Positions 1-64,000 of a DNA stretch of 64,000 nucleotides are shown here, piece by piece. Both the position numbers and the translations under genes were made by a program. Each line of letters starts with the position of its first letter. Positions within the stretch are counted from its first letter, which is position 1. This stretch comes from Brachybacterium massiliense. GTDB taxonomy: Bacteria; Actinomycetota; Actinomycetes; Actinomycetales; Dermabacteraceae. The DNA is taken from positions 930,001-994,000 of the forward strand of contig NZ_FXXB01000008.1 in assembly GCF_900184245.1 (NCBI RefSeq), read 5' to 3'. The notes below the pieces were generated by a model. That model was not told the origin of the DNA. It did no database searches and saw nothing but the letters and a program-made list of their open reading frames with translations.

Positions 1-1142
1 AGCAGGTCGGTGTTCAGCTCGGTGCCGCGGGCGCGGGCGAGCTCGGCCTCCTTCTCACGCACGATCGGCAGCACGTCCCGGCCGAAGGCCGCGACCTCCT
101 CGGTGAAGTGGAGGTAGCAGGTGAGCATGAGGTTCACGCCCACCTTCTTGTACTCGATGATGCGATCGGCGATCTCCTCGGGGGTGCCGATCAGGCGGGT
201 CTTGAAGCCGTCGTTGTACTGCACGAGGTCCTCGAAGGAGGAGTCGGCCCACATGCCCTTGCCGTCCTTGGTGGAGGCGCCGGCCTCCTGCACGGACTGG
301 CGGAAGCCCTCGACTGCGGGGCGGTGCGCCTTGGCGACGATCTCGCGCAGCGCCTCCTCGGCCTCCTGGCGGGACTCGCGGGCGATCACGAAGCCGTTCA
401 GGCCGAACTTCGGGGCGCGGCCCGCGGCGGAGGCGGAGGCGAGCACGCCGGCGACGTTCTCCTCATAGCCCTCGAGGGTGCGGCCGTTGGAGAAGTACCA
501 GTCGGCGACGCGGCCGGCGACGTCCTGGGCGGCGGTCGAGTTGCCGCCGAAGAAGATCTCCGGGTGCGGGCGGCCGGGCACGTCCACCGGCTTCGGGTTC
601 AGGGTGAAGTCGTCGATCGCGTAGTACTTCCCGTCCTGGGAGTACCCGTTCTCGGTGAGCAGGCCGCGCAGCGCGGAGATGAACTCCTCGGTGCGCACGT
701 AGCGCTCGTCGTGCTCGAGCCAGGGCAGGCCGAACTTCACGAACTCGTCCTTGAGCCAGCCGGAGACGATGTTCACCGCGGCGCGCCCCTCGGAAAGGTG
801 GTCGGCGGTGATCAGCCACTTGGCGAGCACGCCCGGGTGCCACATGCCGGGGTGGAAGGCGGCGATCACCTTCAGCCGCTCGGTCGCGCCCAGCAGCGCG
901 AGGGAGAAGGCGGAGGCCTCGTGCTGCTTGTCCGCGCCGTAGCTGGCGGCGTAGCGGGTCTGGGTCAGGGCGTACTCGAAGCCGGAGTTCTCGGCGATCT
1001 GGGCGAGGCGCTTGTTGTAGGGCAGCTGCCAGTCGGTGCGCTGCTCGATGGTGGAGACGACCAGGCCGCCGGAGACGTTCGGCACCCAGTACGCGAACTT
1101 CAGCGGGGTCTCGAAGGTCGAGCGGGGGACGGTGGGGGTCAT
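1..1142 (-). CDS. sfnG: SfnG-type FMNH2-dependent dimethylsulfone monooxygenase (3' end outside window)
   Basis: A luciferase-like flavin monooxygenase of at least 380 residues, cut by the left window edge. The N-terminal stretch FAYWVPNVSGGLVVS and the internal WHPGVLAKW and NIVSGWLKDEF segments are those I associate with SfnG, which uses reduced FMN to turn dimethylsulfone into methanesulfinate; SsuD-type alkanesulfonate monooxygenases start differently. The ATG at 1142 has a perfect AGGAGG six bases upstream. It is the last visible gene of a minus-strand run with a sulfonate-type ABC transporter, which supports a role in organosulfur scavenging. The flavin reductase partner is not in the window. 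Exact substrate (sulfone or sulfonate) is uncertain. Confidence 0.85.
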   Translation of the reverse strand, partial: MTPTVPRSTFETPLKFAYWVPNVSGGLVVSTIEQRTDWQLPYNKRLAQIAENSGFEYALTQTRYAASYGADKQHEASAFSLALLGATERLKVIAAFHPGMWHPGVLAKWLITADHLSEGRAAVNIVSGWLKDEFVKFGLPWLEHDERYVRTEEFISALRGLLTENGYSQDGKYYAIDDFTLNPKPVDVPGRPHPEIFFGGNSTAAQDVAGRVADWYFSNGRTLEGYEENVAGVLASASAAGRAPKFGLNGFVIARESRQEAEEALREIVAKAHRPAVEGFRQSVQEAGASTKDGKGMWADSSFEDLVQYNDGFKTRLIGTPEEIADRIIEYKKVGVNLMLTCYLHFTEEVAAFGRDVLPIVREKEAELARARGTELNTDL

Positions 1143-1166
1143 CGGTTCCTCCTGGGTAGGGGTCGT

Positions 1167-3221
1167 TCAGGCCTGCGGGGCGACCGCGGGGTCGTCGGCA
1201 GGAAGGGCGGTGAGGGCGGCGGCGACCGCGTCGACGGCCTCCGGGTTCTGCAGGGACGTGACATCCCCGAGCGGCCCGGGTGTGCGGCCGGCGCGGCGGT
1301 CGCGCTCGGCGTGGACGAGCTGTGCCAGCAGGCGGCGCATGATCTTGCCGGATCGGGTCTTGGGCAGGTCGGGCACCTCGATGACATGCCGGGGCTTGGC
1401 GATGGGGCCGATCTCGTGCGCCACCCGGGCCCGCAGCGCAGCCGGGTCCAGCTCCGCGGTCCCGCCGCTGGGCATGAGGAACACGGCCACGGCCTGGCCG
1501 GTGAGGGCGTCGTCCACGCCCGCCGCACCGGCCTCGGCGACGGTCGGGTCCGCGACCAGCGCGGATTCGATCTCGATCGTGGACAGGCGATGCCCGGAGA
1601 CGTTCACGACGTCGTCGAGGCGGCCGAGGATCCAGAAGCAGCCGTCGGCGTCGACCGTCGCGGAGTCCCCGGCGACGTAGAAGCCGCCGTGCTCGCCGCG
1701 TCCGGCGTGGTCGCGCCAGTAGGAGTCGCGGTAGCGCTCGGGATCGCCCCACACGGTGCGGGCCATCCCCGGCCAGGGCCGACGGGCCACGAGCGTGCCG
1801 GCCACACCGGCGGGCTGCTCGCGTCCCTGCTCGTCCACCACGGCCATGTCGATGCCGGGCAGCGGCACGGTCGCGGAGCCGGGCTTGAGGGTGGTCACCC
1901 CCGGCAGCGGCACGAGCATCGAAGCGCCCGTCTCGGATTGCCACCAGGTGTCGATGATCGGCAGCGCGTCGCGCCCGAAGGTGCGGCGGAACCACACCCA
2001 GGCCTCGGGGTTGATCGCCTCGCCCACGGTGCCGAGCAGCCGCAGCGTGGACAGGTCGTGCCCGCCGGGCAGCTCGCTGCCGAACCAGGACATGAAGGTG
2101 CGGATCAGGGTGGGGGCGGTGTAGTAGACGCTCACCCCGTAGCGCTCGATGATCTCGAGGTGCCGCTCACGGGTGGGCTCGCCCGGGGTGCCCTCGTAGA
2201 TGACCTGGGTGAGGCCGTTGGAGAGCGGGCCGTAGATCTCGTAGGTGTGGGCGGTGACCCAGGCGAGATCGGCGGTGCACCAGTGGACGTCCTCGGGCCG
2301 GGCGTCGAAGTGCGCCCAGTGGGACCAGGAGGCGTGGGTGAGGTATCCGCCGCTGGTGTGGACGAGGCCCTTGGGCTTTCCGGTGGTGCCGGAGGTGTAG
2401 ATGATGAACAGCGGATGCTCGGCGTCGAAGGCGCGCGCCTCGTGCTCCTCGCTCGCGGCGCCGACGCTCTCGTGCCACCACACGTCCCGGCCCTCGGTCC
2501 AGGCGATGTCCAGGCCCGTGCGGCGCACCACCAGCACGTGCTCGAGGTGCGGGAGGTCGCGGGCGGCCTCGTCGGCCGCGGACTTCACCTCCACCGCGGT
2601 GCCTCGACGGAACTGGCCGTCGGAGGTGACCAGCAGCTTCGCACGCGTGTCCTCGAGGCGGAAGCGCACCGCCTCGGCGCTGAACCCGCCGAACACCAGC
2701 GAGTGCACCGCACCGATCCGGGCGCAGGCGAGCGCGATCACGATCGTCTCGACCAGCACCGGCAGGTACACCACCACCCGGTCCCCGGGGACGATCCCGA
2801 GGTCCGTGAGTGCGTTGGCGGCCTGGTGGACGCGGCGCTGGAGGTCCTCGTAGGTCACCGATTCACGGTCCCCGGGCTCCCCCTCGAAGTGGAGGGCGAT
2901 CTTGCTGCCCTGGCCGGCGCGCACGTGGCGGTCCACGCAGTTCTCGGCGACGTTGAGCCTCCCGCCCACGAACCAGCGAGCTTCGGGGATGCTGAGCTCG
3001 CCGGTGGCGGGATCCGGGGTGGGCGGCTGCCACTCGAGGGCGGCGTGCCAGGGCTCGGCCCATTCCAGGCGCCGGGCGGCGTCCTCCCAGAAGCCGAGCG
3101 GATCGGCCTCTGCGGTGGCGTAGATGCTCGCGTCCACGTTCCAGTCCCCGGCGGGGGCGGGGTAGGTGCGCGACTCGATCAGCCGCGCCTCCTCGCGAGG
3201 GAGAGCCTCTGCAGTGCTCAT
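1167..3221 (-). CDS. AMP-forming acetyl-CoA synthetase-like acyl-CoA ligase
   Basis: A 684-residue ANL-superfamily ligase that should activate a short carboxylate with ATP to an acyl-adenylate and then the CoA thioester. The P-loop YTSGTTGKPKG lies near residue 273, and the C-terminal KTRSGKIMRR near 623 carries the lysine that is acetylated in Acs. Length and N-terminal region match acetate-CoA ligases. The ATG at 3221 overlaps the permease stop (ATGA) and has AGGAGG five bases upstream, so I prefer it to a GTG two codons earlier. Its place between a sulfonate-type transporter and SfnG suggests it handles the carbon left after desulfonation. That link is inferred, and propionate or another small acid is possible. 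Confidence 0.85.
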   Translation of the reverse strand: MSTAEALPREEARLIESRTYPAPAGDWNVDASIYATAEADPLGFWEDAARRLEWAEPWHAALEWQPPTPDPATGELSIPEARWFVGGRLNVAENCVDRHVRAGQGSKIALHFEGEPGDRESVTYEDLQRRVHQAANALTDLGIVPGDRVVVYLPVLVETIVIALACARIGAVHSLVFGGFSAEAVRFRLEDTRAKLLVTSDGQFRRGTAVEVKSAADEAARDLPHLEHVLVVRRTGLDIAWTEGRDVWWHESVGAASEEHEARAFDAEHPLFIIYTSGTTGKPKGLVHTSGGYLTHASWSHWAHFDARPEDVHWCTADLAWVTAHTYEIYGPLSNGLTQVIYEGTPGEPTRERHLEIIERYGVSVYYTAPTLIRTFMSWFGSELPGGHDLSTLRLLGTVGEAINPEAWVWFRRTFGRDALPIIDTWWQSETGASMLVPLPGVTTLKPGSATVPLPGIDMAVVDEQGREQPAGVAGTLVARRPWPGMARTVWGDPERYRDSYWRDHAGRGEHGGFYVAGDSATVDADGCFWILGRLDDVVNVSGHRLSTIEIESALVADPTVAEAGAAGVDDALTGQAVAVFLMPSGGTAELDPAALRARVAHEIGPIAKPRHVIEVPDLPKTRSGKIMRRLLAQLVHAERDRRAGRTPGPLGDVTSLQNPEAVDAVAAALTALPADDPAVAPQA

Positions 3222-4132
3222 GTCCACCTCCTCAGCAGCTTCTTCTCGGCGAGGCCCAGCAGGGCGTTGGTCAGGCTGCCCAGCAGGGCCAGCAGCACGA
3301 TGGCGAGCAGGATGCGGTCCACGCGGCCGTTCTGCTGCGAGTCGTTGAGGATGAAGCCCAGGCCCATCGAGGAGGCGATCAGCTCGGCGGCGACCAGGAA
3401 CAGCCAGGCCTGGGCGAGCGCGAGGCGCAGCCCGGAGACCACCGAGGGCACCACGGCGGGCAGCTGGATGGTGCGGAAGAGCGACCAGCCGCGCAGGCCG
3501 AAGCAGCGCCCGGCCTCGACCAGGTGCGGGTCGATGTGCCGCAGGGCCGCGGCGACGGTGGTGAACACCGGGAAGAACGCACCGATCGCGATCAGCGTGA
3601 TCTTGGATTCCTCACCGATCTGCAGCCACAGGATCAGCAGCGGCACCCAGGCCAGCGAGGGCACGGCCCGCAGCGCGGCCAGGGTGGGGTTCAGCAGCGC
3701 GTCCCCGGCGCGGGAGAGGCCCACCACCGCGGCGACGGCCAGGCCCACCACGGAGCCGATCGCGAAACCGATCAGCACGCGCTGCACGGAGATCGCGATA
3801 TGCCGGCCCAGCTCGCCGCGCTCGACCAGCTCGGCGGCGGCCTGCAGCACGGTCAGCGGGCCGGGCAGGCGGTAGGCGGGCACCACTCCGGTCGCGGTCA
3901 CCGCCTGCCAGGCGGCGAGGATCAGCAGCGGCAGCACCGCGCCGGCGGCCAGGCGCACCCCGGTGCGGTCCCAGAACGCCGCGCGGCGGCCGACGGCGGG
4001 GGCTGCGCCCCCGGCACCCGACGGGTCGGTCGCGCCCGACGGGTCGGTGACGCCCGTCGGGCCTGCCCCCGTCGGGCCTGCGCCCGTCGCGCCGGTCGGG
4101 GCGGGCAGCGGGGTCTCGGTCGAGGCGCTCAC
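3218..4132 (-). CDS. ssuC: ABC transporter permease, sulfonate/nitrate/taurine family (SsuC-like)
   Basis: A 304-residue inner-membrane permease with about six hydrophobic segments. The segment EAGRCFGLRGWSLFRTIQLP matches the cytoplasmic loop that docks on the ATPase in SsuC/TauC/NrtB proteins. The first 50 residues are a low-complexity Gly/Pro/Thr/Ala run (TGAGPTG and TDPSGA units) with no transmembrane character, encoded by repetitive DNA and probably an unstructured cytoplasmic tail. Start GTG at 4132 overlaps the stop of the binding-protein gene (GTGA); its own stop overlaps the ligase start. Substrate cannot be read from sequence; SfnG next door favours organosulfur compounds. Confidence 0.85.
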   Translation of the reverse strand: MSASTETPLPAPTGATGAGPTGAGPTGVTDPSGATDPSGAGGAAPAVGRRAAFWDRTGVRLAAGAVLPLLILAAWQAVTATGVVPAYRLPGPLTVLQAAAELVERGELGRHIAISVQRVLIGFAIGSVVGLAVAAVVGLSRAGDALLNPTLAALRAVPSLAWVPLLILWLQIGEESKITLIAIGAFFPVFTTVAAALRHIDPHLVEAGRCFGLRGWSLFRTIQLPAVVPSVVSGLRLALAQAWLFLVAAELIASSMGLGFILNDSQQNGRVDRILLAIVLLALLGSLTNALLGLAEKKLLRRWT

Positions 4133-4972
4133 TGCGCCTCCACCGCGGCGAGCGCGAAGGCGTCGTGGATGATCTCGGCGCGGGCCTTCTCGACCGCCTC
4201 GGCCCCGCCCTGCACGTCCCCGGAGTCGGAGAGCATCGGGGAGATCGCCTCGAGCACCGCGAGCTGGTCCTCGCCGGGCACGCCGGAGACGTCGAGGTTG
4301 GAGCGCTCGGTGATCACGGTGCTCGCGACCGCGAGGTCGATCCCGGCGGCGTCGGCGAGCAGCTGGGCGGTCTCCTCGAGATTCGCCAGCGCCCAGGTGC
4401 GGGCCTGCTCGTAGGCGTCGACGACCACCTGGGCGACGTCCGCGTGGTTCTCGATGAAGTCCTCGGTGGCGTTGAGGAAGCCGTAGGTGTTGAAGTCGAC
4501 GTTGCGGTACACCAGCTGCGCACCGGACTCGACCTCGGCCGCGGCCATGATCGGGTCCAGCCCCGACCATGCCTCGACGCTGCCGCCCTCGAGGGCGGAG
4601 CGGCCGTCGGCGTGCTGGAGCGGCTGGAGTTCGACGTCGGCGATGCTCAGATCGGCCTCGGCGAGGGCCTGGACCAGGAAGAAGTACGGGTCGGTGCCGG
4701 GGGTCGCGGCGACGGCGCGGCCCGCGAGGTCAGCGGGGCCGGTGATGTCGCTGCCCTCGCCCACCACGAGCGCGGACCACTCGGGCTGGGAGTAGATGTC
4801 GATGACCTTGATCGGGGAGCTGTTGGCGCGGGCCAGCAGCGCGGCGGAGCCCGCGGTCGAGGCGATGTCCGCCGAGCCCGAGCGCAGGAACTCGTTGGCC
4901 TTGTTGGAGCCGGCAGACTGCACCCACTCCACGGTCACGGAGTCGCCGAGCGCGGTCTCGATCAGCTTCTGG

Positions 4973-6046
<1,074 letters not shown>

Positions 6047-6110
6047 GACGGCGCGGACGGAACCGACGCCAGAATCGCGTCATAAGCCGTCATAGTCACC
6101 GCCCGAAGAT
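6047..6110 (-). promoter_or_regulatory. Upstream region of the sulfur operon with a repeated TATGACG motif
   Basis: On the minus strand TATGACG occurs twice ten bases apart just before ssuB. This may be a regulator site or a -10-like element for the operon. No convincing -35 box was found, so this is a weak call. Confidence 0.25.
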
Positions 6111-6156
6111 GACGAGCGGACGACAGCGTGCGAAGCAGGTCACATGCCGGGGACTC

Positions 6157-7137
6157 TCAGGCCGGCGGCAGCTCGCCCTCGAGGATGCTCAGCACGTCCG
6201 CCTCGCGGAAGCCGAGCGAGCGGTTCAGGGCGAGCATGGGGGCGTTGTCGAGGGCGGTGTAGGTCTGGATCCAGCGGGCGCGCGCGAGCTCGGGCACACC
6301 CGCGAGGTTCTCGAGGTTCGCGAGCTTGAGGGCCCGGCCGATGCCGCGGCCGCGGTGGGCGCGGTCCACGAGGGTGTCGTCCTGCGTGATGATCTCGGGG
6401 TCGTGGCGGCTGACCAGGATCTCGGTGTACCCCACCGCGAGGCCCGCGTCATAGGCGAGGGCGCGCACGAGGGTCCAGCCCTGTGCGTCCATGCGCCGCT
6501 CGGTGCGTCGGAGCGCCTCGACGTCGCTGCGCGGTGCGGGCCGGGTGAGGTCCCCCATCGGTACGTCGGCCTCCATCTGTGTGTTCAGCCGCGCCCAGTC
6601 CTCGAGCAGCTCCTCGGGGCAGGCGCCCCGCCAGGTGCGCACGGTGATGCCAGGCCCCGCAGCCGACGGGGCGGGGTGCGCAGCGGCCGGGTCGAGCGGC
6701 AGGTCCCGCAGCATCCGGTGCTCCTGGTTCCCGAGCCGCAGGCCCTGCGCGAGGGAGAAGGCCACACCGGCCTCGCTGTAGGTCTCGGCCTGGACGATCT
6801 CGGCATGCCCGGCGAGCGCCTCGCGCACGGCGGCGGCGAGCGCCGTGCCCACGCCGCGGCGCCGGTGCGCCGGGAGCACGGAGATCTCGACCTCGGCGGG
6901 GTCTCCGGGATCGACCTCGGCGCCGGCCGCGCCGACCCTCTCCCCGTCGATGCTCGCCACCAGCAGCACCGAGCGCCGTGCGGGCTTCGGATCGGCGAAG
7001 CGGGCGAGAGTGGTCTCGTCGCTCGCCCACCAGGCGGCCTCGCGCCCGGCGTTGAACCCCTCTCCGAGCAGGGTGTTCCAGGCGAGCAGGGCCTCGCGGT
7101 CGGTGGGGTCCACGGGCGTGATCCGGACTGTGCTCAT
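6157..7137 (-). CDS. Tandem GNAT-family N-acetyltransferase
   Basis: A 326-residue protein made of two GNAT domains. The first has the acetyl-CoA loop RRRGVGTAL near residue 95, the second has RGRGIGRALK near residue 263, followed by YTALDNAPMLALNRSLGF, a classic GNAT motif B. Two-domain GNATs include mycothiol synthase MshD, but the linkers here do not look like MshD and no mycothiol gene is adjacent. Substrate unknown. It is on the same strand as the ssu operon but separated from it by 110 bp, so it is probably transcribed independently. Confidence 0.75.
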   Translation of the reverse strand: MSTVRITPVDPTDREALLAWNTLLGEGFNAGREAAWWASDETTLARFADPKPARRSVLLVASIDGERVGAAGAEVDPGDPAEVEISVLPAHRRRGVGTALAAAVREALAGHAEIVQAETYSEAGVAFSLAQGLRLGNQEHRMLRDLPLDPAAAHPAPSAAGPGITVRTWRGACPEELLEDWARLNTQMEADVPMGDLTRPAPRSDVEALRRTERRMDAQGWTLVRALAYDAGLAVGYTEILVSRHDPEIITQDDTLVDRAHRGRGIGRALKLANLENLAGVPELARARWIQTYTALDNAPMLALNRSLGFREADVLSILEGELPPA

Positions 7138-7321
7138 CGCGCCATCCCATCATGGCGAGGCCTCAGCGCCCCAGCGATTATCCGGCCGGCTCCCGCACGG
7201 GGCCGCGTGCGCTCGAGAGAACTCGACAGAAGGAGAGAGCTCAGCGCCCCAGGCGGTGCTCGAGGGAGGCCTTCACGCCGCTCCACTCGCGGGCACGCCG
7301 CGCCCGCACCGGCCGGCGGTC

Positions 7322-7860
7322 GTGGCCCCGGACCCCTCCGCGCTGCAGCTGGTGTACCAGAACCCGCTCGCAGCGCTCGACCCGCGATGGAAGGTGGTGG
7401 ACCTGGTCGCCGAGCCGCTGCGGATCGCCGGGACCGGTCGCGCCGCCGCCCGCGCCCGGGCCCTCGAGCTGCTGGCACGGATGGGGATCGACGAGGCGGC
7501 CGCCGCGCGGCGGATCGGCCGGCTCTCGGGCGGGCAGCGTCAGCGCGTCGCGATCGCGCGGGCGCTGATCCTCTCCCCCTCCACGCTGGTGCTCGACGAG
7601 CCCACCTCCGCTCTCGATGTCACCGTGCAGGCGCGGATCATCGACCTGCTGTTCACGCTCCGTGAGAGCGATCCGGCGCTGACCATGGTGTTCATCTCGC
7701 ATGATCTGAGCCTGGTGCGGCAGATCAGCGACTCGGTGACCGTGTTGCAGCGGGGCCGGGTGGTGGATCAGGGGCCCGCCGAGCAGGTCTTCGCCGCGCC
7801 CAACTCCCCGTACACGCGCGGGCTGATCGAGGCGATCCCGCGGGCGGCAGGTGCCGGGTG
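7322..7860 (+). pseudogene. Remnant of an oligopeptide/dipeptide ABC transporter ATPase (OppF/DppF-like)
   Basis: The translated frame begins at the Q-loop (LQLVYQNPLAALDPR) and continues through the signature [15 protein letters not shown], Walker [13 protein letters not shown], switch VFISHDLSLVRQ and the C-terminal YTRGLIEAIP of OppF proteins. The Walker A half of the domain is missing: upstream bases do not encode it in any frame, and there is no suitable start codon. The frame also lacks its own stop and runs on antisense to the glycosyltransferase gene. About 180 of roughly 270 core residues remain, so I read it as the leftover of a deleted transporter operon. Confidence 0.75.
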
Positions 7861-7888
7861 GGGAGCGCCGGCCGGAGGGGGTGCCGGG

Positions 7889-9022
7889 TCAGCGCCCGGC
7901 GCCCGCCCGGTGCTTCTCGATCGCCATCTCGTAGTAGCGCAGCAGATCGTCCGAGGCGTTCTCCCAGGAGAACTTCTCCGCCTCGGCCCGTGCCTCGGCA
8001 CGGATCGCGGCGCGCCGCTGCGGATCCGCGAGCCGATTCAGCGCCGCATCCAGGGTCGAGTCATCACCCGAATCCCACAGCAGCCCGTTGACCCCGTCGG
8101 TGACCTGCTCCATCGTCGGCCCCGAGCGGGCCGCGACCACCGGGAGCCCGGAGGCCATCCCCTCGAGGATCACCAGGCCGAGGGTCTCGGTGACGGAGGG
8201 GAAGATGAACCCGTCGGCGCTCGCGAAGGCGCTCGCGAGCTCCTCGCCCTGCATGAAGCCGGGGAACAGGGTCGAGGTGCCGGCGAACATCTGCTCCAGC
8301 TCGCGCCGGAACGGGCCGTCGCCCACGATCGCGAGGGCCACGTCGTCACGCCGCTGCATCAGCGGGCGCAGGCGGTGGATCTCCTTCTCCGCGGCGAGGC
8401 GCCCCACGAACACCAGCAGCTTCTTCTCCGGATGCCCCTCGGTGAGGCGCTCGCGCATCTGGGCGGAGGCGAAGTCCGGATGGAAGGCCTTCGTGTCCAC
8501 GCCGCGCCGCACCACGTGGAGGTCCTCGATGCCCTGGGAGGCGAGCTCGGCGCGCATCGTCTCGGAGGTGGCGATGTTGATGTCGGCCAGGGCATGGTTG
8601 CGCCGGATCTGCCACCACACCGGGCGCTTGCCCCACGACCACGCCCTGTACAGGTCCAGGTAGCGGGGGATGTGGGTGTGATAGCTCGCGACCAGCGGGA
8701 TCCGCTGGCGGTGCGCGGCGAACGCCCCCGAGGAGGCCAGCAGCAGCGGCTGCGCGGCATGGACCACGTCCGGGTGGAAGCCGCGGATGATGCCGTCCAC
8801 GGTGGGGTTGGGCAGCGTGAAGCGCCGATGCTTGTAGAACGGCAGGGTCACGGGCCTGACCCCCACCACCCGCGCGCCGTGATGCTCGGTCACGCCGAGC
8901 TCCGGAGCGATGACCATGACCTCGTGGCCGAGATCCCTGAACCGTTCGACGGCGTGGCGCAGGCGCGTCACCACGCCGTCGACGGAGGGCAGGAAGGTCT
9001 CCGTGACGATCGCGATCTTCAC
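7889..9022 (-). CDS. GT4 glycosyltransferase, probable sulfoquinovosyltransferase (SqdX-like)
   Basis: A 377-residue GT-B retaining glycosyltransferase of family GT4. The N-terminus IAIVTETFLPSVDGVVTRL matches both SqdX and the MgtA/PimB type. The C-terminal donor site is seen as FPSVTETLGLVILEGMASG, with the conserved E-x7-E. It lies ten bases downstream of a UDP-sulfoquinovose synthase gene and is surely co-transcribed, so the likely reaction is transfer of sulfoquinovose to diacylglycerol to make sulfolipid. Without that neighbour it could equally be read as a mannosyltransferase acting on glycolipids. Confidence 0.75.
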   Translation of the reverse strand: MKIAIVTETFLPSVDGVVTRLRHAVERFRDLGHEVMVIAPELGVTEHHGARVVGVRPVTLPFYKHRRFTLPNPTVDGIIRGFHPDVVHAAQPLLLASSGAFAAHRQRIPLVASYHTHIPRYLDLYRAWSWGKRPVWWQIRRNHALADINIATSETMRAELASQGIEDLHVVRRGVDTKAFHPDFASAQMRERLTEGHPEKKLLVFVGRLAAEKEIHRLRPLMQRRDDVALAIVGDGPFRRELEQMFAGTSTLFPGFMQGEELASAFASADGFIFPSVTETLGLVILEGMASGLPVVAARSGPTMEQVTDGVNGLLWDSGDDSTLDAALNRLADPQRRAAIRAEARAEAEKFSWENASDDLLRYYEMAIEKHRAGAGR

Positions 9023-9032
9023 GGGGTGGCGG

Positions 9033-10196
<1,164 letters not shown>

Positions 10197-10327
10197 TCAA
10201 GTCGAGGGCCGGCGTGCGAGGTACAGCGCAGCCGGATTGTGCACGTTCTTGTCAGCTCTTAACGTAGTGCAGGTCGGACAGCCCTCAAAGACGGGCGGAC
10301 CCGGCCTGAACTGCGGAGGAACGGACC

Positions 10328-11302
10328 ATGAACAACGCTGACGGCGAGGGCTCGACAGGCCGCTCCCCCGGGTCGGATTCCACTGTAGCCCGCGTCTCCG
10401 ACGCGATGCTGGATGGTTCGGCGTCCGCCGCGGACGGCCTCTCGTGCGCGCCCCGCCCGCTGCCGGACACCACCCGCCGGGTGCTGGTGATGGCGATCGT
10501 CAACCGCACCCTCGACTCCTTCTTCGACGAGGGCCGCACCTGGGGCCTCGAGGCAGCGGTCGCCGCCGGACTCGACGCAGGCCGGGCAGGCGCGGACCTG
10601 ATCGACGTGGGCGGGGTGAAGTTCGCGCCCGGCGACCCGCTTCCCGCGCACGAGGAGGCCGAGCGCGTGGTCCCCGTGATCGCCGCACTGCGCCGCGAGC
10701 TGCCCGCGCACGTGCTGCTCTCGGTGGACACCTTCCACGCCTCCGTCGCCGAGGCCGCGATCGACGCCGGCGCGGACCTGATCAACGACACCACCGGACT
10801 CTCGGACCCGCAGATGGCGGAGACGGTCGCGAAGACCGGGGCCTCGCTCGTGATCACCCATTCCGCGGCCAGGCCCCGCGAGCCGCTGCCCCGCCCGCAG
10901 TACAGAGATGTGGTCGCCGAGGTGCGCAACTTCCTCGGCGAGCGCCTCGAGCGGGCCCTCGCCGCGGGCATCCCGCGCGAGCGGATCGTGCTGGATCCGG
11001 GGCCGGACCTGAACAAGTCCACCGTGCAGACCCTCGAGCTGCTGCGCGGGTTCGAGCAGTACGCCTCCTTCGGCCTGCCGCTTCTCGCGGCGCTGTCGCG
11101 CAAGGACTTCGTGGGAGAGTCGCTGGGCCTGCCCAAGGAGGAGCGCCTCGAGGGCTCGCTCGCCGCGGCGGCCTGGACCATCCAGCACGGCGCGCGCCTG
11201 CTACGAGTGCACGACGTCGCCTCCACGGTGCGCCTGGTGCGCATGCTCGAGGTGCTCGCCGGCTGGCGCGACCCCGCAGGCCCCCTGGTCCACAACGCCT
11301 GA
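10328..11302 (+). CDS. folP2: FolP2-like dihydropteroate synthase paralogue
   Basis: A 324-residue TIM-barrel protein of the dihydropteroate synthase family with a 50-residue Ser/Asp-rich N-terminal extension. It departs from catalytic DHPS at key sites: the usual NVTPDSFSDGG loop reads VNRTLDSFFDEG, and the GGESTRPG loop that binds pABA and sulfonamides reads GGVKFAPGD. Both changes resemble mycobacterial FolP2, which was reported to lack DHPS activity; the role of that paralogue is unknown. SVDTF, NDTTGL and LDPGPDLNKS are kept. It diverges from sqdB across 146 bp. I would not assign it to folate synthesis. Confidence 0.75.
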   Translation: MNNADGEGSTGRSPGSDSTVARVSDAMLDGSASAADGLSCAPRPLPDTTRRVLVMAIVNRTLDSFFDEGRTWGLEAAVAAGLDAGRAGADLIDVGGVKFAPGDPLPAHEEAERVVPVIAALRRELPAHVLLSVDTFHASVAEAAIDAGADLINDTTGLSDPQMAETVAKTGASLVITHSAARPREPLPRPQYRDVVAEVRNFLGERLERALAAGIPRERIVLDPGPDLNKSTVQTLELLRGFEQYASFGLPLLAALSRKDFVGESLGLPKEERLEGSLAAAAWTIQHGARLLRVHDVASTVRLVRMLEVLAGWRDPAGPLVHNA

Positions 11303-11379
11303 CGGCACCGCCCGGCGGGGTCCCCTGACCACGGCCGCGCTCAGTCCGCCACGCCCTCCATCCGGCCACGCCCCGATAA

Positions 11380-11411
11380 GTACCGCTGAGGTGGAACCTT
11401 TTGGCTCGTGG
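11380..11411 (+). repeat. Copy A of a 32-bp interspersed repeat
   Basis: It contains TGGAACCTTTTGGCTCGTGG and matches copy B (12002-12033) at 29 of 32 bases, the three differences all being transitions. It lies between the convergent folP2 and DUF3817 genes. Confidence 0.7.
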
Positions 11412-11449
11412 CCAGCGGCACTGCACGGGCCGTGGCCGGTGCGCCTGGT

Positions 11450-11833
11450 TCAGCGGCGGTTCAGGCGCCCGGTGCGGTGGAGCCAGATCTCGAGCGGCAC
11501 GGTGACCAGGGGCGGGATCGCAGCGAGCAGGGCCAGCAGCGCGACCCACCACTTCCAGCGCAGCGAGATCGCGGCCACGATGGTCATCGCCACGTAGAGC
11601 ATGAACGCCCCGCCGTGGAGGCGGCCGAACAGCCACACGCCCATCTCGGTGGTGCCGGTGACGTACTTCAGGAACATCCCCACCAGCAGTCCGGCCCAGG
11701 TGAACGCCTCGAAGAAGGCGACGACGGCGAAGAGGACACCGATCGGCGAGCGCGGCGCCCTGGAGGAGTCGGCCGAGCTCGCGAGGATCCCGTCGGCAGC
11801 CTGGGTGAGGGGATCGGTGGCGGGGGTGGTCAT
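11450..11833 (-). CDS. DUF3817 family membrane protein
   Basis: A 127-residue protein with three hydrophobic segments (LFAVVAFFEAFTWAGLLVGM, a central FMLYVAMTIVAAI and LLALLAAIPPLVTVPLEIWL) and the loop GRLHGGAFMLY, the layout of the small actinobacterial DUF3817 integral membrane family. Function unknown. I chose the ATG at 11833 over an in-frame start ten codons upstream because AGGAG sits about ten bases before it and relatives begin near there. It is monocistronic, with repeat copies on both sides. Confidence 0.7.
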   Translation of the reverse strand: MTTPATDPLTQAADGILASSADSSRAPRSPIGVLFAVVAFFEAFTWAGLLVGMFLKYVTGTTEMGVWLFGRLHGGAFMLYVAMTIVAAISLRWKWWVALLALLAAIPPLVTVPLEIWLHRTGRLNRR

Positions 11834-12001
11834 CGGGGTCCGGCTCCTGGCGTGACATGGCAAGTCGTGGCGAGGTCACCCTAATTGGCGCGGACAAGGG
11901 GTGGCCTGGTCAGTGAGGGTGAGAGGCGTCTCCTGCACCGTGGCACCGCGGCACCGCGGCACCTCGCCCGCCGTGGCTCTGCTGGCGCCACGCGACGAAA
12001 C

Positions 12002-12033
12002 GTGCCACTGAGATGGAACCTTTTGGCTCGTGG
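12002..12033 (+). repeat. Copy B of the 32-bp interspersed repeat
   Basis: 29 of 32 bases are identical to copy A at 11380-11411, including the uninterrupted 20-mer TGGAACCTTTTGGCTCGTGG. Confidence 0.7.
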
Positions 12034-12036
12034 TTG

Positions 12037-12118
12037 CGAGCGGCGGCGTGCGATTGCGGGCGGTGGCGCACGGCGGCGAGCGGCAGCGTGCGATGGCGCG
12101 CGGCTGCGGGCGGTGGCG
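12037..12118 (+). repeat. Imperfect tandem duplication, about 33-43 bp units
   Basis: Two units share GCGAGCGGC-GCGTGCGAT followed by TGCGGGCGGTGGCG; the second (12076-12118) carries a ten-base insertion relative to the first (12037-12069). Confidence 0.55.
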
Positions 12119-12152
12119 TGCCACTGCTCGGATCGGGGCCACGTGACGGGAA

Positions 12153-12184
12153 GTACCAGTTCCGTGGAACCTTCTGCCCAGCGG
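12153..12184 (+). repeat. Copy C, diverged member of the interspersed repeat
   Basis: It shares GTACC, then GTGGAACCTT at the same spacing, and CCAGCGG with copy A, but is shortened and more diverged in between. Confidence 0.45.
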
Positions 12185-12261
12185 CCGGGGAAATGCCAGC
12201 AAGGACCCCGCCACCCGGGAACCCGCCACCCGGGGCCCTGGCACCGGGGACGCAGCGCGGC

Positions 12262-13119
12262 TCAGCCGGCATGCGCCTCGAGCACGGCGTCGGCGAGGCG
12301 GGGCATGACCTCGCGGTGGGCGTCGCAGAAGTCGTGGGAGGTGCCCACCACGAGGGCGAGGTCCGCGACGGGGTCCACCCAGAAGGCGGTGCCGCGCATC
12401 CCGAAGTGCCCCATAGTCGCCTCGCTGTTGGCGCGGCCCGTCCAGTGCGGTGACTTGCTGCCGCGGATCTCGAGGCCGAGCCCGAAGGGGTTCGGCTCCT
12501 GCTTCCCGAAGCCGGGCATGATGCCCACCAGCTCGGGGAACTGGACGCGGGTCAGCTCGGCGTACCAGCGCGGCTCGAGCAGGGTGGGTCGCAGCAGCTC
12601 AGCAGCGAACAGGGCGAGATCGGTGAGCGCCCCGTGCGCGCCCACCGAGGCCGAGCCGCTCCACTCGAGGCCGTCCATGCCGAGCGGATCGGCGATCCGG
12701 TCCCAGATCCAGTCGCCGAAGTCCCGGCCGAGCGCCCGCTCCAGGTGGCGGGCGGCCTCGTCGATGCCGTAGTTGGAGTAGTGGCGGCGCAGCCCGGGTG
12801 CCTGGAGGGTGCCCTCGGACTCATAGAAGTAGCCGGAGGCGTGGGAGAGCAGATGGCGGAGCGTCGCGCCGGGCGGTCCGGCCTCGTCCGCGAGGTCGGC
12901 GCGTCCCTCCTGCAGGGCGAGGACCGCGCCGTATCCGGTGAGGGTCTTGGTGACCGAGCGCCAGGGGCGGATCCGCGTGACGTCGCCGCGCCGCTCCCGC
13001 TCCCCCTCGGGGCCGAGCACGATCGCGGCGGCCTCAAACCCGAACTCGTCGAGCAGGTCCAGCGCCCTCGCTGCACCCCTCGCTGCACCGTTCGCTGCAA
13101 TGTTCACAGCACCGCTCAC
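12262..13119 (-). CDS. Serine beta-lactamase-like hydrolase (second of a tandem pair)
   Basis: A 285-residue protein of the class C beta-lactamase/esterase fold. The nucleophile motif SVTK is near residue 53 and the YSN motif is in HYSNYGIDE; HFGMRG takes the place of the usual KTG-like strand. No signal peptide is seen, so it is probably cytoplasmic and an esterase or amidase rather than an antibiotic-resistance enzyme. The GTG at 13119 is nine bases past the stop of its paralogue. The open frame continues upstream in the same phase, antisense to nothing real, so the short start is a judgement; a GTG at 13107 is an alternative. Confidence 0.75.
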   Translation of the reverse strand: MSGAVNIAANGAARGAARALDLLDEFGFEAAAIVLGPEGERERRGDVTRIRPWRSVTKTLTGYGAVLALQEGRADLADEAGPPGATLRHLLSHASGYFYESEGTLQAPGLRRHYSNYGIDEAARHLERALGRDFGDWIWDRIADPLGMDGLEWSGSASVGAHGALTDLALFAAELLRPTLLEPRWYAELTRVQFPELVGIMPGFGKQEPNPFGLGLEIRGSKSPHWTGRANSEATMGHFGMRGTAFWVDPVADLALVVGTSHDFCDAHREVMPRLADAVLEAHAG

Positions 13120-13127
13120 GGTGCCGC

Positions 13128-13952
13128 TCAGCCCGCGTCGCCGAAGCGCTCGAGCAGCGCGTCGGTCACGCCCGGCCAGATGCGCACGTGGTCGGGGCCG
13201 AAGCTCTGCTCGCCGAGGAAGGCGGCGGTCAGGCCGCGCACCGGGTCCACCCACAGGAAGGACCCGGCCTGGCCGAAGTGGCCGAAGGTCTGCGGCGAGG
13301 AGTGCGCGCCGGTCCAGTGGGGGTCCTTCTCGCCGCGGATCTCGAAGCCGAGACCCCAGTCGTTGGGCTTCTGCCTCCCGTAGCCGGGCAGGATCCCGGA
13401 CAGTCCCGGGAACTGGACGCTGGTCGCCTCGCGCCAGAGCTCCTCGGGGATCAGGGTGGGGGCGAGCAGCTCGCGGCCCACCGCCAGCAGGTCGCGGAGG
13501 GAGCCGCGGTAGCCGGCGGCCGGGGAGCCGCTCACCTCGAGGTCCACCAGGTCGAGGCCGGAGATGACGGTCTGCTCCATCCAGTCGGCGTAGTCGTAGC
13601 CGGTGGCGTCCTCGAGGTGCGCGGCGAGCACCTCGAAGCCGGTGTTGGAGTAGATGCGCCGGGCGCCCACGGCGCCCACGATCTCGTCGCCGTCGAAGGC
13701 GTAGCCGGCGGTGTGGGCGAGCAGGTGGCGCACTGTCGCGCCCTCGGGCCCGGCGGGCTCGTCGAGGTCGATCAGCCCGCGGTCCACGGCGATCAGCGCA
13801 CCGAGCGCGGCCAGGGGCTTGGAGACGCTGGCGAGGTCGAAGACGCGGGTGGGATCGCCCTGGGTGTGCAGGGTGCTCTCCGCGTCGGACACCCCTAGGG
13901 CGTGCGCGGCGTCGAGGTCGACGGGGATCACGGGCGGCGTCTCGGTCTCCAC
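13128..13952 (-). CDS. Serine beta-lactamase-like hydrolase (first of a tandem pair)
   Basis: A 274-residue paralogue of the next gene, sharing the order SVSK (near residue 40), YSNTGFE, FPGLSGILPGYG, GLGFEIRG and HFGQAGSFLWVDP. The likely start is the GTG at 13952. A CATATT hexamer ends seven bases upstream, which would fit a leaderless transcript; there is also a GGGGAG too close to be an ideal ribosome site. The pair probably arose by duplication and has diverged well beyond half of its residues. Substrate unknown. Confidence 0.75.
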   Translation of the reverse strand: METETPPVIPVDLDAAHALGVSDAESTLHTQGDPTRVFDLASVSKPLAALGALIAVDRGLIDLDEPAGPEGATVRHLLAHTAGYAFDGDEIVGAVGARRIYSNTGFEVLAAHLEDATGYDYADWMEQTVISGLDLVDLEVSGSPAAGYRGSLRDLLAVGRELLAPTLIPEELWREATSVQFPGLSGILPGYGRQKPNDWGLGFEIRGEKDPHWTGAHSSPQTFGHFGQAGSFLWVDPVRGLTAAFLGEQSFGPDHVRIWPGVTDALLERFGDAG

Positions 13953-14134
13953 GCTCCCCAATATGGCACACGGCAGGAGGAGGACCCACGGTGGGCACAC
14001 GGCGCACAGCAGCCCGCGGCAGCGTGCGGCAGCCCCCGCACACGCCCACCGCGCGGCCGCGACCTTCACCACCCCTGCACGATTCCCACCCGGCCTCCCC
14101 GCCGCGTGATCCCGGGATCTCCCTGCTCACGCGT

Positions 14135-14140
14135 TACGAT
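14135..14140 (+). promoter_or_regulatory. Candidate -10 box of the fhaA operon
   Basis: TACGAT followed by CTGGGGG lies about 95 bases before the fhaA start, in the 282-bp spacer 13953-14234 that otherwise shows no gene. No clear -35 box was found. The long eight-gene overlap-coupled operon downstream needs a promoter here. Confidence 0.4.
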
Positions 14141-14234
14141 CTGGGGGCGAGCAGCCTCGTTCCCACCCTCCCCCGAGGGCTCGGCCCGATGTCGCTCGCG
14201 CACCTGGCAGCCACAGCGAGAGCGAAGGACCACC

Positions 14235-14948
14235 GTGGGGATCTTGGATCGGATCGAGCGCGGCCTCGATCGCGGCGTGACGAGCATGTTCTCGCCCGGC
14301 CGCGGACAGCTCAAACCGCTTGACCTGGCACAGGGCCTCAAGCGCGAGTGCGATGACCAGATCCAGGTGCTCGACCGCACCCGGACCCTCGCCCCGAACG
14401 TGTACACGGTCTACCTGCACTCCCAGGACTTCGAGCGCTTCGCCTCCTGGCAGGACACCCTGCTGGACGAGCTGCAGCGGGTCCTCACCGAGCACGCCGA
14501 CAAGCAGCGCTACATGTTCGTGGGCGCCGTGAGCGTCGACCTCGAGCAGGACGACGAGGTGCGTGCCGGGCGCTTCGAGACCGAGTCCCGCACCGAGCGC
14601 GGCAGCGTCGCGCCCGCCACGGGGGCCGCGGCCTCGGGCGCGGGCGGCAGCCCGATCATCGAGATCGACGGCCAGCAGTACCTGCTCACGGGCCCGGTCA
14701 CGGTGATCGGCCGCGGCGGGGACGCGGACATCATCCTCGAGGACACCGGGGTCTCCCGTCACCACCTCGAGCTGCGCGCCGAGGAGGACGGGACCCTGAT
14801 CGCCACCGACCTCGGCTCGACCAACGGCACCTTCGTGGACGGGGAGCGGATCCGCACGCCCGTCACGCTGCACGACCGCTCGCTGCTGAAGATCGGACGC
14901 ACCCGACTGACCGTGATGCTCCCTGCTGCCGGCCCGGTCAGCTGGTGA
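14235..14948 (+). CDS. fhaA: FhaA: DUF3662 plus FHA domain protein
   Basis: A 237-residue cytoplasmic adaptor. Residues 1-115 form the DUF3662 domain (LDRIERGLDRGVTSMFSPG, LDLAQGLKRECDD); residues 145-235 form the FHA domain with the phosphothreonine-binding signature GRGGDADI, SRHHLEL and STNGTFVDG. In mycobacteria FhaA binds phosphorylated PknB substrates such as MviN and helps control peptidoglycan synthesis. It is less than half the size of the mycobacterial protein because the long central linker is absent. The start is the GTG at 14235 (VGILDRIE). First gene of the operon. Confidence 0.9.
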   Translation: MGILDRIERGLDRGVTSMFSPGRGQLKPLDLAQGLKRECDDQIQVLDRTRTLAPNVYTVYLHSQDFERFASWQDTLLDELQRVLTEHADKQRYMFVGAVSVDLEQDDEVRAGRFETESRTERGSVAPATGAAASGAGGSPIIEIDGQQYLLTGPVTVIGRGGDADIILEDTGVSRHHLELRAEEDGTLIATDLGSTNGTFVDGERIRTPVTLHDRSLLKIGRTRLTVMLPAAGPVSW

Positions 14949-14955
14949 GCGCCCC

Positions 14956-15479
14956 ATGAGCGAACTGACCCTGGTGGCCCTGCGTCTGGGCTTCGTGCTC
15001 GCGCTGTGGCTCTTCGTGATCGTCGTGGTGCTGGTGCTGCGCAACGATCTGTTCGGCACCACCGTGGTGACCCGGTCGAGCCGTGATCCGCGGCGCGAGC
15101 AGCGTCCCGCTTCCGGGCCGATCGGCGGTGCCGCCGCCGAGGCGGGCACCGATCCCGCCCAGCTGCGCACGGACCCGGAGGTGACGCAGGCCGCGATGGT
15201 GGTCACCGCAGGGCCGTTGCGGGGCACATCGCTGACGCTGGGCTCCACCCCGATCCTGATCGGTCGGGCGCCCGAGTGCACGCTGGTGCTGGATGACGAC
15301 TACGCCTCCAATCGGCACGCCCGCGTGTTCCAGCGCGAGGGCGAGTGGATGGTGGAGGATCTGGGCTCCACCAACGGCACGCTGGTCTCGGGCCGACGCA
15401 TCGAGGGTGCCGTGCCCTTCCGTCCGGGCGCCCAGGTGCGGATCGGCCGCACCGAGATCGAGCTGAGACGAGGTCCTCG

Positions 15480-15483
<4 letters not shown>
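14956..15483 (+). CDS. fhaB: FhaB/FipA-like membrane-anchored FHA protein
   Basis: A 175-residue protein with one N-terminal membrane helix (LGFVLALWLFVIVVVLVL, residues 11-28) and a C-terminal FHA domain (GRAPECTL, SNRHARVF, STNGTLVSG). Mycobacterial FhaB (FipA) is a PknA/PknB partner that interacts with FtsZ and FtsQ. It follows fhaA by seven bases and overlaps the phosphatase start by four (ATGA), so it is translationally coupled. Confidence 0.9.
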
Positions 15484-16867
<1,384 letters not shown>

Positions 16868-16868
<1 letters not shown>

Positions 16869-18259
16869 TGGCCACGATCGTGTCCTACACCGCGCGCCCG
16901 CGCCGCCTCATGCAGGGGCTGCTGCTGCTGTTCGCGGTGATCATCGGGGTGGGCGCCTACGCCCTGGTGGGGCTCGGTCGGCATGATGAGCTGCCCGAGA
17001 ACCTGCTGCAGCTGGGCGTCGGCGCGCTCGTGCTCGCGATCGCGCTGCAGGTCGCGGTCATGTGGCGCACCCCGTACGCGGATCCGGTGATCCTGCCGAT
17101 CGTGATGCTGCTGAACCTTTTGGGCATCGCGATGATCGAGAGCATCCACGCCGCGAACGCGATCTACGGGATCCGCAGCTCGGCCAGCGCGGACCGGCAG
17201 ATGCTGTGGACGATCCTGGGCGTGGCGCTGTGCATCGCGGTGGTGGTGCTGCTGCGCGACCACCGGCGGCTGCGCCGCTACACGTGGATCAGCGCCCTGG
17301 TGGGCGGTGTCCTGCTGCTGCTGCCGCTCGCTCCCGTGATCGGCGACTCCCGCAACGGCTCGAAGATCTGGATCAGCATCGCGGGCTACAGCTTCCAGCC
17401 CGCGGAGCTGGCCAAGATCGCCTTCGCGATCTTCTTCGCCGGCTACCTCGTCTCCCGCCGCGACACCCTCGCCCTCGCGGGCCCGCGCGTGCTCGGCGTG
17501 CAGCTGCCTCGCTGGTCGGACTTCGGCCCGATCCTGGTGGCGTGGGGCTTCGCGATGGCGGTGCTGGTGTTCCAGACGGACCTGGGCACCTCGCTGATGT
17601 TCTTCGGCCTGTTCGTGGTGATGCTGTACGTGGCCACCGACCGGCTCAGCTGGCTGGTGATCGGGGCGGTGATGTTCCTGCCGCCGGCGGTGTTCGCCGC
17701 CACCCAGATGGGGCATGTGCGCACCCGCATCACCTGCTGGCTGGATCCGCTCTCGAGCGCGAACTACTCCTCGTGCGAGCAGATCAGCCAGGGCCTGTTC
17801 GGGCTCTCCAACGGGGGGCTCACGGGCGCCGGCCTCGGCGAGGGGCGGCCCGACGTGGTGCCCCATGCGGAGTCCGACTTCATCTTCGCCTCCTTCGCGG
17901 AGGAGCTCGGGATGGTGGGCTCGTTCGCGCTGCTGCTGCTGTACCTGCTGCTGGTCCAGCGCGCGATCCGCGCGGCCGTCGGCATCTCCGACGGCTTCGG
18001 CACCCTGCTGGCCGGCGGCCTCGGCTTCGTGATGGCGCTGCAGGTGTTCGTGGTGGTCGGCGGGGTGACGCGGGTGATCCCGCTGACCGGCCTGACCCTG
18101 CCCTTCCTCGCCGCCGGGGGCAGCTCCCTGGTGTGCAACTGGATCATCGCCGGGATCCTGGTGCGGCTGTCCGATGCGGCCCGTCGGCCCGCCGCGAGGC
18201 AGGTCCCCGGCGGCGCCGCCCCGCCCGCTCCCCGCCGTGGTCAGGAGGTGACCGCATGA
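16868..18259 (+). CDS. rodA: SEDS-family peptidoglycan glycosyltransferase (RodA/FtsW)
   Basis: A 463-residue polytopic membrane protein with about ten helices. The SEDS catalytic region is seen as QTDLGTSLMFF (the aspartate needed for glycan polymerisation), and the PLTGLTLPFLAAGGSSLV segment near the end is the family signature. In this operon position it is RodA, the glycosyltransferase partner of the class B PBP encoded next. It overlaps pstP by one base and pbpA by four. Confidence 0.92.
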
Positions 18260-19701
18260 ACAAGCCCCTGCGCCACGTGTGGCTGGTGACCGGCCTGCTG
18301 TTCATCCTGCTGTTCACCTCGACCACCTACTTCCAGGTGATCGCCCAGAACCGGTTGAACGCCCACGGCCAGAACGACCGCACCCTCTACAACGAGTACG
18401 GCCGCCATCGCGGCCCGATCGTGGTGGACGGCGAGGCGATCGCGAGCTCCCAGGAGTCCGGGGACACCTACGGCTACCTGCGCAGCTACGACCCGGGCGG
18501 AATGTACGCCCCGGTGACCGGCTACTACTCGGTGGTCTACGGGTTCACCGGCATCGAGCGCTCCCTGAACGAGACCCTCTCGGGGGATGCGGACGCGCTG
18601 TTCTACCACCGTCTCTCCGCGATCCTCTCGGGCCGGCAGGGCCAGGGCGCGAGCGTCGAGCTGACCCTCGACGCCGGCGCGCAGGAGGCCGCCTGGGAGG
18701 CGCTGGACGGCCGACGCGGCTCGGTGGTCGCCCTGGATCCGGAGACGGGCGCGGTGCTCGCGATGGTCTCCGCCCCCAGCTTCGATCCGAACCGTCTGGC
18801 CTCGCATGACACCGGCGCGGTGAGCCGTGCCTGGTCGGAGCTGAACGATGATCCGGACCGCCCGCTGACCAACCGCGCGATCGGCGGGGCCCTCTCCCCG
18901 CCGGGCTCCGCCTTCAAGCTCGTGGTCGCCGCGGCGGCGCTCGAGTCCGGCGAGTACACCGCCGAGACGGAGATCCCCGGCCCGGGCACCTATCAGCTGC
19001 CGAACTCCTCGGCGGTGATGAACAACCGCGCCGCGGGCGGCACCGAGCCCTGCGGGCCCGATGACGTCTCCACCCTCGCCGAGGCGCTGCGGCAGTCCTG
19101 CAACACCTCCTTCGCGATGCTCGGCACGGAGGTGGGCGAGGAGCAGCTGCGCGAGACCGCGGAGGGCTTCGGCTTCGGGCAGCGGCTCGAGATCCCGCTG
19201 TCGGTGACCCCCTCGACCATCGGGTCCGAGCTGGATGCGGCGCAGCTGGCGACCACCTCGATCGGGCAGTACGAGACCCGGGTGACGCCGCTGCAGATGG
19301 CGATGGTGGCCGGGGCGTTCGCGAACGACGGCGTGGTGATGGAGCCGCAGCTGGTCCAGGCGGTGCGCACGAACGATCTGTCCACGGTCGCCGAGCTCAG
19401 CCCGAAGGAGCTGGGCCAGCCGGTGACCGCGGCGAACGCCGCCCAGATGCGGCAGATGATGGTCGGCGTTGTCGAGGACGGCACCGGCGCCGGTGCCGCG
19501 ATCGAGGGCGCCGAGGTGGGCGGCAAGACCGGCACCGCGGAGTGGGGCGAGGATCGTGCGCCGCACTCCTGGTACGTCGGGTACGGACAGCAGGGGGACC
19601 AGAAGATCGCGGTGGCGGTCCTGGTCGAGGAGGGCGGATACGGCTCGCGCACCGCGGCGCCGATCGCCAAGGACGTGATGGAAGCGGTGATCCAGCCATG
19701 A
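18256..19701 (+). CDS. pbpA: PbpA: class B penicillin-binding protein (transpeptidase)
   Basis: A 481-residue bitopic protein with an N-terminal anchor (HVWLVTGLLFILLFTSTTYF). The transpeptidase domain has the three motifs SAFK (nucleophile near residue 218), SCN (in QSCNTSF) and KTGTAE. It should crosslink peptidoglycan with RodA. The first motif reads PPGSAFK where PPGSTFK is usual, a mild change. It is smaller than FtsI because the N-terminal dimerisation region is short. ATGA overlap with rodA. Confidence 0.92.
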   Translation: MNKPLRHVWLVTGLLFILLFTSTTYFQVIAQNRLNAHGQNDRTLYNEYGRHRGPIVVDGEAIASSQESGDTYGYLRSYDPGGMYAPVTGYYSVVYGFTGIERSLNETLSGDADALFYHRLSAILSGRQGQGASVELTLDAGAQEAAWEALDGRRGSVVALDPETGAVLAMVSAPSFDPNRLASHDTGAVSRAWSELNDDPDRPLTNRAIGGALSPPGSAFKLVVAAAALESGEYTAETEIPGPGTYQLPNSSAVMNNRAAGGTEPCGPDDVSTLAEALRQSCNTSFAMLGTEVGEEQLRETAEGFGFGQRLEIPLSVTPSTIGSELDAAQLATTSIGQYETRVTPLQMAMVAGAFANDGVVMEPQLVQAVRTNDLSTVAELSPKELGQPVTAANAAQMRQMMVGVVEDGTGAGAAIEGAEVGGKTGTAEWGEDRAPHSWYVGYGQQGDQKIAVAVLVEEGGYGSRTAAPIAKDVMEAVIQP

Positions 19702-21266
19702 GGACGCAGCCGGGACTCGTGCTCGAGGGACGGTACGAACTGACGTCGCTGATCGCCACGGGCGGGATGGGCCAGGTCTGGAAGGGCCAGGACCAGGAGC
19801 TCGACCGCGAGGTCGCGATCAAGGTGCTGCGCGAGGAGTACGCGGGGGACGAGGGCTTCCTCAAGCGCTTCCGCGCCGAGGCCCGCCACACCGCCGCGCT
19901 CGCGCACGACGGCATCGCCGCGCTCTACGACTACGGCGAGCTCGACGGCCGCGCCTACATCGTGATGGAGCTCTGCCCGGGCCGGCCCCTGTCGGAGATC
20001 ATCGAGGAGAACACCGGCGGGCTGCCCGAGAAGCGGGTGGTGACGCTGCTGATCGAGCTCGCGCGGGCGCTGGACGCCGCCCACTCCAAGGGCGTGGTGC
20101 ACCGCGATGTGAAGCCGGAGAACATCCTGGTCGACGAGGACGACGACTGGTCGATGAAGATCACCGACTTCGGGATCGCGCGCAGCAAGGACCAGGCCCG
20201 GCTGACCAAGACCGGCCTGGTGATGGGCACCGCCCAGTACCTCTCGCCCGAGCAGGCGATGGGCAAGCAGGCCACCTCGCTCTCGGACATCTACGCGCTG
20301 GGGATCGTGGGCTACGAGATGCTCAACGGTCGCCGCCCCTTCACCGGCTCGAGCCAGGTGGAGATCGCGATGGCGCAGGTCAAGCAGCAGCCCCCGGCGC
20401 TGTCGGAGGAGATCAACGAGGACCTGCGGCGCCTGATCATGATGATGCTCGCCAAGGCGCCCGCGAACCGTCCGCGCTCGGCGTCGGCGGTCGCCCGGAT
20501 CCTCGAGGCGATCCAGCGCGGTGTCGAGCCGCGCTTCACCACGGGCGCGATCCCGGCCTCCCGGGTAGAGGACCACGACTGGACCGGCGAGAACCGGGTG
20601 CGTCCGAGCGCCTCGGCGGCCAGCCCCTCCATGGGCGGGGCCTCGGCGAGCGGCGCCTCGGCGGGCAGCGCGAACGGGAGCGGTCGCCGCCCCGGCGCCT
20701 CCCCCACCGGGACCCGCACCGCGGCGATGCCGCTGCCGCTGTCCGGTCGCGGGCGCGGCATCCGTCACCGCTCCGGGGCGTCGGGCCCCTCGGCGCTGTC
20801 GGCCGCCTCGGCCGGCTCCGCGCCGCGCCGCTCGGCGGGCTCGGCCCGGTCGGCCGCCTCTCCGGCGCCGCCGCCGCGCTCGGCGCGTCGCTCCTCCCCC
20901 GGCGCCGCCTCGACCACCGCCGCGCAGGGTCAGGGGCTCGGGCCGACGGAGGAGCCGGGCAGGGCGTTCGGCCAGGAGGCCTTCGCCGACGTGGACACCC
21001 CCGCCTCCTCGCGGACCGTGCGCGGCACCTCGGTGACCGGCCGACGGATCGCCGGGATGACGGTGCCGGGGTTCGCGCTGGTGGTGCTGGTGGTGATCGC
21101 GATCATCGCCGCGGTGCTGGGCGGGCTGGGGATGCTCCCCTTCGGCGCGGCGGGCCCGCTGCCCGAGATGGGGATCGCCGGACCGGCGACGGATGAGGGG
21201 ATGTCAGCGACTACGATGGTCGGGTCGGTCGGTGTCGGCCACGGCACGAGGACAGGTGTGGAGTGA
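19698..21266 (+). CDS. pknA: PknA: membrane Ser/Thr protein kinase
   Basis: A 522-residue Hanks-type kinase. The Gly-rich loop (ATGGMGQVWKG), catalytic lysine (VAIKVL), HRDVKPENIL and DFGIARS are intact in residues 1-275. A long Ser/Ala/Arg-rich linker, then a single helix (FALVVLVVIAIIAAVLGGLG, near residue 456) and a short outer tail follow, with no PASTA repeats, as in mycobacterial PknA. It controls growth and division with PknB. Start overlaps the pbpA stop, and the stop overlaps the pknB GTG. Confidence 0.92.
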   Translation: MRTQPGLVLEGRYELTSLIATGGMGQVWKGQDQELDREVAIKVLREEYAGDEGFLKRFRAEARHTAALAHDGIAALYDYGELDGRAYIVMELCPGRPLSEIIEENTGGLPEKRVVTLLIELARALDAAHSKGVVHRDVKPENILVDEDDDWSMKITDFGIARSKDQARLTKTGLVMGTAQYLSPEQAMGKQATSLSDIYALGIVGYEMLNGRRPFTGSSQVEIAMAQVKQQPPALSEEINEDLRRLIMMMLAKAPANRPRSASAVARILEAIQRGVEPRFTTGAIPASRVEDHDWTGENRVRPSASAASPSMGGASASGASAGSANGSGRRPGASPTGTRTAAMPLPLSGRGRGIRHRSGASGPSALSAASAGSAPRRSAGSARSAASPAPPPRSARRSSPGAASTTAAQGQGLGPTEEPGRAFGQEAFADVDTPASSRTVRGTSVTGRRIAGMTVPGFALVVLVVIAIIAAVLGGLGMLPFGAAGPLPEMGIAGPATDEGMSATTMVGSVGVGHGTRTGVE

Positions 21267-23428
21267 GCGAGAAGAACGTGGTCCTGGGCGGTCGATACCA
21301 CCTGGGCAGGATCCTCGGGACCGGGGGCATGGCAGAGGTGTTCCTCGCGGAGGACACCCGTCTGCATCGCACGGTCGCCGTGAAGGTGCTGCGCTCCGAT
21401 CTCGCCCGTGATGCGAACTTCCAGGAGCGCTTCCGGCGCGAGGCGCACAGCGCGGCCTCCCTGAACCATCCCTCGATCGTCGCGGTCTATGACACCGGCG
21501 AGGAGCATCAGAGCACCGTCACCGGCACCGATGTGACCATCCCGTACATCGTGATGGAGTACGTCGAGGGCCGCACCCTGCGCGAGCTGATCGATCCCGA
21601 GAACCCGATGGACGCCCATCAGGCCGGGGAGATCATGGCCGCGCTGCTGAGCGCGCTCGAGTACTCCCACCGCGCAGGGATCGTGCACCGGGACATCAAG
21701 CCCGGCAACATCATGATCAACGAGGCCGGCAACGTGAAGGTGATGGACTTCGGGATCGCGCGCGCGATCGCGGACGCCACCAGCGCGATGACCGCCACCC
21801 AGGCCGTGATGGGCACCGCCCAGTACCTCTCCCCCGAGCAGGCGCGCGGCCAGCTGGTCGATGCCCGCTCGGACATCTACTCCGCCGCGTGCGTGATGTT
21901 CGAGATGCTCACCGGTCGCCCGCCCTTCACCGGCGACACGCCCGTCTCGATCGCGTACCAGCACGTGCGCGAGGAGCCGCACCCGCCCTCGGCGTACAAC
22001 ACGGTGATCACCCCCGCGATGGACGCGGTGATCCTCACGGGTCTGGCCAAGGACCGCGAGCAGCGCTACCCCAGCGCCGTCGCCTTCTCCCGCGACATCG
22101 CCGCCGTGGTGGGCGGGCGCGCCCCCAGCCTGATCCCGGCGGCCGCTGCCGCGGGGGATGATCCCGAGGCCACCACCGTGCTCGGCCCGGTCGACGACGC
22201 CACCGAGGCGCTGCCCGCGATGGCGGGCGCCGGCGCGGTCGGCGCCGCGGGTCTGCGCGCCCAGAGCTGGAACGGGGCCTCCGCGACGACCCCCACCACC
22301 GGACCGCTCGCCCTGCACACGGGCGAGCAGGTCGAGGAGGTCGAGGAGCGCAAGAAGCCCTGGTGGCTGTTCATCCTGGTGGCCGTCGCCGTGCTCGCGC
22401 TGATCGGTGCGGCGATCGCGGTGTTCGATCCCTTCGGCCAGCGCGGCCCCGAGATGGAGGTCGTCCCGGGCGTCGTGGGCGAGACGGAGGAGGATGCCGG
22501 CACGATCCTGCGGGACGCAGGGTTCAAGCCGTCGTTCACCCCGCAGGAGTCCCAGGAGGTCGAGGCCGGTCTGGTCATCGAGACCACCCCGGGCGAGGGC
22601 GAGGAGGCGGAGGTCGGCTCGACCGTCGAGGTCCTGGTCTCCGCCGGGCCCGAGACGGTGCAGGTGCCCGAGGATCTCGAGGGCAAGACCCGCGATCAGG
22701 CCCGCGAGGCGCTCGAGGAGGTGGGCCTGGTGATGGTCGAGGGCGACCCGGAGAACGTGCCCCAGGAGCAGGGGACGGTCTCCAGCACCGATCCGCTCGG
22801 CGGCGCCCCCGTGGAGAAGGGCTCCGAGGTCGAGGTGCGCCTGGCCTCCGGCAAGGTCGAGGTCCCCAACGTCACCAACACCCCGTTCGAGGACGCCAAG
22901 AAGACCCTCGAGGACCGCGGCTTCACGGTGCCCGACCCGTCCGCGCGCGAGTCCGAGGACGAGGAACCCGGCACGGTGCTGTCCCAGACGCCCGAGGCCG
23001 CAGACGGTCCGGCCGACTACGGCTCGAGCGTGACCCTCGTGATCGCGGCCGAGCCCGGCCCGGTCACGGTCCCGAACGTCAACGGCCACCCCGTCGAGGA
23101 CGCCTCGACCACCCTGCGCGAGGCCGGCTTCGGCCTCACCACCACCACCGAGCCCTCCGACTCCGTGCCGGAGAACCACGTGATCCGCACCGAGCCCGGG
23201 GCGAACGAGCCCGTCGCGAGCGGCTCCGACATCACGATCGTGGTCTCCTCCGGGCCGGAGGAGACGCAGTCGCCGACCCCGTCGGAGTCCCCCAGCCCGA
23301 GCGAGTCGCCGAGCGAGGAGCCCTCGGAGGAGCCCAGCGACGAACCCACCGACGGTGAGGACAACGCCCAGGGCAATCGCGGTCCCGGCAACAACAGCGG
23401 AGGCGGGCGCGGCAATGGCGGCAACTGA
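21263..23428 (+). CDS. pknB: PknB: PASTA-domain Ser/Thr protein kinase
   Basis: A 721-residue kinase. Residues 1-275 form the catalytic domain (GTGGMAEVF, VAVKVL, HRDIKPGNIM, DFGIARA, activation-loop threonines in SAMTATQ). A helix (LFILVAVAVLALIGAAIAVF) lies near 367, and four PASTA domains follow (about 395-665), which bind muropeptide or lipid II outside the cell. The C-terminal tail is a Pro/Ser/Glu run followed by a Gly/Asn-rich end. The start is the GTG overlapping the pknA stop. A 14-bp overlap couples it to the amidotransferase gene. Confidence 0.93.
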   Translation: MSEKNVVLGGRYHLGRILGTGGMAEVFLAEDTRLHRTVAVKVLRSDLARDANFQERFRREAHSAASLNHPSIVAVYDTGEEHQSTVTGTDVTIPYIVMEYVEGRTLRELIDPENPMDAHQAGEIMAALLSALEYSHRAGIVHRDIKPGNIMINEAGNVKVMDFGIARAIADATSAMTATQAVMGTAQYLSPEQARGQLVDARSDIYSAACVMFEMLTGRPPFTGDTPVSIAYQHVREEPHPPSAYNTVITPAMDAVILTGLAKDREQRYPSAVAFSRDIAAVVGGRAPSLIPAAAAAGDDPEATTVLGPVDDATEALPAMAGAGAVGAAGLRAQSWNGASATTPTTGPLALHTGEQVEEVEERKKPWWLFILVAVAVLALIGAAIAVFDPFGQRGPEMEVVPGVVGETEEDAGTILRDAGFKPSFTPQESQEVEAGLVIETTPGEGEEAEVGSTVEVLVSAGPETVQVPEDLEGKTRDQAREALEEVGLVMVEGDPENVPQEQGTVSSTDPLGGAPVEKGSEVEVRLASGKVEVPNVTNTPFEDAKKTLEDRGFTVPDPSARESEDEEPGTVLSQTPEAADGPADYGSSVTLVIAAEPGPVTVPNVNGHPVEDASTTLREAGFGLTTTTEPSDSVPENHVIRTEPGANEPVASGSDITIVVSSGPEETQSPTPSESPSPSESPSEEPSEEPSDEPTDGEDNAQGNRGPGNNSGGGRGNGGN

Positions 23429-24083
23429 ACGTGAGGACCGCCCGGCACGGATCCTGGTGGTCGACAACTACGACAGCTTCGTCTACACGATCGTCGGCTA
23501 TCTCCAACAGATGGGCGCCGAGACGGTCGTGGTGCGCAACGACGAGGTGCCGCAGGCGGCCGACGGCGGCGTGGATCTGGCGGGCATGGACGGGGTGCTG
23601 ATCTCCCCCGGCCCCGGGAATCCGAGCACCGCAGGGCGCTCTCTCGAGGTGATCGGGGCCTGCGCCGCGCAGGCGGTGCCGATGCTCGGGGTGTGCCTGG
23701 GCCATCAGGCGCTGGGCCAGCACTTCGGGGCGACGGTGGATCATGCCCCGCAGCTCATGCACGGGCGCACCAGCGAGCTCACCCATGAGGGCGCGAGCGT
23801 CTTCGCCGGGGTCCCCTCCCCGATGACGGCGACGCGCTACCACTCGCTGAGCGTGGTGCCGGAGACGATCCCGCCCGAGCTCGAGGTCACCGCCCGCACG
23901 GCCGACGGCATGGTGATGGGCCTCGCGCACCGCGAGCTGCCCCTGCACGGGGTGCAGTTCCATCCGGAGTCGGTGCTCACCGAGAACGGTCACCTGATGC
24001 TGGCGCGCTTCCTGGAGCTGTGCGACGGCCGTGACGCCGTCGAGCGCTCGGCGGGGCTCGTGCCCCTCATGACCGCGGGCTGA
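23415..24083 (+). CDS. pabA: Glutamine amidotransferase, anthranilate/aminodeoxychorismate synthase component II
   Basis: A 222-residue class I glutamine amidotransferase that would supply ammonia to a chorismate-using partner. The catalytic cysteine is in GVCLGHQALG, and the His-Glu pair in GVQFHPESVLTE. This PabA/TrpG-type gene typically follows pknB in actinobacteria; whether it serves folate or tryptophan synthesis cannot be told here because no component I gene is present. ATG at 23415 lies inside the pknB 3' end. Its own 3' end overlaps the convergent small membrane gene by 17 bp. Confidence 0.88.
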   Translation: MAATEREDRPARILVVDNYDSFVYTIVGYLQQMGAETVVVRNDEVPQAADGGVDLAGMDGVLISPGPGNPSTAGRSLEVIGACAAQAVPMLGVCLGHQALGQHFGATVDHAPQLMHGRTSELTHEGASVFAGVPSPMTATRYHSLSVVPETIPPELEVTARTADGMVMGLAHRELPLHGVQFHPESVLTENGHLMLARFLELCDGRDAVERSAGLVPLMTAG

Positions 24084-24258
24084 ACCGGCCCCCGGGCTCG
24101 GGCGCGCCGACCAGCCCGTCGTTGAAGGGCATGTACGGCGCGATCGCGGGGAACACCCAGCCGAACAGCGCCACGATCACCGCAGCGAGCAGCAGCACCG
24201 TGAGCACGATCCGCACCCACAGCGGCCCCGGCAGGTGCCTGAACAGCCAGCCGTACAT
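24067..24258 (-). CDS. Small membrane protein of the pknB-crgA locus
   Basis: A 63-residue protein with one hydrophobic helix (IVLTVLLLAAVIVALFGWVF) and a short conserved-looking tail (IAPYMPFNDG). The ATG at 24258 overlaps the sortase stop (ATGA), so it is coupled to the sortase gene. Function unknown. The stop lies within the 3' end of the convergent pabA gene. Confidence 0.65.
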   Translation of the reverse strand: MYGWLFRHLPGPLWVRIVLTVLLLAAVIVALFGWVFPAIAPYMPFNDGLVGAPEPGGRFSPRS

Positions 24259-25004
24259 CAGCTCTCCTCCTCGCTCCCGGGGGCGCCGTCCCCCGTGGCG
24301 AGCGCCTCGGGGATCCCGTCCTCGCGGTCCGTCCAGTACGCGAACTCGGCGTGGACGATGTACCGCTCCCGCGCCGAGAACATCGGATGGCAGGCGGTGA
24401 GGGTGAGCAGCTGCTCGGTGGGCTCGACCCCGGGCTCGCCGGGCGTCGGTGCGATCACCTCGACGTCCTGCGGCATCACGATCAGCGACTCGGTCACCTC
24501 GTAGACGTAGAAGGCGTCGGCCGTCTCCACCACGATCGCGTCCCCGCCCTCGAGGCGGGCGATGTCCTCGAACACGCGCCCATAGGTGTTGCGGTGGCCG
24601 GCCACCGAGAAGTTGCCGACCTCGCCGGGCAGGGCCGTCTCCGGGTAGTGCCCGGCGCCCTTGACGTTGAGCACCTCCTCGAGGCTCACGCCCTCGGCGA
24701 GGGGGAACTCGGTGCGGTCGAAGGCGGGCACGTGCATCTTGCCCCACACCATGGTGTCGCCGGGCGTCTCGGGCACGGGCGGCGGGCCCTCCTGGCGGGG
24801 CGCGATCTGCTCGGGGTCGACCTCTCCCCATTCCTGCTCGAGGCCGTCGATGATCCCGGACTGCTCGCGATCGGCGACCACATCGGTCCACCACAGCTGC
24901 CACACCAGGAACAGCAGCAGGAGCACGCCGAGGGTCAGCAGCAGCTCGCCGAGCACACCGATCAGCGTGCCGCCGCGACGTCGGCGATGGGTGGGGCGGC
25001 TCAT
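24258..25004 (-). CDS. Class E sortase
   Basis: A 248-residue membrane transpeptidase. An N-terminal cationic stretch and helix (ELLLTLGVLLLLFLVWQLWW) anchor it; the catalytic histidine is in SVAGHRNTYG (near residue 138), the cysteine in LLTLTACHPMF (near 206) and the arginine a few residues later. Class E sortases in high-GC Gram-positives attach LAXTG-type proteins to the wall. No such substrate gene is adjacent, so it is probably the housekeeping enzyme. It overlaps the DUF881 gene by four bases. Confidence 0.88.
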   Translation of the reverse strand: MSRPTHRRRRGGTLIGVLGELLLTLGVLLLLFLVWQLWWTDVVADREQSGIIDGLEQEWGEVDPEQIAPRQEGPPPVPETPGDTMVWGKMHVPAFDRTEFPLAEGVSLEEVLNVKGAGHYPETALPGEVGNFSVAGHRNTYGRVFEDIARLEGGDAIVVETADAFYVYEVTESLIVMPQDVEVIAPTPGEPGVEPTEQLLTLTACHPMFSARERYIVHAEFAYWTDREDGIPEALATGDGAPGSEEES

Positions 25005-25753
25005 CGGATCACCGTCGCCTCGACGGTGAGGGAGCCCTCGAAGGCGGGCAGGGTGGTCTCCTCGAGCGTCTCGACCTTCTCGCCGAGGCCCACGTGGTCG
25101 ACCCATTCGCGGTAGACGCCGACGCCCGGGTCGCTGTCGAGCCCGGCCTGCATCTGTTCAACCGGCCCGATCACGGTGATCACGAACGGCGGGGAGTAGA
25201 CGCGACCCTCGAGCAGCAGGGTGTTGCCCGCGCAGCGGAAGGCGCTGCCGTTGATGACGCGCTGGTCCTGGAGCATCATCGCCTCGGCGCCGGAGGCCCA
25301 CAGCGCGTTGATGTAGGACTCGAGGTCCTGCTGGTGGACGACGAGGTCGTTGGGCTCGGTGCCGGGGATGGAGCTGAGCGCGCTGCTGGGGGCGTCGGTG
25401 AGGGTGACCCGCAGCGCCGGCCCGCTGACCTCGCTCAGCCCCACCGCCTCGCCCACCTGGGCGGTGCGCTCGGCGGTCTCGGCACCGGCGCCCTCGCCGC
25501 GCAGGCGCTCGACCTCGGCCCGCTTGGCGACGTTGTCCTCGGTGAGCTGCTCGATGCTGCGGCCCCTCTCCTGGAGCACGCCCACCACGTCGCTGCTCTC
25601 GTCACGGATCGAACCGCCGCCGGAGAGGCGCGCGGTGGTGGCGAACAGGACGCCGCACAGCACCATCACGGCCACCACACCGATCTTCTGGTGCAGGCGC
25701 GCGGGAGGTCGCTCGGGATGCTCGGCAGCAGGCCGTGCGTCCTCAGCATCCAT
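25001..25753 (-). CDS. DUF881 family membrane protein
   Basis: A 250-residue protein with one N-terminal helix (IGVVAVMVLCGVLFATTARL), a coiled-coil-like stretch (ERGRSIEQLTEDNVAKRAEVERL) and a C-terminal DUF881 domain (residues 105-230; NDLVVHQQDLESYINALWASG, PFVITVIGP). Rv0012, beside crgA in mycobacteria, is of this kind. The role is not established, but it always sits with cell-division and wall genes. It diverges from crgA across 114 bp. Confidence 0.82.
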   Translation of the reverse strand: MDAEDARPAAEHPERPPARLHQKIGVVAVMVLCGVLFATTARLSGGGSIRDESSDVVGVLQERGRSIEQLTEDNVAKRAEVERLRGEGAGAETAERTAQVGEAVGLSEVSGPALRVTLTDAPSSALSSIPGTEPNDLVVHQQDLESYINALWASGAEAMMLQDQRVINGSAFRCAGNTLLLEGRVYSPPFVITVIGPVEQMQAGLDSDPGVGVYREWVDHVGLGEKVETLEETTLPAFEGSLTVEATVIR

Positions 25754-25867
25754 CGTGGCTCCTCACTTCGCGCCCTCGGCCCACGAGCATTACCCTAGAC
25801 CAAGGTCCGCCCCTGCGGACCCGCGGGCACGCCCGCGCCGCCCGCCGCGTCGAGGGAGCACCGTTAC

Positions 25868-26332
25868 ATGGCCAAGAGCAGGAAGAAGCCGTCCTCTCGG
25901 GCGACATCGAGCGCGAAGGCCAAGGCCACGGAGGATCTCGAGACCAGCAGCGCCGGCTCCGCGAAGGACCCTGTCACGAAGCCCTCGAAGAAGCCCGCCT
26001 CGGGCAAGGATCCCGTGACGTCCACGGGCGGCGCCACGCCCAAGGGCGGCGAGGTCATCGAGAAGGCCAAGGACTCCACGCGCTCCACCTCGGTGAAGAA
26101 GGCCGCGGCCGCGGAGAGCTCGCGCACCTCCGGCCGACGCGTCGCGGTCGCGACGCAGAACCCCGCCTGGCTCGCGCCCACTGCCGTGGTGCTGCTGGTG
26201 CTGGGTCTGCTCTACCTGGTCACCTACTACATCTCGCAGGGCCTGCTCCCGCTGCCGATCGGCGACTGGAACCTCGCGGTGGGCTTCGGCGTGCTGATGG
26301 TGGGCGGCGGAATGCTGATGTTCTGGAAGTAG
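25868..26332 (+). CDS. crgA: CrgA cell-division protein
   Basis: A 154-residue membrane protein. The C-terminal 60 residues have the two helices and the motif NPAWLAPTAVVLLVLGLLYL ... GDWNLAVGFGVLMVGGGMLM of CrgA, an FtsZ- and FtsI-associated division factor. Unlike the roughly 90-residue mycobacterial protein it has a 90-residue Lys/Ser/Thr-rich N-terminal extension. Divergent from DUF881. A TACCCT element about 70 bases upstream may be its -10 box. Confidence 0.88.
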   Translation: MAKSRKKPSSRATSSAKAKATEDLETSSAGSAKDPVTKPSKKPASGKDPVTSTGGATPKGGEVIEKAKDSTRSTSVKKAAAAESSRTSGRRVAVATQNPAWLAPTAVVLLVLGLLYLVTYYISQGLLPLPIGDWNLAVGFGVLMVGGGMLMFWK

Positions 26333-26458
26333 TCGCCCGTCGGCGACCGCGCGATGGGGAGTTGTCCCCAGCGCGCCGCTGGCCATGCCCGGGTAGGGTG
26401 ATTCCTGACGGGTGTCGGCTCCGGCACCTGCCACGGATCCAGCGACCCCGGGGGCATC

Positions 26459-27529
26459 ATGACCACCATCTCCACCAGGCGACGTCTCGCCGCCGCGCTT
26501 CTGCTGCCCTTCGTGATGGTGCTCGCCGGATGCGGGAAGTTCCATGCGGAGTTCGACGTCCAGAGCGCCGACACCATGAACGTCAGCTACGACTTCGCCC
26601 TCGACGAGGACCTGGCGCGCAGCGGCTTCGACACCGCCCAGGCGATGTGCGACAGCCTGGTCGAGGAGATCTCGGTGGCCGGCGAGCTGGCCCCGGATGT
26701 CGAGGCCTATGAGGAGGGCGGCCAGTTCGGCTGCCTGATGACCGGTGTGATGAACGGTGACAACCTCCCCTCGGACATCACCCTCGAGGAGGTGGACGGC
26801 GAGATCCACCTGAGCATCGCCGGGCTCGGCTCGGTCGAGGACCTCTCCGGTCCCGGCGTGGACATCTCCTCCTTCGATTTCCGCACCACCTTCACCTTCC
26901 CGGGCGAGGTCATCGAGTCCTCCGGCGGTCAGGTCGAGGGCAGCACCGTGACCTACACCGATCCTCAGGAGTTCGCCTCCGGCGTGGACATCCGCGCGGA
27001 GGCGGGCGGCTTCCCGTGGCTGATCGTGGTGGTGGTCGTGGTGCTGCTGGGCGGTCTGCTCCTGCTGCTGCTGGCTGTGGCGGCTTTCTTCGTGATCCGG
27101 GCTCGTCGGAACAAGAGCGGCGGCGCCGGCCCGCCGGCCGGCTACGGCGCGGCCGCCGGTGCAGGGGCGGGAGCTCCCGTGCCCCCGGCCGCTCCGCAGT
27201 CCCCCCAGGCCCCGCAGGCGGCCAGCCCTCCCCCGCGCCGCAGCAGGGTGGCGGTCAGCAGGGCGGCGGTCAGCAGTGGGGTCAGGCCTCGCCGCCTCCG
27301 CCTGCGCCGCACGAGGGTCAGCAGTGGGGCCAGCAGCCGCAGGGCCAGCAGCCGCCGCAGGGCCAGCAGGGCGGTCAGCCGTGGAACCAGCCTCCGGCGC
27401 CGGGGCAGCAGCCTCAGCAGCCTCCGCAGAATCCGGGCTGGTGACCGCACTGCGGTGAGCCTCCAGGAGCGGTGTGAGCAGGGTCATGGCTCTTGGATTG
27501 GCGCCGATCTGAACGGCCCGCTAGAGTAG
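26459..27529 (+). CDS. LppM-family lipoprotein with an apparent C-terminal frameshift
   Basis: The protein has a signal peptide with lipobox LAGC (cysteine near residue 23), an LppM-like domain (residues 25-185), a strong helix ([20 protein letters not shown]) and a Pro/Ala/Gln tail. After residue about 257 the frame turns into an Arg/Ser-rich run ending at 27529. The neighbouring frame instead carries on as QQGGGQQ, QQWGQ and PQQPPQNPGW and stops at 27444. One extra C in the C5 run at 27230-27234 would join them. The intended gene is therefore probably 26459-27444, about 328 residues. The longer frame would also run into the tRNA promoter. Confidence 0.75.
   Translation: MTTISTRRRLAAALLLPFVMVLAGCGKFHAEFDVQSADTMNVSYDFALDEDLARSGFDTAQAMCDSLVEEISVAGELAPDVEAYEEGGQFGCLMTGVMNGDNLPSDITLEEVDGEIHLSIAGLGSVEDLSGPGVDISSFDFRTTFTFPGEVIESSGGQVEGSTVTYTDPQEFASGVDIRAEAGGFPWLIVVVVVVLLGGLLLLLLAVAAFFVIRARRNKSGGAGPPAGYGAAAGAGAGAPVPPAAPQSPQAPQAASPPPRRSRVAVSRAAVSSGVRPRRLRLRRTRVSSGASSRRASSRRRASRAVSRGTSLRRRGSSLSSLRRIRAGDRTAVSLQERCEQGHGSWIGADLNGPLE
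27498..27527 (+). promoter_or_regulatory. Promoter of the tRNA-Arg gene
   Basis: TTGGCG (27498-27503), an 18-base spacer and TAGAGT (27522-27527), placed to start transcription about 20 bases before the mature tRNA. Confidence 0.5.
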
Positions 27530-27553
27530 TTCAGGTCGGTTCAGGCCGACAAA

Positions 27554-27626
27554 GCGCCCGTAGCTTAACGGATAGAGCATCTGACTACGGATCAGAAGGT
27601 TGGGGGTTCGAATCCCTCCGGGCGCG
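27554..27626 (+). tRNA. tRNA-Arg, anticodon ACG
   Basis: The 73-nt cloverleaf has acceptor strands GCGCCCG/CGGGCGC, D arm, anticodon stem TCTGA/TCAGA with loop CTACGGA (anticodon 27587-27589), and T arm with GTTCGAATC. The sequence continues with an encoded CCA (27627-27629). The 3' part from 27593 onward is supplied by prophage attL. At the reconstructed empty site the bases after the core read CTTT, so the uninterrupted host gene would not encode CCA. Confidence 0.95.
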
Positions 27627-27912
27627 CCACACTCGAGGCCCCGTCACCACCAGGTGACGGGGCCTCTCCCGTTTCGATCCACGAGATCGGCACGCCCGTC
27701 GAGAGCGCCCACAGCTTGAGCGTCGAGCGCCGAGGCGTGCTCTGCCCACGCTCGGCGGCGTTGACGCCCTGGCGTGACAGGCCAGCGTGCTCGGCGAACT
27801 GCGACTGGTCCATGCCTGTCATCTCCCGCGCCTTGCGCAGGCGATCGGCGATCGTCCACTGAGGAATAGTGCCCGGCTGATAACTGATGGTCATATGACT
27901 AACCCTAGTCAT
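27592..27912 (-). CDS. XRE-type phage repressor whose 3' end is formed by attL
   Basis: A 106-residue HTH protein (ADRLRKAREMTGMDQSQFAEH then LSRQGVNAAERG is a lambda-repressor-like HTH, residues 22-57). An ATG at 27894 would give 100 residues. The last ten residues, ending EGFEPPTF, are read antisense through the tRNA-Arg 3' end. The stop TGA at 27592-27594 needs host base T27592. In excised phage that base would be C, giving TGG and 23 more residues, starting WLGSTGSRP and ending RRVPAAA, with the stop at 48232-48234, 17 nt before the integrase ATG. This fits a repressor truncated and stabilised by integration. The frame also covers the terminator at 27635-27666 antisense. Confidence 0.85.
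   Translation of the reverse strand: MTRVSHMTISYQPGTIPQWTIADRLRKAREMTGMDQSQFAEHAGLSRQGVNAAERGQSTPRRSTLKLWALSTGVPISWIETGEAPSPGGDGASSVARPEGFEPPTF
27593..27627 (+). repeat. attL core (35 bp, inside tRNA-Arg)
   Basis: A 35-bp identity with 48302-48336. It starts in the 3' strand of the anticodon stem and runs to one base past the discriminator. The flanking bases differ: T before and C after here, C before and T after at attR. Confidence 0.93.
27635..27666 (+). terminator. Phage-supplied terminator after tRNA-Arg
   Basis: A perfect 14-bp stem (GAGGCCCCGTCACC with its complement) around the loop ACCA, followed by TCCCGTTT. It ends tRNA transcription in the lysogen and lies antisense inside the repressor gene. 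Confidence 0.8.
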
Positions 27913-27939
27913 GTGACCGACAGATGACTATGCCCTAGA
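27892..27939. promoter_or_regulatory. Operator sites at the repressor start
   Basis: An inverted repeat ATGACTA-ACCC-TAGTCAT (27895-27912), extended to ten bases per arm with one mismatch, overlaps the repressor start codons. A second, partial site has ATGACTA at 27924-27930 followed by CCTAG. Placement suggests repressor autoregulation. The minus-strand promoter was not resolved. Confidence 0.6.
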
Positions 27940-27953
27940 TCCGAAACAGGCAC

Positions 27954-27991
27954 GTGTCGCCTTGACGACACATGCTCGCGTAGTGCATCAT
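27954..27991 (+). promoter_or_regulatory. Early rightward promoter with an overlapping inverted repeat
   Basis: TTGACG (27962-27967), an 18-base spacer and CATCAT (27986-27991), seven bases before the ATG at 27999, so the transcript may be leaderless. GTGTCG and CGACAC (27954-27971) form an inverted repeat across the -35 box and may be an operator. Confidence 0.5.
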
Positions 27992-27998
27992 CCGACGC

Positions 27999-28229
27999 AT
28001 GACCACAACGCGACTTCTGTCTAGTTCGGGAGTTGCCGAGCGCCTCGGCATCTCTCGGCAGACCGTCCCGCAGTGGGTTGCCGCGGGCAAGCTCAACCCT
28101 GTCGGCAAGATCGACGGCCCGAGCGGTGCCTACGTCTTCGACGTGGAGCAGATCGACAGCCTTGCTGCTGCCCGCGCTGCCGAGCTCACTGACGAGCTCG
28201 CCCGTCTCACCACTGAGGTGACGCGATGA
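27999..28229 (+). CDS. MerR-like HTH protein, candidate Cro or excisionase
   Basis: A 76-residue protein with an N-terminal winged-helix signature SSGVAERLGISRQTVPQWVAAGKL and a helical C-terminus. It is the first rightward gene, diverging from the repressor across 86 bp. In the BPs-type rep-int-cro arrangement this position holds Cro. HTH_17-type proteins are also often excisionases, and sequence alone does not separate the two. Confidence 0.7.
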   Translation: MTTTRLLSSSGVAERLGISRQTVPQWVAAGKLNPVGKIDGPSGAYVFDVEQIDSLAAARAAELTDELARLTTEVTR

Positions 28230-28237
28230 TGCGCCGC

Positions 28238-28711
28238 TCAGTCCCAGGCGGCGCGTGGCCGGTACTGGTATCCGCGTCCGAGCATCAGGGCGGCGCTGTA
28301 CTCGACGCCCGCCCCGCTGGTGTCCACCACGTCGGCCGACAGCTGGACCACGCCAACGTGCACCCCGGCACGAATCGCTGCATCGAGCGCGCCACCCGGA
28401 CGCACGCTCGCCTGACCGAGCTTCGGCCCTCCGCTGATGCTGCCGCGCTTGACCGTGAGCAGCTCGTGCACTTCAACCTTGGGAGCACCGCTGGACGTGC
28501 GTCCCGGCGCGAGGACCGCCCAGACGTTGCGCCGGCGCTTGCCGTCAGCGAGCCGCAGTCGATCGGCCTGGAATCCGGCTCCGAGCGCAGCCTCGACCAC
28601 CTCGCCCTGCCACTCGACGGGCGCCGGTCCCTTCCAGGGCTTCGGCGGGCCACCACCGCTCATCTTGTCGAGTACGGCATTGGCCTTGCTGAGCATCTGT
28701 CTGATCTCCAT
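28238..28711 (-). CDS. Hypothetical phage protein on the lysogenic strand
   Basis: A 157-residue protein I do not recognise. It starts MEIRQMLSKANAVLDKMSG, followed by a Pro/Lys linker and a predicted beta-rich domain (VVEAALGAGFQADRLRL, VEVHELLTVKRG, VHVGVVQLSADVVDTS). No signal peptide or membrane helix. I chose the minus strand because the overlapping plus-strand frame has the Arg/His/Leu make-up of an antisense shadow. Opposite orientation to the lytic genes suggests expression in the lysogen, where exclusion or lysogenic conversion is possible but unsupported. Confidence 0.55.
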   Translation of the reverse strand: MEIRQMLSKANAVLDKMSGGGPPKPWKGPAPVEWQGEVVEAALGAGFQADRLRLADGKRRRNVWAVLAPGRTSSGAPKVEVHELLTVKRGSISGGPKLGQASVRPGGALDAAIRAGVHVGVVQLSADVVDTSGAGVEYSAALMLGRGYQYRPRAAWD

Positions 28712-28737
28712 GCCGCTCAGCCTATGGCGGTGACCCG

Positions 28738-28842
28738 ATGAGCGCGCACGAGGTCGAGATGCTGCTGACCGCAGCCCTGCTCTCCACTGTCCCCGTGAGC
28801 GCCGTCGCTCTCGTCGTGCACCTTATCCGGGGCAGACGATGA
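28738..28842 (+). CDS. 34-residue single-helix membrane peptide
   Basis: A small frame of mostly hydrophobic residues (MLLTAALLSTVPVSAVALVV) ending in HLIRGRR. Its stop overlaps the next ATG (ATGA), a spacing seen throughout this early operon, which supports real translation. Function unknown. Confidence 0.45.
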   Translation: MSAHEVEMLLTAALLSTVPVSAVALVVHLIRGRR

Positions 28843-29303
28843 CCGGCCGCACGCTCAAGCACGGCACGCAGACCGGCTACGCCTACCACGGGTGCCGGTG
28901 TGCTGACTGCACCGATGCGCACCGGCTCGCCGAGGCCGGTCGCCGCGCCCGACGCGCTGCCCGCCTCGCAGCAGACCAGGACATCCCCCACGGCAAGCCC
29001 AACGGGTACAGCACGTTCGGATGCCGGTGCGAGCCGTGCCGGCAGGCGATCAGCGAGTACCGCCGTGACCTCCGGCAGCGCCGCAAGAACGGCGACCCGA
29101 TCCGCAAGCTCGCGCCCCGCCGCCCCGCGCCCGCGCCGCCCGAGTGCGAGCGCCTGCACGCCGATGCCGTGCTCGACGTGCTCGAGGCCCGCGCCCGCGT
29201 GCTCGAGAAGGCCGTCTCCCGCCGGCACCCCGGCGCTGCCCAGCGCCGCATCGAGGTGCTGCAGCTGCTCGCCGCTCTCAAGCGCCACGGGATCGCCCGA
29301 TGA
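28839..29303 (+). CDS. Phage protein with two Cys-rich CRCxxC modules
   Basis: A 154-residue basic protein with two copies of a small motif: HGTQTGYAYHGCRCADC near residue 8 and HGKPNGYSTFGCRCEPC near residue 52. Each has H-x6-H/F-x-C-R-C-x2-C spacing that could bind zinc. An Arg-rich linker and a helical C-terminus follow. Similar HG-GY-CRC-C modules are common in small proteins of actinobacteriophages; their role is unknown. Confidence 0.65.
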   Translation: MTGRTLKHGTQTGYAYHGCRCADCTDAHRLAEAGRRARRAARLAADQDIPHGKPNGYSTFGCRCEPCRQAISEYRRDLRQRRKNGDPIRKLAPRRPAPAPPECERLHADAVLDVLEARARVLEKAVSRRHPGAAQRRIEVLQLLAALKRHGIAR

Positions 29304-29671
29304 GCGCCCCGGTGCAGCTCGACCTGCTCTCGCAGCTCGACTACGACCCCCGCCACGACGCCCAGCGCGCCCTGATGCTCCGCTACCTCGACGGCAAGCC
29401 CGAGACCTACCAGGACCGCTACGACTTCTGGTGCCTCACCCCCGGCGAGGCATGCCCCGGCTGTGGGTACGTCTTTCGCGCCGGCGGGCACGACTCAAGC
29501 GGCGACCACCACATGACGCCCGGCCGCACCGAGTGCGAGGGGCGCATCGCCTACCGCAAGCACGCGCAGCACGCCGCAACGCACGGCACCCCTGCCGACC
29601 TCGAGCGCGCTATCAGCGCTGCCGCGCCCTGCTGGGCCGCTGACGACCTCCGCGCCGAGGTGACCGCATGA
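29300..29671 (+). CDS. Hypothetical phage zinc-finger-like protein
   Basis: A 123-residue protein with CPGCGYVF near residue 52, followed by HDSSGDHH and a later Cys, a plausible metal site. Upstream it is acidic and aromatic (DGKPETYQDRYDFWCL). ATGA overlap with the previous gene. A second ATGA at its own stop opens an 11-codon frame that leads nowhere. Function unknown. Confidence 0.6.
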   Translation: MSAPVQLDLLSQLDYDPRHDAQRALMLRYLDGKPETYQDRYDFWCLTPGEACPGCGYVFRAGGHDSSGDHHMTPGRTECEGRIAYRKHAQHAATHGTPADLERAISAAAPCWAADDLRAEVTA

Positions 29672-30097
29672 CTACCCCCGCACGCGCTAACGCGCCGCCC
29701 TGACCGGCCTGCTGACAACTCCATAGCATCCCCGCGCACTGAGCGGGGCGACTGCCCAGGGCGAGACACCGGGACGCGCACGAGCCGACTGCCAAAGGGC
29801 TCAGGGATGACGGACTCCCTCATTCAGTGTTCCGGCTCCGATGAGTAGGCGCGATCGGTCAAGGCAGGCCCGGACGATCACACAGCACCCCTCCACCGAC
29901 CTGCTCAACACCCCGGCCCTGACCAGATGAGTAATCCCCATCAGGTGACCCGCGACCGATCGACGGCATACCGACCGACCGACCGGAGTGTGCTGGTCCT
30001 CCCCAAAGCCTGGGGGGACCAGTCTCCCTCCCTCCAACTCCCTCTCTCCCTCCCAGAGTGATCCCACCCCACCAGCAGGCACCAGGAGGTGCAGCAG
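29672..30097. other. 426-bp non-coding stretch of the prophage early region
   Basis: No credible gene beyond an 11-codon remnant at its start. It contains CCGA tetramers (near 29980), a strong hairpin at 29993-30022, and a nearly pure pyrimidine run (30023-30055) before the ribosome site of the next gene. It may hold a small RNA, a terminator or the phage replication origin. Confidence 0.5.
29993..30022 (+). terminator. Hairpin followed by a CT-rich tract
   Basis: CTGGTCC-T-CCCC pairs with GGGG-GGACCAG around a short loop, with a one-base bulge. Pyrimidines follow rather than a T run, so termination is likely but not certain. Confidence 0.5.
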
Positions 30098-30310
30098 ATG
30101 CCCTACAACACCAAGATCACCAGCTCGCCGATGCACACACACCCCTGCCCCCTCTGCTCCCGACCTACCCGCCGTGACGGCCGCTGCCGCACATGGAACT
30201 GCCTGAACCGCTTCCCCGATCCCGCCGAAGCACGAGAGCAAGCCCTCGCCGAGATGCGCGAGACCATCCGCACCGCACGACAGAACAGAACGGATAGATC
30301 CCATGACTGA
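30098..30310 (+). CDS. Small zinc-ribbon-like phage protein
   Basis: A 70-residue protein with paired motifs CPLC and CRTWNC (residues 17-35), a likely zinc site, then a helical basic tail. AGGAGG lies eight bases before the ATG at 30098, so this start is firm. The stop overlaps the next gene by eight bases. Function unknown. Confidence 0.6.
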   Translation: MPYNTKITSSPMHTHPCPLCSRPTRRDGRCRTWNCLNRFPDPAEAREQALAEMRETIRTARQNRTDRSHD

Positions 30311-30744
30311 ACCCATCCAGACCCCCACCGGCACCCTCACGATCCAGCGAACCTACGAGGTCGGCCGCACCTTCGTGATGGTCACCAAGGACGAAGACAG
30401 CAAGGGGTTGCGCGTCCCGACCTTCGAGCTGCTCGCCGCAATCGACGCCGCCGAGCCCGAGTCGATGCGCGCCTACCTCCGCGAGACCGTCGAACACACC
30501 TACCTCGAGAACATGGCCGTGCCGGCCACCGAGCGCGACACCATCAGCGAGTCGATCGCATCGTTCAAGGGCGAGACCACCGAGCGCGAGATCCCCGAGG
30601 CCGACTCCCCCCGAGGACGTGGACGAGCACCCGGCCCCGGCCGTCACCGAGCGCCTCGCCCTGCTCGAGTGGATCGCCACCCTGTACCCCGAGGGCACCT
30701 GGGATCAGCACCGGTGCGCCGTCGAGTGGGTGCTCGACCGATGA
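30303..30744 (+). pseudogene. Hypothetical phage early gene with a +1 slip at a C6 run
   Basis: The frame from the ATG at 30303 gives a normal acidic protein for about 100 residues (to EREIPEAD), then collapses into Arg/Gly/Pro. Skipping one base in the C6 run at 30607-30612 restores a normal sequence (EDVDEHPAPAVTERLALLEW ... CAVEWVLDR). That frame ends at 30744 with an ATGA overlap to the next gene, as neighbours do. It may be a one-base insertion, a sequencing error or +1 programmed frameshifting. The restored product is about 146 residues, with no recognised domain. Confidence 0.65.
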
Positions 30745-30983
30745 CCGCCCGCGCCGAGTCCGTCGCCCCCGTCTCCACCGAGACCCGGCAGCACCTCCGC
30801 GCCCACCGCGACGAGCTGCACTCCCTCGCCGGCACGCTCGAGGTCACCCGCGACGAGCTCCGCGCCGACGCGCTGCTCGGCGCACCGATCACCCTCGACA
30901 CGCTCCGGCTCGTGCGCGACGCCGCCGACCTGCTCACCATCGCCGCCCGCCGCCTCGACCCCGACCAGGAGACCACCCGATGA
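30741..30983 (+). CDS. Hypothetical phage helical protein
   Basis: An 80-residue, Arg/Leu/Asp-rich, probably all-helical protein (RQHLRAHRDELHSLAGTLE ... LRLVRDAADLLTIAARRL). Start overlaps the restored stop of the previous gene and its stop overlaps the next start. It is in phase with the unrestored frame from 30303, so without the slip it would be the C-terminal end of a longer fusion. Function unknown. Confidence 0.55.
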   Translation: MTARAESVAPVSTETRQHLRAHRDELHSLAGTLEVTRDELRADALLGAPITLDTLRLVRDAADLLTIAARRLDPDQETTR

Positions 30984-31234
30984 CGACCACCCCCACCCCT
31001 CGCGTGGCCGGGCGCGTGCCGGCACAGTGGCAGGTGCTCACCAGCGAGCAAGCTGCCGAGGCCCTGGGCATGTCCCCCGAGGCCCTCCGCACCCTCCGCT
31101 CCCGAGGGGGTGGCCCCCGGTACCGGCAGCTCTCCCCCTCCCGGATCGGGTACACAGTCGGCGATGTCGTCGCCTACCTAGAGCAGTGCTCGGTGGAGCC
31201 GAAGGGGAAGGGCAAGCGCAGTGGGAGCGCGTGA
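30980..31234 (+). CDS. Excisionase/MerR-like HTH protein
   Basis: An 84-residue protein with a helix-turn-helix of the HTH_17 type (LTSEQAAEALGMSPEALRTL, then GGGPRYRQLSPSRIGYTVGD and VVAYLEQ). Such proteins serve as recombination directionality factors or small regulators in phages. Being far from int it is a rival to the gene at 27999 for the Xis role. ATGA overlap with the upstream gene. Confidence 0.65.
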   Translation: MTTTPTPRVAGRVPAQWQVLTSEQAAEALGMSPEALRTLRSRGGGPRYRQLSPSRIGYTVGDVVAYLEQCSVEPKGKGKRSGSA

Positions 31235-31493
31235 TGCCTGGTCCTCGATCCCGTACCGGCAGCGGCAAGCGATCAAGGGAGAGCTGCTCGCACGCGATGG
31301 ACTCGTGTGCTGTGTGTGCAAGACACCGATCGCATCGATGAGCGTCGCAACGATCGAGCACAAGCGTGAGCGCAACGCAGGAGGAGCACTGCTCGACTAC
31401 AACAACCTCGGCCTCGCGCACCCGCGATGCAACTACGGCCGGCACGGATCGTCGCAGCGGACGCGAGTGATCGACGCGCGCGCGTTCTTCTGA
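31221..31493 (+). CDS. HNH endonuclease
   Basis: A 90-residue HNH nuclease with a structural zinc site (CCVCK ... HPRCNY) and the catalytic segment IEHKRERNAGGALLDYNNLGLAHPRC. In many HK97-type phages an HNH protein lies just before the terminase and is needed with it for DNA cutting and packaging; this position matches. The start is probably the GTG at 31221, inside the previous gene. Confidence 0.8.
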   Translation: MGARDAWSSIPYRQRQAIKGELLARDGLVCCVCKTPIASMSVATIEHKRERNAGGALLDYNNLGLAHPRCNYGRHGSSQRTRVIDARAFF

Positions 31494-31573
31494 CGTGGCG
31501 ACACACAGAACACCCCGCGCCCCGCTTCTTTTTCCCCGACCCGCCCACCAAAAAACGGCTCTGACCAGGAGGG

Positions 31574-33718
31574 ATGCGGACCCGCATGGCACGCTCCACC
31601 ACCACCCCGACGCCCCCCGAGATCGGGGCAGATCAGCCTCGATCGTCCGTGATGTTGCCCGGTCTGGACCCGAAGCAGCCCGATCTCGCCGAGCTCGAGC
31701 TCGCCACGCGCCGAACGATCGCGGCACGCGAGGCACAGGGGCTGCTCGATGACCTCGACGCGGCGATGATCGCTCTCGCGATCGCTGACGCGCGCAAGCT
31801 GGACCTCACGATCGACCAGGGACGGCCGTCCGGGCGCGCCAAGCTGATCCAGGCGATGAGCGACGTTCTCGAGGGCATCCCCGCACCGGATGACGAGTCC
31901 CACGACGCGCTCGACGCCTTCCTGGCCGCGATTATGGGCCACCAGCTCGAGGACGAGGACGAGCAGCGCGACCAGTACCTGCCGATGGTGGAGCCGCCCG
32001 AGCCGGGGACCGGGATGCAGGAGACCGGCGTTCGGTGGACGCTCCGCGCCCGCGCCGAGGCCGGACTGTCCCTCGCCGCGTGGGAGGCGCACGAGCGGCT
32101 CGCGCTCATGGCCGCGCACGACCTCGACCGCGCGCTGACCGTCGGCGCGCCGTCCGGGTACGCGCTGCTGGCCGGCGTGATGCAGACCGTGCTCGAGCGG
32201 CTGCCACGCCCCGAGACCGTGGACTCGACCGCTCTCGATGAGCTGCTCGCCGCCGTAGTCGAGCCGCCCGAGGCGAACCCGTTCACCGCGCTGCCGCCGG
32301 CGAAGCACCACCCCGAGCGTGACGAGTCCTGGCTCTCCGAGGGCGAGGAGATCGCGGCGCTGAACCGCGCCCGTGGCCGGCACCTGATGCCGTGGCAGCG
32401 TAAGGCGATCGACGTGGCGACCGAGTACCGGCTCGATGACAAGGGCCGTCGCCGGTACCGGTACGGCGAGGTGGTCATCACCGTGCCCCGGCAGTCCGGC
32501 AAGACGGATGTCGTCGGCCCCGTCCAGCTGCACCGCGCGATCACCCGCGGCGAGCCGACCGCGTGCTGGTACACCGCGCAGACCGGTGCCGACGCGCGCA
32601 AGCGCATGATCGATCTGATCCAGGCCGTCGAGGAGTCCCACCTCCGCGTGCTGTTCACCTCGACCCGCGCCGCCGGCGCCGAGGGGCTCAAGGTCAACGG
32701 CCGCCCCGGCTCGCACGTCTCCCGCTTCTCGCCCACGTTCTCGGCGCTGCACGGCGAGCACCCGCACCTCGTGACGATGGACGAGTTCTGGCACTACCGG
32801 AAGGATCTGGGCGACGCGCTGGACGGCGCGATCGAGCCGGGACAGATCACCCTCGGATCGCGCGCGCAGACGTGGCGGATCTCCACGATGGGCACGCACG
32901 CGAGCGACTACATGAACGAGATCGTAGAGCGCGGCCGCGCCGGCACCGACGAGAACATGTGCTACATCGAGTACAGCCTGGCCGACGGCGCGGATGCGTT
33001 CGACCCCGAGGAGTGGCCCCGCTTCCACCCCGCCGTGGGAAACACCATCTCGGTCGGCGACCTCGCCAAGCGCGCCGAGCGCGCGCAGCAGTCCCCCGCC
33101 CGCATCGCCACATGGAAGCGCGCCTACTGCAACGTGGTTGTCGCCTCGGACGGCTCCCTGATCGACCTGGCACGGTGGGACGACCTGCACGAGGAGGTGC
33201 CCTCGCCGCCCCGCGGCACCGTCACCTACGCGCTCGAGGTCGCCCCCGACGCCGTCTCCGCCTCGATCCTCGCCTGCTGGCGCGACGCCGACACCGGCCG
33301 CCGCTGTGTGCGGATCTTCGAGCACCGCCCAAACCCCGGCGAGTGGCTCGTGTCCCGCGTGCACGAGCTGTTCGACCAGTACGAGCCCCGCGCAGTTGCT
33401 GCCGACGCCGCCGGCCCCGCATCCCGCTTCGTCAAGCAGCTCACCGATGCCGGGCGCGAGATCCGCACGCTGAGCTATGACGAGTACGGGCAGGCTACCG
33501 AGGGGCTGCTCGAGGCCGTCGGCGAGGACGGCGACCTGATCCAAGACGGCACCGACGAGCTCCGCGGCCAGGCCGCCGTCGCCGAGGTCCGCAAGAGCAA
33601 CGGCGTGCGCCGATTCTCCCGCGACGGGGACCGGCCGATCCCCTCGATCATCGCCGCCGCCGTCGGCCTGTACGCGCACGAGTACCCCGAGCCGTCTGCC
33701 GCCTCGATCGTGCTCTGA
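31574..33718 (+). CDS. terL: Terminase large subunit with a duplicated N-terminal small-subunit-like region
   Basis: A 714-residue packaging motor. Walker A-like VPRQSGKT is near residue 304, Walker B MDEFWHY near 396, and an RNase H-type nuclease domain follows (ALEVAPDAVSAS, AVAADAAGPASRF, C-terminal GDRPIPSIIAAAVGLY). The first 240 residues are unusual: residues 61-121 and 170-229 look like two copies of one helical unit (GRPSG/GAPSG, M-x2-VLE-x2-P-x-P, ALD-x2-LAA). This resembles a small terminase subunit fused in front, and no separate small-subunit gene is seen. AGGAGG sits one base before the ATG at 31574 and 13 before the ATG at 31586; either may be used. Confidence 0.88.
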   Translation: MRTRMARSTTTPTPPEIGADQPRSSVMLPGLDPKQPDLAELELATRRTIAAREAQGLLDDLDAAMIALAIADARKLDLTIDQGRPSGRAKLIQAMSDVLEGIPAPDDESHDALDAFLAAIMGHQLEDEDEQRDQYLPMVEPPEPGTGMQETGVRWTLRARAEAGLSLAAWEAHERLALMAAHDLDRALTVGAPSGYALLAGVMQTVLERLPRPETVDSTALDELLAAVVEPPEANPFTALPPAKHHPERDESWLSEGEEIAALNRARGRHLMPWQRKAIDVATEYRLDDKGRRRYRYGEVVITVPRQSGKTDVVGPVQLHRAITRGEPTACWYTAQTGADARKRMIDLIQAVEESHLRVLFTSTRAAGAEGLKVNGRPGSHVSRFSPTFSALHGEHPHLVTMDEFWHYRKDLGDALDGAIEPGQITLGSRAQTWRISTMGTHASDYMNEIVERGRAGTDENMCYIEYSLADGADAFDPEEWPRFHPAVGNTISVGDLAKRAERAQQSPARIATWKRAYCNVVVASDGSLIDLARWDDLHEEVPSPPRGTVTYALEVAPDAVSASILACWRDADTGRRCVRIFEHRPNPGEWLVSRVHELFDQYEPRAVAADAAGPASRFVKQLTDAGREIRTLSYDEYGQATEGLLEAVGEDGDLIQDGTDELRGQAAVAEVRKSNGVRRFSRDGDRPIPSIIAAAVGLYAHEYPEPSAASIVL

Positions 33719-33727
33719 CCGCCCCCG

Positions 33728-33756
33728 CTGTCACGCCCTGTCACGCCCTGTCACGC
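33728..33756 (+). repeat. Short tandem repeat before the portal gene
   Basis: Three units of CTGTCACGCC (the last one base short) in the 78-bp gap between terminase and portal. Possible packaging-site or regulatory DNA, unproven. Confidence 0.6.
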
Positions 33757-33796
33757 AGTGCCCACCGCGCCGTGACGCCGCCCCAGCCCGTCCCGG

Positions 33797-34993
33797 ATGC
33801 TCCGGGGCATGAACTTCTGGCAGCGGCTGACCGGCAAGACGCCCGCGCAGCATGCCGCCCGCGCCGTCGAGGACAACTCCCCGATCGTGCGCCTGCCCTC
33901 CCGCGAGTCACTCCCCGACGCCTCGGACGATCAGGCGATCGGGCTCATCGGCGTGTACCGCGCGCTGCAGGTGCTCACCACCTCCGCCGGGCAGCTCCCG
34001 CTCCGCCTCGAGCGCGGAGGGCAGACCATCATCGACACCGCGAAGCTTCCCCGGCTGGTCAAGCGGCCCGATCCTGAGATGGACCGCTCTGACTGGATCG
34101 AGCAGGCCGTCCTCTCCCTCGCTCTCGACGGGAACCTGTTCCTCCGCAAGGTCACCGATCGCACCGGCACGCTCATCGCCGCCCGCATCCTCCCGCCGGC
34201 CGAGGTCACGGTCACCCGTGACCCCCGCACCCGCGTGCTCCGCTACCACCACCGCGGCGAGAAGCTCACCACCGCCGACGTGTACCACCAGACGCTCATG
34301 CGGCTGCCCGGCCGGGACCGTGGCATCGGCCCGATCCAGGCCGCCCGCAACGAGATCGGCGCAGCCGCCGACGTGCGCGACTACGCCTCGAACTGGTTCC
34401 GCGGCTCCGGCCAGCCGTCCGGGCTGCTCAAGTCCAAGGGCGCCAAGACCGCCGAGGAGGCCAAGGCACAGCGCGACCGCTGGAACGAGGCCGCGATGGA
34501 CGAGGACAACCCCACCGGCATCCGAGTGATCGGCGGGGACACCGAGTATGAGCCGCTGCTGCTCTCCCCCGAGGACGCGCAGTGGCTCGAGGTCCGCAAG
34601 TTCTCGGTGACCGAGTTCGCGCGCCTGTTCGGCATCCCGTCCGGGCTGATGCTCGTCACCCTCGACGGCAGCTCCATGACCTACTCAAACGTGGAGCAGG
34701 AGTGGCTCGCCTTCACCAGGTTCACGCTCATGTCCTACCTCCGCAAGATCGAGGAGGCGCTGACCGACCTGTCCCCGCTGGGCCAGACGATCCGCGTGGA
34801 CGTGGACGTGCTGCTCCGCTCCGACACCACCACCCGGTACGGCGCGCACCGGATCGGGCTCGAGGCCGGCTTCCTCACCCTCGATGAGGTCCGCGCGATC
34901 GAGAACCTCCCGCCCCTGACCGATGAGCAGCGCGCCGAGGTCATGGCCCGGCTGCTCTCCGCCGCACCCGCACTCGAGGAGCAGCCGGCATGA
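33797..34993 (+). CDS. HK97-family portal protein
   Basis: A 398-residue portal that forms the dodecameric DNA channel at the capsid vertex. Family features: GVYRALQVLTTSAGQLPL near residue 53, DGNLFLRKV, a PPAEVTV strand, and FSVTEFARLFGIPSGLM, then SNVEQEWLAF with the long helix. An ATG at 33809 (MNFWQRL) is an alternative start. It overlaps the protease-capsid gene by four bases. Confidence 0.88.
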   Translation: MLRGMNFWQRLTGKTPAQHAARAVEDNSPIVRLPSRESLPDASDDQAIGLIGVYRALQVLTTSAGQLPLRLERGGQTIIDTAKLPRLVKRPDPEMDRSDWIEQAVLSLALDGNLFLRKVTDRTGTLIAARILPPAEVTVTRDPRTRVLRYHHRGEKLTTADVYHQTLMRLPGRDRGIGPIQAARNEIGAAADVRDYASNWFRGSGQPSGLLKSKGAKTAEEAKAQRDRWNEAAMDEDNPTGIRVIGGDTEYEPLLLSPEDAQWLEVRKFSVTEFARLFGIPSGLMLVTLDGSSMTYSNVEQEWLAFTRFTLMSYLRKIEEALTDLSPLGQTIRVDVDVLLRSDTTTRYGAHRIGLEAGFLTLDEVRAIENLPPLTDEQRAEVMARLLSAAPALEEQPA

Positions 34994-36636
34994 CCACCAC
35001 CACCCTCACCCGAGACACCGTGACCTCTGACCGGCAGCTCGCCGTCGAGGTCCGCGCCAAGGACGACGCCGGCCGCACCTTCACCGGCATCGGAGTGCCC
35101 TACGACGAGGAGATCGACCTCTGGGGCATCCGCGAAAGGTTCGAGCGCGGCTCCGTCGAGCTGAACCCCGACGGCGTGCCCTCGCTCGTCCTGTGGCGGC
35201 ACGACGAGCCGATCGGACGGATCACCGCCGGCCGCGACACCGATGCCGGGTTCGAGATCGACGGCGCACTGTCCGACACCGAGCGCGGCCGCGAGGTCGC
35301 GACGCTGCTCCGCGACGGCGTGATCTCCCGCCTCTCGATCGGGTTCCGCCCCGAGGAGTACCGGATCGAGACCAACGAGGACGACGACACCGAGACCGTC
35401 ATCCACACCCGCGTGCGCGCGCACGAGTTCTCGCTCGTGCCGTTCCCCGCCTACTCCACCGCGACCGTCACCAAGGTTCGCCACCGCACCGCCCCGACCG
35501 ACCCGCCCCAGCAGGAGGACACCATGCCCACCGACACTCTCACCCGCGATGACCTCGACGCCCTCTCCGAGACCGTCACCGACAAGCTCTCCGACATCGA
35601 GCGCCGCTTCTCCGAGTACACCGCCGGCCCCGGCACCGACGAGCTCGCCGCCCGCGCCGAGGCGTTCGGCAGCTTCGGCGAGTGGGTCGCGGCGATCGCG
35701 AACGAGCGCGCCGCCGACCACGAGCAGGCCGTCGAGCTGTACCGCGACGTGACCACCTCCGACGTGCCCTCCAAGCTCGTCAACACCCCCGGCTTCATCG
35801 GTGACCTCACCAAGCGGATCACCGAGCGCCGCCGCTGGACCAGCCGCTTCAAGTCCCGCGCCCTGCCCGCCAAGGGCATGAGCGTGGACTACATCAAGAC
35901 GCTGCTCACCGCGACCATCGCCGAGCAGACCGAGGAGTTCGAGGCCCTCGCCAAGGGCGCCGGGTTCTCGGTCACCTCCGACAGCGCCCCCGTGCGCACC
36001 TTCGGCGGTGCCGAGACCGTCTCCCGGCAGGTGATCGACCGCTCCGAGGCGTGGGCGCTGACCGGAATGTTCGAGGCGTTCGGCATCCAGTACGCCCGCG
36101 AGACCGAGGCCGCCACCAAGGCGTACATCGTCGCGAAGATCGACGAGATCATGGCCAGCGGCGAGGCGGGCAGCGTGGTCGAGGTCCCCGAGGGCTTCGG
36201 CGCGTTCGACTGGATCGACGCGATCGTGGACTCCGCCGGGATCTTCGAGGACCGCGGCTACACCCTCGAGGAGCTCGCCGTCTCCCCCGACGTGTTCAAG
36301 CGCCTGGCCGCCGAGGCCGGCACCGACGGCCGCCCGCTGCTGACCGTGTCCAGCTCCGGCACCGGCAGCAACGTCGTCGGCACCGCGAACCTGCCCGCCG
36401 GCTCCGGCGAGCTGCTCCGCGTGCCCGTCTCCGTGCTGCACGGCTCCACCGGCCGCGCCCTGTTCTACGATCCCATCGCGATCGAGACCCTCGAGAGCCC
36501 GGGCGCGCCGTTCTGGCTGCAGGAGGACAACGTCCTGAACCTCTCCCGCGACTACGCCTGCTACGGGTACATGGCGCACATCACGCCGCACCCCGGCGCG
36601 CTGCTCCCGGTCAACTTCACCACCACCGCGGGCTGA
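34990..36636 (+). CDS. Fused prohead protease and HK97-type major capsid protein
   Basis: One 548-residue frame carries both functions. Residues 1-165 are an HK97-type prohead protease (FTGIGVPYDE, catalytic His in LWRHDEPIG, Ser in ISRLSIGF, then EFSLVPFPAYS). Residues 179-548 are the capsid protein, with an N-terminal helical delta-like region and the fold to ITPHPGALLPVNF. An in-frame ATG at 35524 has AGGAGG with ideal spacing, so a free 370-residue capsid protein can probably also be made. That would let protease-capsid fusion and plain capsid be produced in unequal amounts. No separate scaffold gene exists. Confidence 0.9.
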   Translation: MTTTTLTRDTVTSDRQLAVEVRAKDDAGRTFTGIGVPYDEEIDLWGIRERFERGSVELNPDGVPSLVLWRHDEPIGRITAGRDTDAGFEIDGALSDTERGREVATLLRDGVISRLSIGFRPEEYRIETNEDDDTETVIHTRVRAHEFSLVPFPAYSTATVTKVRHRTAPTDPPQQEDTMPTDTLTRDDLDALSETVTDKLSDIERRFSEYTAGPGTDELAARAEAFGSFGEWVAAIANERAADHEQAVELYRDVTTSDVPSKLVNTPGFIGDLTKRITERRRWTSRFKSRALPAKGMSVDYIKTLLTATIAEQTEEFEALAKGAGFSVTSDSAPVRTFGGAETVSRQVIDRSEAWALTGMFEAFGIQYARETEAATKAYIVAKIDEIMASGEAGSVVEVPEGFGAFDWIDAIVDSAGIFEDRGYTLEELAVSPDVFKRLAAEAGTDGRPLLTVSSSGTGSNVVGTANLPAGSGELLRVPVSVLHGSTGRALFYDPIAIETLESPGAPFWLQEDNVLNLSRDYACYGYMAHITPHPGALLPVNFTTTAG

Positions 36637-36641
36637 TCGCC

Positions 36642-36986
36642 ATGAGCGAGAGCACGGCACAGGACTGGCCGGCAGGCATGCCGGCCGTGGACCTCGGCAG
36701 CTACGTCAGATCGAGCGGCCGCGAGAGCGAGCTCGTGAACGAGCTCGCCACCGCTGCCGCGACGATGGTCGCCAGCAGCATCGGCAGCGCCGAGGTGCCC
36801 GATGCCGTGCTCTCGCAGGCGATCCTCGCCGTCGGCGCGAACCTCTACCAGAAGCGGACCTCGGCGACCGGTGCCGGTAGCTACGACTCGTCCGAGCTGG
36901 TCGGCAACCCGATGCGCCCCGCCCTCGACCCGATGACGCAGGCGTGGCCGCTGCTCCGGCCCTACGTGGGAGTGGCGATCGCATGA
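36642..36986 (+). CDS. Head-tail connector (gp6-like) protein
   Basis: A 114-residue, largely helical protein. The position right after the capsid gene and the sequence ELATAAATMVASSIG ... LSQAILAVGANLYQKR ... MTQAWPLLRPYVG match the gp6-like adaptor that docks under the portal. ATGA overlap with the next gene. Confidence 0.7.
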   Translation: MSESTAQDWPAGMPAVDLGSYVRSSGRESELVNELATAAATMVASSIGSAEVPDAVLSQAILAVGANLYQKRTSATGAGSYDSSELVGNPMRPALDPMTQAWPLLRPYVGVAIA

Positions 36987-37339
36987 TCACCGCCACCCTC
37001 ACGCAGATCACCGCCGAGGCCGCAGCGGCACTCGACGGGCTCGAGGTGACCGTCACGGACCAGCCGCACGACGCCGCCGGCGCAGTCATGGCCGGCGTGC
37101 CCGCGCTGCTGATCCTCCCCCCGTCCATCGAGTGGCTGACCCTCACGCACCGCACCGCGACGTGGACGGTCTACGCGCTCGCCCCGACCACGGACCCCAC
37201 CGAGGCTGCCGGGATCTTCGAGCCGATCCTCGACGCCCTCGCCGAGCCCCTCGGCCTCGACTCCGCCGAGCCCGAGACCTACACGATCGCCGATCGCACG
37301 TTCCCCGGCTACACCCTCACCCTCACCACCGAACACTGA
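36983..37339 (+). CDS. Probable head-tail joining / tail terminator protein
   Basis: A 118-residue alpha/beta protein (ITATLTQITAEAAAALDG, then ALLILPPSIEWLTLTHRTA, ending TIADRTFPGYTLTLTTEH). Size, fold pattern and position between the connector and tail tube suggest a tail-completion protein. The assignment rests on synteny more than motif. Confidence 0.6.
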   Translation: MITATLTQITAEAAAALDGLEVTVTDQPHDAAGAVMAGVPALLILPPSIEWLTLTHRTATWTVYALAPTTDPTEAAGIFEPILDALAEPLGLDSAEPETYTIADRTFPGYTLTLTTEH

Positions 37340-37352
37340 AAGAAGGCCCGTC

Positions 37353-37772
37353 ATGGCTGTCACCGCCCACAAGCTCGGCCCCGGCGTCCTCACCGTCGGC
37401 GAGACCGGCACCCTCCGCGAGTTCACCTCGCAGATCACCAACGCCCGCTGGACCCCGAGCGTCGATCAGGAGGACCCGATCGACGTGCTCTCCGGCGAGC
37501 AGATCGCCGACGACCCCAACATCACCTCGGTCATCGCCGGGACCTTCCTGCAGGAGTACGGCTCCGAGGCGCTCGTGACCTGGTGCTGGGAGCACCGCGG
37601 CGAGGTGCTGCCGTTCAGCTTCCAGCCCCGGTCCGACCAGCAGCTCGCGATCTCCGGCCAGTGCCAGGTGCTCCCCGTCGAGGTCGGCGGCGACGTGAAG
37701 GCACGCAACACCACGGACTTCGAGTTCCCCCTGATCGGCGATCCCACCTTCGGGACCGAGCCCGCGGTCTGA
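37353..37772 (+). CDS. Major tail tube protein
   Basis: A 139-residue beta-rich protein (GPGVLTVGETGTLREFTSQI, then VLSGEQIADDPNITSVIAGT and EFPLIGDPTF). Order in the module and the ending typical of short siphovirus tail-tube subunits support the call. GAAAGAAGG precedes the ATG. Confidence 0.75.
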   Translation: MAVTAHKLGPGVLTVGETGTLREFTSQITNARWTPSVDQEDPIDVLSGEQIADDPNITSVIAGTFLQEYGSEALVTWCWEHRGEVLPFSFQPRSDQQLAISGQCQVLPVEVGGDVKARNTTDFEFPLIGDPTFGTEPAV

Positions 37773-37774
37773 TC

Positions 37775-38161
37775 GTGGCGGGGCGCGAGGCAGGCATCCG
37801 GATCGAGGGGCAGCGCGAGCTACGCAAGTCCCTCCGCCAGGCCGGCGACGACCTCGAGGACCTCAAGGCGGCCCACAAGGCCGCTGCCGAGGTCGCCGCC
37901 GGCGGCGCCAAGCCGCTCGTCCCCGTCCGCTCCGGCCGCCTCGCCGGCACGATCCGGCCCGGCGGCACCAAGACGCAGGCCGTCATCCGCGCCGGCAAGA
38001 AGGCCGTCCCCTACGCCGGCCCCATCCACTGGGGCTGGGAAGCGCGCGGAATCGAGCCCTCGCCATTCCTGGCAGACGGCGCGAAGAATACAGAACCACA
38101 ATGGGTCGAGTTGTTTTATCAAGAGCTCGACAAAGCACTCAAGAAAGTTAAAGGCAAATGA
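37775..38161 (+). CDS. HK97 gp10-like tail-completion protein
   Basis: A 128-residue protein resembling the HK97-gp10_like family: GQRELRKSLRQAGDDLEDLK, then PVRSGRLAGTIRP, the GPIHWGW motif and PSPFLADGAKN. The start is the GTG at 37775. The last 25 codons are strikingly AT-rich compared with the rest (AAGAAAGTTAAAGGCAAATGA at the end), unlike neighbours, so the 3' end may come from recombination. The stop overlaps the next ATG. Confidence 0.75.
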   Translation: MAGREAGIRIEGQRELRKSLRQAGDDLEDLKAAHKAAAEVAAGGAKPLVPVRSGRLAGTIRPGGTKTQAVIRAGKKAVPYAGPIHWGWEARGIEPSPFLADGAKNTEPQWVELFYQELDKALKKVKGK

Positions 38162-38175
38162 ACAAGACCTATGTG

Positions 38176-39620
38176 GGCTCTTCGCGGTTCGTGGTGAATG
38201 ACCCTGCTGTAGCGGGTATTCACGCTACGGTTCTCGCGGCGCTGGCTAACAGGATACGGGTCCGGTAGTTCTCCGCGTTACGGAAGCCGCGGCCGGTGCG
38301 TTTGATGTTCTTGATGCCGGTGTTCGCTGCCTCGACTCGGGCGGTGGTCGCGCCGGTGACGATGAGGACCTCGATCGCGTCCCACCAGGTCACGACGGTG
38401 TCGTAGAGCTTGGTCGCCTCGGGCATGTTCGCGAGCTGGGCGAAGTAGCCCATCCGCATCCGTTCGTCCCAGGCCTGGGCGAGGGTGTCGGTGGCCAGCA
38501 AGCGGCGGAGCTGCTCCTTGATGCCCCAGGCGGCCGAGAGCTCGTCGGTGGGGTCATCGGTGCGGAACACCGACTCCAACCGCTCCCAGGCCCGTGGAGT
38601 GAGGGTGTCAGCGCCGCGTAGCAGCAGCATCCGGTGGGCCCAGGCCGGGTCGTCCTTGCGGCCGCGACGACCGCGATGGGTGCGGGCTAGGCGTTGACGG
38701 ACGGTGGTGACCATGTCGTTTCCGAGCTTGACGAGGTGGAACTTGTCGACCGAGACCGCAACGCGGGGCAGGTAGGTCCGCAGTGCTTTGCGGAACGCGG
38801 CCGAGGGATCGATGGCGACGATCTCGATCCGCTCCCGCCAGAGCTCGGAGCGCTGGGCGAGCCAGTCGCCGACGGCGGTGGAGTCCCGGCCGTCGACGAT
38901 ACCGAGGACCTGCCCGGTGGAGAGGTCGACCAGGGTCGTCATCCAGGGCTCGAACCGTCTCCAGGCACCGTCGTCGGTGCGGAACCAGCGCACCGACCGG
39001 TAGCGGTGCTCATCGATGCCCAGGCGCGTCACTGACACGTCCTCGGCGGTGGGCAGGACCACGGCGGCAGCCGCCAGCGCGGCCTGGACCAGCCACCACG
39101 AGACGCCATGGGCCCGGGCGACTTCCGAGGCTGCCCGGCCAGAGGTGATCACCGCGGAGACGACCTGATCCCGCAGCCGGGTCGTCGAGCGCGCGCGGTG
39201 CGGGACCTGGTCGGTCGCTTCCCAGAACGTGCGCCGGGCGCAGGCCGACTCGAGGCAGAACCAGCGCCGCTTGGCCCACACCACCGCCATCGCCCCGGCC
39301 ACGGGCACGTCTCGCACCTTCTGGGATCGGCGGGAGTGGACCTTGGTCGCGAGCACCCCGCACGACGGACAGCCCGGCGGCTCGATGGATTCGATCACCA
39401 CCCGCCGGCCTCCATCGGGCAGGTCGATCGCGTCGATGACGCGGTAGTCGGGCAGGTTGAAGATCGTGCTCGCAGCATCTCGCTGCGAACCCGTATTCTC
39501 ATGCACAGGCTCGTGGTCCTCTGGGATGTGGCTGTCTAGACAACACCCATCACAGCAGGACCACGGGTCGTTCTACGCCAGCGACGCGACGCTCTCCTTC
39601 ACCACGAGCCGCGAAGAGCC
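38176..39620. mobile_element. ISL3-family insertion sequence, 1445 bp
   Basis: Ends are inverted repeats of 23 bp with one mismatch: GGCTCTTCGCGGTTCGTGG at the left, with the right-end complement carrying GGCTC in place of GGTTC. One transposase gene fills the element, read on the minus strand. Intact ends, duplication and open frame indicate a recent, possibly active insertion. The direction opposes tail-gene transcription. Confidence 0.93.
38220..39506 (-). CDS. ISL3-family transposase
   Basis: A 428-residue DDE transposase. An N-terminal zinc ribbon (CPSCGVLATKVHSRR and CLESAC) precedes an HTH region and the catalytic core: first Asp in RLGIDEHRYR, second in VAIDPSAAFRKAL, Glu in ARVEAANTGIKNIKRTGRGF, the ISL3 C-terminal signature. 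Full length, no frameshift. Confidence 0.93.
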   Translation of the reverse strand: MHENTGSQRDAASTIFNLPDYRVIDAIDLPDGGRRVVIESIEPPGCPSCGVLATKVHSRRSQKVRDVPVAGAMAVVWAKRRWFCLESACARRTFWEATDQVPHRARSTTRLRDQVVSAVITSGRAASEVARAHGVSWWLVQAALAAAAVVLPTAEDVSVTRLGIDEHRYRSVRWFRTDDGAWRRFEPWMTTLVDLSTGQVLGIVDGRDSTAVGDWLAQRSELWRERIEIVAIDPSAAFRKALRTYLPRVAVSVDKFHLVKLGNDMVTTVRQRLARTHRGRRGRKDDPAWAHRMLLLRGADTLTPRAWERLESVFRTDDPTDELSAAWGIKEQLRRLLATDTLAQAWDERMRMGYFAQLANMPEATKLYDTVVTWWDAIEVLIVTGATTARVEAANTGIKNIKRTGRGFRNAENYRTRILLASAARTVA

Positions 39621-39886
39621 CCTATGTGACGTTCGAGCTGCTCGACGGGACCGTGCACGACAAGGTGCGCGTGCTCGCTGCCGACAAGGTGCGCGCCGAG
39701 GGGATCTGCCGCGACAACGGCTGGCCGCTGGTCGAGGGCCCCCGGTTCCATGTCGCACTGACCTACGCCACCGCCAAGCGCGCCGAGCACACCGACGCCC
39801 CGAACGTCGCCGCGTTCATGGACGACCTCGCCGATTACGCGCTCTCGACCGACGAGACCGAGGACGGCGAGCCGGACCCTACCTGA

Positions 39887-40026
39887 CCGGCTGGCGAGCG
39901 CACCTGGTCGCGCTCGCTATCCGCTCCGGCATCCCGGTCGCCGCATGGCTGGACGGCGACCCGCACGACCTCGAGACCGCCCTACTACTGATCGACCGAG
40001 AAAGCGAGGATAGTCATGGCAGGTAA
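39887..40026 (+). CDS. Gp T-like extension of the tail chaperone, -1 frame
   Basis: Overlapping the end of the chaperone in the -1 frame is a 48-residue sequence (YLTGWRAHLVALAIRSGIPV, ending ESEDSHGR at 40026) with no start of its own. It extends into the tape-measure start. This is the usual G/GT arrangement of long-tailed phages, where a minority of ribosomes slip back one base. The shift would occur at or before GAC-CCT (39875-39880). No textbook slippery heptamer is present there. Confidence 0.6.
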
Positions 40027-42304
40027 ATCCGCGATCCTCGCTGTGAAGATCATCGGTGACGCTTCCAACGCGATCGGCTCGATGGGTAAGGCCGGCCTCG
40101 CCGTCGCTGGCCTCGGCACTGCAGCTGTAGCTGCCGGCGCGCTGGTCGGCAAGGCGCTGTATGACATCGGCGCTGCCGCGACCGACATGGACAACGAGAT
40201 CCGGATCGGCACCGGCGCTACCGGCGAGGCGCTCGAGGGCATGCAGGACACCGCCCGCGATGTGGCGCGCAAGGTCCCCGCCTCGCTCGATGAGGTCGGC
40301 ACCGCCGTCGCCGACCTCAACACCAACCTCGGCCTCACCGGCCCGGTGCTCGACACCGTGGCCTCTCAGGTGCTCGAGGCCGGCCGCATGCTCGGCGAGG
40401 ACATCGACATCAAGAACGCCGCGAGCACGCTCAACGGCTTCAACGTCGCCGCCGAGGAAACCCCCGACGCGCTCGATGACATCTTCCGCGTCTCGCAGGC
40501 CACCGGCACCTCGATGAACGACCTCACCGGGCAGCTCTCTACGCAGTCCGGTGTGCTCTCCGAGCTAGGGCTCGGCCTCGGCGACTCGGCCGCGCTCATC
40601 GGTGGTCTGTCCAAGGCCGGCATCGACTCCAACGCCGTGCTCAAGGGCATGGGACGCTCGATGACCAAGCTCGCCAAGGACGGCGAGCCCACCGCCGACA
40701 CCTTCAATCGCGTCATGGGCGAGCTGCAGGGGTTCATCGACACCGGCGACACCGCTGCCGCGATGGACCTCGCCACCGACCTGTTCGGCACCCGCGCCGC
40801 CCCACAGTTCATCGCCGCGCTCGAGTCCGGCGTGCTCAACATGGAGGATCTGATGGGCGCCACCGGCGCCACTCAAGACACCATCCTCGGTCTCGCCGAT
40901 GAGACCCGCACCGCCGGGCAGCAGTGGGACATCCTCAAGAACAACGCGATGCTCGCCCTCGAGCCGATCGGCACGGTCATCTTCGGCGCCGTGGGCGATG
41001 CGCTCGGCGCGCTCGCGCAGTGGATCTCTACGATCGACTTCACCCCGATCCAGACGTTCGCCGATCAGATCGGGCCTGCCCTCGGCGAGCTCGGCGGGCA
41101 GCTCGGCGAGCTGCTGCTGCCGGTCCTCGAGCGCATGGGCCCCGCGCTGACCGGCATGCTCGAGGGCGGCATGCCGCTGACCGGCATGCTCGATCAGCTG
41201 TGGCCGGCCGTCGAGAGCATCGGGCAGGCGTTCATGGACGCCATGCCGGTGATCCTCGAGTTCGGCGAGTCCCTGCTGCCGCTGATCGGCGGCGCGGTCG
41301 AGGCGATCATCCCGCTGCTCATGGACATCGCCGAGACCGCGATCCCCGCCGTTATGGGGATCATCGAGGAGGTGCTGCCGATCGTGCAGAACATCCTCGA
41401 GACCGTGGTGCCCGCCGTGATCGGTGCCGTCGAGGAGCTGGTGCCTAAGATTCTCGAAATCGTTGATCCTGTAATGGAAATAGTTTCGACGCTGCTGGAT
41501 TATCTCGCGCCGGCGGTCGAGTTCATCCTGCCGATCGTGGTCGGGATCTTCGATGCGCTAGTCACGCAGATCAGCGGCGCGATTGACATTATCGTGGCCG
41601 TGCTCGAGACCGTCTCCAATCTGCTCAAAGGCGATTGGTCCGCTGCCTGGGAGTCGATCAAGGGCGTCGTGGACGGCGCGATTACTTTTGTGCAGGGAAT
41701 CATCGATCAGGGCATGGCGATCATCTCCGGGATCACCGGGCAGACGATTGACGACATCAAGCGCACCTTCCGCGACGGATGGGCGCTGATCGTGGACACC
41801 GTGAAGACCAAGGCCGGCGACCTGATCGGCGAGGTCAAGGCGCTGCCCGGCAAGATCAAAGACGGGCTCGGCAATATGGCGAACCTGCTCAAGCAGGCCG
41901 GCAAGGATCTCATTCAGGGCATGATCAACGGGATCGGCTCGATGGGGCAGGCACTCAAGGACAAGGCGAGCGGTCTCGCCGGCGGCGCTGTGGACGCGAT
42001 CAAGGGCAAGCTCGGCATCGCGTCCCCGTCTAAGGTCATGCAGCAGGTCGGTGTGTGGACCGGCGAGGGTCTGATCCAAGGCGTCGAGAAGATGCAGCGC
42101 GGCGCGGCCGGTGCTATGGCGGATCTCGTCACGGTGCCCGACGCGCCGCGGATCGGTGTGCAAGCTGCCGGCCGTTCGGCGCGCTCCGACGCGCAGCACC
42201 TGCACATTCACATCGAGGGTGCTTTTGTCGGTGACCGGATCGGGCTCGCCCGCGAGATCGAGCAGATCCTCGCCGACCGCCGTGCACTGATCGGGGCGGC
42301 GTGA
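40016..42304 (+). CDS. Tape measure protein
   Basis: A 762-residue protein. An N-terminal Gly/Ala-rich segment is followed by a TP901-type core (GTGATGEALEGMQDTARDVA, TGTSMNDLTGQLSTQSGVL, GIDSNAVLKGMGRSMTKL), then long hydrophobic helical repeats (residues 345-560) and a C-terminal GLGNMANLLKQ ... IASPSKVMQQVGVWTGEGL, a common tape-measure ending. At about 0.15 nm per residue it predicts a tail near 110 nm. A short AT-rich patch near 41450-41490 breaks the GC pattern. Confidence 0.9.
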   Translation: MAGKSAILAVKIIGDASNAIGSMGKAGLAVAGLGTAAVAAGALVGKALYDIGAAATDMDNEIRIGTGATGEALEGMQDTARDVARKVPASLDEVGTAVADLNTNLGLTGPVLDTVASQVLEAGRMLGEDIDIKNAASTLNGFNVAAEETPDALDDIFRVSQATGTSMNDLTGQLSTQSGVLSELGLGLGDSAALIGGLSKAGIDSNAVLKGMGRSMTKLAKDGEPTADTFNRVMGELQGFIDTGDTAAAMDLATDLFGTRAAPQFIAALESGVLNMEDLMGATGATQDTILGLADETRTAGQQWDILKNNAMLALEPIGTVIFGAVGDALGALAQWISTIDFTPIQTFADQIGPALGELGGQLGELLLPVLERMGPALTGMLEGGMPLTGMLDQLWPAVESIGQAFMDAMPVILEFGESLLPLIGGAVEAIIPLLMDIAETAIPAVMGIIEEVLPIVQNILETVVPAVIGAVEELVPKILEIVDPVMEIVSTLLDYLAPAVEFILPIVVGIFDALVTQISGAIDIIVAVLETVSNLLKGDWSAAWESIKGVVDGAITFVQGIIDQGMAIISGITGQTIDDIKRTFRDGWALIVDTVKTKAGDLIGEVKALPGKIKDGLGNMANLLKQAGKDLIQGMINGIGSMGQALKDKASGLAGGAVDAIKGKLGIASPSKVMQQVGVWTGEGLIQGVEKMQRGAAGAMADLVTVPDAPRIGVQAAGRSARSDAQHLHIHIEGAFVGDRIGLAREIEQILADRRALIGAA

Positions 42305-43542
42305 TGGCCTACACCCGCCCCGGTCGCCTGTACCGCAAGCTGCAGCCCGATCAGCCGCTGTTTCGCCTCACGGTCGAGGACGGCACCGACCTCCGCGACA
42401 GCACCCTGACCGGAGTGACGATCAAGCGGGGCGACGGCTCACCGGACGGCGGCGTGACTCCCTCGACGCTCGAGGTCGGCCTGTCCGCCTACGCCTCTAT
42501 CCGTTCTGGGCTGCACTGCTCGCTGTCCCTCACGGACTACGGGGCGCAGCTGATGAACACTCTCGTGGGCGCGTCCGCGAGCGTGATACAGCCGCGGTTC
42601 GCCGGCAGGATCGGCCGGCAGCACGTGGACGACCGCGGGCGCCGGCAGCAGACTACGCTCATGGCCGCGTCGTGGACCGCGCAGCTCGGCCGCGTCCGCA
42701 AGACCTACACCCCCGCGGTCGGCACCAACATCGCTACGGTCATCTCCGAGCTGATGACCGCCCCGGCGCTGCCGCGGCTGTCCGGCCCGACACGCCTCGC
42801 AACCTTAGACCAGTACGGAACGGTGCACCAGGCGCAGGACCCGCAGACCTACGGCGACATTGGCAAGTGGACCAGCGACCTCGGCATCAAGGCGATCGAG
42901 ACCCGCGCTGGCTCACAGCAGATCACCACGCACGCCGCACGGTGGGCCGACGCTCTCGCCAACATGGATTACTGGCTTCCGGTGATCCGCTCGCAGGCCC
43001 TCGCGCCCGCGAAGTGGCAGCAGGACTCCGAGGGCATCCCCCGCAACCAGCGCCTCACGTGGGGAGTCGGTGCCAGTACCAACACCGCAACGTGGGGCGA
43101 CGTGGACGACCCCAACGCCGTCGTGGTCGATCACGACCTCACGCACGCTCGATTCAACAATGAGGACCAGGTGCGCGCCGAGGGGTTCCGACTCCGCGCT
43201 CTCGAGTGGGAGTCCGCCTACTCGATCCCGAACGTCGAGATCGACCTGTTACACCTGCTCACGTCGCCCCGAAAGTACGATCGAGACCAGGCAGCGCGAC
43301 TGCTCCGGCTCGAGGACGGCGACCCCGTTTACCTGTCTGGAGACTGGCATCATCAGTTGCAGGGCATCCACTTCGTCACGGGGATCACCGAGACGATCAC
43401 CGGCACCGGCTGGACGCTCGCGCTCTCCCTCGCGCCGTCGCAGATCGTCATCGGCAGCGTCTCCCCCACCGTCCCCGCCCGCGTGTGGGACTCCGCGACC
43501 TATCCCTGGTCGGACGAGTCCCGCACCTGGAACGCCGCCTGA
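42304..43542 (+). CDS. Minor tail / tail-tip protein
   Basis: A 413-residue protein just after the tape measure, where Dit or Tal-type baseplate hub proteins lie. Mostly beta strand, with SPDGGVTPSTLEVGLSAYA, RFAGRIGRQHVDDRGRRQQ and a C-terminal GIHFVTGITETITGTGWTLAL typical of phage hub proteins. Only one such gene is present where two are usual, so it may combine both roles. A GTG three bases earlier would also couple it to the upstream stop. Confidence 0.7.
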   Translation: MAYTRPGRLYRKLQPDQPLFRLTVEDGTDLRDSTLTGVTIKRGDGSPDGGVTPSTLEVGLSAYASIRSGLHCSLSLTDYGAQLMNTLVGASASVIQPRFAGRIGRQHVDDRGRRQQTTLMAASWTAQLGRVRKTYTPAVGTNIATVISELMTAPALPRLSGPTRLATLDQYGTVHQAQDPQTYGDIGKWTSDLGIKAIETRAGSQQITTHAARWADALANMDYWLPVIRSQALAPAKWQQDSEGIPRNQRLTWGVGASTNTATWGDVDDPNAVVVDHDLTHARFNNEDQVRAEGFRLRALEWESAYSIPNVEIDLLHLLTSPRKYDRDQAARLLRLEDGDPVYLSGDWHHQLQGIHFVTGITETITGTGWTLALSLAPSQIVIGSVSPTVPARVWDSATYPWSDESRTWNAA

Positions 43543-43552
43543 AAGGTTCATC

Positions 43553-45658
43553 ATGGCTACAGACAACGAGATGCGCGCAGCCGGTATCCACCTGCCCGGC
43601 GGCTCCGACTACATCAAGGACGGCGACGACGCGATCAGCGCGAACGCCCGCGTGCTGTGGGATCGGATCGAGGCCGCCCGTTTCGATCAGACCGCCGTGC
43701 CCCTCGGTGCATCGGACGTGTTTGACGACCTGCCGACCAACATCTACACCTGGTGGTCGGGCGAGTCTGCCGAGGCGCTCGGCATGCCGTTCGTCGCGCA
43801 GGGCACGATGATCATGTCCCGCTGGGGCAGCGCCGGCGGCGTTGCTCTCGCCGCCTCCCGATCCACGACCCCGACCCTGTGGATCAACTCGCGCCTATCC
43901 GGCGGCTGGTCCGGCTGGACGCAGATCGGCGGCACGCCCGAGCCTGTCCAGCAGCTCAAGACCGCCGGCCCCGCCGGTCTCAAGACCGCGCCCCTTGCAC
44001 TCACCACCGGGTACGGCGGTGCCCGCACCTCCGGCACCGGCACCACCTCGGTGATCCAGCACCTGCCCGCCGCCACCACGCGCCTGCAGCTCCGCATGCG
44101 GAACTGGAACCCCCGATACACCAACAGCGACCGCGCCGCCGTCACCCTCACCGGCGTGCGGATCGGCCGGCACACCAGCGGCGGCAACGGCACCAATTGG
44201 ATCAACCTGCCCGCCGGCTCGACCGAGTACGCCTCGCAGTGGATCGACGTGCCCGCCGCGCTCCGGGGCGGCGAGATCGTCGTGCAGTACACGTGGTCGG
44301 GTTCGGACGTGACGCAGTGCCTCGGCACCGCGTGGACTGACGGCAGCACAGACCAGCGGCCGCCGCTGTTCGTGTGGCTCGCGCTCGAGGTGCCCTCGAC
44401 CACCCCCGTAGTCGCCGCGTTCGGTTCCTCGACCGCGGCCGGCGTCGGCGCTGCCCGCCCCCTGATCGACTCATGGCTCGCACAGTGGGCACGCGCCAAC
44501 GATGCCGTGCCGGCGTTCTGGGCGCACTCCGGCGACTCCGCCTCGTCGTGGACCGAGAAGGCGAACAGGAAGTGGGAACTCTACGGCGACGGCATCAACG
44601 CGCCCGACGCGATGCTGTACGCGATGGGCTCTAACGACTGGGCCGGCGGTGCCTCCCTCGAGGAGCTGCAGACCAGGATCGCATCGACCGTGGCCGAGAT
44701 CCGGCGCCGCATCGGCGGCACGCTCTACGGCACCACCATCACGCCCCGCGCCACGCCGCCGAGCAATGACAACACCCGCCTCGCACTGAACGAATGGATG
44801 GAAACCTCCGGCCTGTTCCACGGCGTGCTGGACTTCGCCGGCGCCGTGGCGCTGCCTGACGGCACACTCGATCCCGCTGTGGATGCTGACGGCGTGCACG
44901 TCACCACCGCCGGGCACGCCCGCCTCGCCGCGGCGATCACCTACCCACTGGTAAGTGACCCCAATGCGATCACCTACGGCTGGTCTGGCACCCCGCACGC
45001 TTCCGAGTCGATCAAGTATGTCGGCGGTCGAGAGGTGGCCCGTAACCGGGCGATCAATCCCAGCTTCGAGGTGAGTGCAAGCACTGGCCTGATCGTCGGT
45101 TCCGAGGTCACCTTGAGCGGTAGAACGTCCGTGGCTTCGCGTGTCTCGCAGGGCACCCACTCGACGATTCTGTCGTGGGTAGATGACGGCAGCACGTCCG
45201 AGGTGCAGGGCATCGTGCAGCAGGACACCGCAGTGTCGCCGGGGCAGTGGGTGGCCGTTTCCGTGGACGTGGCCACCGCCTCGAGCGGGGTGCTGTACGC
45301 GGCGGGGATCATCACCGAGCGTGGCGACTCCAACAACCACATCACTCATCACTACCCCGGTGAATACGCCCAGGTCGGACAGAACGTGATGACGACGTTC
45401 ACCTACGCGGTCCAGGTGACTGACCCGGACGTTGCTGTCGCCCGTGCCGGTCTCCGCTTCTCCGGCACTCCGGGCACCTACTCTCTGCCGAGGGCGTGGG
45501 GCTACATCGACGGCTTCCACATCGCGGTCGCAGACACCGAAGCTGCCGCCCGCGCCCAGGTCGCCGCCTACTTCGACGGCGACTCGCCTACCCAGAACCG
45601 ACTCGATCTGCTCGAGGCCCGCCTCGACGCCCTCATCGCCCAGGAGGCCACGCCGTGA
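43553..45658 (+). CDS. Tail fibre/receptor protein with an SGNH-hydrolase domain
   Basis: A 701-residue protein. The N-terminal 130 residues look like a pyocin-knob/fibre attachment (GSDYIKDGDDAISANARVLWD, WSGWTQIGG). Residues 300-480 form an SGNH esterase: serine in AAFGSSTAAGVG, Asn in MGSNDWAGG, Asp-His in DADGVHVTTAGH. A carbohydrate-binding-like beta domain and a coiled C-terminus follow. It probably binds and de-esterifies a wall polymer during infection. The next gene's GTG overlaps its stop. Confidence 0.82.
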   Translation: MATDNEMRAAGIHLPGGSDYIKDGDDAISANARVLWDRIEAARFDQTAVPLGASDVFDDLPTNIYTWWSGESAEALGMPFVAQGTMIMSRWGSAGGVALAASRSTTPTLWINSRLSGGWSGWTQIGGTPEPVQQLKTAGPAGLKTAPLALTTGYGGARTSGTGTTSVIQHLPAATTRLQLRMRNWNPRYTNSDRAAVTLTGVRIGRHTSGGNGTNWINLPAGSTEYASQWIDVPAALRGGEIVVQYTWSGSDVTQCLGTAWTDGSTDQRPPLFVWLALEVPSTTPVVAAFGSSTAAGVGAARPLIDSWLAQWARANDAVPAFWAHSGDSASSWTEKANRKWELYGDGINAPDAMLYAMGSNDWAGGASLEELQTRIASTVAEIRRRIGGTLYGTTITPRATPPSNDNTRLALNEWMETSGLFHGVLDFAGAVALPDGTLDPAVDADGVHVTTAGHARLAAAITYPLVSDPNAITYGWSGTPHASESIKYVGGREVARNRAINPSFEVSASTGLIVGSEVTLSGRTSVASRVSQGTHSTILSWVDDGSTSEVQGIVQQDTAVSPGQWVAVSVDVATASSGVLYAAGIITERGDSNNHITHHYPGEYAQVGQNVMTTFTYAVQVTDPDVAVARAGLRFSGTPGTYSLPRAWGYIDGFHIAVADTEAAARAQVAAYFDGDSPTQNRLDLLEARLDALIAQEATP

Positions 45659-46554
45659 GCATCCGCTACGATCACCCCCGCTCCGCGTGGACGAGCAAGG
45701 CAACGCGCTCGCACCGGTTCAACACCCGCGTGCTCGGCGCTTATCTGCACTGGCCCGGCACTCCCGAGAACAGTCTGCACGGCGAGAGCACCGCGCAGAT
45801 CGCGGCCCGGCTCCGCGGATACCGAGACGACCACGTGAACCGCCGGCGCTGGAAAGATATCGCCTACGGCGCGGCCGTGGACTGGCGCGGGCAGACGTGG
45901 GAGCTCCGCGGGCTCGATCACGAGTCCGGCGCGAACGGTGGCCCCGTGAGCAACAACAACGGCGCCGGGATTCTGATGCTGCTCGGTGCCCGCGAGGTGC
46001 CGACGCAGGCGATGATCGACGGCGTGCTCCGGCTGCTCGCGCAGCTCAAGGCGACGTATCCCACCGCGTCGTGGGTGCGCGGTCACCAGCAGTCGCCCGA
46101 GGCCGGCGGGCAGTGCCCCGGCCCGGCCGTGATGGGTCTGCTCAAGGCCGGCCGGTTCCACTACCGCGGGCCGATCGCGGTGCCGGGCGGCGGCACGAGC
46201 GTGCCGGCAGTGCCGAGCGCCGAGACCGCGCCGGCGTTCCCGCTGCCGCGCCGCAAGGGCGCGATGTGCTACTACGGCCCGCCGGACGGTCCGCGCACCA
46301 GCGTCTCCGGTCGCGGCCTGAACACGTTGGTGTCCGGCGATGTGCAGCGCGTCGGAGGGCGGTGGCGCTCCCACGGCCTCGCCCGGTGGCAGCAGCGTAT
46401 GCGCGAGCGCGGCTACACCATCACGGTCGATGGGCGCTACGGCGACGAGACCGAGCGGATCGTGCGCTACTTCCAGCAGCTCATCGGCCTCACGGTGGAC
46501 GGGAAGATCGGCCCCGCCACGTGGGCCGCCGCGTGGGAGGAACCGATCCGCTGA
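45655..46554 (+). CDS. Endolysin: N-acetylmuramoyl-L-alanine amidase with peptidoglycan-binding domain
   Basis: A 299-residue lysin. Residues 1-165 form an amidase_2/PGRP domain (zinc ligands in AYLHWPG and in the GHQQSPEAGGQCPG segment; IAYGAAVDWRGQTWEL). Residues 235-295 form a PG_binding_1 domain (VDGRYGDETERIVRYFQQLI, LTVDGKIGPATW). No signal peptide, so release depends on the holins encoded next. Confidence 0.9.
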   Translation: MSIRYDHPRSAWTSKATRSHRFNTRVLGAYLHWPGTPENSLHGESTAQIAARLRGYRDDHVNRRRWKDIAYGAAVDWRGQTWELRGLDHESGANGGPVSNNNGAGILMLLGAREVPTQAMIDGVLRLLAQLKATYPTASWVRGHQQSPEAGGQCPGPAVMGLLKAGRFHYRGPIAVPGGGTSVPAVPSAETAPAFPLPRRKGAMCYYGPPDGPRTSVSGRGLNTLVSGDVQRVGGRWRSHGLARWQQRMRERGYTITVDGRYGDETERIVRYFQQLIGLTVDGKIGPATWAAAWEEPIR

Positions 46555-46943
46555 TGCCTCCCTGGCTCACTGACCCCGAGGGCGTCGCCGCGTTCGTCGC
46601 GGCGCTGCTCGCGCTGCTCGTCACGATCGCCGGCGGACTGCTGGCCGCGATCGCCGCGATCGTCGCGGTCTGGCGCGCCAAGGTCAAGCCGCTGCTCACC
46701 GACACCAGCAAGGCGGCGCGCACCGCCGCCGACCAGCTCACCCCGAACCACGGTTCGAGCGCCCGTGACTCGCTCGGCAGGATCGAGAACACCCTCGACC
46801 GGCTCGACCGCTCCATGTCCCGCCAGATCGGCGAGATCCGCGCCGACATGAACCGCACCACGCAGCACAACGACCGCCAGCACAGCGAGATTTTCCGCAG
46901 GCTCCACGCACTCGAAACCCCGATGGAGGACACCCGACCATGA
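46554..46943 (+). CDS. Membrane protein of the lysis cassette (DUF2746-like)
   Basis: A 129-residue protein with one N-terminal helix (VAAFVAALLALLVTIAGGLL) and a long charged helix/coiled coil (SLGRIENTLDRLDRSMSRQI). One-helix proteins of this shape accompany endolysins in actinophages and are thought to act in lysis timing or as holins. It shares one base with the lysin stop. Confidence 0.6.
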   Translation: MPPWLTDPEGVAAFVAALLALLVTIAGGLLAAIAAIVAVWRAKVKPLLTDTSKAARTAADQLTPNHGSSARDSLGRIENTLDRLDRSMSRQIGEIRADMNRTTQHNDRQHSEIFRRLHALETPMEDTRP

Positions 46944-47176
46944 ACAAGTACCGCGCCGCCGGCCCCGCCGAGATCAACCTCGGCCGCATCATCCGCTCCC
47001 CTAAGGCCCGCCTGTACGTCTACGGCGTGCTTGGCGCAGCGGCGCCGCTGCTCGTTTCCTACGGCATCGTCACCGACAGCGAGGTCGCCCTGTGGCTGTC
47101 CCTCGCCGGGACTATCCTCGCCACCGGTGGGCTCGGCCTCGCCTCGGCGAACGTGCCTACCGCGTCAGACGACTGA
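46940..47176 (+). CDS. Two-helix holin
   Basis: A 78-residue protein with two hydrophobic stretches (LYVYGVLGAAAPLLVSYGI and VALWLSLAGTILATGGLGLA) and a short acidic tail, the form of class II holins found after actinophage lysins. It would permeabilise the membrane for lysin release. ATGA overlap with the gene before. Confidence 0.7.
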   Translation: MNKYRAAGPAEINLGRIIRSPKARLYVYGVLGAAAPLLVSYGIVTDSEVALWLSLAGTILATGGLGLASANVPTASDD

Positions 47177-47380
47177 GTCGCACGCGTTCCGGCACTGAGA
47201 GTTCGCGATCTGCTGCCGCGGGTTTCCCTCGAGGGTGTACTCCGTGATCAGCACTGCGATCAGATGCTCGCCACACTTCGGGCAGGGCTGCTTATCAGTG
47301 AGCTCAACCCACTTCTTCGTATCGGCAGGCCTCGAGGGCGGCTGAGGAGGAGTGGGGATTGGGCCGTGGTAGTCGCGCAT
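47165..47380 (-). CDS. Small zinc-finger protein next to the integrase
   Basis: A 71-residue protein with CPKCGEHLI near residue 33 and a second Cys pair (CRNAC) near the end, a zinc-ribbon layout. Orientation matches int rather than the lytic genes. It overlaps the holin 3' end by 12 bp and lies immediately downstream of int, so it may be read from the same transcript. Role unknown. Confidence 0.55.
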   Translation of the reverse strand: MRDYHGPIPTPPQPPSRPADTKKWVELTDKQPCPKCGEHLIAVLITEYTLEGNPRQQIANSQCRNACDSVV

Positions 47381-47389
47381 TTCCTCAGC

Positions 47390-48214
47390 TTAGGCCGCGA
47401 GCCGCTCGACCGTCGAGCGCATGCTCGAGGTGTCCAACGCGACATAGCGGCGCGTGGTCGCCGGTGAGGCGTGCCCGAGCAGCTGCTGCACCGTGAACAC
47501 GTCACGATCGAGGCTGTAGGCCCGCGTGGCGAACCGGTGCCGCAGCGCGTGCAACGTCCAGTCATCCGGCAGCGCCCGTGAGGCGAGCTTGCCAACGTAC
47601 CGGGGCGAGAGATGCCCGCCGTCGTCTCCGGGCAGCATGTACCCCCACCGGCGGCACTGCTCGCCGATCTCGGCCGCGAGCCCCGCCGGCAGCGGCACTA
47701 CGCGAGGCCGCTCGCCCTTGCCGTGCACGATCAGGGACCAGCCCCCGAGATCCTGCAGCAGATCCCGCCGGTGAATCTGTGCGATCTCGGCGCGGCGCAG
47801 CCCTACCTCGGCGGCGCAGCGCAGGATGAGCCGCACCCTCGGCGCGGCATCGCGCAGCGCTGCCCGGTAGGAGATCTCATCGACGGGGCGCGGCACGCCG
47901 GCGCTCGCTTTCACGCGGGGCAGCGCCTCGGCGGGGTTCACCTCGCCGCGGCCGGTGAGCGTCCACCAGGCCCAGAACGCCCGGTGTGTGTTGCGGTGCG
48001 AGCGCCTGGTCTCTGCCGCCCAGGACTGGCGCGAGAACCATCGCACGAGGCCCTCGCCGGTGACGAGCGCGGGCGATGACCAGCCGCCCACCCTCGCGCA
48101 CCGCTGCATGTGCTCGCGCCGCGTGCGCTGTGTCGTGGCCGGCACTCCGGCCGCGTTCATGCTGTCGATCCAGTCGGTGATCGCTGTGTTCCAAGACTCA
48201 TTGATGGTTGCCAT
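47390..48214 (-). CDS. int: Tyrosine integrase ending in an LAA degron-like tail
   Basis: A 274-residue phage integrase. The catalytic residues are visible: Arg in EVGLRRAEI, Lys in HGKGERPRVVPL, HxxR in HALRHRFAT, His in LLGHASPATT and the Tyr in TRRYVAL. The C-terminus is RSTVERLAA, whose last three residues equal those of the ssrA tag. The ATG at 48214 lies 88 bp inside attR. In circular phage the extended repressor would stop 17 bases upstream of it, making a rep-int operon. In the lysogen int is cut off from that promoter. Confidence 0.93.
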   Translation of the reverse strand: MATINESWNTAITDWIDSMNAAGVPATTQRTRREHMQRCARVGGWSSPALVTGEGLVRWFSRQSWAAETRRSHRNTHRAFWAWWTLTGRGEVNPAEALPRVKASAGVPRPVDEISYRAALRDAAPRVRLILRCAAEVGLRRAEIAQIHRRDLLQDLGGWSLIVHGKGERPRVVPLPAGLAAEIGEQCRRWGYMLPGDDGGHLSPRYVGKLASRALPDDWTLHALRHRFATRAYSLDRDVFTVQQLLGHASPATTRRYVALDTSSMRSTVERLAA

Positions 48215-48301
48215 GCCACACCGCTACCTGATCAGGCAGCGGCCGGCACGCGACGTGACCGAAGCGGTATCACCGCAGGCCGCGAGCCCGTCGATCCCAA
48301 C

Positions 48302-48336
48302 CAGAAGGTTGGGGGTTCGAATCCCTCCGGGCGCGC
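48302..48336 (+). repeat. attR core (35 bp)
   Basis: Identical to 27593-27627. Preceded by phage base C48301 and followed by host TTTCGGG, so the original tRNA gene ended here without an encoded CCA. Confidence 0.93.
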
Positions 48337-48346
48337 TTTCGGGAAA

Positions 48347-48376
48347 AGCCCCTCACCGCACACGCGGCGAGGGGCT
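48347..48376 (+). terminator. Original host terminator of tRNA-Arg
   Basis: AGCCCCTC-A-CCGC pairs with GCGG-C-GAGGGGCT around the loop ACAC, with one internal mismatch, followed by CTTCC. It is now separated from the tRNA by the prophage. Confidence 0.7.
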
Positions 48377-48437
48377 CTTCCGCATTCCGGGCTCGCCCGC
48401 GGCCTTCTGGCCGCACCGGGAACCCTCCCCGCTCGTG

Positions 48438-48785
48438 TCAGTAGCGGTGAGGGTCGTCGCCGGAGGCGGCGCCGGTGACATGCTCGGCGTGCGAGAGCGT
48501 CTCGGCCAGCAGTCGGCGCACGTGGGCGTCCGAGGCGCGGTAGTAGGCGTAGGTCCCCTCGCGCCTGCTCTCCACGAGTCCCGCCAGCCGCAGCTTCGCC
48601 AGGTGCTGGCTCACCGCCGCAGGGGTCGCCCCGACGGACTCCGCGAGCGCGTTGACGCTGGACTCCTGGGCGAACAGCGCCCAGAGGATCTTCACCCGGG
48701 TGGGATCGGCGAGCATGCGGAAGGTGCTCGCGGCGATGCGCGCATGCTCGTCATCGGGAACCGGGTTCACGGGCGCGGGATGCAT
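48438..48785 (-). CDS. ArsR/SmtB-family metal-responsive repressor
   Basis: A 115-residue winged-helix protein (FRMLADPTRVKILWALFAQE, then VNALAESVGATPAAVSQHLA and a beta wing REGTYAYYRASD). His and Asp residues at the C-terminal helix (HVRRLLAETLSHAEH) resemble the alpha5 zinc site of CzrA/SmtB. It diverges from a CDF exporter, with inverted repeats between them, so it most likely derepresses the exporter when zinc or cobalt binds. Confidence 0.85.
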   Translation of the reverse strand: MHPAPVNPVPDDEHARIAASTFRMLADPTRVKILWALFAQESSVNALAESVGATPAAVSQHLAKLRLAGLVESRREGTYAYYRASDAHVRRLLAETLSHAEHVTGAASGDDPHRY

Positions 48786-48798
48786 GTGCTCATGCTAC

Positions 48799-48830
48799 GC
48801 AGATCTTGCTATCTGCATGTCTACGCAGAT
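48799..48830. promoter_or_regulatory. ArsR operator: three GCAGAT half-sites
   Basis: GCAGAT (48799-48804), ATCTGC (48811-48816) and GCAGAT (48825-48830) form two overlapping perfect inverted repeats with spacers of 6 and 8 bases, midway between the divergent genes. A TACATT element just before the exporter GTG may be its -10 box. Confidence 0.7.
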
Positions 48831-48841
48831 ACATTGCTAGC

Positions 48842-49993
48842 GTGAACAGCTCCCCCGCGCAGCACGGACCGGTGCACTCCAGCGCTGACCCGCACCCGCA
48901 CCACGACGGCCATCCAGGCAGCCACAGCCACCACCACAGTCACGACGGCGGGCACCATCATGACCACGACGACCACCATGACCACCATGACCACCATGAC
49001 CACCACCACGACCATGGCGGCTCCCGCTGGGCGCGGCTGCGCCATGCGCTGACCCCGCACAGCCACGACCACGGCGAGGCGATCCGCACGGCGGAGGAGT
49101 CCAGTGCGATCGGCATCCGGGCGGCGTGGGTGAGCCTGGCGGGGATGGGCGCGACCGCGTTCCTGCAGATCGTGCTCGTCGCGCTCAGCGGCTCCGTCGC
49201 CCTGCTCGCTGACACCCTGCACAACCTCGGCCATCTCGCCACGACCATCCCGCTGATCATCGCGTTCCGCCTGGGGATGCGAGCACCCACGCGGCGCTAC
49301 AGCTACGGATTCCGGCGCGCCGAGGATCTGGTGGGGCTGCTGATCGGTGCGGTCATCGCGCTCTCGGCCGGGCTGATCGTGTGGGAGTCCGTGCGAGCGC
49401 TCACCGCTGAACGGGACATGACCCACCGCGGTTGGGTGCTGGCCGCGGCTCTCATCGGCGCCGCAGGGAACGAGGTGGTGGCGCGTTACCGGATCCGGGC
49501 CGGTCGGCGCATCGGCTCCGCCGCCCTGATCGCCGAGGGACAGCACGCGCGCACCGACGCCCTGACCTCCCTCGCCGTGGTGATCGGGGTGCTCGGCGCC
49601 TGGCTCGGCCTGCGCTGGATCGATCCGATGATCGGGCTCGTGATCGCTGTGATGGTGGTGCTGGTGCTGATCAGCTCGATGCGCACCGTGATCCACCGCC
49701 TGATGGACGGGGTGGAGCCCGGGGTCCTGGATGCCGTGGAGTCCGCGGCCGCGGGGGCCGACGGGGTCCGCGCTGTGCGGGACGTCCGAGCGCGCTGGAT
49801 CGGGCATCGCCTCGAGACGGAGCTCGTCGCCGTGGTCGACCCTGCGCTCGAGGTGGCCCGCTCCGCACAGATCGTCGACGCGGTCGAGGACCGGCTCCGC
49901 CAGGCGCTCCCCCACCTCGACCGCATCGTCGTGAGGATCACCGGCGCCTCGGCATCGGCCGACGCGGACGGGGCGGGCCAGGGTCGCCCCTGA
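48842..49993 (+). CDS. CDF-family divalent metal exporter with a His-rich N-terminus
   Basis: A 383-residue cation diffusion facilitator. Residues 12-58 are a His/Asp run (HHDHDDHHDHHDHHDHHHDH) encoded by near-perfect 9-bp repeats, likely a zinc-binding tail. The membrane domain has the site motifs ALLADTLHNLGH (HD-type) and GQHARTDALTSLAV, and a C-terminal cytoplasmic domain follows. Export of Zn, Co or Ni in exchange for protons. I prefer the GTG at 48842, which a leaderless transcript would fit; an in-frame start lies 36 bases upstream, within the operator. Confidence 0.88.
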   Translation: MNSSPAQHGPVHSSADPHPHHDGHPGSHSHHHSHDGGHHHDHDDHHDHHDHHDHHHDHGGSRWARLRHALTPHSHDHGEAIRTAEESSAIGIRAAWVSLAGMGATAFLQIVLVALSGSVALLADTLHNLGHLATTIPLIIAFRLGMRAPTRRYSYGFRRAEDLVGLLIGAVIALSAGLIVWESVRALTAERDMTHRGWVLAAALIGAAGNEVVARYRIRAGRRIGSAALIAEGQHARTDALTSLAVVIGVLGAWLGLRWIDPMIGLVIAVMVVLVLISSMRTVIHRLMDGVEPGVLDAVESAAAGADGVRAVRDVRARWIGHRLETELVAVVDPALEVARSAQIVDAVEDRLRQALPHLDRIVVRITGASASADADGAGQGRP

Positions 49994-50018
49994 ACCCGCC
50001 CCCGCGGCGCCCGCACGG

Positions 50019-51230
50019 TCAGCGGCCGGTGAGCGCCGCCTCCCGCACGGAGGTCCAGGACTGCATCCGCTCGCGTGCGTCGGCGTCGGGCTCCGCGGCG
50101 ATCGCCTCGAGCCGCGCCTGCTCGAGCAGCTCGTCGATCTCGACCCGCTGCCCGCGCTCGACGGACGCGACGGCCGCCTCGACCATCGCGAAGCTGAGCA
50201 GGTTCTCGTGCACCTCGCACAGGGGCGTGCGCCCCTCGCGCAGGGCGCTGACGCATTCCACGAGCGAGGCCGCGATCTGGTCCGGCTCCGGGGCGGTCTC
50301 GGCGTCCACCTGGGCCTGCAGCTGCGCGGTGGTGGCCTCGTCGTCGGTGCCGAGCACCGGGGCGCCGGTGCCATCCCACGTGGCCGAGCCGTGCTGGGCG
50401 GCGATCCGCCACTCCGAGTTCCAGCCGGTCGAGAGCCCGCGCGCGTTCCAGGTGCCGTGATACGCGAACAGGGAGTCATCGCTCATCTCGAAGGTCGCGC
50501 TCACGGTCGCATCGTGCGAGTAGACGCTCCAGTCCGGGCGGGTGCCGCGGGCGGTGACGGCCACCGGGTCCGCGCCGGTGATGTACCGGGCGGCGTCGAA
50601 GGCGTGGATGCCCATGTCCCGCAGCATCGGGTGCTGCTGGGTGCGGCGGTAGCCGTCGTGCTCGACGAACAGCGAGAAGAAGGCGCTGGTCATCACCGTC
50701 GGCCCGTGGGCGGCGACGAAGCTGCGCAGCTGGCGCACCTGGCGGAAGAAGCGCCGCGACTGGGAGACCATGAACGGCACCCCGGTCAGCTCCGCATGCG
50801 CCATCAGGCTGATCGCCTCGGACAGGGTCTCGGTGACCGGCTTCTCGCCCAGGACCGGGATCCCGGCGTGCAGGGCCTTGACGGTCACCGGATGGTGGGC
50901 GACCGGCACGGTCGGGTTGATCAGCAGGTCCGCGCCCAGCTCAACGGCGAGGTCGACGCCGTCGGTGCCCGCACGCACCGTCGAGGGGTCCGCGCCGGAC
51001 TGCTCGATCACGCGCTGCGGGGCGCCGTCGACGAGGTCCGCGACGCCCACCAGCTCGGCGACCTCGCTCGCGACCACCTCGCGGGCCCACCAGCTGCCCA
51101 TCCCGCCGGCGCCGACGATCACCACGCGGGCGGGCCGGTCCGCGGGCAGGCGCGGGAAGCCGGTGAGCTCAGGGCCGGGGGCGGGCGCGGCGGAGGTGTC
51201 GGTCAGGTGCTCGGCGACCTCAGATGACAC
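50019..51230 (-). CDS. Gfo/Idh/MocA-family oxidoreductase
   Basis: A 403-residue NAD(P)-dependent dehydrogenase of sugar or inositol type. Rossmann motif VVIVGAGGMGSWWA (near residue 38), the catalytic segment LGEKPVTETL, and a C-terminal beta-sheet domain with GIHAFDAARYITG. The GTG at 51230 overlaps the ThuA gene by 11 bp. The partner ThuA protein and lack of a transporter point to a sugar-related oxidation whose substrate cannot be named. Confidence 0.82.
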   Translation of the reverse strand: MSSEVAEHLTDTSAAPAPGPELTGFPRLPADRPARVVIVGAGGMGSWWAREVVASEVAELVGVADLVDGAPQRVIEQSGADPSTVRAGTDGVDLAVELGADLLINPTVPVAHHPVTVKALHAGIPVLGEKPVTETLSEAISLMAHAELTGVPFMVSQSRRFFRQVRQLRSFVAAHGPTVMTSAFFSLFVEHDGYRRTQQHPMLRDMGIHAFDAARYITGADPVAVTARGTRPDWSVYSHDATVSATFEMSDDSLFAYHGTWNARGLSTGWNSEWRIAAQHGSATWDGTGAPVLGTDDEATTAQLQAQVDAETAPEPDQIAASLVECVSALREGRTPLCEVHENLLSFAMVEAAVASVERGQRVEIDELLEQARLEAIAAEPDADARERMQSWTSVREAALTGR

Positions 51231-51984
51231 GGGTGACCTCGTCACCGCGGTACCAGTCGCGCGGGGCGTTGGCGATCTTGACCGGCGCGGCCTCGCGCTC
51301 CTCCGGGCGCGCCCACACCACGGCGTTGGCGAGCACCCGCTGGATCTCGGCCTGGTGGTAGACGGGGTACTCCTGGTCGCCGGGGCTGAAGTAGAAGATC
51401 TTGCCCTTGCCGCGACGGAAGGCGGCACCGGAGCGGAACACCTCTCCCCCGGCGAAGGAGGAGACGAACACGAGCTCATCCGGCGCGGGGATGTCGAACA
51501 TCTCCCCGTACATCTCCTGGGCGGGGATCACGATCGGGTGGGGCACGCCCCGGGCGATCGGGTGGGAGCCGTTGACGGTCCACACCCGCTCCTCCTCGCC
51601 CTCGTTGCGCCAGAGCAGGTTGCAGGTGGTGCCCATGAGGGCCTTGAACGGCTTGGAGTAGTGGGCGGAGTGCAGGGGCACCAGGCCCATGCCCTCGTGG
51701 ACGCGGCGCACCACGCGCTCCACGATGTGGTCGGGGACGTCGTCGTGGGCCATGTGGCCCCACCAGGTGAGCACGTCGGTCTGGGCGAGTGCGTCCTCGG
51801 AGAGGGACTCCTCGATGTCGTCGAGCAGCGCGATGCGCACCTCGGCCTCGACCCCGTCGGCCGCGAGGAGGCTGCGCAGCCCCTCGGCGATCGTGGTGTG
51901 CATGCCCTCGGGGTAGATCTCCTGGACCGTCCGGTCCACCTTCTCGTGCCGGTTCTCGCCGAAGACGGCGATGCGCAGTGCCAT
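51220..51984 (-). CDS. ThuA-like domain protein
   Basis: A 254-residue protein of the trehalose-utilisation ThuA family, a class I amidotransferase-like fold (LRIAVFGENRHEK, TDVLTWWGHMAHDDV, GLVPLHSAHYSKPFKALMGT, ending with FYFSPGDQEYPVYH). ThuA helps convert 3-keto disaccharides in rhizobia. It pairs with the overlapping Gfo/Idh gene, a common combination in keto-sugar metabolism. Confidence 0.82.
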   Translation of the reverse strand: MALRIAVFGENRHEKVDRTVQEIYPEGMHTTIAEGLRSLLAADGVEAEVRIALLDDIEESLSEDALAQTDVLTWWGHMAHDDVPDHIVERVVRRVHEGMGLVPLHSAHYSKPFKALMGTTCNLLWRNEGEEERVWTVNGSHPIARGVPHPIVIPAQEMYGEMFDIPAPDELVFVSSFAGGEVFRSGAAFRRGKGKIFYFSPGDQEYPVYHQAEIQRVLANAVVWARPEEREAAPVKIANAPRDWYRGDEVTRVI

Positions 51985-52152
51985 GGTGCAGTTCATCCTG
52001 TCGCTGGTGGGTCGCGGACTGGGCCGCGGTGACGTGCATCCCATCGTAGGGGCGCAGGCCGACGCCGCGCACGACCATCCCTGCGCGCGCCCTGCCGGGC
52101 CCGGACGACACCGGCAGGCGCGGCGCCGAACGGGACGAAATGCTCGCCCCGG

Positions 52153-52177
52153 CCGTGAGCGCTCACGGAATCCGTGA
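52153..52177. promoter_or_regulatory. Overlapping palindromes between thuA and the esterase gene
   Basis: A perfect 16-bp palindrome CCGTGAGCGCTCACGG (52153-52168) overlaps a second one, TCACGGA-A-TCCGTGA (52163-52177), giving three CCGTGA half-sites. This looks like an operator controlling one or both divergent genes. No regulator gene is adjacent. Confidence 0.55.
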
Positions 52178-52211
52178 CCCGCATGTGATCTGATTCTCAC
52201 CGTCTGCGCAC

Positions 52212-52526
52212 TATGGTCTGGGACAGGCTCCTTCAACGGCGAAGGAGCCTGCACCTCTCGAGACGGAGGGCCGTCTCGGGATCGTCGCGGGGGCCCCGTG
52301 CCCCGCCCGGGCCGGGCCGATGCCTCCTTCCGGACTCAGCACCATCGGCCCGGCACCGACGATCCGCTCTGCGCCGCGCACTTTCGTACTTCCGTGCCAT
52401 CCCGGTACGGAGGTGCTGATTGCACGCACCCCCCGAATTGCAGGTTTGACCTGCGGTTCTTGCAACCCTCGCGGACGCGGGCGACTGTGTGAGCGGACAC
52501 ATCGACATCTGCTCCCTGGAGGACCC
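52212..52526 (+). ncRNA. Structured leader with five successive hairpins
   Basis: After a TATGGT box (52212-52217) the roughly 310 bases to the esterase ATG contain no gene but a series of stems. H1 52224-52251 has 11 perfect pairs. H2 52259-52278 has 8. H3 52311-52354 has 12 around a 20-nt loop. H4 52388-52414 has 11 including two G-U. H5 52440-52454 has 6. I recognise no known riboswitch consensus in it. Candidate cis-regulatory RNA or independent small RNA. Confidence 0.5.
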
Positions 52527-53645
52527 ATGTCCCAGCACGTCTCCGACTCCCCCGCCCCCACTGGCCTCTCCCGACTCTCCCGGATCTCTCCCTCTCGCCG
52601 TTCGCTGCTCCTGGGCGCCGCGGCCGCCGCGCCGATCGTCGCCCTGGGCGCTGGCAGCGCCTCCGCCCTCGGCGGATACCGCGACGCCGGCGGCCTGCAC
52701 ATCACCCACGAGTGGATCCACGAGGACATCCGCTCCGTGGACTTCCGCTTCGACACCGGCGGGCAGGTGCAGACCTTCCCGCCCTCGCTGCGCGTGACGG
52801 TCCCTGCCGGGTACGACGAGAACCCGGACCGCCATTACCCGGTGGTGCTGCTCCTACACGGGGGCGGCGGTATGTACCAGGACTGGACCAATCACGGCAA
52901 CGTCATCGAGCAGACCGAGAAGCACGAGGCCATCGTGGTGATGCCCGATGGCGGCGGCGGCTCCTTCTACTCCAACGCGAACTTCCCCCGGGCCGGGCTC
53001 GTCGCCAACTGGGAGACGTTCATCATGGAGATGGTGCTCCCGTTCGTGCACGCGAACTTCCGCACCGCCCCGGACCGGATGGCCATCGCGGGGCTCTCGA
53101 TGGGCGGCTTCGGCGCCCTGGCTCTCGGCCAGCGCTACTGGGGCCACTTCCGCTCCGTCAGCTCCTACTCCGGTCCCGCCGACTGCGGCGCCACCCCTCA
53201 CGGCCTGCTGGTGGGCACGCTGATCATGGTCTCGCCCCTCGGCGACGTGCCCCGCTACGGTCTGCGTGCGAACGGCCCCGGCGCGATCTGGGGCCTGGAG
53301 CCCTACCCGGAGATCGCGCGCGGCTACAACCCGATGGAGAACATCGAGACCTACCGCGACAAGCGCGTCTTCCTGCGCACCGGCAACGGCCCGCTGCTGG
53401 ACCTGCTGGGCTTCGACGGGATGGACGATCTGGTGGGCGAGTACCGCAGCCGCCTGGCTGAGTTCGGCATGGACGTCCAGGAGAACGTCGTGATGCACAC
53501 GCAGGAATCCTTCTCCAACGCCCTCTCCGACGCCGGGATCGAGCACGACTTCCGCGTCGACGACGGCGAGACCCACGAGTGGGGACTGTGGAACCGCAGC
53601 TTCGCCGAGGACCTGCCGGGAATGATGAAGGTGCTCAACTCCTGA
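52527..53645 (+). CDS. Tat-exported alpha/beta-hydrolase esterase
   Basis: A 372-residue secreted enzyme. Twin-arginine signal SPSRRSLLLGAAAAAPIVAL with an ASA cleavage site near residue 48. The hydrolase fold has the oxyanion segment VLLLHGGGGMYQDW and nucleophile elbow AGLSMGGFGALAL, and ends with the histidine in DDGETHEWGLW. The family includes FrmB/antigen-85-like esterases and acetyl-xylan or feruloyl esterases; substrate unknown. GGAGG lies five bases before the ATG at 52527. Confidence 0.85.
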   Translation: MSQHVSDSPAPTGLSRLSRISPSRRSLLLGAAAAAPIVALGAGSASALGGYRDAGGLHITHEWIHEDIRSVDFRFDTGGQVQTFPPSLRVTVPAGYDENPDRHYPVVLLLHGGGGMYQDWTNHGNVIEQTEKHEAIVVMPDGGGGSFYSNANFPRAGLVANWETFIMEMVLPFVHANFRTAPDRMAIAGLSMGGFGALALGQRYWGHFRSVSSYSGPADCGATPHGLLVGTLIMVSPLGDVPRYGLRANGPGAIWGLEPYPEIARGYNPMENIETYRDKRVFLRTGNGPLLDLLGFDGMDDLVGEYRSRLAEFGMDVQENVVMHTQESFSNALSDAGIEHDFRVDDGETHEWGLWNRSFAEDLPGMMKVLNS

Positions 53646-53718
53646 TCGACGTGCTGTGAGCGCGCGAACGGCAGGAGATCAGGCAAGAAAGCACCGCCTG
53701 ATCGACGTGCTGTGAGCC
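53642..53718 (+). repeat. 21-bp direct repeat, 56-bp period
   Basis: CCTGATCGACGTGCTGTGAG followed by C occurs at 53642-53662 and again at 53698-53718, with an inverted GATCAGG in between. The first copy includes the esterase stop codon. Confidence 0.7.
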
Positions 53719-53737
53719 CGAGCCCCTGAGCCCTGGC

Positions 53738-54127
53738 TCAGCTCCTCCGCACCCGCACCAGACGGCCGTCGGCCTCGAGCTTCCTCTCGAGGGCGGCGGC
53801 CGTCTCGCCGTGGGTGCGGGCGGCGCGGGCACGGCCCCGCAGGCCGCCCAGGGCGCGCCCGGCGGAGTCGCCCCACAGGTAGCGGATCTCGGTGACGCCG
53901 GGGCCCTCGCGCAGCTCGAGCGGGGCGGTGAGGTGGAAGGCGGAGCCGGCGAGTGCGCCGAGGAACACGGTGCGGCGCCTGCTGCCGATCTCGTAGGAGA
54001 CCCTGCCCGGGCCGCGTTCCGCGACGCTCCAGCCGCGCCCGGTGAAGAACTCCTCGAGCAGGGCCTCCGCCGCGTCGGGCTCCGCCCGCACGGTGAGCAC
54101 CACGCCCGAGCCCGGGTGAGTGCGCAT
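53738..54127 (-). CDS. Hypothetical protein at the end of the lipid operon
   Basis: A 129-residue basic protein of mixed alpha/beta pattern (VVLTVRAEPDAAEALLEEFF, RTVFLGALAGSAFHLTAPLEL, TEIRYLWGDSAGRALGG). No signal, helix or known motif. It lies 32 bases after the phosphatase gene on the same strand and is probably the last gene of that operon. The ATG at 54127 is preferred over an upstream in-frame start inside the gap. Confidence 0.5.
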   Translation of the reverse strand: MRTHPGSGVVLTVRAEPDAAEALLEEFFTGRGWSVAERGPGRVSYEIGSRRRTVFLGALAGSAFHLTAPLELREGPGVTEIRYLWGDSAGRALGGLRGRARAARTHGETAAALERKLEADGRLVRVRRS

Positions 54128-54159
54128 GCCCCCGCTCACACTCCGGCCCACGCCCCCGC

Positions 54160-54753
54160 TCACGCCTTGGCGCCCTGCCGGGAGGGGCCCAGCTCGCGCA
54201 GCTCGGCGTTGCCCAGGTGCGGGACGTCGCGGTGGTCGTGCGGGTCCATGCCGACGCCGAGCGCGAGCGCGATCTGCAGCACGTCCCCGTGCGCGACCAG
54301 CACCGCCGGGGCGGTGCGGGCGATCTCGTCGGCCTCGCGCAGCACCTCGAGCACGCGTGCGGCGACCGCCGCGACCTGCTCCACCTCGCCGTCGTGGGCG
54401 CCGCGGGCGCGGTCGATCCGCCAGATGCCGTCGTAGGCGCTCGCGGGGCCCTCGTCGTGCGTCCCGAAGCTGCGCTCGCGCAGGCGCTGATCGATGCGGG
54501 GCGGGCCGGCGCCGAGCGCGGCGGCGAACTCCTGCGCCGTCTGCAGGGCGCGGGCGAAGTCGCTCGAGAGCACCACCGTGTCCGGTCCGAGGCCCTGCTC
54601 CGCACCGAGCCTCCCGGCCTCGCGGGCCTGGTCGCGGCCGAGCGGGGTGAGGCCCACCTCGGTGAGCGCGCGCGGGCCGGGGACCGAGACGATCAGCCCC
54701 TCGACGTTCGCGGTGGACTCCCCGTGCCGCAGCACCAGGACCGGGTGGGACAC
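54160..54753 (-). CDS. Histidine phosphatase-family protein
   Basis: A 197-residue phosphoglycerate-mutase-like phosphatase with LVLRHGESTANVEG (phospho-accepting His), SSDFARALQTA, LRERSFGTHDE and VLVAHGDVLQ (second His). The GTG start at 54753 lies five bases past the flavoprotein stop. In this operon a lipid or sugar phosphate is a reasonable substrate; this is not provable from sequence. Confidence 0.82.
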   Translation of the reverse strand: MSHPVLVLRHGESTANVEGLIVSVPGPRALTEVGLTPLGRDQAREAGRLGAEQGLGPDTVVLSSDFARALQTAQEFAAALGAGPPRIDQRLRERSFGTHDEGPASAYDGIWRIDRARGAHDGEVEQVAAVAARVLEVLREADEIARTAPAVLVAHGDVLQIALALGVGMDPHDHRDVPHLGNAELRELGPSRQGAKA

Positions 54754-54758
54754 GGGGC

Positions 54759-56462
54759 TCAGCGGGTGACCTTGCCGGGGTTCAGGTTCCGGCCCGGGTC
54801 GTTGTCCGCGAACAGGCCCTCGAGCATGCGCACACCCACGTCGCCGATGTCCTCGGTGATCCAGGGCTGGTGCTCGGTGCCCACCGCGTGGTGGTGGGAG
54901 ACGGTCGAGCCGAGGTCCACGAACGCCTGCTGGACGGCGTTCTTGGCGGCGTAGTACTGCTCGAGCGCCTGCTCCTCGGAGGAGTAGGGGAAGGCGAAGG
55001 TGAAGTACAGGCAGGCACCGGCGTGGTAGCTGTGCGACATGTGGCAGAACATGAAGCCGGGCAGGCCCTGCTGCTCCTGCGTCCTGTAGAAGGCGTCGTA
55101 GACCGTCGCGTGGACCTCGTTGAGGTTCGACCAGGTCGCGCCGGTGTCGCACACGTCCCCGAAGACCTGGTAGTTCATCAGGAAGTCGCGCAGGTAGGGG
55201 GTGTCGAACTTCTTCTGGTCGTAGATCGCGCCGGGGCCCGCACCGAGGGTGATGCCCCCGTTGTTCTTCACGATCTTCTTCACGATCGCCTTCTGCTGCT
55301 CGACCGACTCCTTGGAGCCCTCGAAGCAGACGTAGCTGATCGACATCTCGTTGGTGGTGTCCCAGCCCTTGGAGCGCAGGTAGGCGAACAGCCCGTCCTG
55401 CACCTTCGCGGCGACCTTCCCCTTGGTGGAGGTGGGCTCCTTGACCATGGCGAGGCTGAACTCGGTCTCGGGCCCGTCGGACAGGCGGGTGAAGGTGGGG
55501 GTGACGTCGGTGGAGCGGGCGATCGCGTGCATGCCGCGGATGCCGTGCTCCCAGTCGGGGTACATGTAGGCGATCACCTGGCGCACGGGGGCGATGCGGT
55601 GCACCTGCACGGTGACCTCGGTGATCACACCGAGACGGCCCTCGCTGCCGAGGATCATCTCGTGCACGCTGGGGCCGGAGTCGCGGCCCGGGATCGGCTT
55701 GGTGACGGCCACGCCGTCGGGGTGGACCATGCGCAGGCCGCGCACGATGTCCTCGATGTCGCCGTACTTGTCGGACTGCATGCCGGAGGAGCGGGTCGCG
55801 GCCCAGCCGCCGACGGTGGAATAGGTGAAGGAGTCCGGGAAGTGGCCGACGGTCCAGCCCTTCGCGTTCAGCTGCTCCTCGAGGTCGGGGCCGTAGACAC
55901 CGGCCTCGACGCGGGCCAGGCCCGCGGTGTCGTCGATCTCGATGACCTCGCGCATGCGGCCGAGGTTCATGGTGAGGATCGGGCGCTGCTCGGCGACGTC
56001 GGGCGTGACGGAGCCGGAGATGCACGAGCCGCCGCCGTAGGGGATCAGCACCAGGTCCTGCTCGAGGACGATCCGCAGCACCGCGGCGACCTCCTCCTCG
56101 GAGGCCGGGTACACGACGGCGTCCACGAGGCGCTCGAAGTGGCCGTTGCGGGCGCGGAACAGGTCCGGCAGGGAGCGTCCGAAGGAGTGGACGACGCGGT
56201 ACTCGTCGTCATCGGCGAGGTTCTCCTCGCCCAGCGCGTCGGTCAGCAGCGAGCGCACGGCGGCGGGCAGACGGGAGGCGGGGACCTCGTGGTCCGAGAG
56301 CACGGGCTCGATCGGCTGCTTCGAGTCCAGGTCCACGCCCACCTTGTTGCGGGCCAGGGCGGGGAAGGCGGGCTTGTTGTCGTAGCGGAAGGTGACGTCG
56401 TCCAGACCCCAGCCCCACCACTTGTGCCGCTTGACCTCGCGTGCGCTCAGCCGATCGCTCAT
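54759..56462 (-). CDS. Alkyldihydroxyacetonephosphate synthase-like FAD enzyme
   Basis: A 567-residue VAO-type flavoprotein that closely follows the AGPS plan. N-terminal KWWGWG; FAD-binding IPYGGGSCISGS near residue 140; ATRSSGMQSDKYGDIEDIV near 224 and GSEGRLGVITEV; C-terminal GACLYFTFAFPYSS and the triple-His motif SHHHAVG near 522. AGPS swaps the acyl chain of acyl-DHAP for a fatty alcohol, creating the ether bond. Generic D-lactate/glycolate oxidases lack the HHH loop. Start overlaps the acyltransferase stop. Confidence 0.8.
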   Translation of the reverse strand: MSDRLSAREVKRHKWWGWGLDDVTFRYDNKPAFPALARNKVGVDLDSKQPIEPVLSDHEVPASRLPAAVRSLLTDALGEENLADDDEYRVVHSFGRSLPDLFRARNGHFERLVDAVVYPASEEEVAAVLRIVLEQDLVLIPYGGGSCISGSVTPDVAEQRPILTMNLGRMREVIEIDDTAGLARVEAGVYGPDLEEQLNAKGWTVGHFPDSFTYSTVGGWAATRSSGMQSDKYGDIEDIVRGLRMVHPDGVAVTKPIPGRDSGPSVHEMILGSEGRLGVITEVTVQVHRIAPVRQVIAYMYPDWEHGIRGMHAIARSTDVTPTFTRLSDGPETEFSLAMVKEPTSTKGKVAAKVQDGLFAYLRSKGWDTTNEMSISYVCFEGSKESVEQQKAIVKKIVKNNGGITLGAGPGAIYDQKKFDTPYLRDFLMNYQVFGDVCDTGATWSNLNEVHATVYDAFYRTQEQQGLPGFMFCHMSHSYHAGACLYFTFAFPYSSEEQALEQYYAAKNAVQQAFVDLGSTVSHHHAVGTEHQPWITEDIGDVGVRMLEGLFADNDPGRNLNPGKVTR

Positions 56463-57331
56463 GCGGATTCCTCCTCGTCCCGGGCGGCCTCGCCCAGGAC
56501 CTCGTCGTGATGCTCGTCGTACAGGCTCTTGACTCGCTGCTGGATGCGGCCCGAGAACTCGACCGCGGACTCCTGCTCGTCCGAGATCATCGGCTCGCCG
56601 AAGACCACCCGCACCGGGGGCCGGCCGGGCCGGGGCCAGTAGCGGCCCTTGGGCATCGCCTCGTAGCCGCCGACGATCGCGGCCGGCACCACGGGCACGC
56701 CCACGCCGATCGCGAGCGCCGCGGCGCCGGGTTTGAAATCGGACATCCGGCCCGTCTTCTGCCGGGATCCCTCGGGGAACACCAGGATCGGCACGCCCGA
56801 GCGCAGCAGGCGGCGCGAGGTGCCGGAGTGCTTGCGGGAGCCGCCGCGGTCGATCGGGAAGGCGTTGAGCATGGTGCGCACGAAGATCCGACGGTGCCAG
56901 TGGTCGAACCAGTAGTCCGCCGCCGCGCCCGTGCACAGGTAGCGCGCCTGCGTCCAGGGCAGGCTCATCGCCAGCAGCGGCCCGTCGACGTGGCTGGTGT
57001 GGTTCGCGACCAGCACGAACGGCCCGCGGATGCTCTTGACCCGGCGGTGGACCTCCACCTGCGGGGTGACCGCGGAGTTCACCACGACGCGGAACAGGAT
57101 CCGCTGCAGCACGAAACGGGCGCCGGCCCGCCAGGCAGAGCGGTACTTCGCCAGCTCGCCGGTGGGCTTCTCCCAGCCCTCGCCGCGCGACCGGGCGGAC
57201 AGCGACTCGATCAGGCGCCGGCCCCGGCCGGGCTCCTTCGAACGGGCAGGACGCCCGGCCTGCTCAGCGCCGTCGGCGCCGGCGGGCTCGTCGGCGTCGG
57301 CCGGATCGTTCGCGGCGTGCTGCGGGCTCAT
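56459..57331 (-). CDS. PlsC-type lysophospholipid/glycerophosphate acyltransferase
   Basis: A 290-residue acyltransferase with the NHTSHVDGPLL motif (HX4D, near residue 113), the substrate loop FPIDRGG and the third block VFPEGSRQKTG, then VPVVPAAIVGGYE. A 45-residue Glu/Ala/Gly-rich N-terminal extension precedes the domain. In this setting it could acylate DHAP or the sn-2 position of alkyl-glycerol phosphate. It lies four bases after the SDR gene and overlaps the flavoprotein gene by four. Confidence 0.85.
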   Translation of the reverse strand: MSPQHAANDPADADEPAGADGAEQAGRPARSKEPGRGRRLIESLSARSRGEGWEKPTGELAKYRSAWRAGARFVLQRILFRVVVNSAVTPQVEVHRRVKSIRGPFVLVANHTSHVDGPLLAMSLPWTQARYLCTGAAADYWFDHWHRRIFVRTMLNAFPIDRGGSRKHSGTSRRLLRSGVPILVFPEGSRQKTGRMSDFKPGAAALAIGVGVPVVPAAIVGGYEAMPKGRYWPRPGRPPVRVVFGEPMISDEQESAVEFSGRIQQRVKSLYDEHHDEVLGEAARDEEESA

Positions 57332-57335
57332 GCGA

Positions 57336-58112
57336 TCACTTCTCTCGGCTGCGGCGGTGGCTGAGCACGGCGCTCAGCCTCGCCACGATCCCACGCGGAG
57401 TGGTGCGCAGCACTGCGGCGATCAGCTTCCAGCGTTTCGAGGGGATGGAGACGGGCTTGCCGCGGGCGACGTCCCGCAGGCAGTCCTCGACCAGGCGGTC
57501 CGCGTCCAGCCACAGCACACCGGGGATCGAGGAGCCCTTGATCCCGGCGCGCGAGTGGAACTCGGTGCGCACCCAGCCGGGCATCAGCGCGGTGACCTGC
57601 ACCCCAGTGCCGTGCAGCTGCACGCCGAGGGACTCGGAGTAGTTGCCCACCCACGCCTTGATGGCGGAGTAGTTGTTCTGGGTGACCAGCGCGGAGACGG
57701 AGCCGACGTTGATGATCCAGCCGCGGCCCCGCTCGCTCATGCCCCGCCCGGCGGCGCCGCCGAGCTTGAGCACGGCGCGCACCATCACCTCGAAGCCGAG
57801 GTCGTGCTGGGAGAGGTCGGGGTCCAGCAGGCTCGCCTTGACGGAGAAGCCGGCGTTGTTGACGAACACGTCCACGGGATCGACGGAGGATTCGAGGCGG
57901 TCCGCGACGCGCTGCTGCGCCTCGCGGTCCGAGAGGTCCGCGACGATCGTCTCGACCTCGACGCCGTGCTCGGCGCGGAACTGGGCGGCGGTCTCCGCGA
58001 GGCGCTCGGGGTTCCGCGCGACCAGCACGAGAGCGGTCCCCCTGCCCGCGAACGCTCTGGCGAACGCGGCCCCGATGCCTGCGGTGCCGCCGGTGATCAG
58101 GGCCCTATGCAT
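57336..58112 (-). CDS. Short-chain dehydrogenase/reductase
   Basis: A 258-residue classical SDR: NAD(P) motif TGGTAGIG (residues 8-15), NNAGF, serine in NVGSVSAL, and YSAIK. The basic hydrophobic C-terminus (KRWKLIAAVLR) may touch membranes. As first gene of the operon it is a candidate 1-acyl/alkyl-DHAP reductase, a role filled in eukaryotes by an SDR. Ketoacyl or other lipid reductase activity is equally possible. TATCGT lies seven bases before the ATG, suggesting a leaderless transcript. Confidence 0.82.
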   Translation of the reverse strand: MHRALITGGTAGIGAAFARAFAGRGTALVLVARNPERLAETAAQFRAEHGVEVETIVADLSDREAQQRVADRLESSVDPVDVFVNNAGFSVKASLLDPDLSQHDLGFEVMVRAVLKLGGAAGRGMSERGRGWIINVGSVSALVTQNNYSAIKAWVGNYSESLGVQLHGTGVQVTALMPGWVRTEFHSRAGIKGSSIPGVLWLDADRLVEDCLRDVARGKPVSIPSKRWKLIAAVLRTTPRGIVARLSAVLSHRRSREK

Positions 58113-58258
58113 GGCGGCTACGATACACTAGCGCCGCCCTGACCAGCGCGGAGAAGCTCCCTGGTGGGAGCCCTGCAGGGCCGTCCGTGAAGTCCGCGGG
58201 CGCGCAGGTGCCGAACATCCGCCCCGCGCCCCGCAGTCCCCGTTCACCAGAGGATCCC

Positions 58259-60541
58259 ATGACGCACACCACCTCCCCCGCAGCACAGTCCGCGACCGGC
58301 GGCACCACCCGCGGGGGGCGTCGGATCCTGCTCACGGGCGTGACCGGCTTCCTGGGCCAGGCGGTGCTGCGCTCACTCCTGGAGACCACCGAGGACGTCC
58401 ACGTCACCGCCGTCATCCGCCCCAAGGGCTCGGTCACCGGCCGCAAGCGCCTCGAGCAGCTGCTGCGCAAGCCCGTGCTCTCCTCCTGGGCGGAGCTGCT
58501 CGGCGCCGACGGGTCCGACGGCGCGGCGCGGCTGAAGGAGATCTTCGATGCGCGCGTCGGCGTGCTCGAGGGCGACCTCACCGACATGCCCGCGATCACC
58601 GACCCGTTCGACGTGGTGATCCACTCCGCTTCCTCGGTCTCCTTCGACCCGCCCATCGACGAGGCGTTCCGCACGAACGTCGGCGGCGCGAAGAACCTGT
58701 ACGAGGCGCTGCTCGCCTCGGGCCAGGACCCGCACGTCATCCATGTCTCCACCGCCTACGTCGGCGGCATCTCCAAGGGCCTGCGCCGGGAGGGCTCGCT
58801 CGGCGCAGACGTCGACTGGCGCGCCGAGTACGAGGCCGCCCTGCAGGCCCGAACCAGGGTCGAGGCCGAGTCCCGACGCCCCGAGACGCTGCGCAGCCAG
58901 ATCCGCGCCGCGACGGACCGCCACGGCCGGATGGGCCCCAAGGCCGTCGCCGCTGCTTCCGAGGAGGCGCGCCGCGAGTGGGTGGACGAGCGCCTGGTCG
59001 ACTTCGGCCGCACCCGCGCCCAGTCCGTGGGCTGGACCGACATCTACACCTTCACCAAGGCGATGGCCGAGCAGGTCGCCGAGGAGTTGTGGGCCGCGAA
59101 CGGCCACCGCGTCTCCTTCGTGCGCCCCTCGATCATCGAGTCCGCGATGAAGAAGCCCTATCCGGGCTGGATCGACGGCTACAAAGTCGCCGACCCGCTG
59201 ATCATGGCGTACGGCCGCGGCATGCTGCCCGAGTTCCCGGGACTGGCCGATTCGATCCTCGACGTGATCCCCGTGGACCACGTGGTCAACGTGATCGTCG
59301 CCCTCGCCACCCAGGACGTCTCCCGGCGCGGGGACGACGCCTACTTCCAGGTGGTCTCCGGCGCCTCGAACCCGCTGCCCTTCCACGAGATGGTCACCGC
59401 GGTGCGCGAGTACTTCCTGGAGCATCCGCTCGAGGATGACAAGGGCCGCCCGATCCAGGTGCCCGAGTGGTCCTTCCCGGCTGTGGAGCTGGTGGAGCAG
59501 CGCTTCCGCGCCAAGGAGCTCTCCGCGCGCCTGGGCTCGGCCGCGGTCGCGTATCTCCCGGCCACCAAGCGCACCCGCGGCTGGACCTCCGAGCTGCACA
59601 AGGCCAGCTCCGGCCTGACGCTGCTGCGCAAGTACATGGAGCTGTACCGCCACTACACCAAGACCGAGATGGTCTTCGACGACGCGAACACCCGCGCGCT
59701 GCGCGAGGAGCTGCCGGCGGAGTTCCTGGAGACCCACGACTTCGACATCACCCGGGTGGTGTGGAAGGACTACTTCCAGAAGCAGCACCTGCCGGCCGTG
59801 ACCGAGCTGACCAAGGCGTACTCACGGGCGAAGTCCGCGCAGAAGCGTCGCGCCTCGCGCCCCACCCCGGAGCTGAAGGCCTCGGACAGCGCGCTGGCCG
59901 TGTTCGACCTCGACGGCACCGTGCTCGCCACCAACATCGTCCAGCAGTACTTCGCGGTGGTGCGGGCCACGAAGCCGCGCCGCACCTGGCCGAAGGAGAT
60001 CGGCGGGCTGCTCGCCTCCGTGCCCGGCTACCTGCGGGCCGACAAGCGCGACCGCTCCGAGCTGATCCGCCTGGTCAACCGCCGCTACAAGGGGTACCGC
60101 AGCGCAGACCTGCGCGCGCTGATGCAGGGTGAGGCGGGCCGACGGATCCGCGCCTCGATCCTGCCCGAGGCGCTCGAGACCATCGAGCGCCACCGCGCCG
60201 CCGGGCACCGCACGGTACTCGTCTCCGGTGCGCTGGATGTGCTGGTCGAGCCGCTCGCGGACCTCTTCGACGAGGTCATCGCGACCCACATGGACGAGGA
60301 CGCCTCGGGCGTGATGACCGGCTACCTCGCCACTCCCCCGCTGGTGGACGAGGCCCGTGCGAACTGGCTGCGCAAGTACGCCGACTTGCACGGCGCGGAC
60401 CTCTCGGCCTCCTACGGCTACGGCGACTCCCACGCGGACGCCGCCTGGCTCTCGCTCGTGGGCACGCCCGCCGCGGTCGCACCGGACCTGGGCCTGTACG
60501 CGGTGGCGAAGAAGAAGCGCTGGCAGATCCTGGAGTGGTGA
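58259..60541 (+). CDS. Fatty acyl-CoA reductase fused to a HAD phosphatase-like domain
   Basis: A 760-residue protein. Residues 20-400 form an extended SDR of the fatty-acyl reductase (NAD_binding_4) type: GVTGFLGQAVL near 26, VIHSASSVSFD, VIHVSTAYVGG and active-site IYTFTKAMAEQ near 262; a sterile-like helical region follows. From about residue 545 a HAD-IB hydrolase domain begins (FDLDGTVLATN, VSGALDVLVEPLA, GYGDSHAD). It should reduce acyl-CoA to a fatty alcohol, the co-substrate of AGPS. It diverges from the SDR operon across 146 bp. AGAGGA precedes the ATG. Confidence 0.85.
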   Translation: MTHTTSPAAQSATGGTTRGGRRILLTGVTGFLGQAVLRSLLETTEDVHVTAVIRPKGSVTGRKRLEQLLRKPVLSSWAELLGADGSDGAARLKEIFDARVGVLEGDLTDMPAITDPFDVVIHSASSVSFDPPIDEAFRTNVGGAKNLYEALLASGQDPHVIHVSTAYVGGISKGLRREGSLGADVDWRAEYEAALQARTRVEAESRRPETLRSQIRAATDRHGRMGPKAVAAASEEARREWVDERLVDFGRTRAQSVGWTDIYTFTKAMAEQVAEELWAANGHRVSFVRPSIIESAMKKPYPGWIDGYKVADPLIMAYGRGMLPEFPGLADSILDVIPVDHVVNVIVALATQDVSRRGDDAYFQVVSGASNPLPFHEMVTAVREYFLEHPLEDDKGRPIQVPEWSFPAVELVEQRFRAKELSARLGSAAVAYLPATKRTRGWTSELHKASSGLTLLRKYMELYRHYTKTEMVFDDANTRALREELPAEFLETHDFDITRVVWKDYFQKQHLPAVTELTKAYSRAKSAQKRRASRPTPELKASDSALAVFDLDGTVLATNIVQQYFAVVRATKPRRTWPKEIGGLLASVPGYLRADKRDRSELIRLVNRRYKGYRSADLRALMQGEAGRRIRASILPEALETIERHRAAGHRTVLVSGALDVLVEPLADLFDEVIATHMDEDASGVMTGYLATPPLVDEARANWLRKYADLHGADLSASYGYGDSHADAAWLSLVGTPAAVAPDLGLYAVAKKKRWQILEW

Positions 60542-60684
60542 GCCGGCGTCGGCCGCGACCCGCTCCCCCGCGCACTGGCACGGGCGCGACCACTCCCACG
60601 GGGAGCAGGACCGCTCGCGCAGCCGGAGGATCGAGGAGCGCCTGGCGCGGTTCTGAGCGGTGCGCGGGCACCCCTGCCGCAGCC

Positions 60685-60729
60685 CATGGGGAGTCCTCCC
60701 CATGCTCCTCTGACCGGGGAGTGCTCCCC
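60685..60729. promoter_or_regulatory. Two GGGGAG-NN-CTCCCC palindromes before the lipoprotein gene
   Basis: CATGGGGAG-TC-CTCCCCATG (60685-60704) and GGGGAG-TG-CTCCCC (60716-60729) are 31 bases apart, about three helical turns. A TCGACT - 17 bases - TACAGT promoter-like pair starts directly after the second. This looks like a two-site operator. The rest of the 246-bp gap shows no gene. Confidence 0.55.
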
Positions 60730-60787
60730 ATCGACTCTGGTCGCAGACCCTTCTACAGTCTTTCCATCGACTACAGAAGGGGACACA

Positions 60788-61516
60788 ATGTCACGCACCA
60801 TCATCGCCCGCGGCGCCGCCCTGGCCGCCGCCACCATGCTCGCGCTGACCGCCTGCGGCGGCACCGACGAGACCACCGAGACGCCTGACGCTCCGGCCGC
60901 CGGGGTGGAGGAGCAAGAGGACGACGCGGCCGCGGAGGACGCCGACACCGAGGAGGCCGACGGCGCCGACGAGGACGCCGAGGCGGACGAGGCCGACGAC
61001 AGCGCCGCAGAGGACGGCTCGGAGGACGACGCCGCCGAGAAAGATGCCGAGGGCGCTGACGCCGCCACCGAGGGCGCCGTGGTGGAGATCGGCACCGAGT
61101 TCACCGACGAGGAGACCGGGGACGTCATCACCATCGTCTCCGCGGTGCGCCACAACCCCACCGAGTACTACATGGCCAGCGACAACCCCGACGGGGAGAT
61201 GATCTACCTCGAGGTGAAGGTGACCCCCGGCGACATCTACGGCGGCGTCATCAGCCAGAGGGACTTCCTGCTCGATGACGACGGCGAGGAGGTCAACTAC
61301 GCCGCGAGCGCCGACGACGAGATGATCGAAGCCGGCTTCGAGTACTTCGACGGGCCCTCCCGCCGCGACGGCGAGGCCACCGGGTACATCCCGATCTACG
61401 TCGAGACCACCGGCGACACCCTCCAGGGCGCCTACGTGCGACCCGAGATGAAGATCCTCGGCGAGAACGAGACCGTCCCCGAGTTCCGCGGCGAGTTCGA
61501 GATCCCCGCCGCCTGA
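60788..61516 (+). CDS. Acidic lipoprotein (DUF4352-like)
   Basis: A 242-residue exported protein. Signal peptide with lipobox LTAC (cysteine near residue 23), then a 70-residue linker made almost only of Glu, Asp and Ala, then a beta-sandwich-like domain (TGDVITIVSAVRHN, MIYLEVKVTPGD, TGYIPIYVETTGDT) similar in layout to DUF4352/immunoprotective extracellular domains. AAGGGG lies seven bases before the ATG. The acidic spacer may span the wall or bind cations. Function unknown. Confidence 0.7.
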   Translation: MSRTIIARGAALAAATMLALTACGGTDETTETPDAPAAGVEEQEDDAAAEDADTEEADGADEDAEADEADDSAAEDGSEDDAAEKDAEGADAATEGAVVEIGTEFTDEETGDVITIVSAVRHNPTEYYMASDNPDGEMIYLEVKVTPGDIYGGVISQRDFLLDDDGEEVNYAASADDEMIEAGFEYFDGPSRRDGEATGYIPIYVETTGDTLQGAYVRPEMKILGENETVPEFRGEFEIPAA

Positions 61517-61530
61517 CCCGGGCCCCGACG

Positions 61531-61570
61531 CAGCGCGCCCCCGCCCCGATGCCGGTGCGGGGGCGCGCTG
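61531..61570. terminator. Bidirectional terminator-like hairpin
   Basis: A perfect 14-bp stem (CAGCGCGCCCCCGC and its complement) with a 12-nt loop, between the convergent lipoprotein and ABC transporter genes. No T run follows. Confidence 0.6.
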
Positions 61571-61597
61571 GGTTGTGCCGGTGCTGCCGGCGGGTGC

Positions 61598-62410
61598 TCA
61601 CAGCACCGAGGCGAGGAAGCCCTTCAGGCGATCCGACTCGGGGTGGTCGATGACCTGCTCGGGGGTGCCGCGCTCGAGGATGCGGCCCTCGTCCATGAAC
61701 ACCACCTGGTCGGCGACCTCGCGGGCGAAGCCCATCTCGTGGGTGACCACGACCATGGTCATCCCGTCGGCCGCGAGGTCCTTCAGCACGCTGAGCACCT
61801 CGGAGACCAGCTCGGGGTCCAGGGCGCTGGTGGGCTCGTCGAAGAGCATCAGCTCGGGGTCCATCGCCAGGGCGCGGGCGATCGCGACGCGCTGCTGCTG
61901 CCCGCCGGAGAGCTCGGAGGGGTAGTGGTCGGCGCGGTCGCCGAGGCCCACCCGCTCGAGCAGCTCCCGTGCCTTCTTCTCGGCCGCGGCCTTGGGCAGC
62001 CCGCGCACCTGCACGGGCGCCTCCATCACGTTGCCCAGCGCCGTGAGGTGCGGGAAGAGGTGGAAGCGCTGGAAGACCATGCCGATGCGGGAGCGCTGGG
62101 CGGCGATCTGGGCGGAGGAGAGCTTCTGCCAGCGACCGTCGGGCAGAGGGTCGGGCTCGTAGCCCTGGACCACGCCGTCGATCAGCACCCGCCCGGCGGT
62201 GGGCTCCTCGAGCTGGTTGATGCAGCGCAGCAGGGTGGACTTGCCGGAGCCGGAGGGGCCCACCAGCACGGCCACCTCGCCCGAGCGCACGGTGAGGTCG
62301 CAGTCCTTGAGCACATGCAGCGCGCCGAAGGACTTGTGGACGCCCTCAACCCGGATCACGGCGTTCTCGACGGGCTGAGTGCTCTGGGTGTTCTGGGGAT
62401 CGGTGCTCAT
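61598..62410 (-). CDS. Polar amino-acid ABC transporter ATPase
   Basis: A 270-residue GlnQ/HisP-type ATPase: Walker [11 protein letters not shown]-loop FQRFHLFPH, signature [15 protein letters not shown], Walker [13 protein letters not shown], switch [14 protein letters not shown] and the family ending [12 protein letters not shown]. The ATG at 62410 shares a base with the permease stop. The set imports an amino acid such as glutamate, cystine or arginine; the exact substrate is not readable. Confidence 0.9.
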
Positions 62411-63387
62411 CACAGCTCCACCTCCGGGAGCGGGTTCTGCGGGGTGGTGCCTGCGCTGTTCACGGCGGCCTGGCGGGAGCGTCGGCCCTGCCCGGCGGCG
62501 GGGGTGCGATCGTCGAAGCCGCGCCCGAAGTGCTTCTCGAGGAAGTGTTGGCCCACCATCAGCACGCTGGTGATCGCGAGGTACCACAGCGCGGCGACGA
62601 TCAGCAGCGGGATCGGGGTGAACAGCTTGTTGGCGATGCCGTTGGTGGCGAAGGTGAGGTCGAGGGTGAAGGGCACCGCGAGCACCAGCGAGGTGGTCTT
62701 GAGCATGCCGATGGTCTCGTTGCCCAGCGGCGGCACGATCACGCGCATCGCCTGCGGCACGATGATGCGGCGCAGGATGGTGCCGTTGCCCATGCCGAGC
62801 GCCTTGGAGGCCTCGGTCTGGCCCTTGTCCACGGAGTTCAGGCCGGAGCGGATGATCTCGGCGAGATAGGCGCCCTCGTTCAGGCCCAGGCCGATCACGG
62901 CGGCCCAGAACGCGGTGAGCAGGTCACGGGTGGAGAAGCTCAGAAGCTCCGGCCCGAAGGGCACACCGATCACGATCTTGGGCACGATCACGGTGAACAG
63001 GCCCCAGAACACCAGCTGGGTGTACACCGGGATGCCGCGGAACACGAAGATGTACGCCCAGCTCACGCCGCGCAGCACGGGGTTCTCGCTGCGGCGCATC
63101 ACCGCGGCGGTCAGCGCCACGACGGTGCCGAGCACCATCGACAGCAGCGTCAGCAGCAGCGTCCAGCCCACGCCCTGGACGACCTTGATGTCGAACAGGT
63201 AGGTGGCCACGGTGCCCCATTCGAGCACCGGGTTGGTCACCAGGAAGGAGATCAGCGCCAGCACCAGCAGGGCGACGATGACGGCGGAGATCCAGGTGCC
63301 GGGGCGCGGGGCGGCCTTGGCACGGATCGGGGTGAATCGCTGCTCCGCCGCGGGGCCGGAGGGGCTGGGGGTCTGGGTGGTGCTCAC
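62410..63387 (-). CDS. Polar amino-acid ABC transporter permease
   Basis: A 325-residue His/Glu/Gln/Arg-type permease with five or six helices. The EAA loop reads [20 protein letters not shown], and [14 protein letters not shown] is the conserved early segment of the family. N-terminal cytoplasmic extension of about 30 residues and a basic C-terminal tail. The start is a GTG at 63387 overlapping the binding-protein stop. Confidence 0.9.
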
Positions 63388-64000
63388 GGCTGGGGGTTCA
63401 CTTCCGCGGTCGGGATCATGCCTGCTTCATTGCCCCATGCAGCGAGGATGCGCTCCATGTGGCCGGAATCGATGAGGTGCTGCACGGCGGCGCGCAGCGC
63501 CTCGGCCAGCTCGGGCTGGTCCTTGGCGACGACGATGCCGTTCAGCGCCGACTCCTCGATCTCGCCGATCCCCTCGAGGGTGCCGCGGGAGCGAGCGATC
63601 GCGTAGGCGGTCACCGGGGAGTCGGCCATGAGGATGTCGCCCTTGCCGCCGGCGACGTTCGTGGCGGCATCGGAGTTGGAGGCGTAGGCGAGCAGGTCGT
63701 AGGCGCCCTCGCCGGCGTCGCGGCACTCCTGGGAGCGTTCGATGGACAGCTCCTCCTGGTAGGTGCCCACCTGGAGGGCGACGCGCTTGCCGCACAGGTC
63801 GTCGGGGTGGATGTCATAGGGGTTGCCGGCCTTGACGGCGTAGGAGATGCCGGCCTGGAAGTAGGAGACCATCGAGACGGCCTCGAGCCGCTCCTCGTTG
63901 ACGGTGAAGCTCGAGATGCCCACGTCATAGGTGGAGCCGACGGCGGGGATGATCTGCGCGAACACCGCGGCTTCGGTGCGGGTGGACAGCCCCAGCACCG
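63384..64000 (-). CDS. Amino-acid ABC transporter substrate-binding protein (5' end outside window)
   Basis: The last 205 or so residues of a family-3 solute-binding protein, cut by the right edge. TYDVGISSFTVNEERLEAVSM, LCGKRVALQVGTYQEELS and the C-terminal lobe ending [20 protein letters not shown] fit the family. The signal or lipobox end is beyond the window. First gene of the transporter operon as visible. Confidence 0.88.
   Translation of the reverse strand, partial: VLGLSTRTEAAVFAQIIPAVGSTYDVGISSFTVNEERLEAVSMVSYFQAGISYAVKAGNPYDIHPDDLCGKRVALQVGTYQEELSIERSQECRDAGEGAYDLLAYASNSDAATNVAGGKGDILMADSPVTAYAIARSRGTLEGIGEIEESALNGIVVAKDQPELAEALRAAVQHLIDSGHMERILAAWGNEAGMIPTAEVNPQP

Follow-up and report, generated by a model that had tools for sequence, protein, structure and literature searches.

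The window, that is, the whole 64-kb stretch of DNA analysed here, belongs to the 3.87-Mb genome of Brachybacterium massiliense and carries a prophage of 20.7 kb inserted in a tRNA-Arg(ACG) gene, the sole tRNA gene detected in the window by ARAGORN. The prophage is small and siphophage-like; it codes for a portal protein, a protease-capsid protein, a tape measure protein, an endolysin, a holin and an integrase, and a TerL-like match falls below the profile cut-off. An element identical to it is present in IMG/VR. The features considered in this work are the following.

27554..27629, plus strand: tRNA-Arg(ACG), the gene carrying attB (ARAGORN)
27593..48336, unstranded: prophage from the attL core to the attR core, flanked by a 35-bp direct repeat
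27593..27627, unstranded: attL core, 35 bp
48302..48336, unstranded: attR core, 35 bp
27592..27894, minus strand: repressor gene rep, lysogen form, 100 aa from the likely start (phrog_2328, 2.3e-30; HTH_3, 3.3e-11)
48232..48301, minus strand: severed 3' end of rep at attR, the phage-only tail including the codon next to the core
47390..48214, minus strand: tyrosine integrase gene int, 274 aa (Phage_integrase, 3.1e-15; phrog_1, 3.1e-31)
27999..28229, plus strand: divergent HTH gene in the Cro/excise position, 76 aa (HTH_17, 4.5e-07; phrog_66, 1.5e-07)
27884..27923, unstranded: inverted repeat over the rep start, candidate operator (18-nt arms, 83% complementary; consensus only)
27950..27975, unstranded: inverted repeat beside the early promoter-like site, candidate operator (10-nt arms, 90% complementary; consensus only)
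27962..27991, plus strand: promoter-like site directed towards the divergent HTH gene (consensus match only)
38176..39620: ISL3-family insertion sequence, with an 8-bp target duplication (38168..38175 and 39621..39628) read by eye

The longest exact repeat between the two ends of the prophage is the 35-bp core, CAGAAGGTTGGGGGTTCGAATCCCTCCGGGCGCGC. Perfect copies of it occur only twice in the genome, at attL and attR, and there are three weaker matches (82% over 57 bp, 77% over 56 bp and 92% over 26 bp). The core is the 3' half of the tRNA gene, whose anticodon arm gives rep its stop codon. The attB site lies at the 3' end of the tRNA gene, which stays whole in the lysogen; when attB was rebuilt in silico, tRNA-Arg(ACG) was still predicted. 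The initial annotation had also placed attB in a tRNA-Arg gene.

The longest open reading frame of rep (27592–27912, minus strand) codes for 106 aa. It runs antisense into the att core, has no stop codon ahead of the core in the window, and ends at a TGA (27592–27594) that adjoins the core and exists because host base 27592 is a T. At attR the counterpart of this base, 48301, is a C, and the codon becomes TGG (Trp). Over the rebuilt attP the frame is 129 aa long: it gains 23 residues, WLGSTGSRPAVIPLRSRRVPAAA, which end in PAAA, an ssrA-like end, and it stops at 48232–48234. The attP core therefore lies within the rep frame, and integration alters the C-terminus of the predicted protein. The dependence of the stop codon on the host base, the 23-residue extension and its three terminal alanines had all been read from the sequence in the initial annotation; the coordinates of core and reading frame confirm the first, and the rebuilt frame reproduces the others. 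The proposed lengths of 106 and 129 residues hold for the longest frames only. Lengths of 100 aa in the lysogen and 123 aa in the phage are preferred because the start of the homologues aligns with M7 (codon 7, at 27894), the nearest natural full-length relatives (the database proteins P0001 and P0002) have 123 aa each, and an AGGG sits upstream of codon 7; M7 is thus the likely start. The HTH domain ends near residue 79 (Pfam profile). The family phrog_2328, annotated as 'transcriptional repressor', matches the lysogen form with 106 bits and the phage form with 114 bits, and the latter match extends into the tail (profile positions 1–122 of 128).

In the rebuilt attP, the integrase gene begins 17 nt past the viral rep stop, on the same strand. 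Its product terminates in MRSTVERLAA, so that it too has an alanine end (ERLAA), a feature absent from the initial annotation. The catalytic domain is its sole Pfam match, XerC-like profiles being below the cut-off. The tmRNA tag of the host, AEPKRTDFALAA, ends in ALAA, and the tags of six related genomes likewise end in LAA. An integrase 81% identical is found in one other of 38 Brachybacterium genomes (Brachybacterium sp. YJGR34, G015), and the same search recovered integrases of 40–48% identity in two more of these genomes and as a second copy in the genome of the window itself (G000:C5 281712–282500, L250; 41% identical to the prophage integrase).

The gene that diverges from rep had been described as Cro/Xis-like. 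An HTH gene is indeed in place and matches profiles of the excisionase type (HTH_17 over the cut-off, TIGR01764 below it), while the Cro-like label rests on position. Its product is 44% identical to gp20 of the Curtobacterium phage Barebow over 48 residues, and the records of some relatives name the gene RDF or excise. By the account of a review, a gene for a directionality factor is not apparent in integration-dependent systems (PMC9262239). In the control region, one promoter-like site was found, against 0.1 expected in shuffled sequences.

Natural proteins with the same frame and tail were sought with the phage form as query against about 5.8 billion proteins; the 99 candidates include 71 relatives at E 1e-12. 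P0001 (123 aa) is 93% identical to the window repressor. The exact 23-residue tail that the window attR predicts is found on P0016 and P0019, which come from metagenomes and whose heads have diverged. P0006 (100 aa) differs from the corresponding part of P0001 at a single position (99 of 100 identical) and ends in PPTF; to judge from their sequences, P0001 and P0006 are the phage and truncated forms of one allele in nature. Sorting by an expression on the tRNA-derived peptide classed 63 of the 71 relatives (46 phage-type and 17 truncated-type), and eight were unsortable. An AA end is present in 40 of the 46 phage-type proteins (27 of 33 when alike tails are collapsed) and in none of the 17 truncated-type proteins, in a set enriched for similar tails because the query included the tail of the window. 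On the strength of the natural full-length homologues and the alanine ends of the tails, a chance or spurious frame through the core was rejected.

Relatives were also collected from genomes. At E 1e-10 the phrog_2328 finder was positive for 167 of 396 genomes of the order, and also for four of 14 control genomes, so only high-scoring matches were used: at 1e-17 none of the 14 controls is positive, and five of 396 and 14 of 394 genomes are. When the repressor protein alone served as query, 47 of 148 relatives had a match at E 0.001, for the most part a weak HTH match. Altogether 33 distinct repressor loci, window included, were examined in genomes, as sets of 20 and 14 that have G224 in common. 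The repressor stops inside a tRNA gene (Arg, Asn, Lys or Thr) at 26 of them, the other seven being the inner copy of G041, G226, G387 (with a broken frame), G880, G900, G772 and G640. For 15 of the 26 the attP could be rebuilt from a second core of 19–85 bp. A second core of at least 19 bp was not found in the fetched stretch for the remaining 11 (G034, G224, G397, G335, G167, G208, G318a, G1007, G882, G1126 and G1123); 15-bp core matches in G208 and G1007 were dismissed as chance.

The 15 rebuilt phage forms end in AA (11), VA (2), SA (1) and RD (1, G189), whereas none of the 15 corresponding lysogen forms ends in AA, or even in a single alanine. Of the 24 171 stops in the same sequences that close a run of 30 or more open codons, 1.58% are preceded by AA; the binomial probability of 11 in 15 is 1.9e-17, a value that is too strong since the loci are related by descent. 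These counts also bear on the idea that the layout is a coincidence, with a repressor that ends before the tRNA gene, an antisense frame that is untranslated and a truncation of no meaning. Antisense frames of tRNA genes are readily over-called as protein, and the HTH domain is already over by about residue 79; but the open frame in the window, the full-length phage proteins that cross the core into tails of their own, and the frequency of tRNA stops and of rebuilt AA ends, the latter far above background, render such a coincidence extremely improbable.

Several loci have features of their own. The repressors at tRNA-Arg(ACG) use two antisense frames, reading RRDSNPQPSDP (G052, G335, G397 and G882) or RPEGFEPPTF (window, G015, G327, G318b and G930), and both stop in the anticodon arm. 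In G034, of the same genus, a repressor end joined to tRNA-Arg has lost its HTH domain (G034:C1 1892383–1892544, L064) and looks like a decayed prophage end. G041 contains a tandem double prophage at tRNA-Asn (G041:C1 589756–632095, L059 to L061), with about 42 kb between identical repeats of 85 bp; only the repressor adjacent to the tRNA gene is truncated, and the inner-junction copy retains its whole length, with PVAA at the end. Tandem prophages with integration-dependent immunity are known in Mycobacterium abscessus, as described in PMC9934374. Four short repressor-like HTH genes (81, 89, 82 and 83 aa) lie in a row after the integrase gene in L059 (18510–19617 of this locus, G041:C1 591010–592117). 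All four are devoid of the tRNA-derived part and of the tail, and are possibly extra repressors or decoys.

Forty-six further loci, including some from IMG/VR, were added; 39 were read and seven omitted as probable repeats of named phages. Nine full-length forms without a tRNA stop end in AA among the 39, of which at least two are named phages again, and the tRNA peptide forms the end of most of those whose frame stops at a tRNA gene or where the prophage border was trimmed. Six loci (L150, L152, L161, L175, L185 and L186) fit neither pattern or are unreadable. The IMG/VR provirus records L153, L154 and L155 are trimmed at the truncated end of the repressor, and the phage form is therefore not visible in them; L154, from a metagenome, is a 78% relative.

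Among 50 697 phage records, 266 match the phage form by tblastn, including 153 from Mycobacterium and 64 from Gordonia. In 26 phage records the repressor ends in AA in 15 cases. The other ends are AS (Barebow, Sneeze and Angel), VA (Typha, Phayonce and Elesar), PA (UmaThurman), RA (BlueFeather), AK (AGM3) and EP (Ryan and Popper). The 81-aa relatives of the Arthrobacter phages Ryan, Elesar and Popper have no tail, so the switch discussed below is not a property of every homologue; for the Arthrobacter phage Galaxy, the original description likewise reports no recognisable tags (PMC5513430). In the Brevibacterium phage AGM3 (L049), the annotated integrase beside the repressor is only 65 aa long; these Brevibacterium phages may therefore have kept the repressor but lost a working switch.

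A proven system of this kind is that of the mycobacteriophage BPs. According to published work, the long BPs repressor is inactive through degradation directed by its ssrA-like end, is stabilized by the substitution A135E, and is active in its short form; the integrase Int is likewise controlled through its C-terminus (PMC4557955, PMC9262239). The host base next to the core changes the third position of a Cys codon, which makes it a stop (PMC9262239). The prophage shares with BPs and cluster G an attP inside rep, an attB in tRNA-Arg, a 35-bp core and a stop created at the third codon position (as described in PMC9262239), as well as the gene order int–rep–divergent HTH gene and a tagged Int (as described in PMC4557955). 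In Angel, the cluster G sequence used here to stand in for BPs, a homologous repressor (tblastn 2e-17) continues through the same RPEGFEPPTF frame into a tail of its own. The differences are that the cluster G repressor and Int are only about 40% and 48% identical to those of the prophage, that the tail of Angel ends in KAS and its genome measures 41 kb against 20.7 kb here (insertion sequence included), that the Cys codon reported for BPs is a Trp codon here, and that the switch is proven for BPs whereas we infer it for this prophage.

Closer in sequence is the Curtobacterium phage Barebow (PQ868957), the best phage match, with repressor and Int 49.6% and 49.8% identical, a genome of 18.3 kb and the order int–rep–HTH gene; its repressor, however, ends in RRAS, and only seven of its 27 gene products match the prophage at E 1e-3. 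A prophage of the same genus, that of Brachybacterium sp. YJGR34, also uses tRNA-Arg; besides the 81% identical Int, which ends in ERAAA, it has a rebuilt repressor tail ending in AAAAA, but its repressor is 61% identical and the tail departs after WLGSxGSRPA. Gordonia phages, some with genomes of 16–18 kb, are described as having homologous repressors with alanine ends and attP inside rep; about half of the 27 Gordonia phages with a tyrosine integrase and an identified attP, together with those of the small cluster CW, are reported as integration-dependent, cluster CW differing in its use of tRNA-Lys (PMC5559632). The Bifidobacterium prophages Bb423phi2 and 689b-1, likened here from their description, are also small, and their phage forms were rebuilt in silico and have ssrA-like tags, but their site is tRNA-Met and their tail has 18 residues (PMC6109161). 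The same paper states that mitomycin C has no effect on most mycobacteriophages with systems of this type. Nine prophages of M. abscessus with integration-dependent immunity are described, and in many of them, though not in every one, Rep and Int end in XXXAA (PMC8092301), and UmaThurman and its relatives were announced with integration-dependent immunity (PMC4929511). The initial annotation had proposed a switch of this kind outside the mycobacteriophages. This is true, but the case is not the first and its kind not new, because the Gordonia phages and Bifidobacterium prophages have been published, as noted above. For Brachybacterium, a literature search that was thin on subscription journals found no published report of integration-dependent immunity.

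Taken together, these data make it very probable that the prophage controls immunity by a BPs-type switch that depends on integration, as the initial annotation had proposed; the homologous repressor, the frame, the core, the tagged Int and the natural tails support it at the level of sequence. The sequence shows that attP lies in the 3' part of rep and that integration swaps its last 23 codons for a stop supplied by the host; before integration int comes shortly after rep, on the same strand, and in the prophage it lies at the opposite end. In the phage state, rep and int would be co-transcribed, and the ssrA-like PAAA and RLAA ends of Rep and Int would be recognized by host proteases of the ClpXP type. 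The tail probably marks the repressor for destruction: the long form would be quickly removed, leaving immunity off, and the survival of Int would be decisive, the genome being integrated if Int persists long enough. Integration would then cut off the tail, and the short repressor would be stable, repress the early promoter and confer immunity; it would also part int from the rep promoter, which would remain at attL. That the long form is degraded and the short one active is ascribed to this prophage by homology with BPs. Points against the switch are G189, which was rebuilt in the same way and has no alanine end, the tailless Arthrobacter homologues, the phage repressors with ends other than AA, the bias of the protein search towards similar tails, and the insertion sequence inside the prophage.

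The insertion sequence bears on the state of the prophage. Its ISL3 transposase is over the NCBIfam cut-off and its ends are alike at 23 of 25 positions. It sits six codons into a short gene between a gene similar to Barebow gp9 and the tape measure gene. By its position the interrupted gene is a tail-assembly gene, but Barebow gp10 has no detectable match there. Because of this insertion the activity of the prophage is uncertain, and an open reading frame of 86 aa that starts just past the element, at 39626, may rescue the product, most of which it could supply. The layout might thus have been inherited without a working switch, either in a decaying prophage or with a tail irrelevant to stability, and the wide variation of the relatives in tail and terminal residues would be in keeping with this. 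We consider it unlikely: none of rep, int, the two cores and the tail frame is damaged, the identical tail is kept on P0016 and P0019 despite their diverged heads, and the 86-aa frame could make good most of the interrupted product.

With the BPs-type switch as the preferred reading, the composition of the tails can be considered further. A motif [VI][VIL]x[LI], VIPL in the window, precedes the end in eight of 15 phage tails (the 26 records minus near-duplicates and tailless ones), against 1.15 expected from shuffled tails. It was written after this first set and most of the second were already known. In the second set, six of 23 rebuilt or IMG/VR tails contain it (1.28 expected from shuffled tails, p 0.0009), and in a third, query-biased set that holds the window tail, seven of 33 database tails do (1.35 expected, also from shuffles, p 0.0002). 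The narrower form [VI][VI][PQH]L is present in one of 23 tails of the second set (p 0.10). Another pattern, [VIL]x[LI][VA], was dropped (p 0.06 in the second set, 0.55 in the database tails). The tail could combine an alanine end with a hydrophobic motif that docks a protease or adaptor, or that touches RNA polymerase where it binds the rep promoter. Such a role, a tentative and rather doubtful idea, would supplement the explanation given above and leave it standing. The excess over shuffled expectation in all three sets speaks for this role, as does the modest rise in Prep activity described for the stabilized long BPs repressor (PMC4557955); but the motif was defined post hoc, its narrower form hardly recurs, the third set was drawn with a query that held the window tail, and many short tails are without a VIPL-like motif.

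Heads and tails of the repressors are also exchanged at times. The head of P0016 is 89% identical to that of the YJGR34 prophage and 56% to that of the window, and its tail 48% and 100%, respectively. The similarity changes near residue 70, so that for P0016 there is no support for a breakpoint right at the core. P0011 and P0025 have a common tail and heads only 50% alike. Overall, similarity of heads and similarity of tails remain correlated, with a Spearman coefficient of 0.61 (378 pairs from 28 proteins), so that reassortment is occasional. One can speculate, with the odds against it, that the tail is an exchangeable cassette, a VIPL-like motif followed by an alanine degron, and that heads, which should set immunity specificity, are swapped relative to modules of tail plus int. 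If this is true, the attachment site in rep would lie at the seam of a switch that also lets phages trade immunity types.

The present data add Brachybacterium to the hosts of integration-dependent immunity. The 14 other rebuilt prophages come from genomes of seven families and from records of Curtobacterium, Rhodococcus and Mycolicibacterium; together with the window, they suggest that actinobacterial prophages commonly use this simple lysogeny switch, at several tRNA genes. Where gene calling or prophage detection cuts at attL, only the truncated repressor is given, and those who take such a repressor as an immunity marker must be aware of which of its forms is the active one. Testable leads come from the tail motif and from the reassortment of heads and tails, both on the action of the tag and on the diversification of immunity types.
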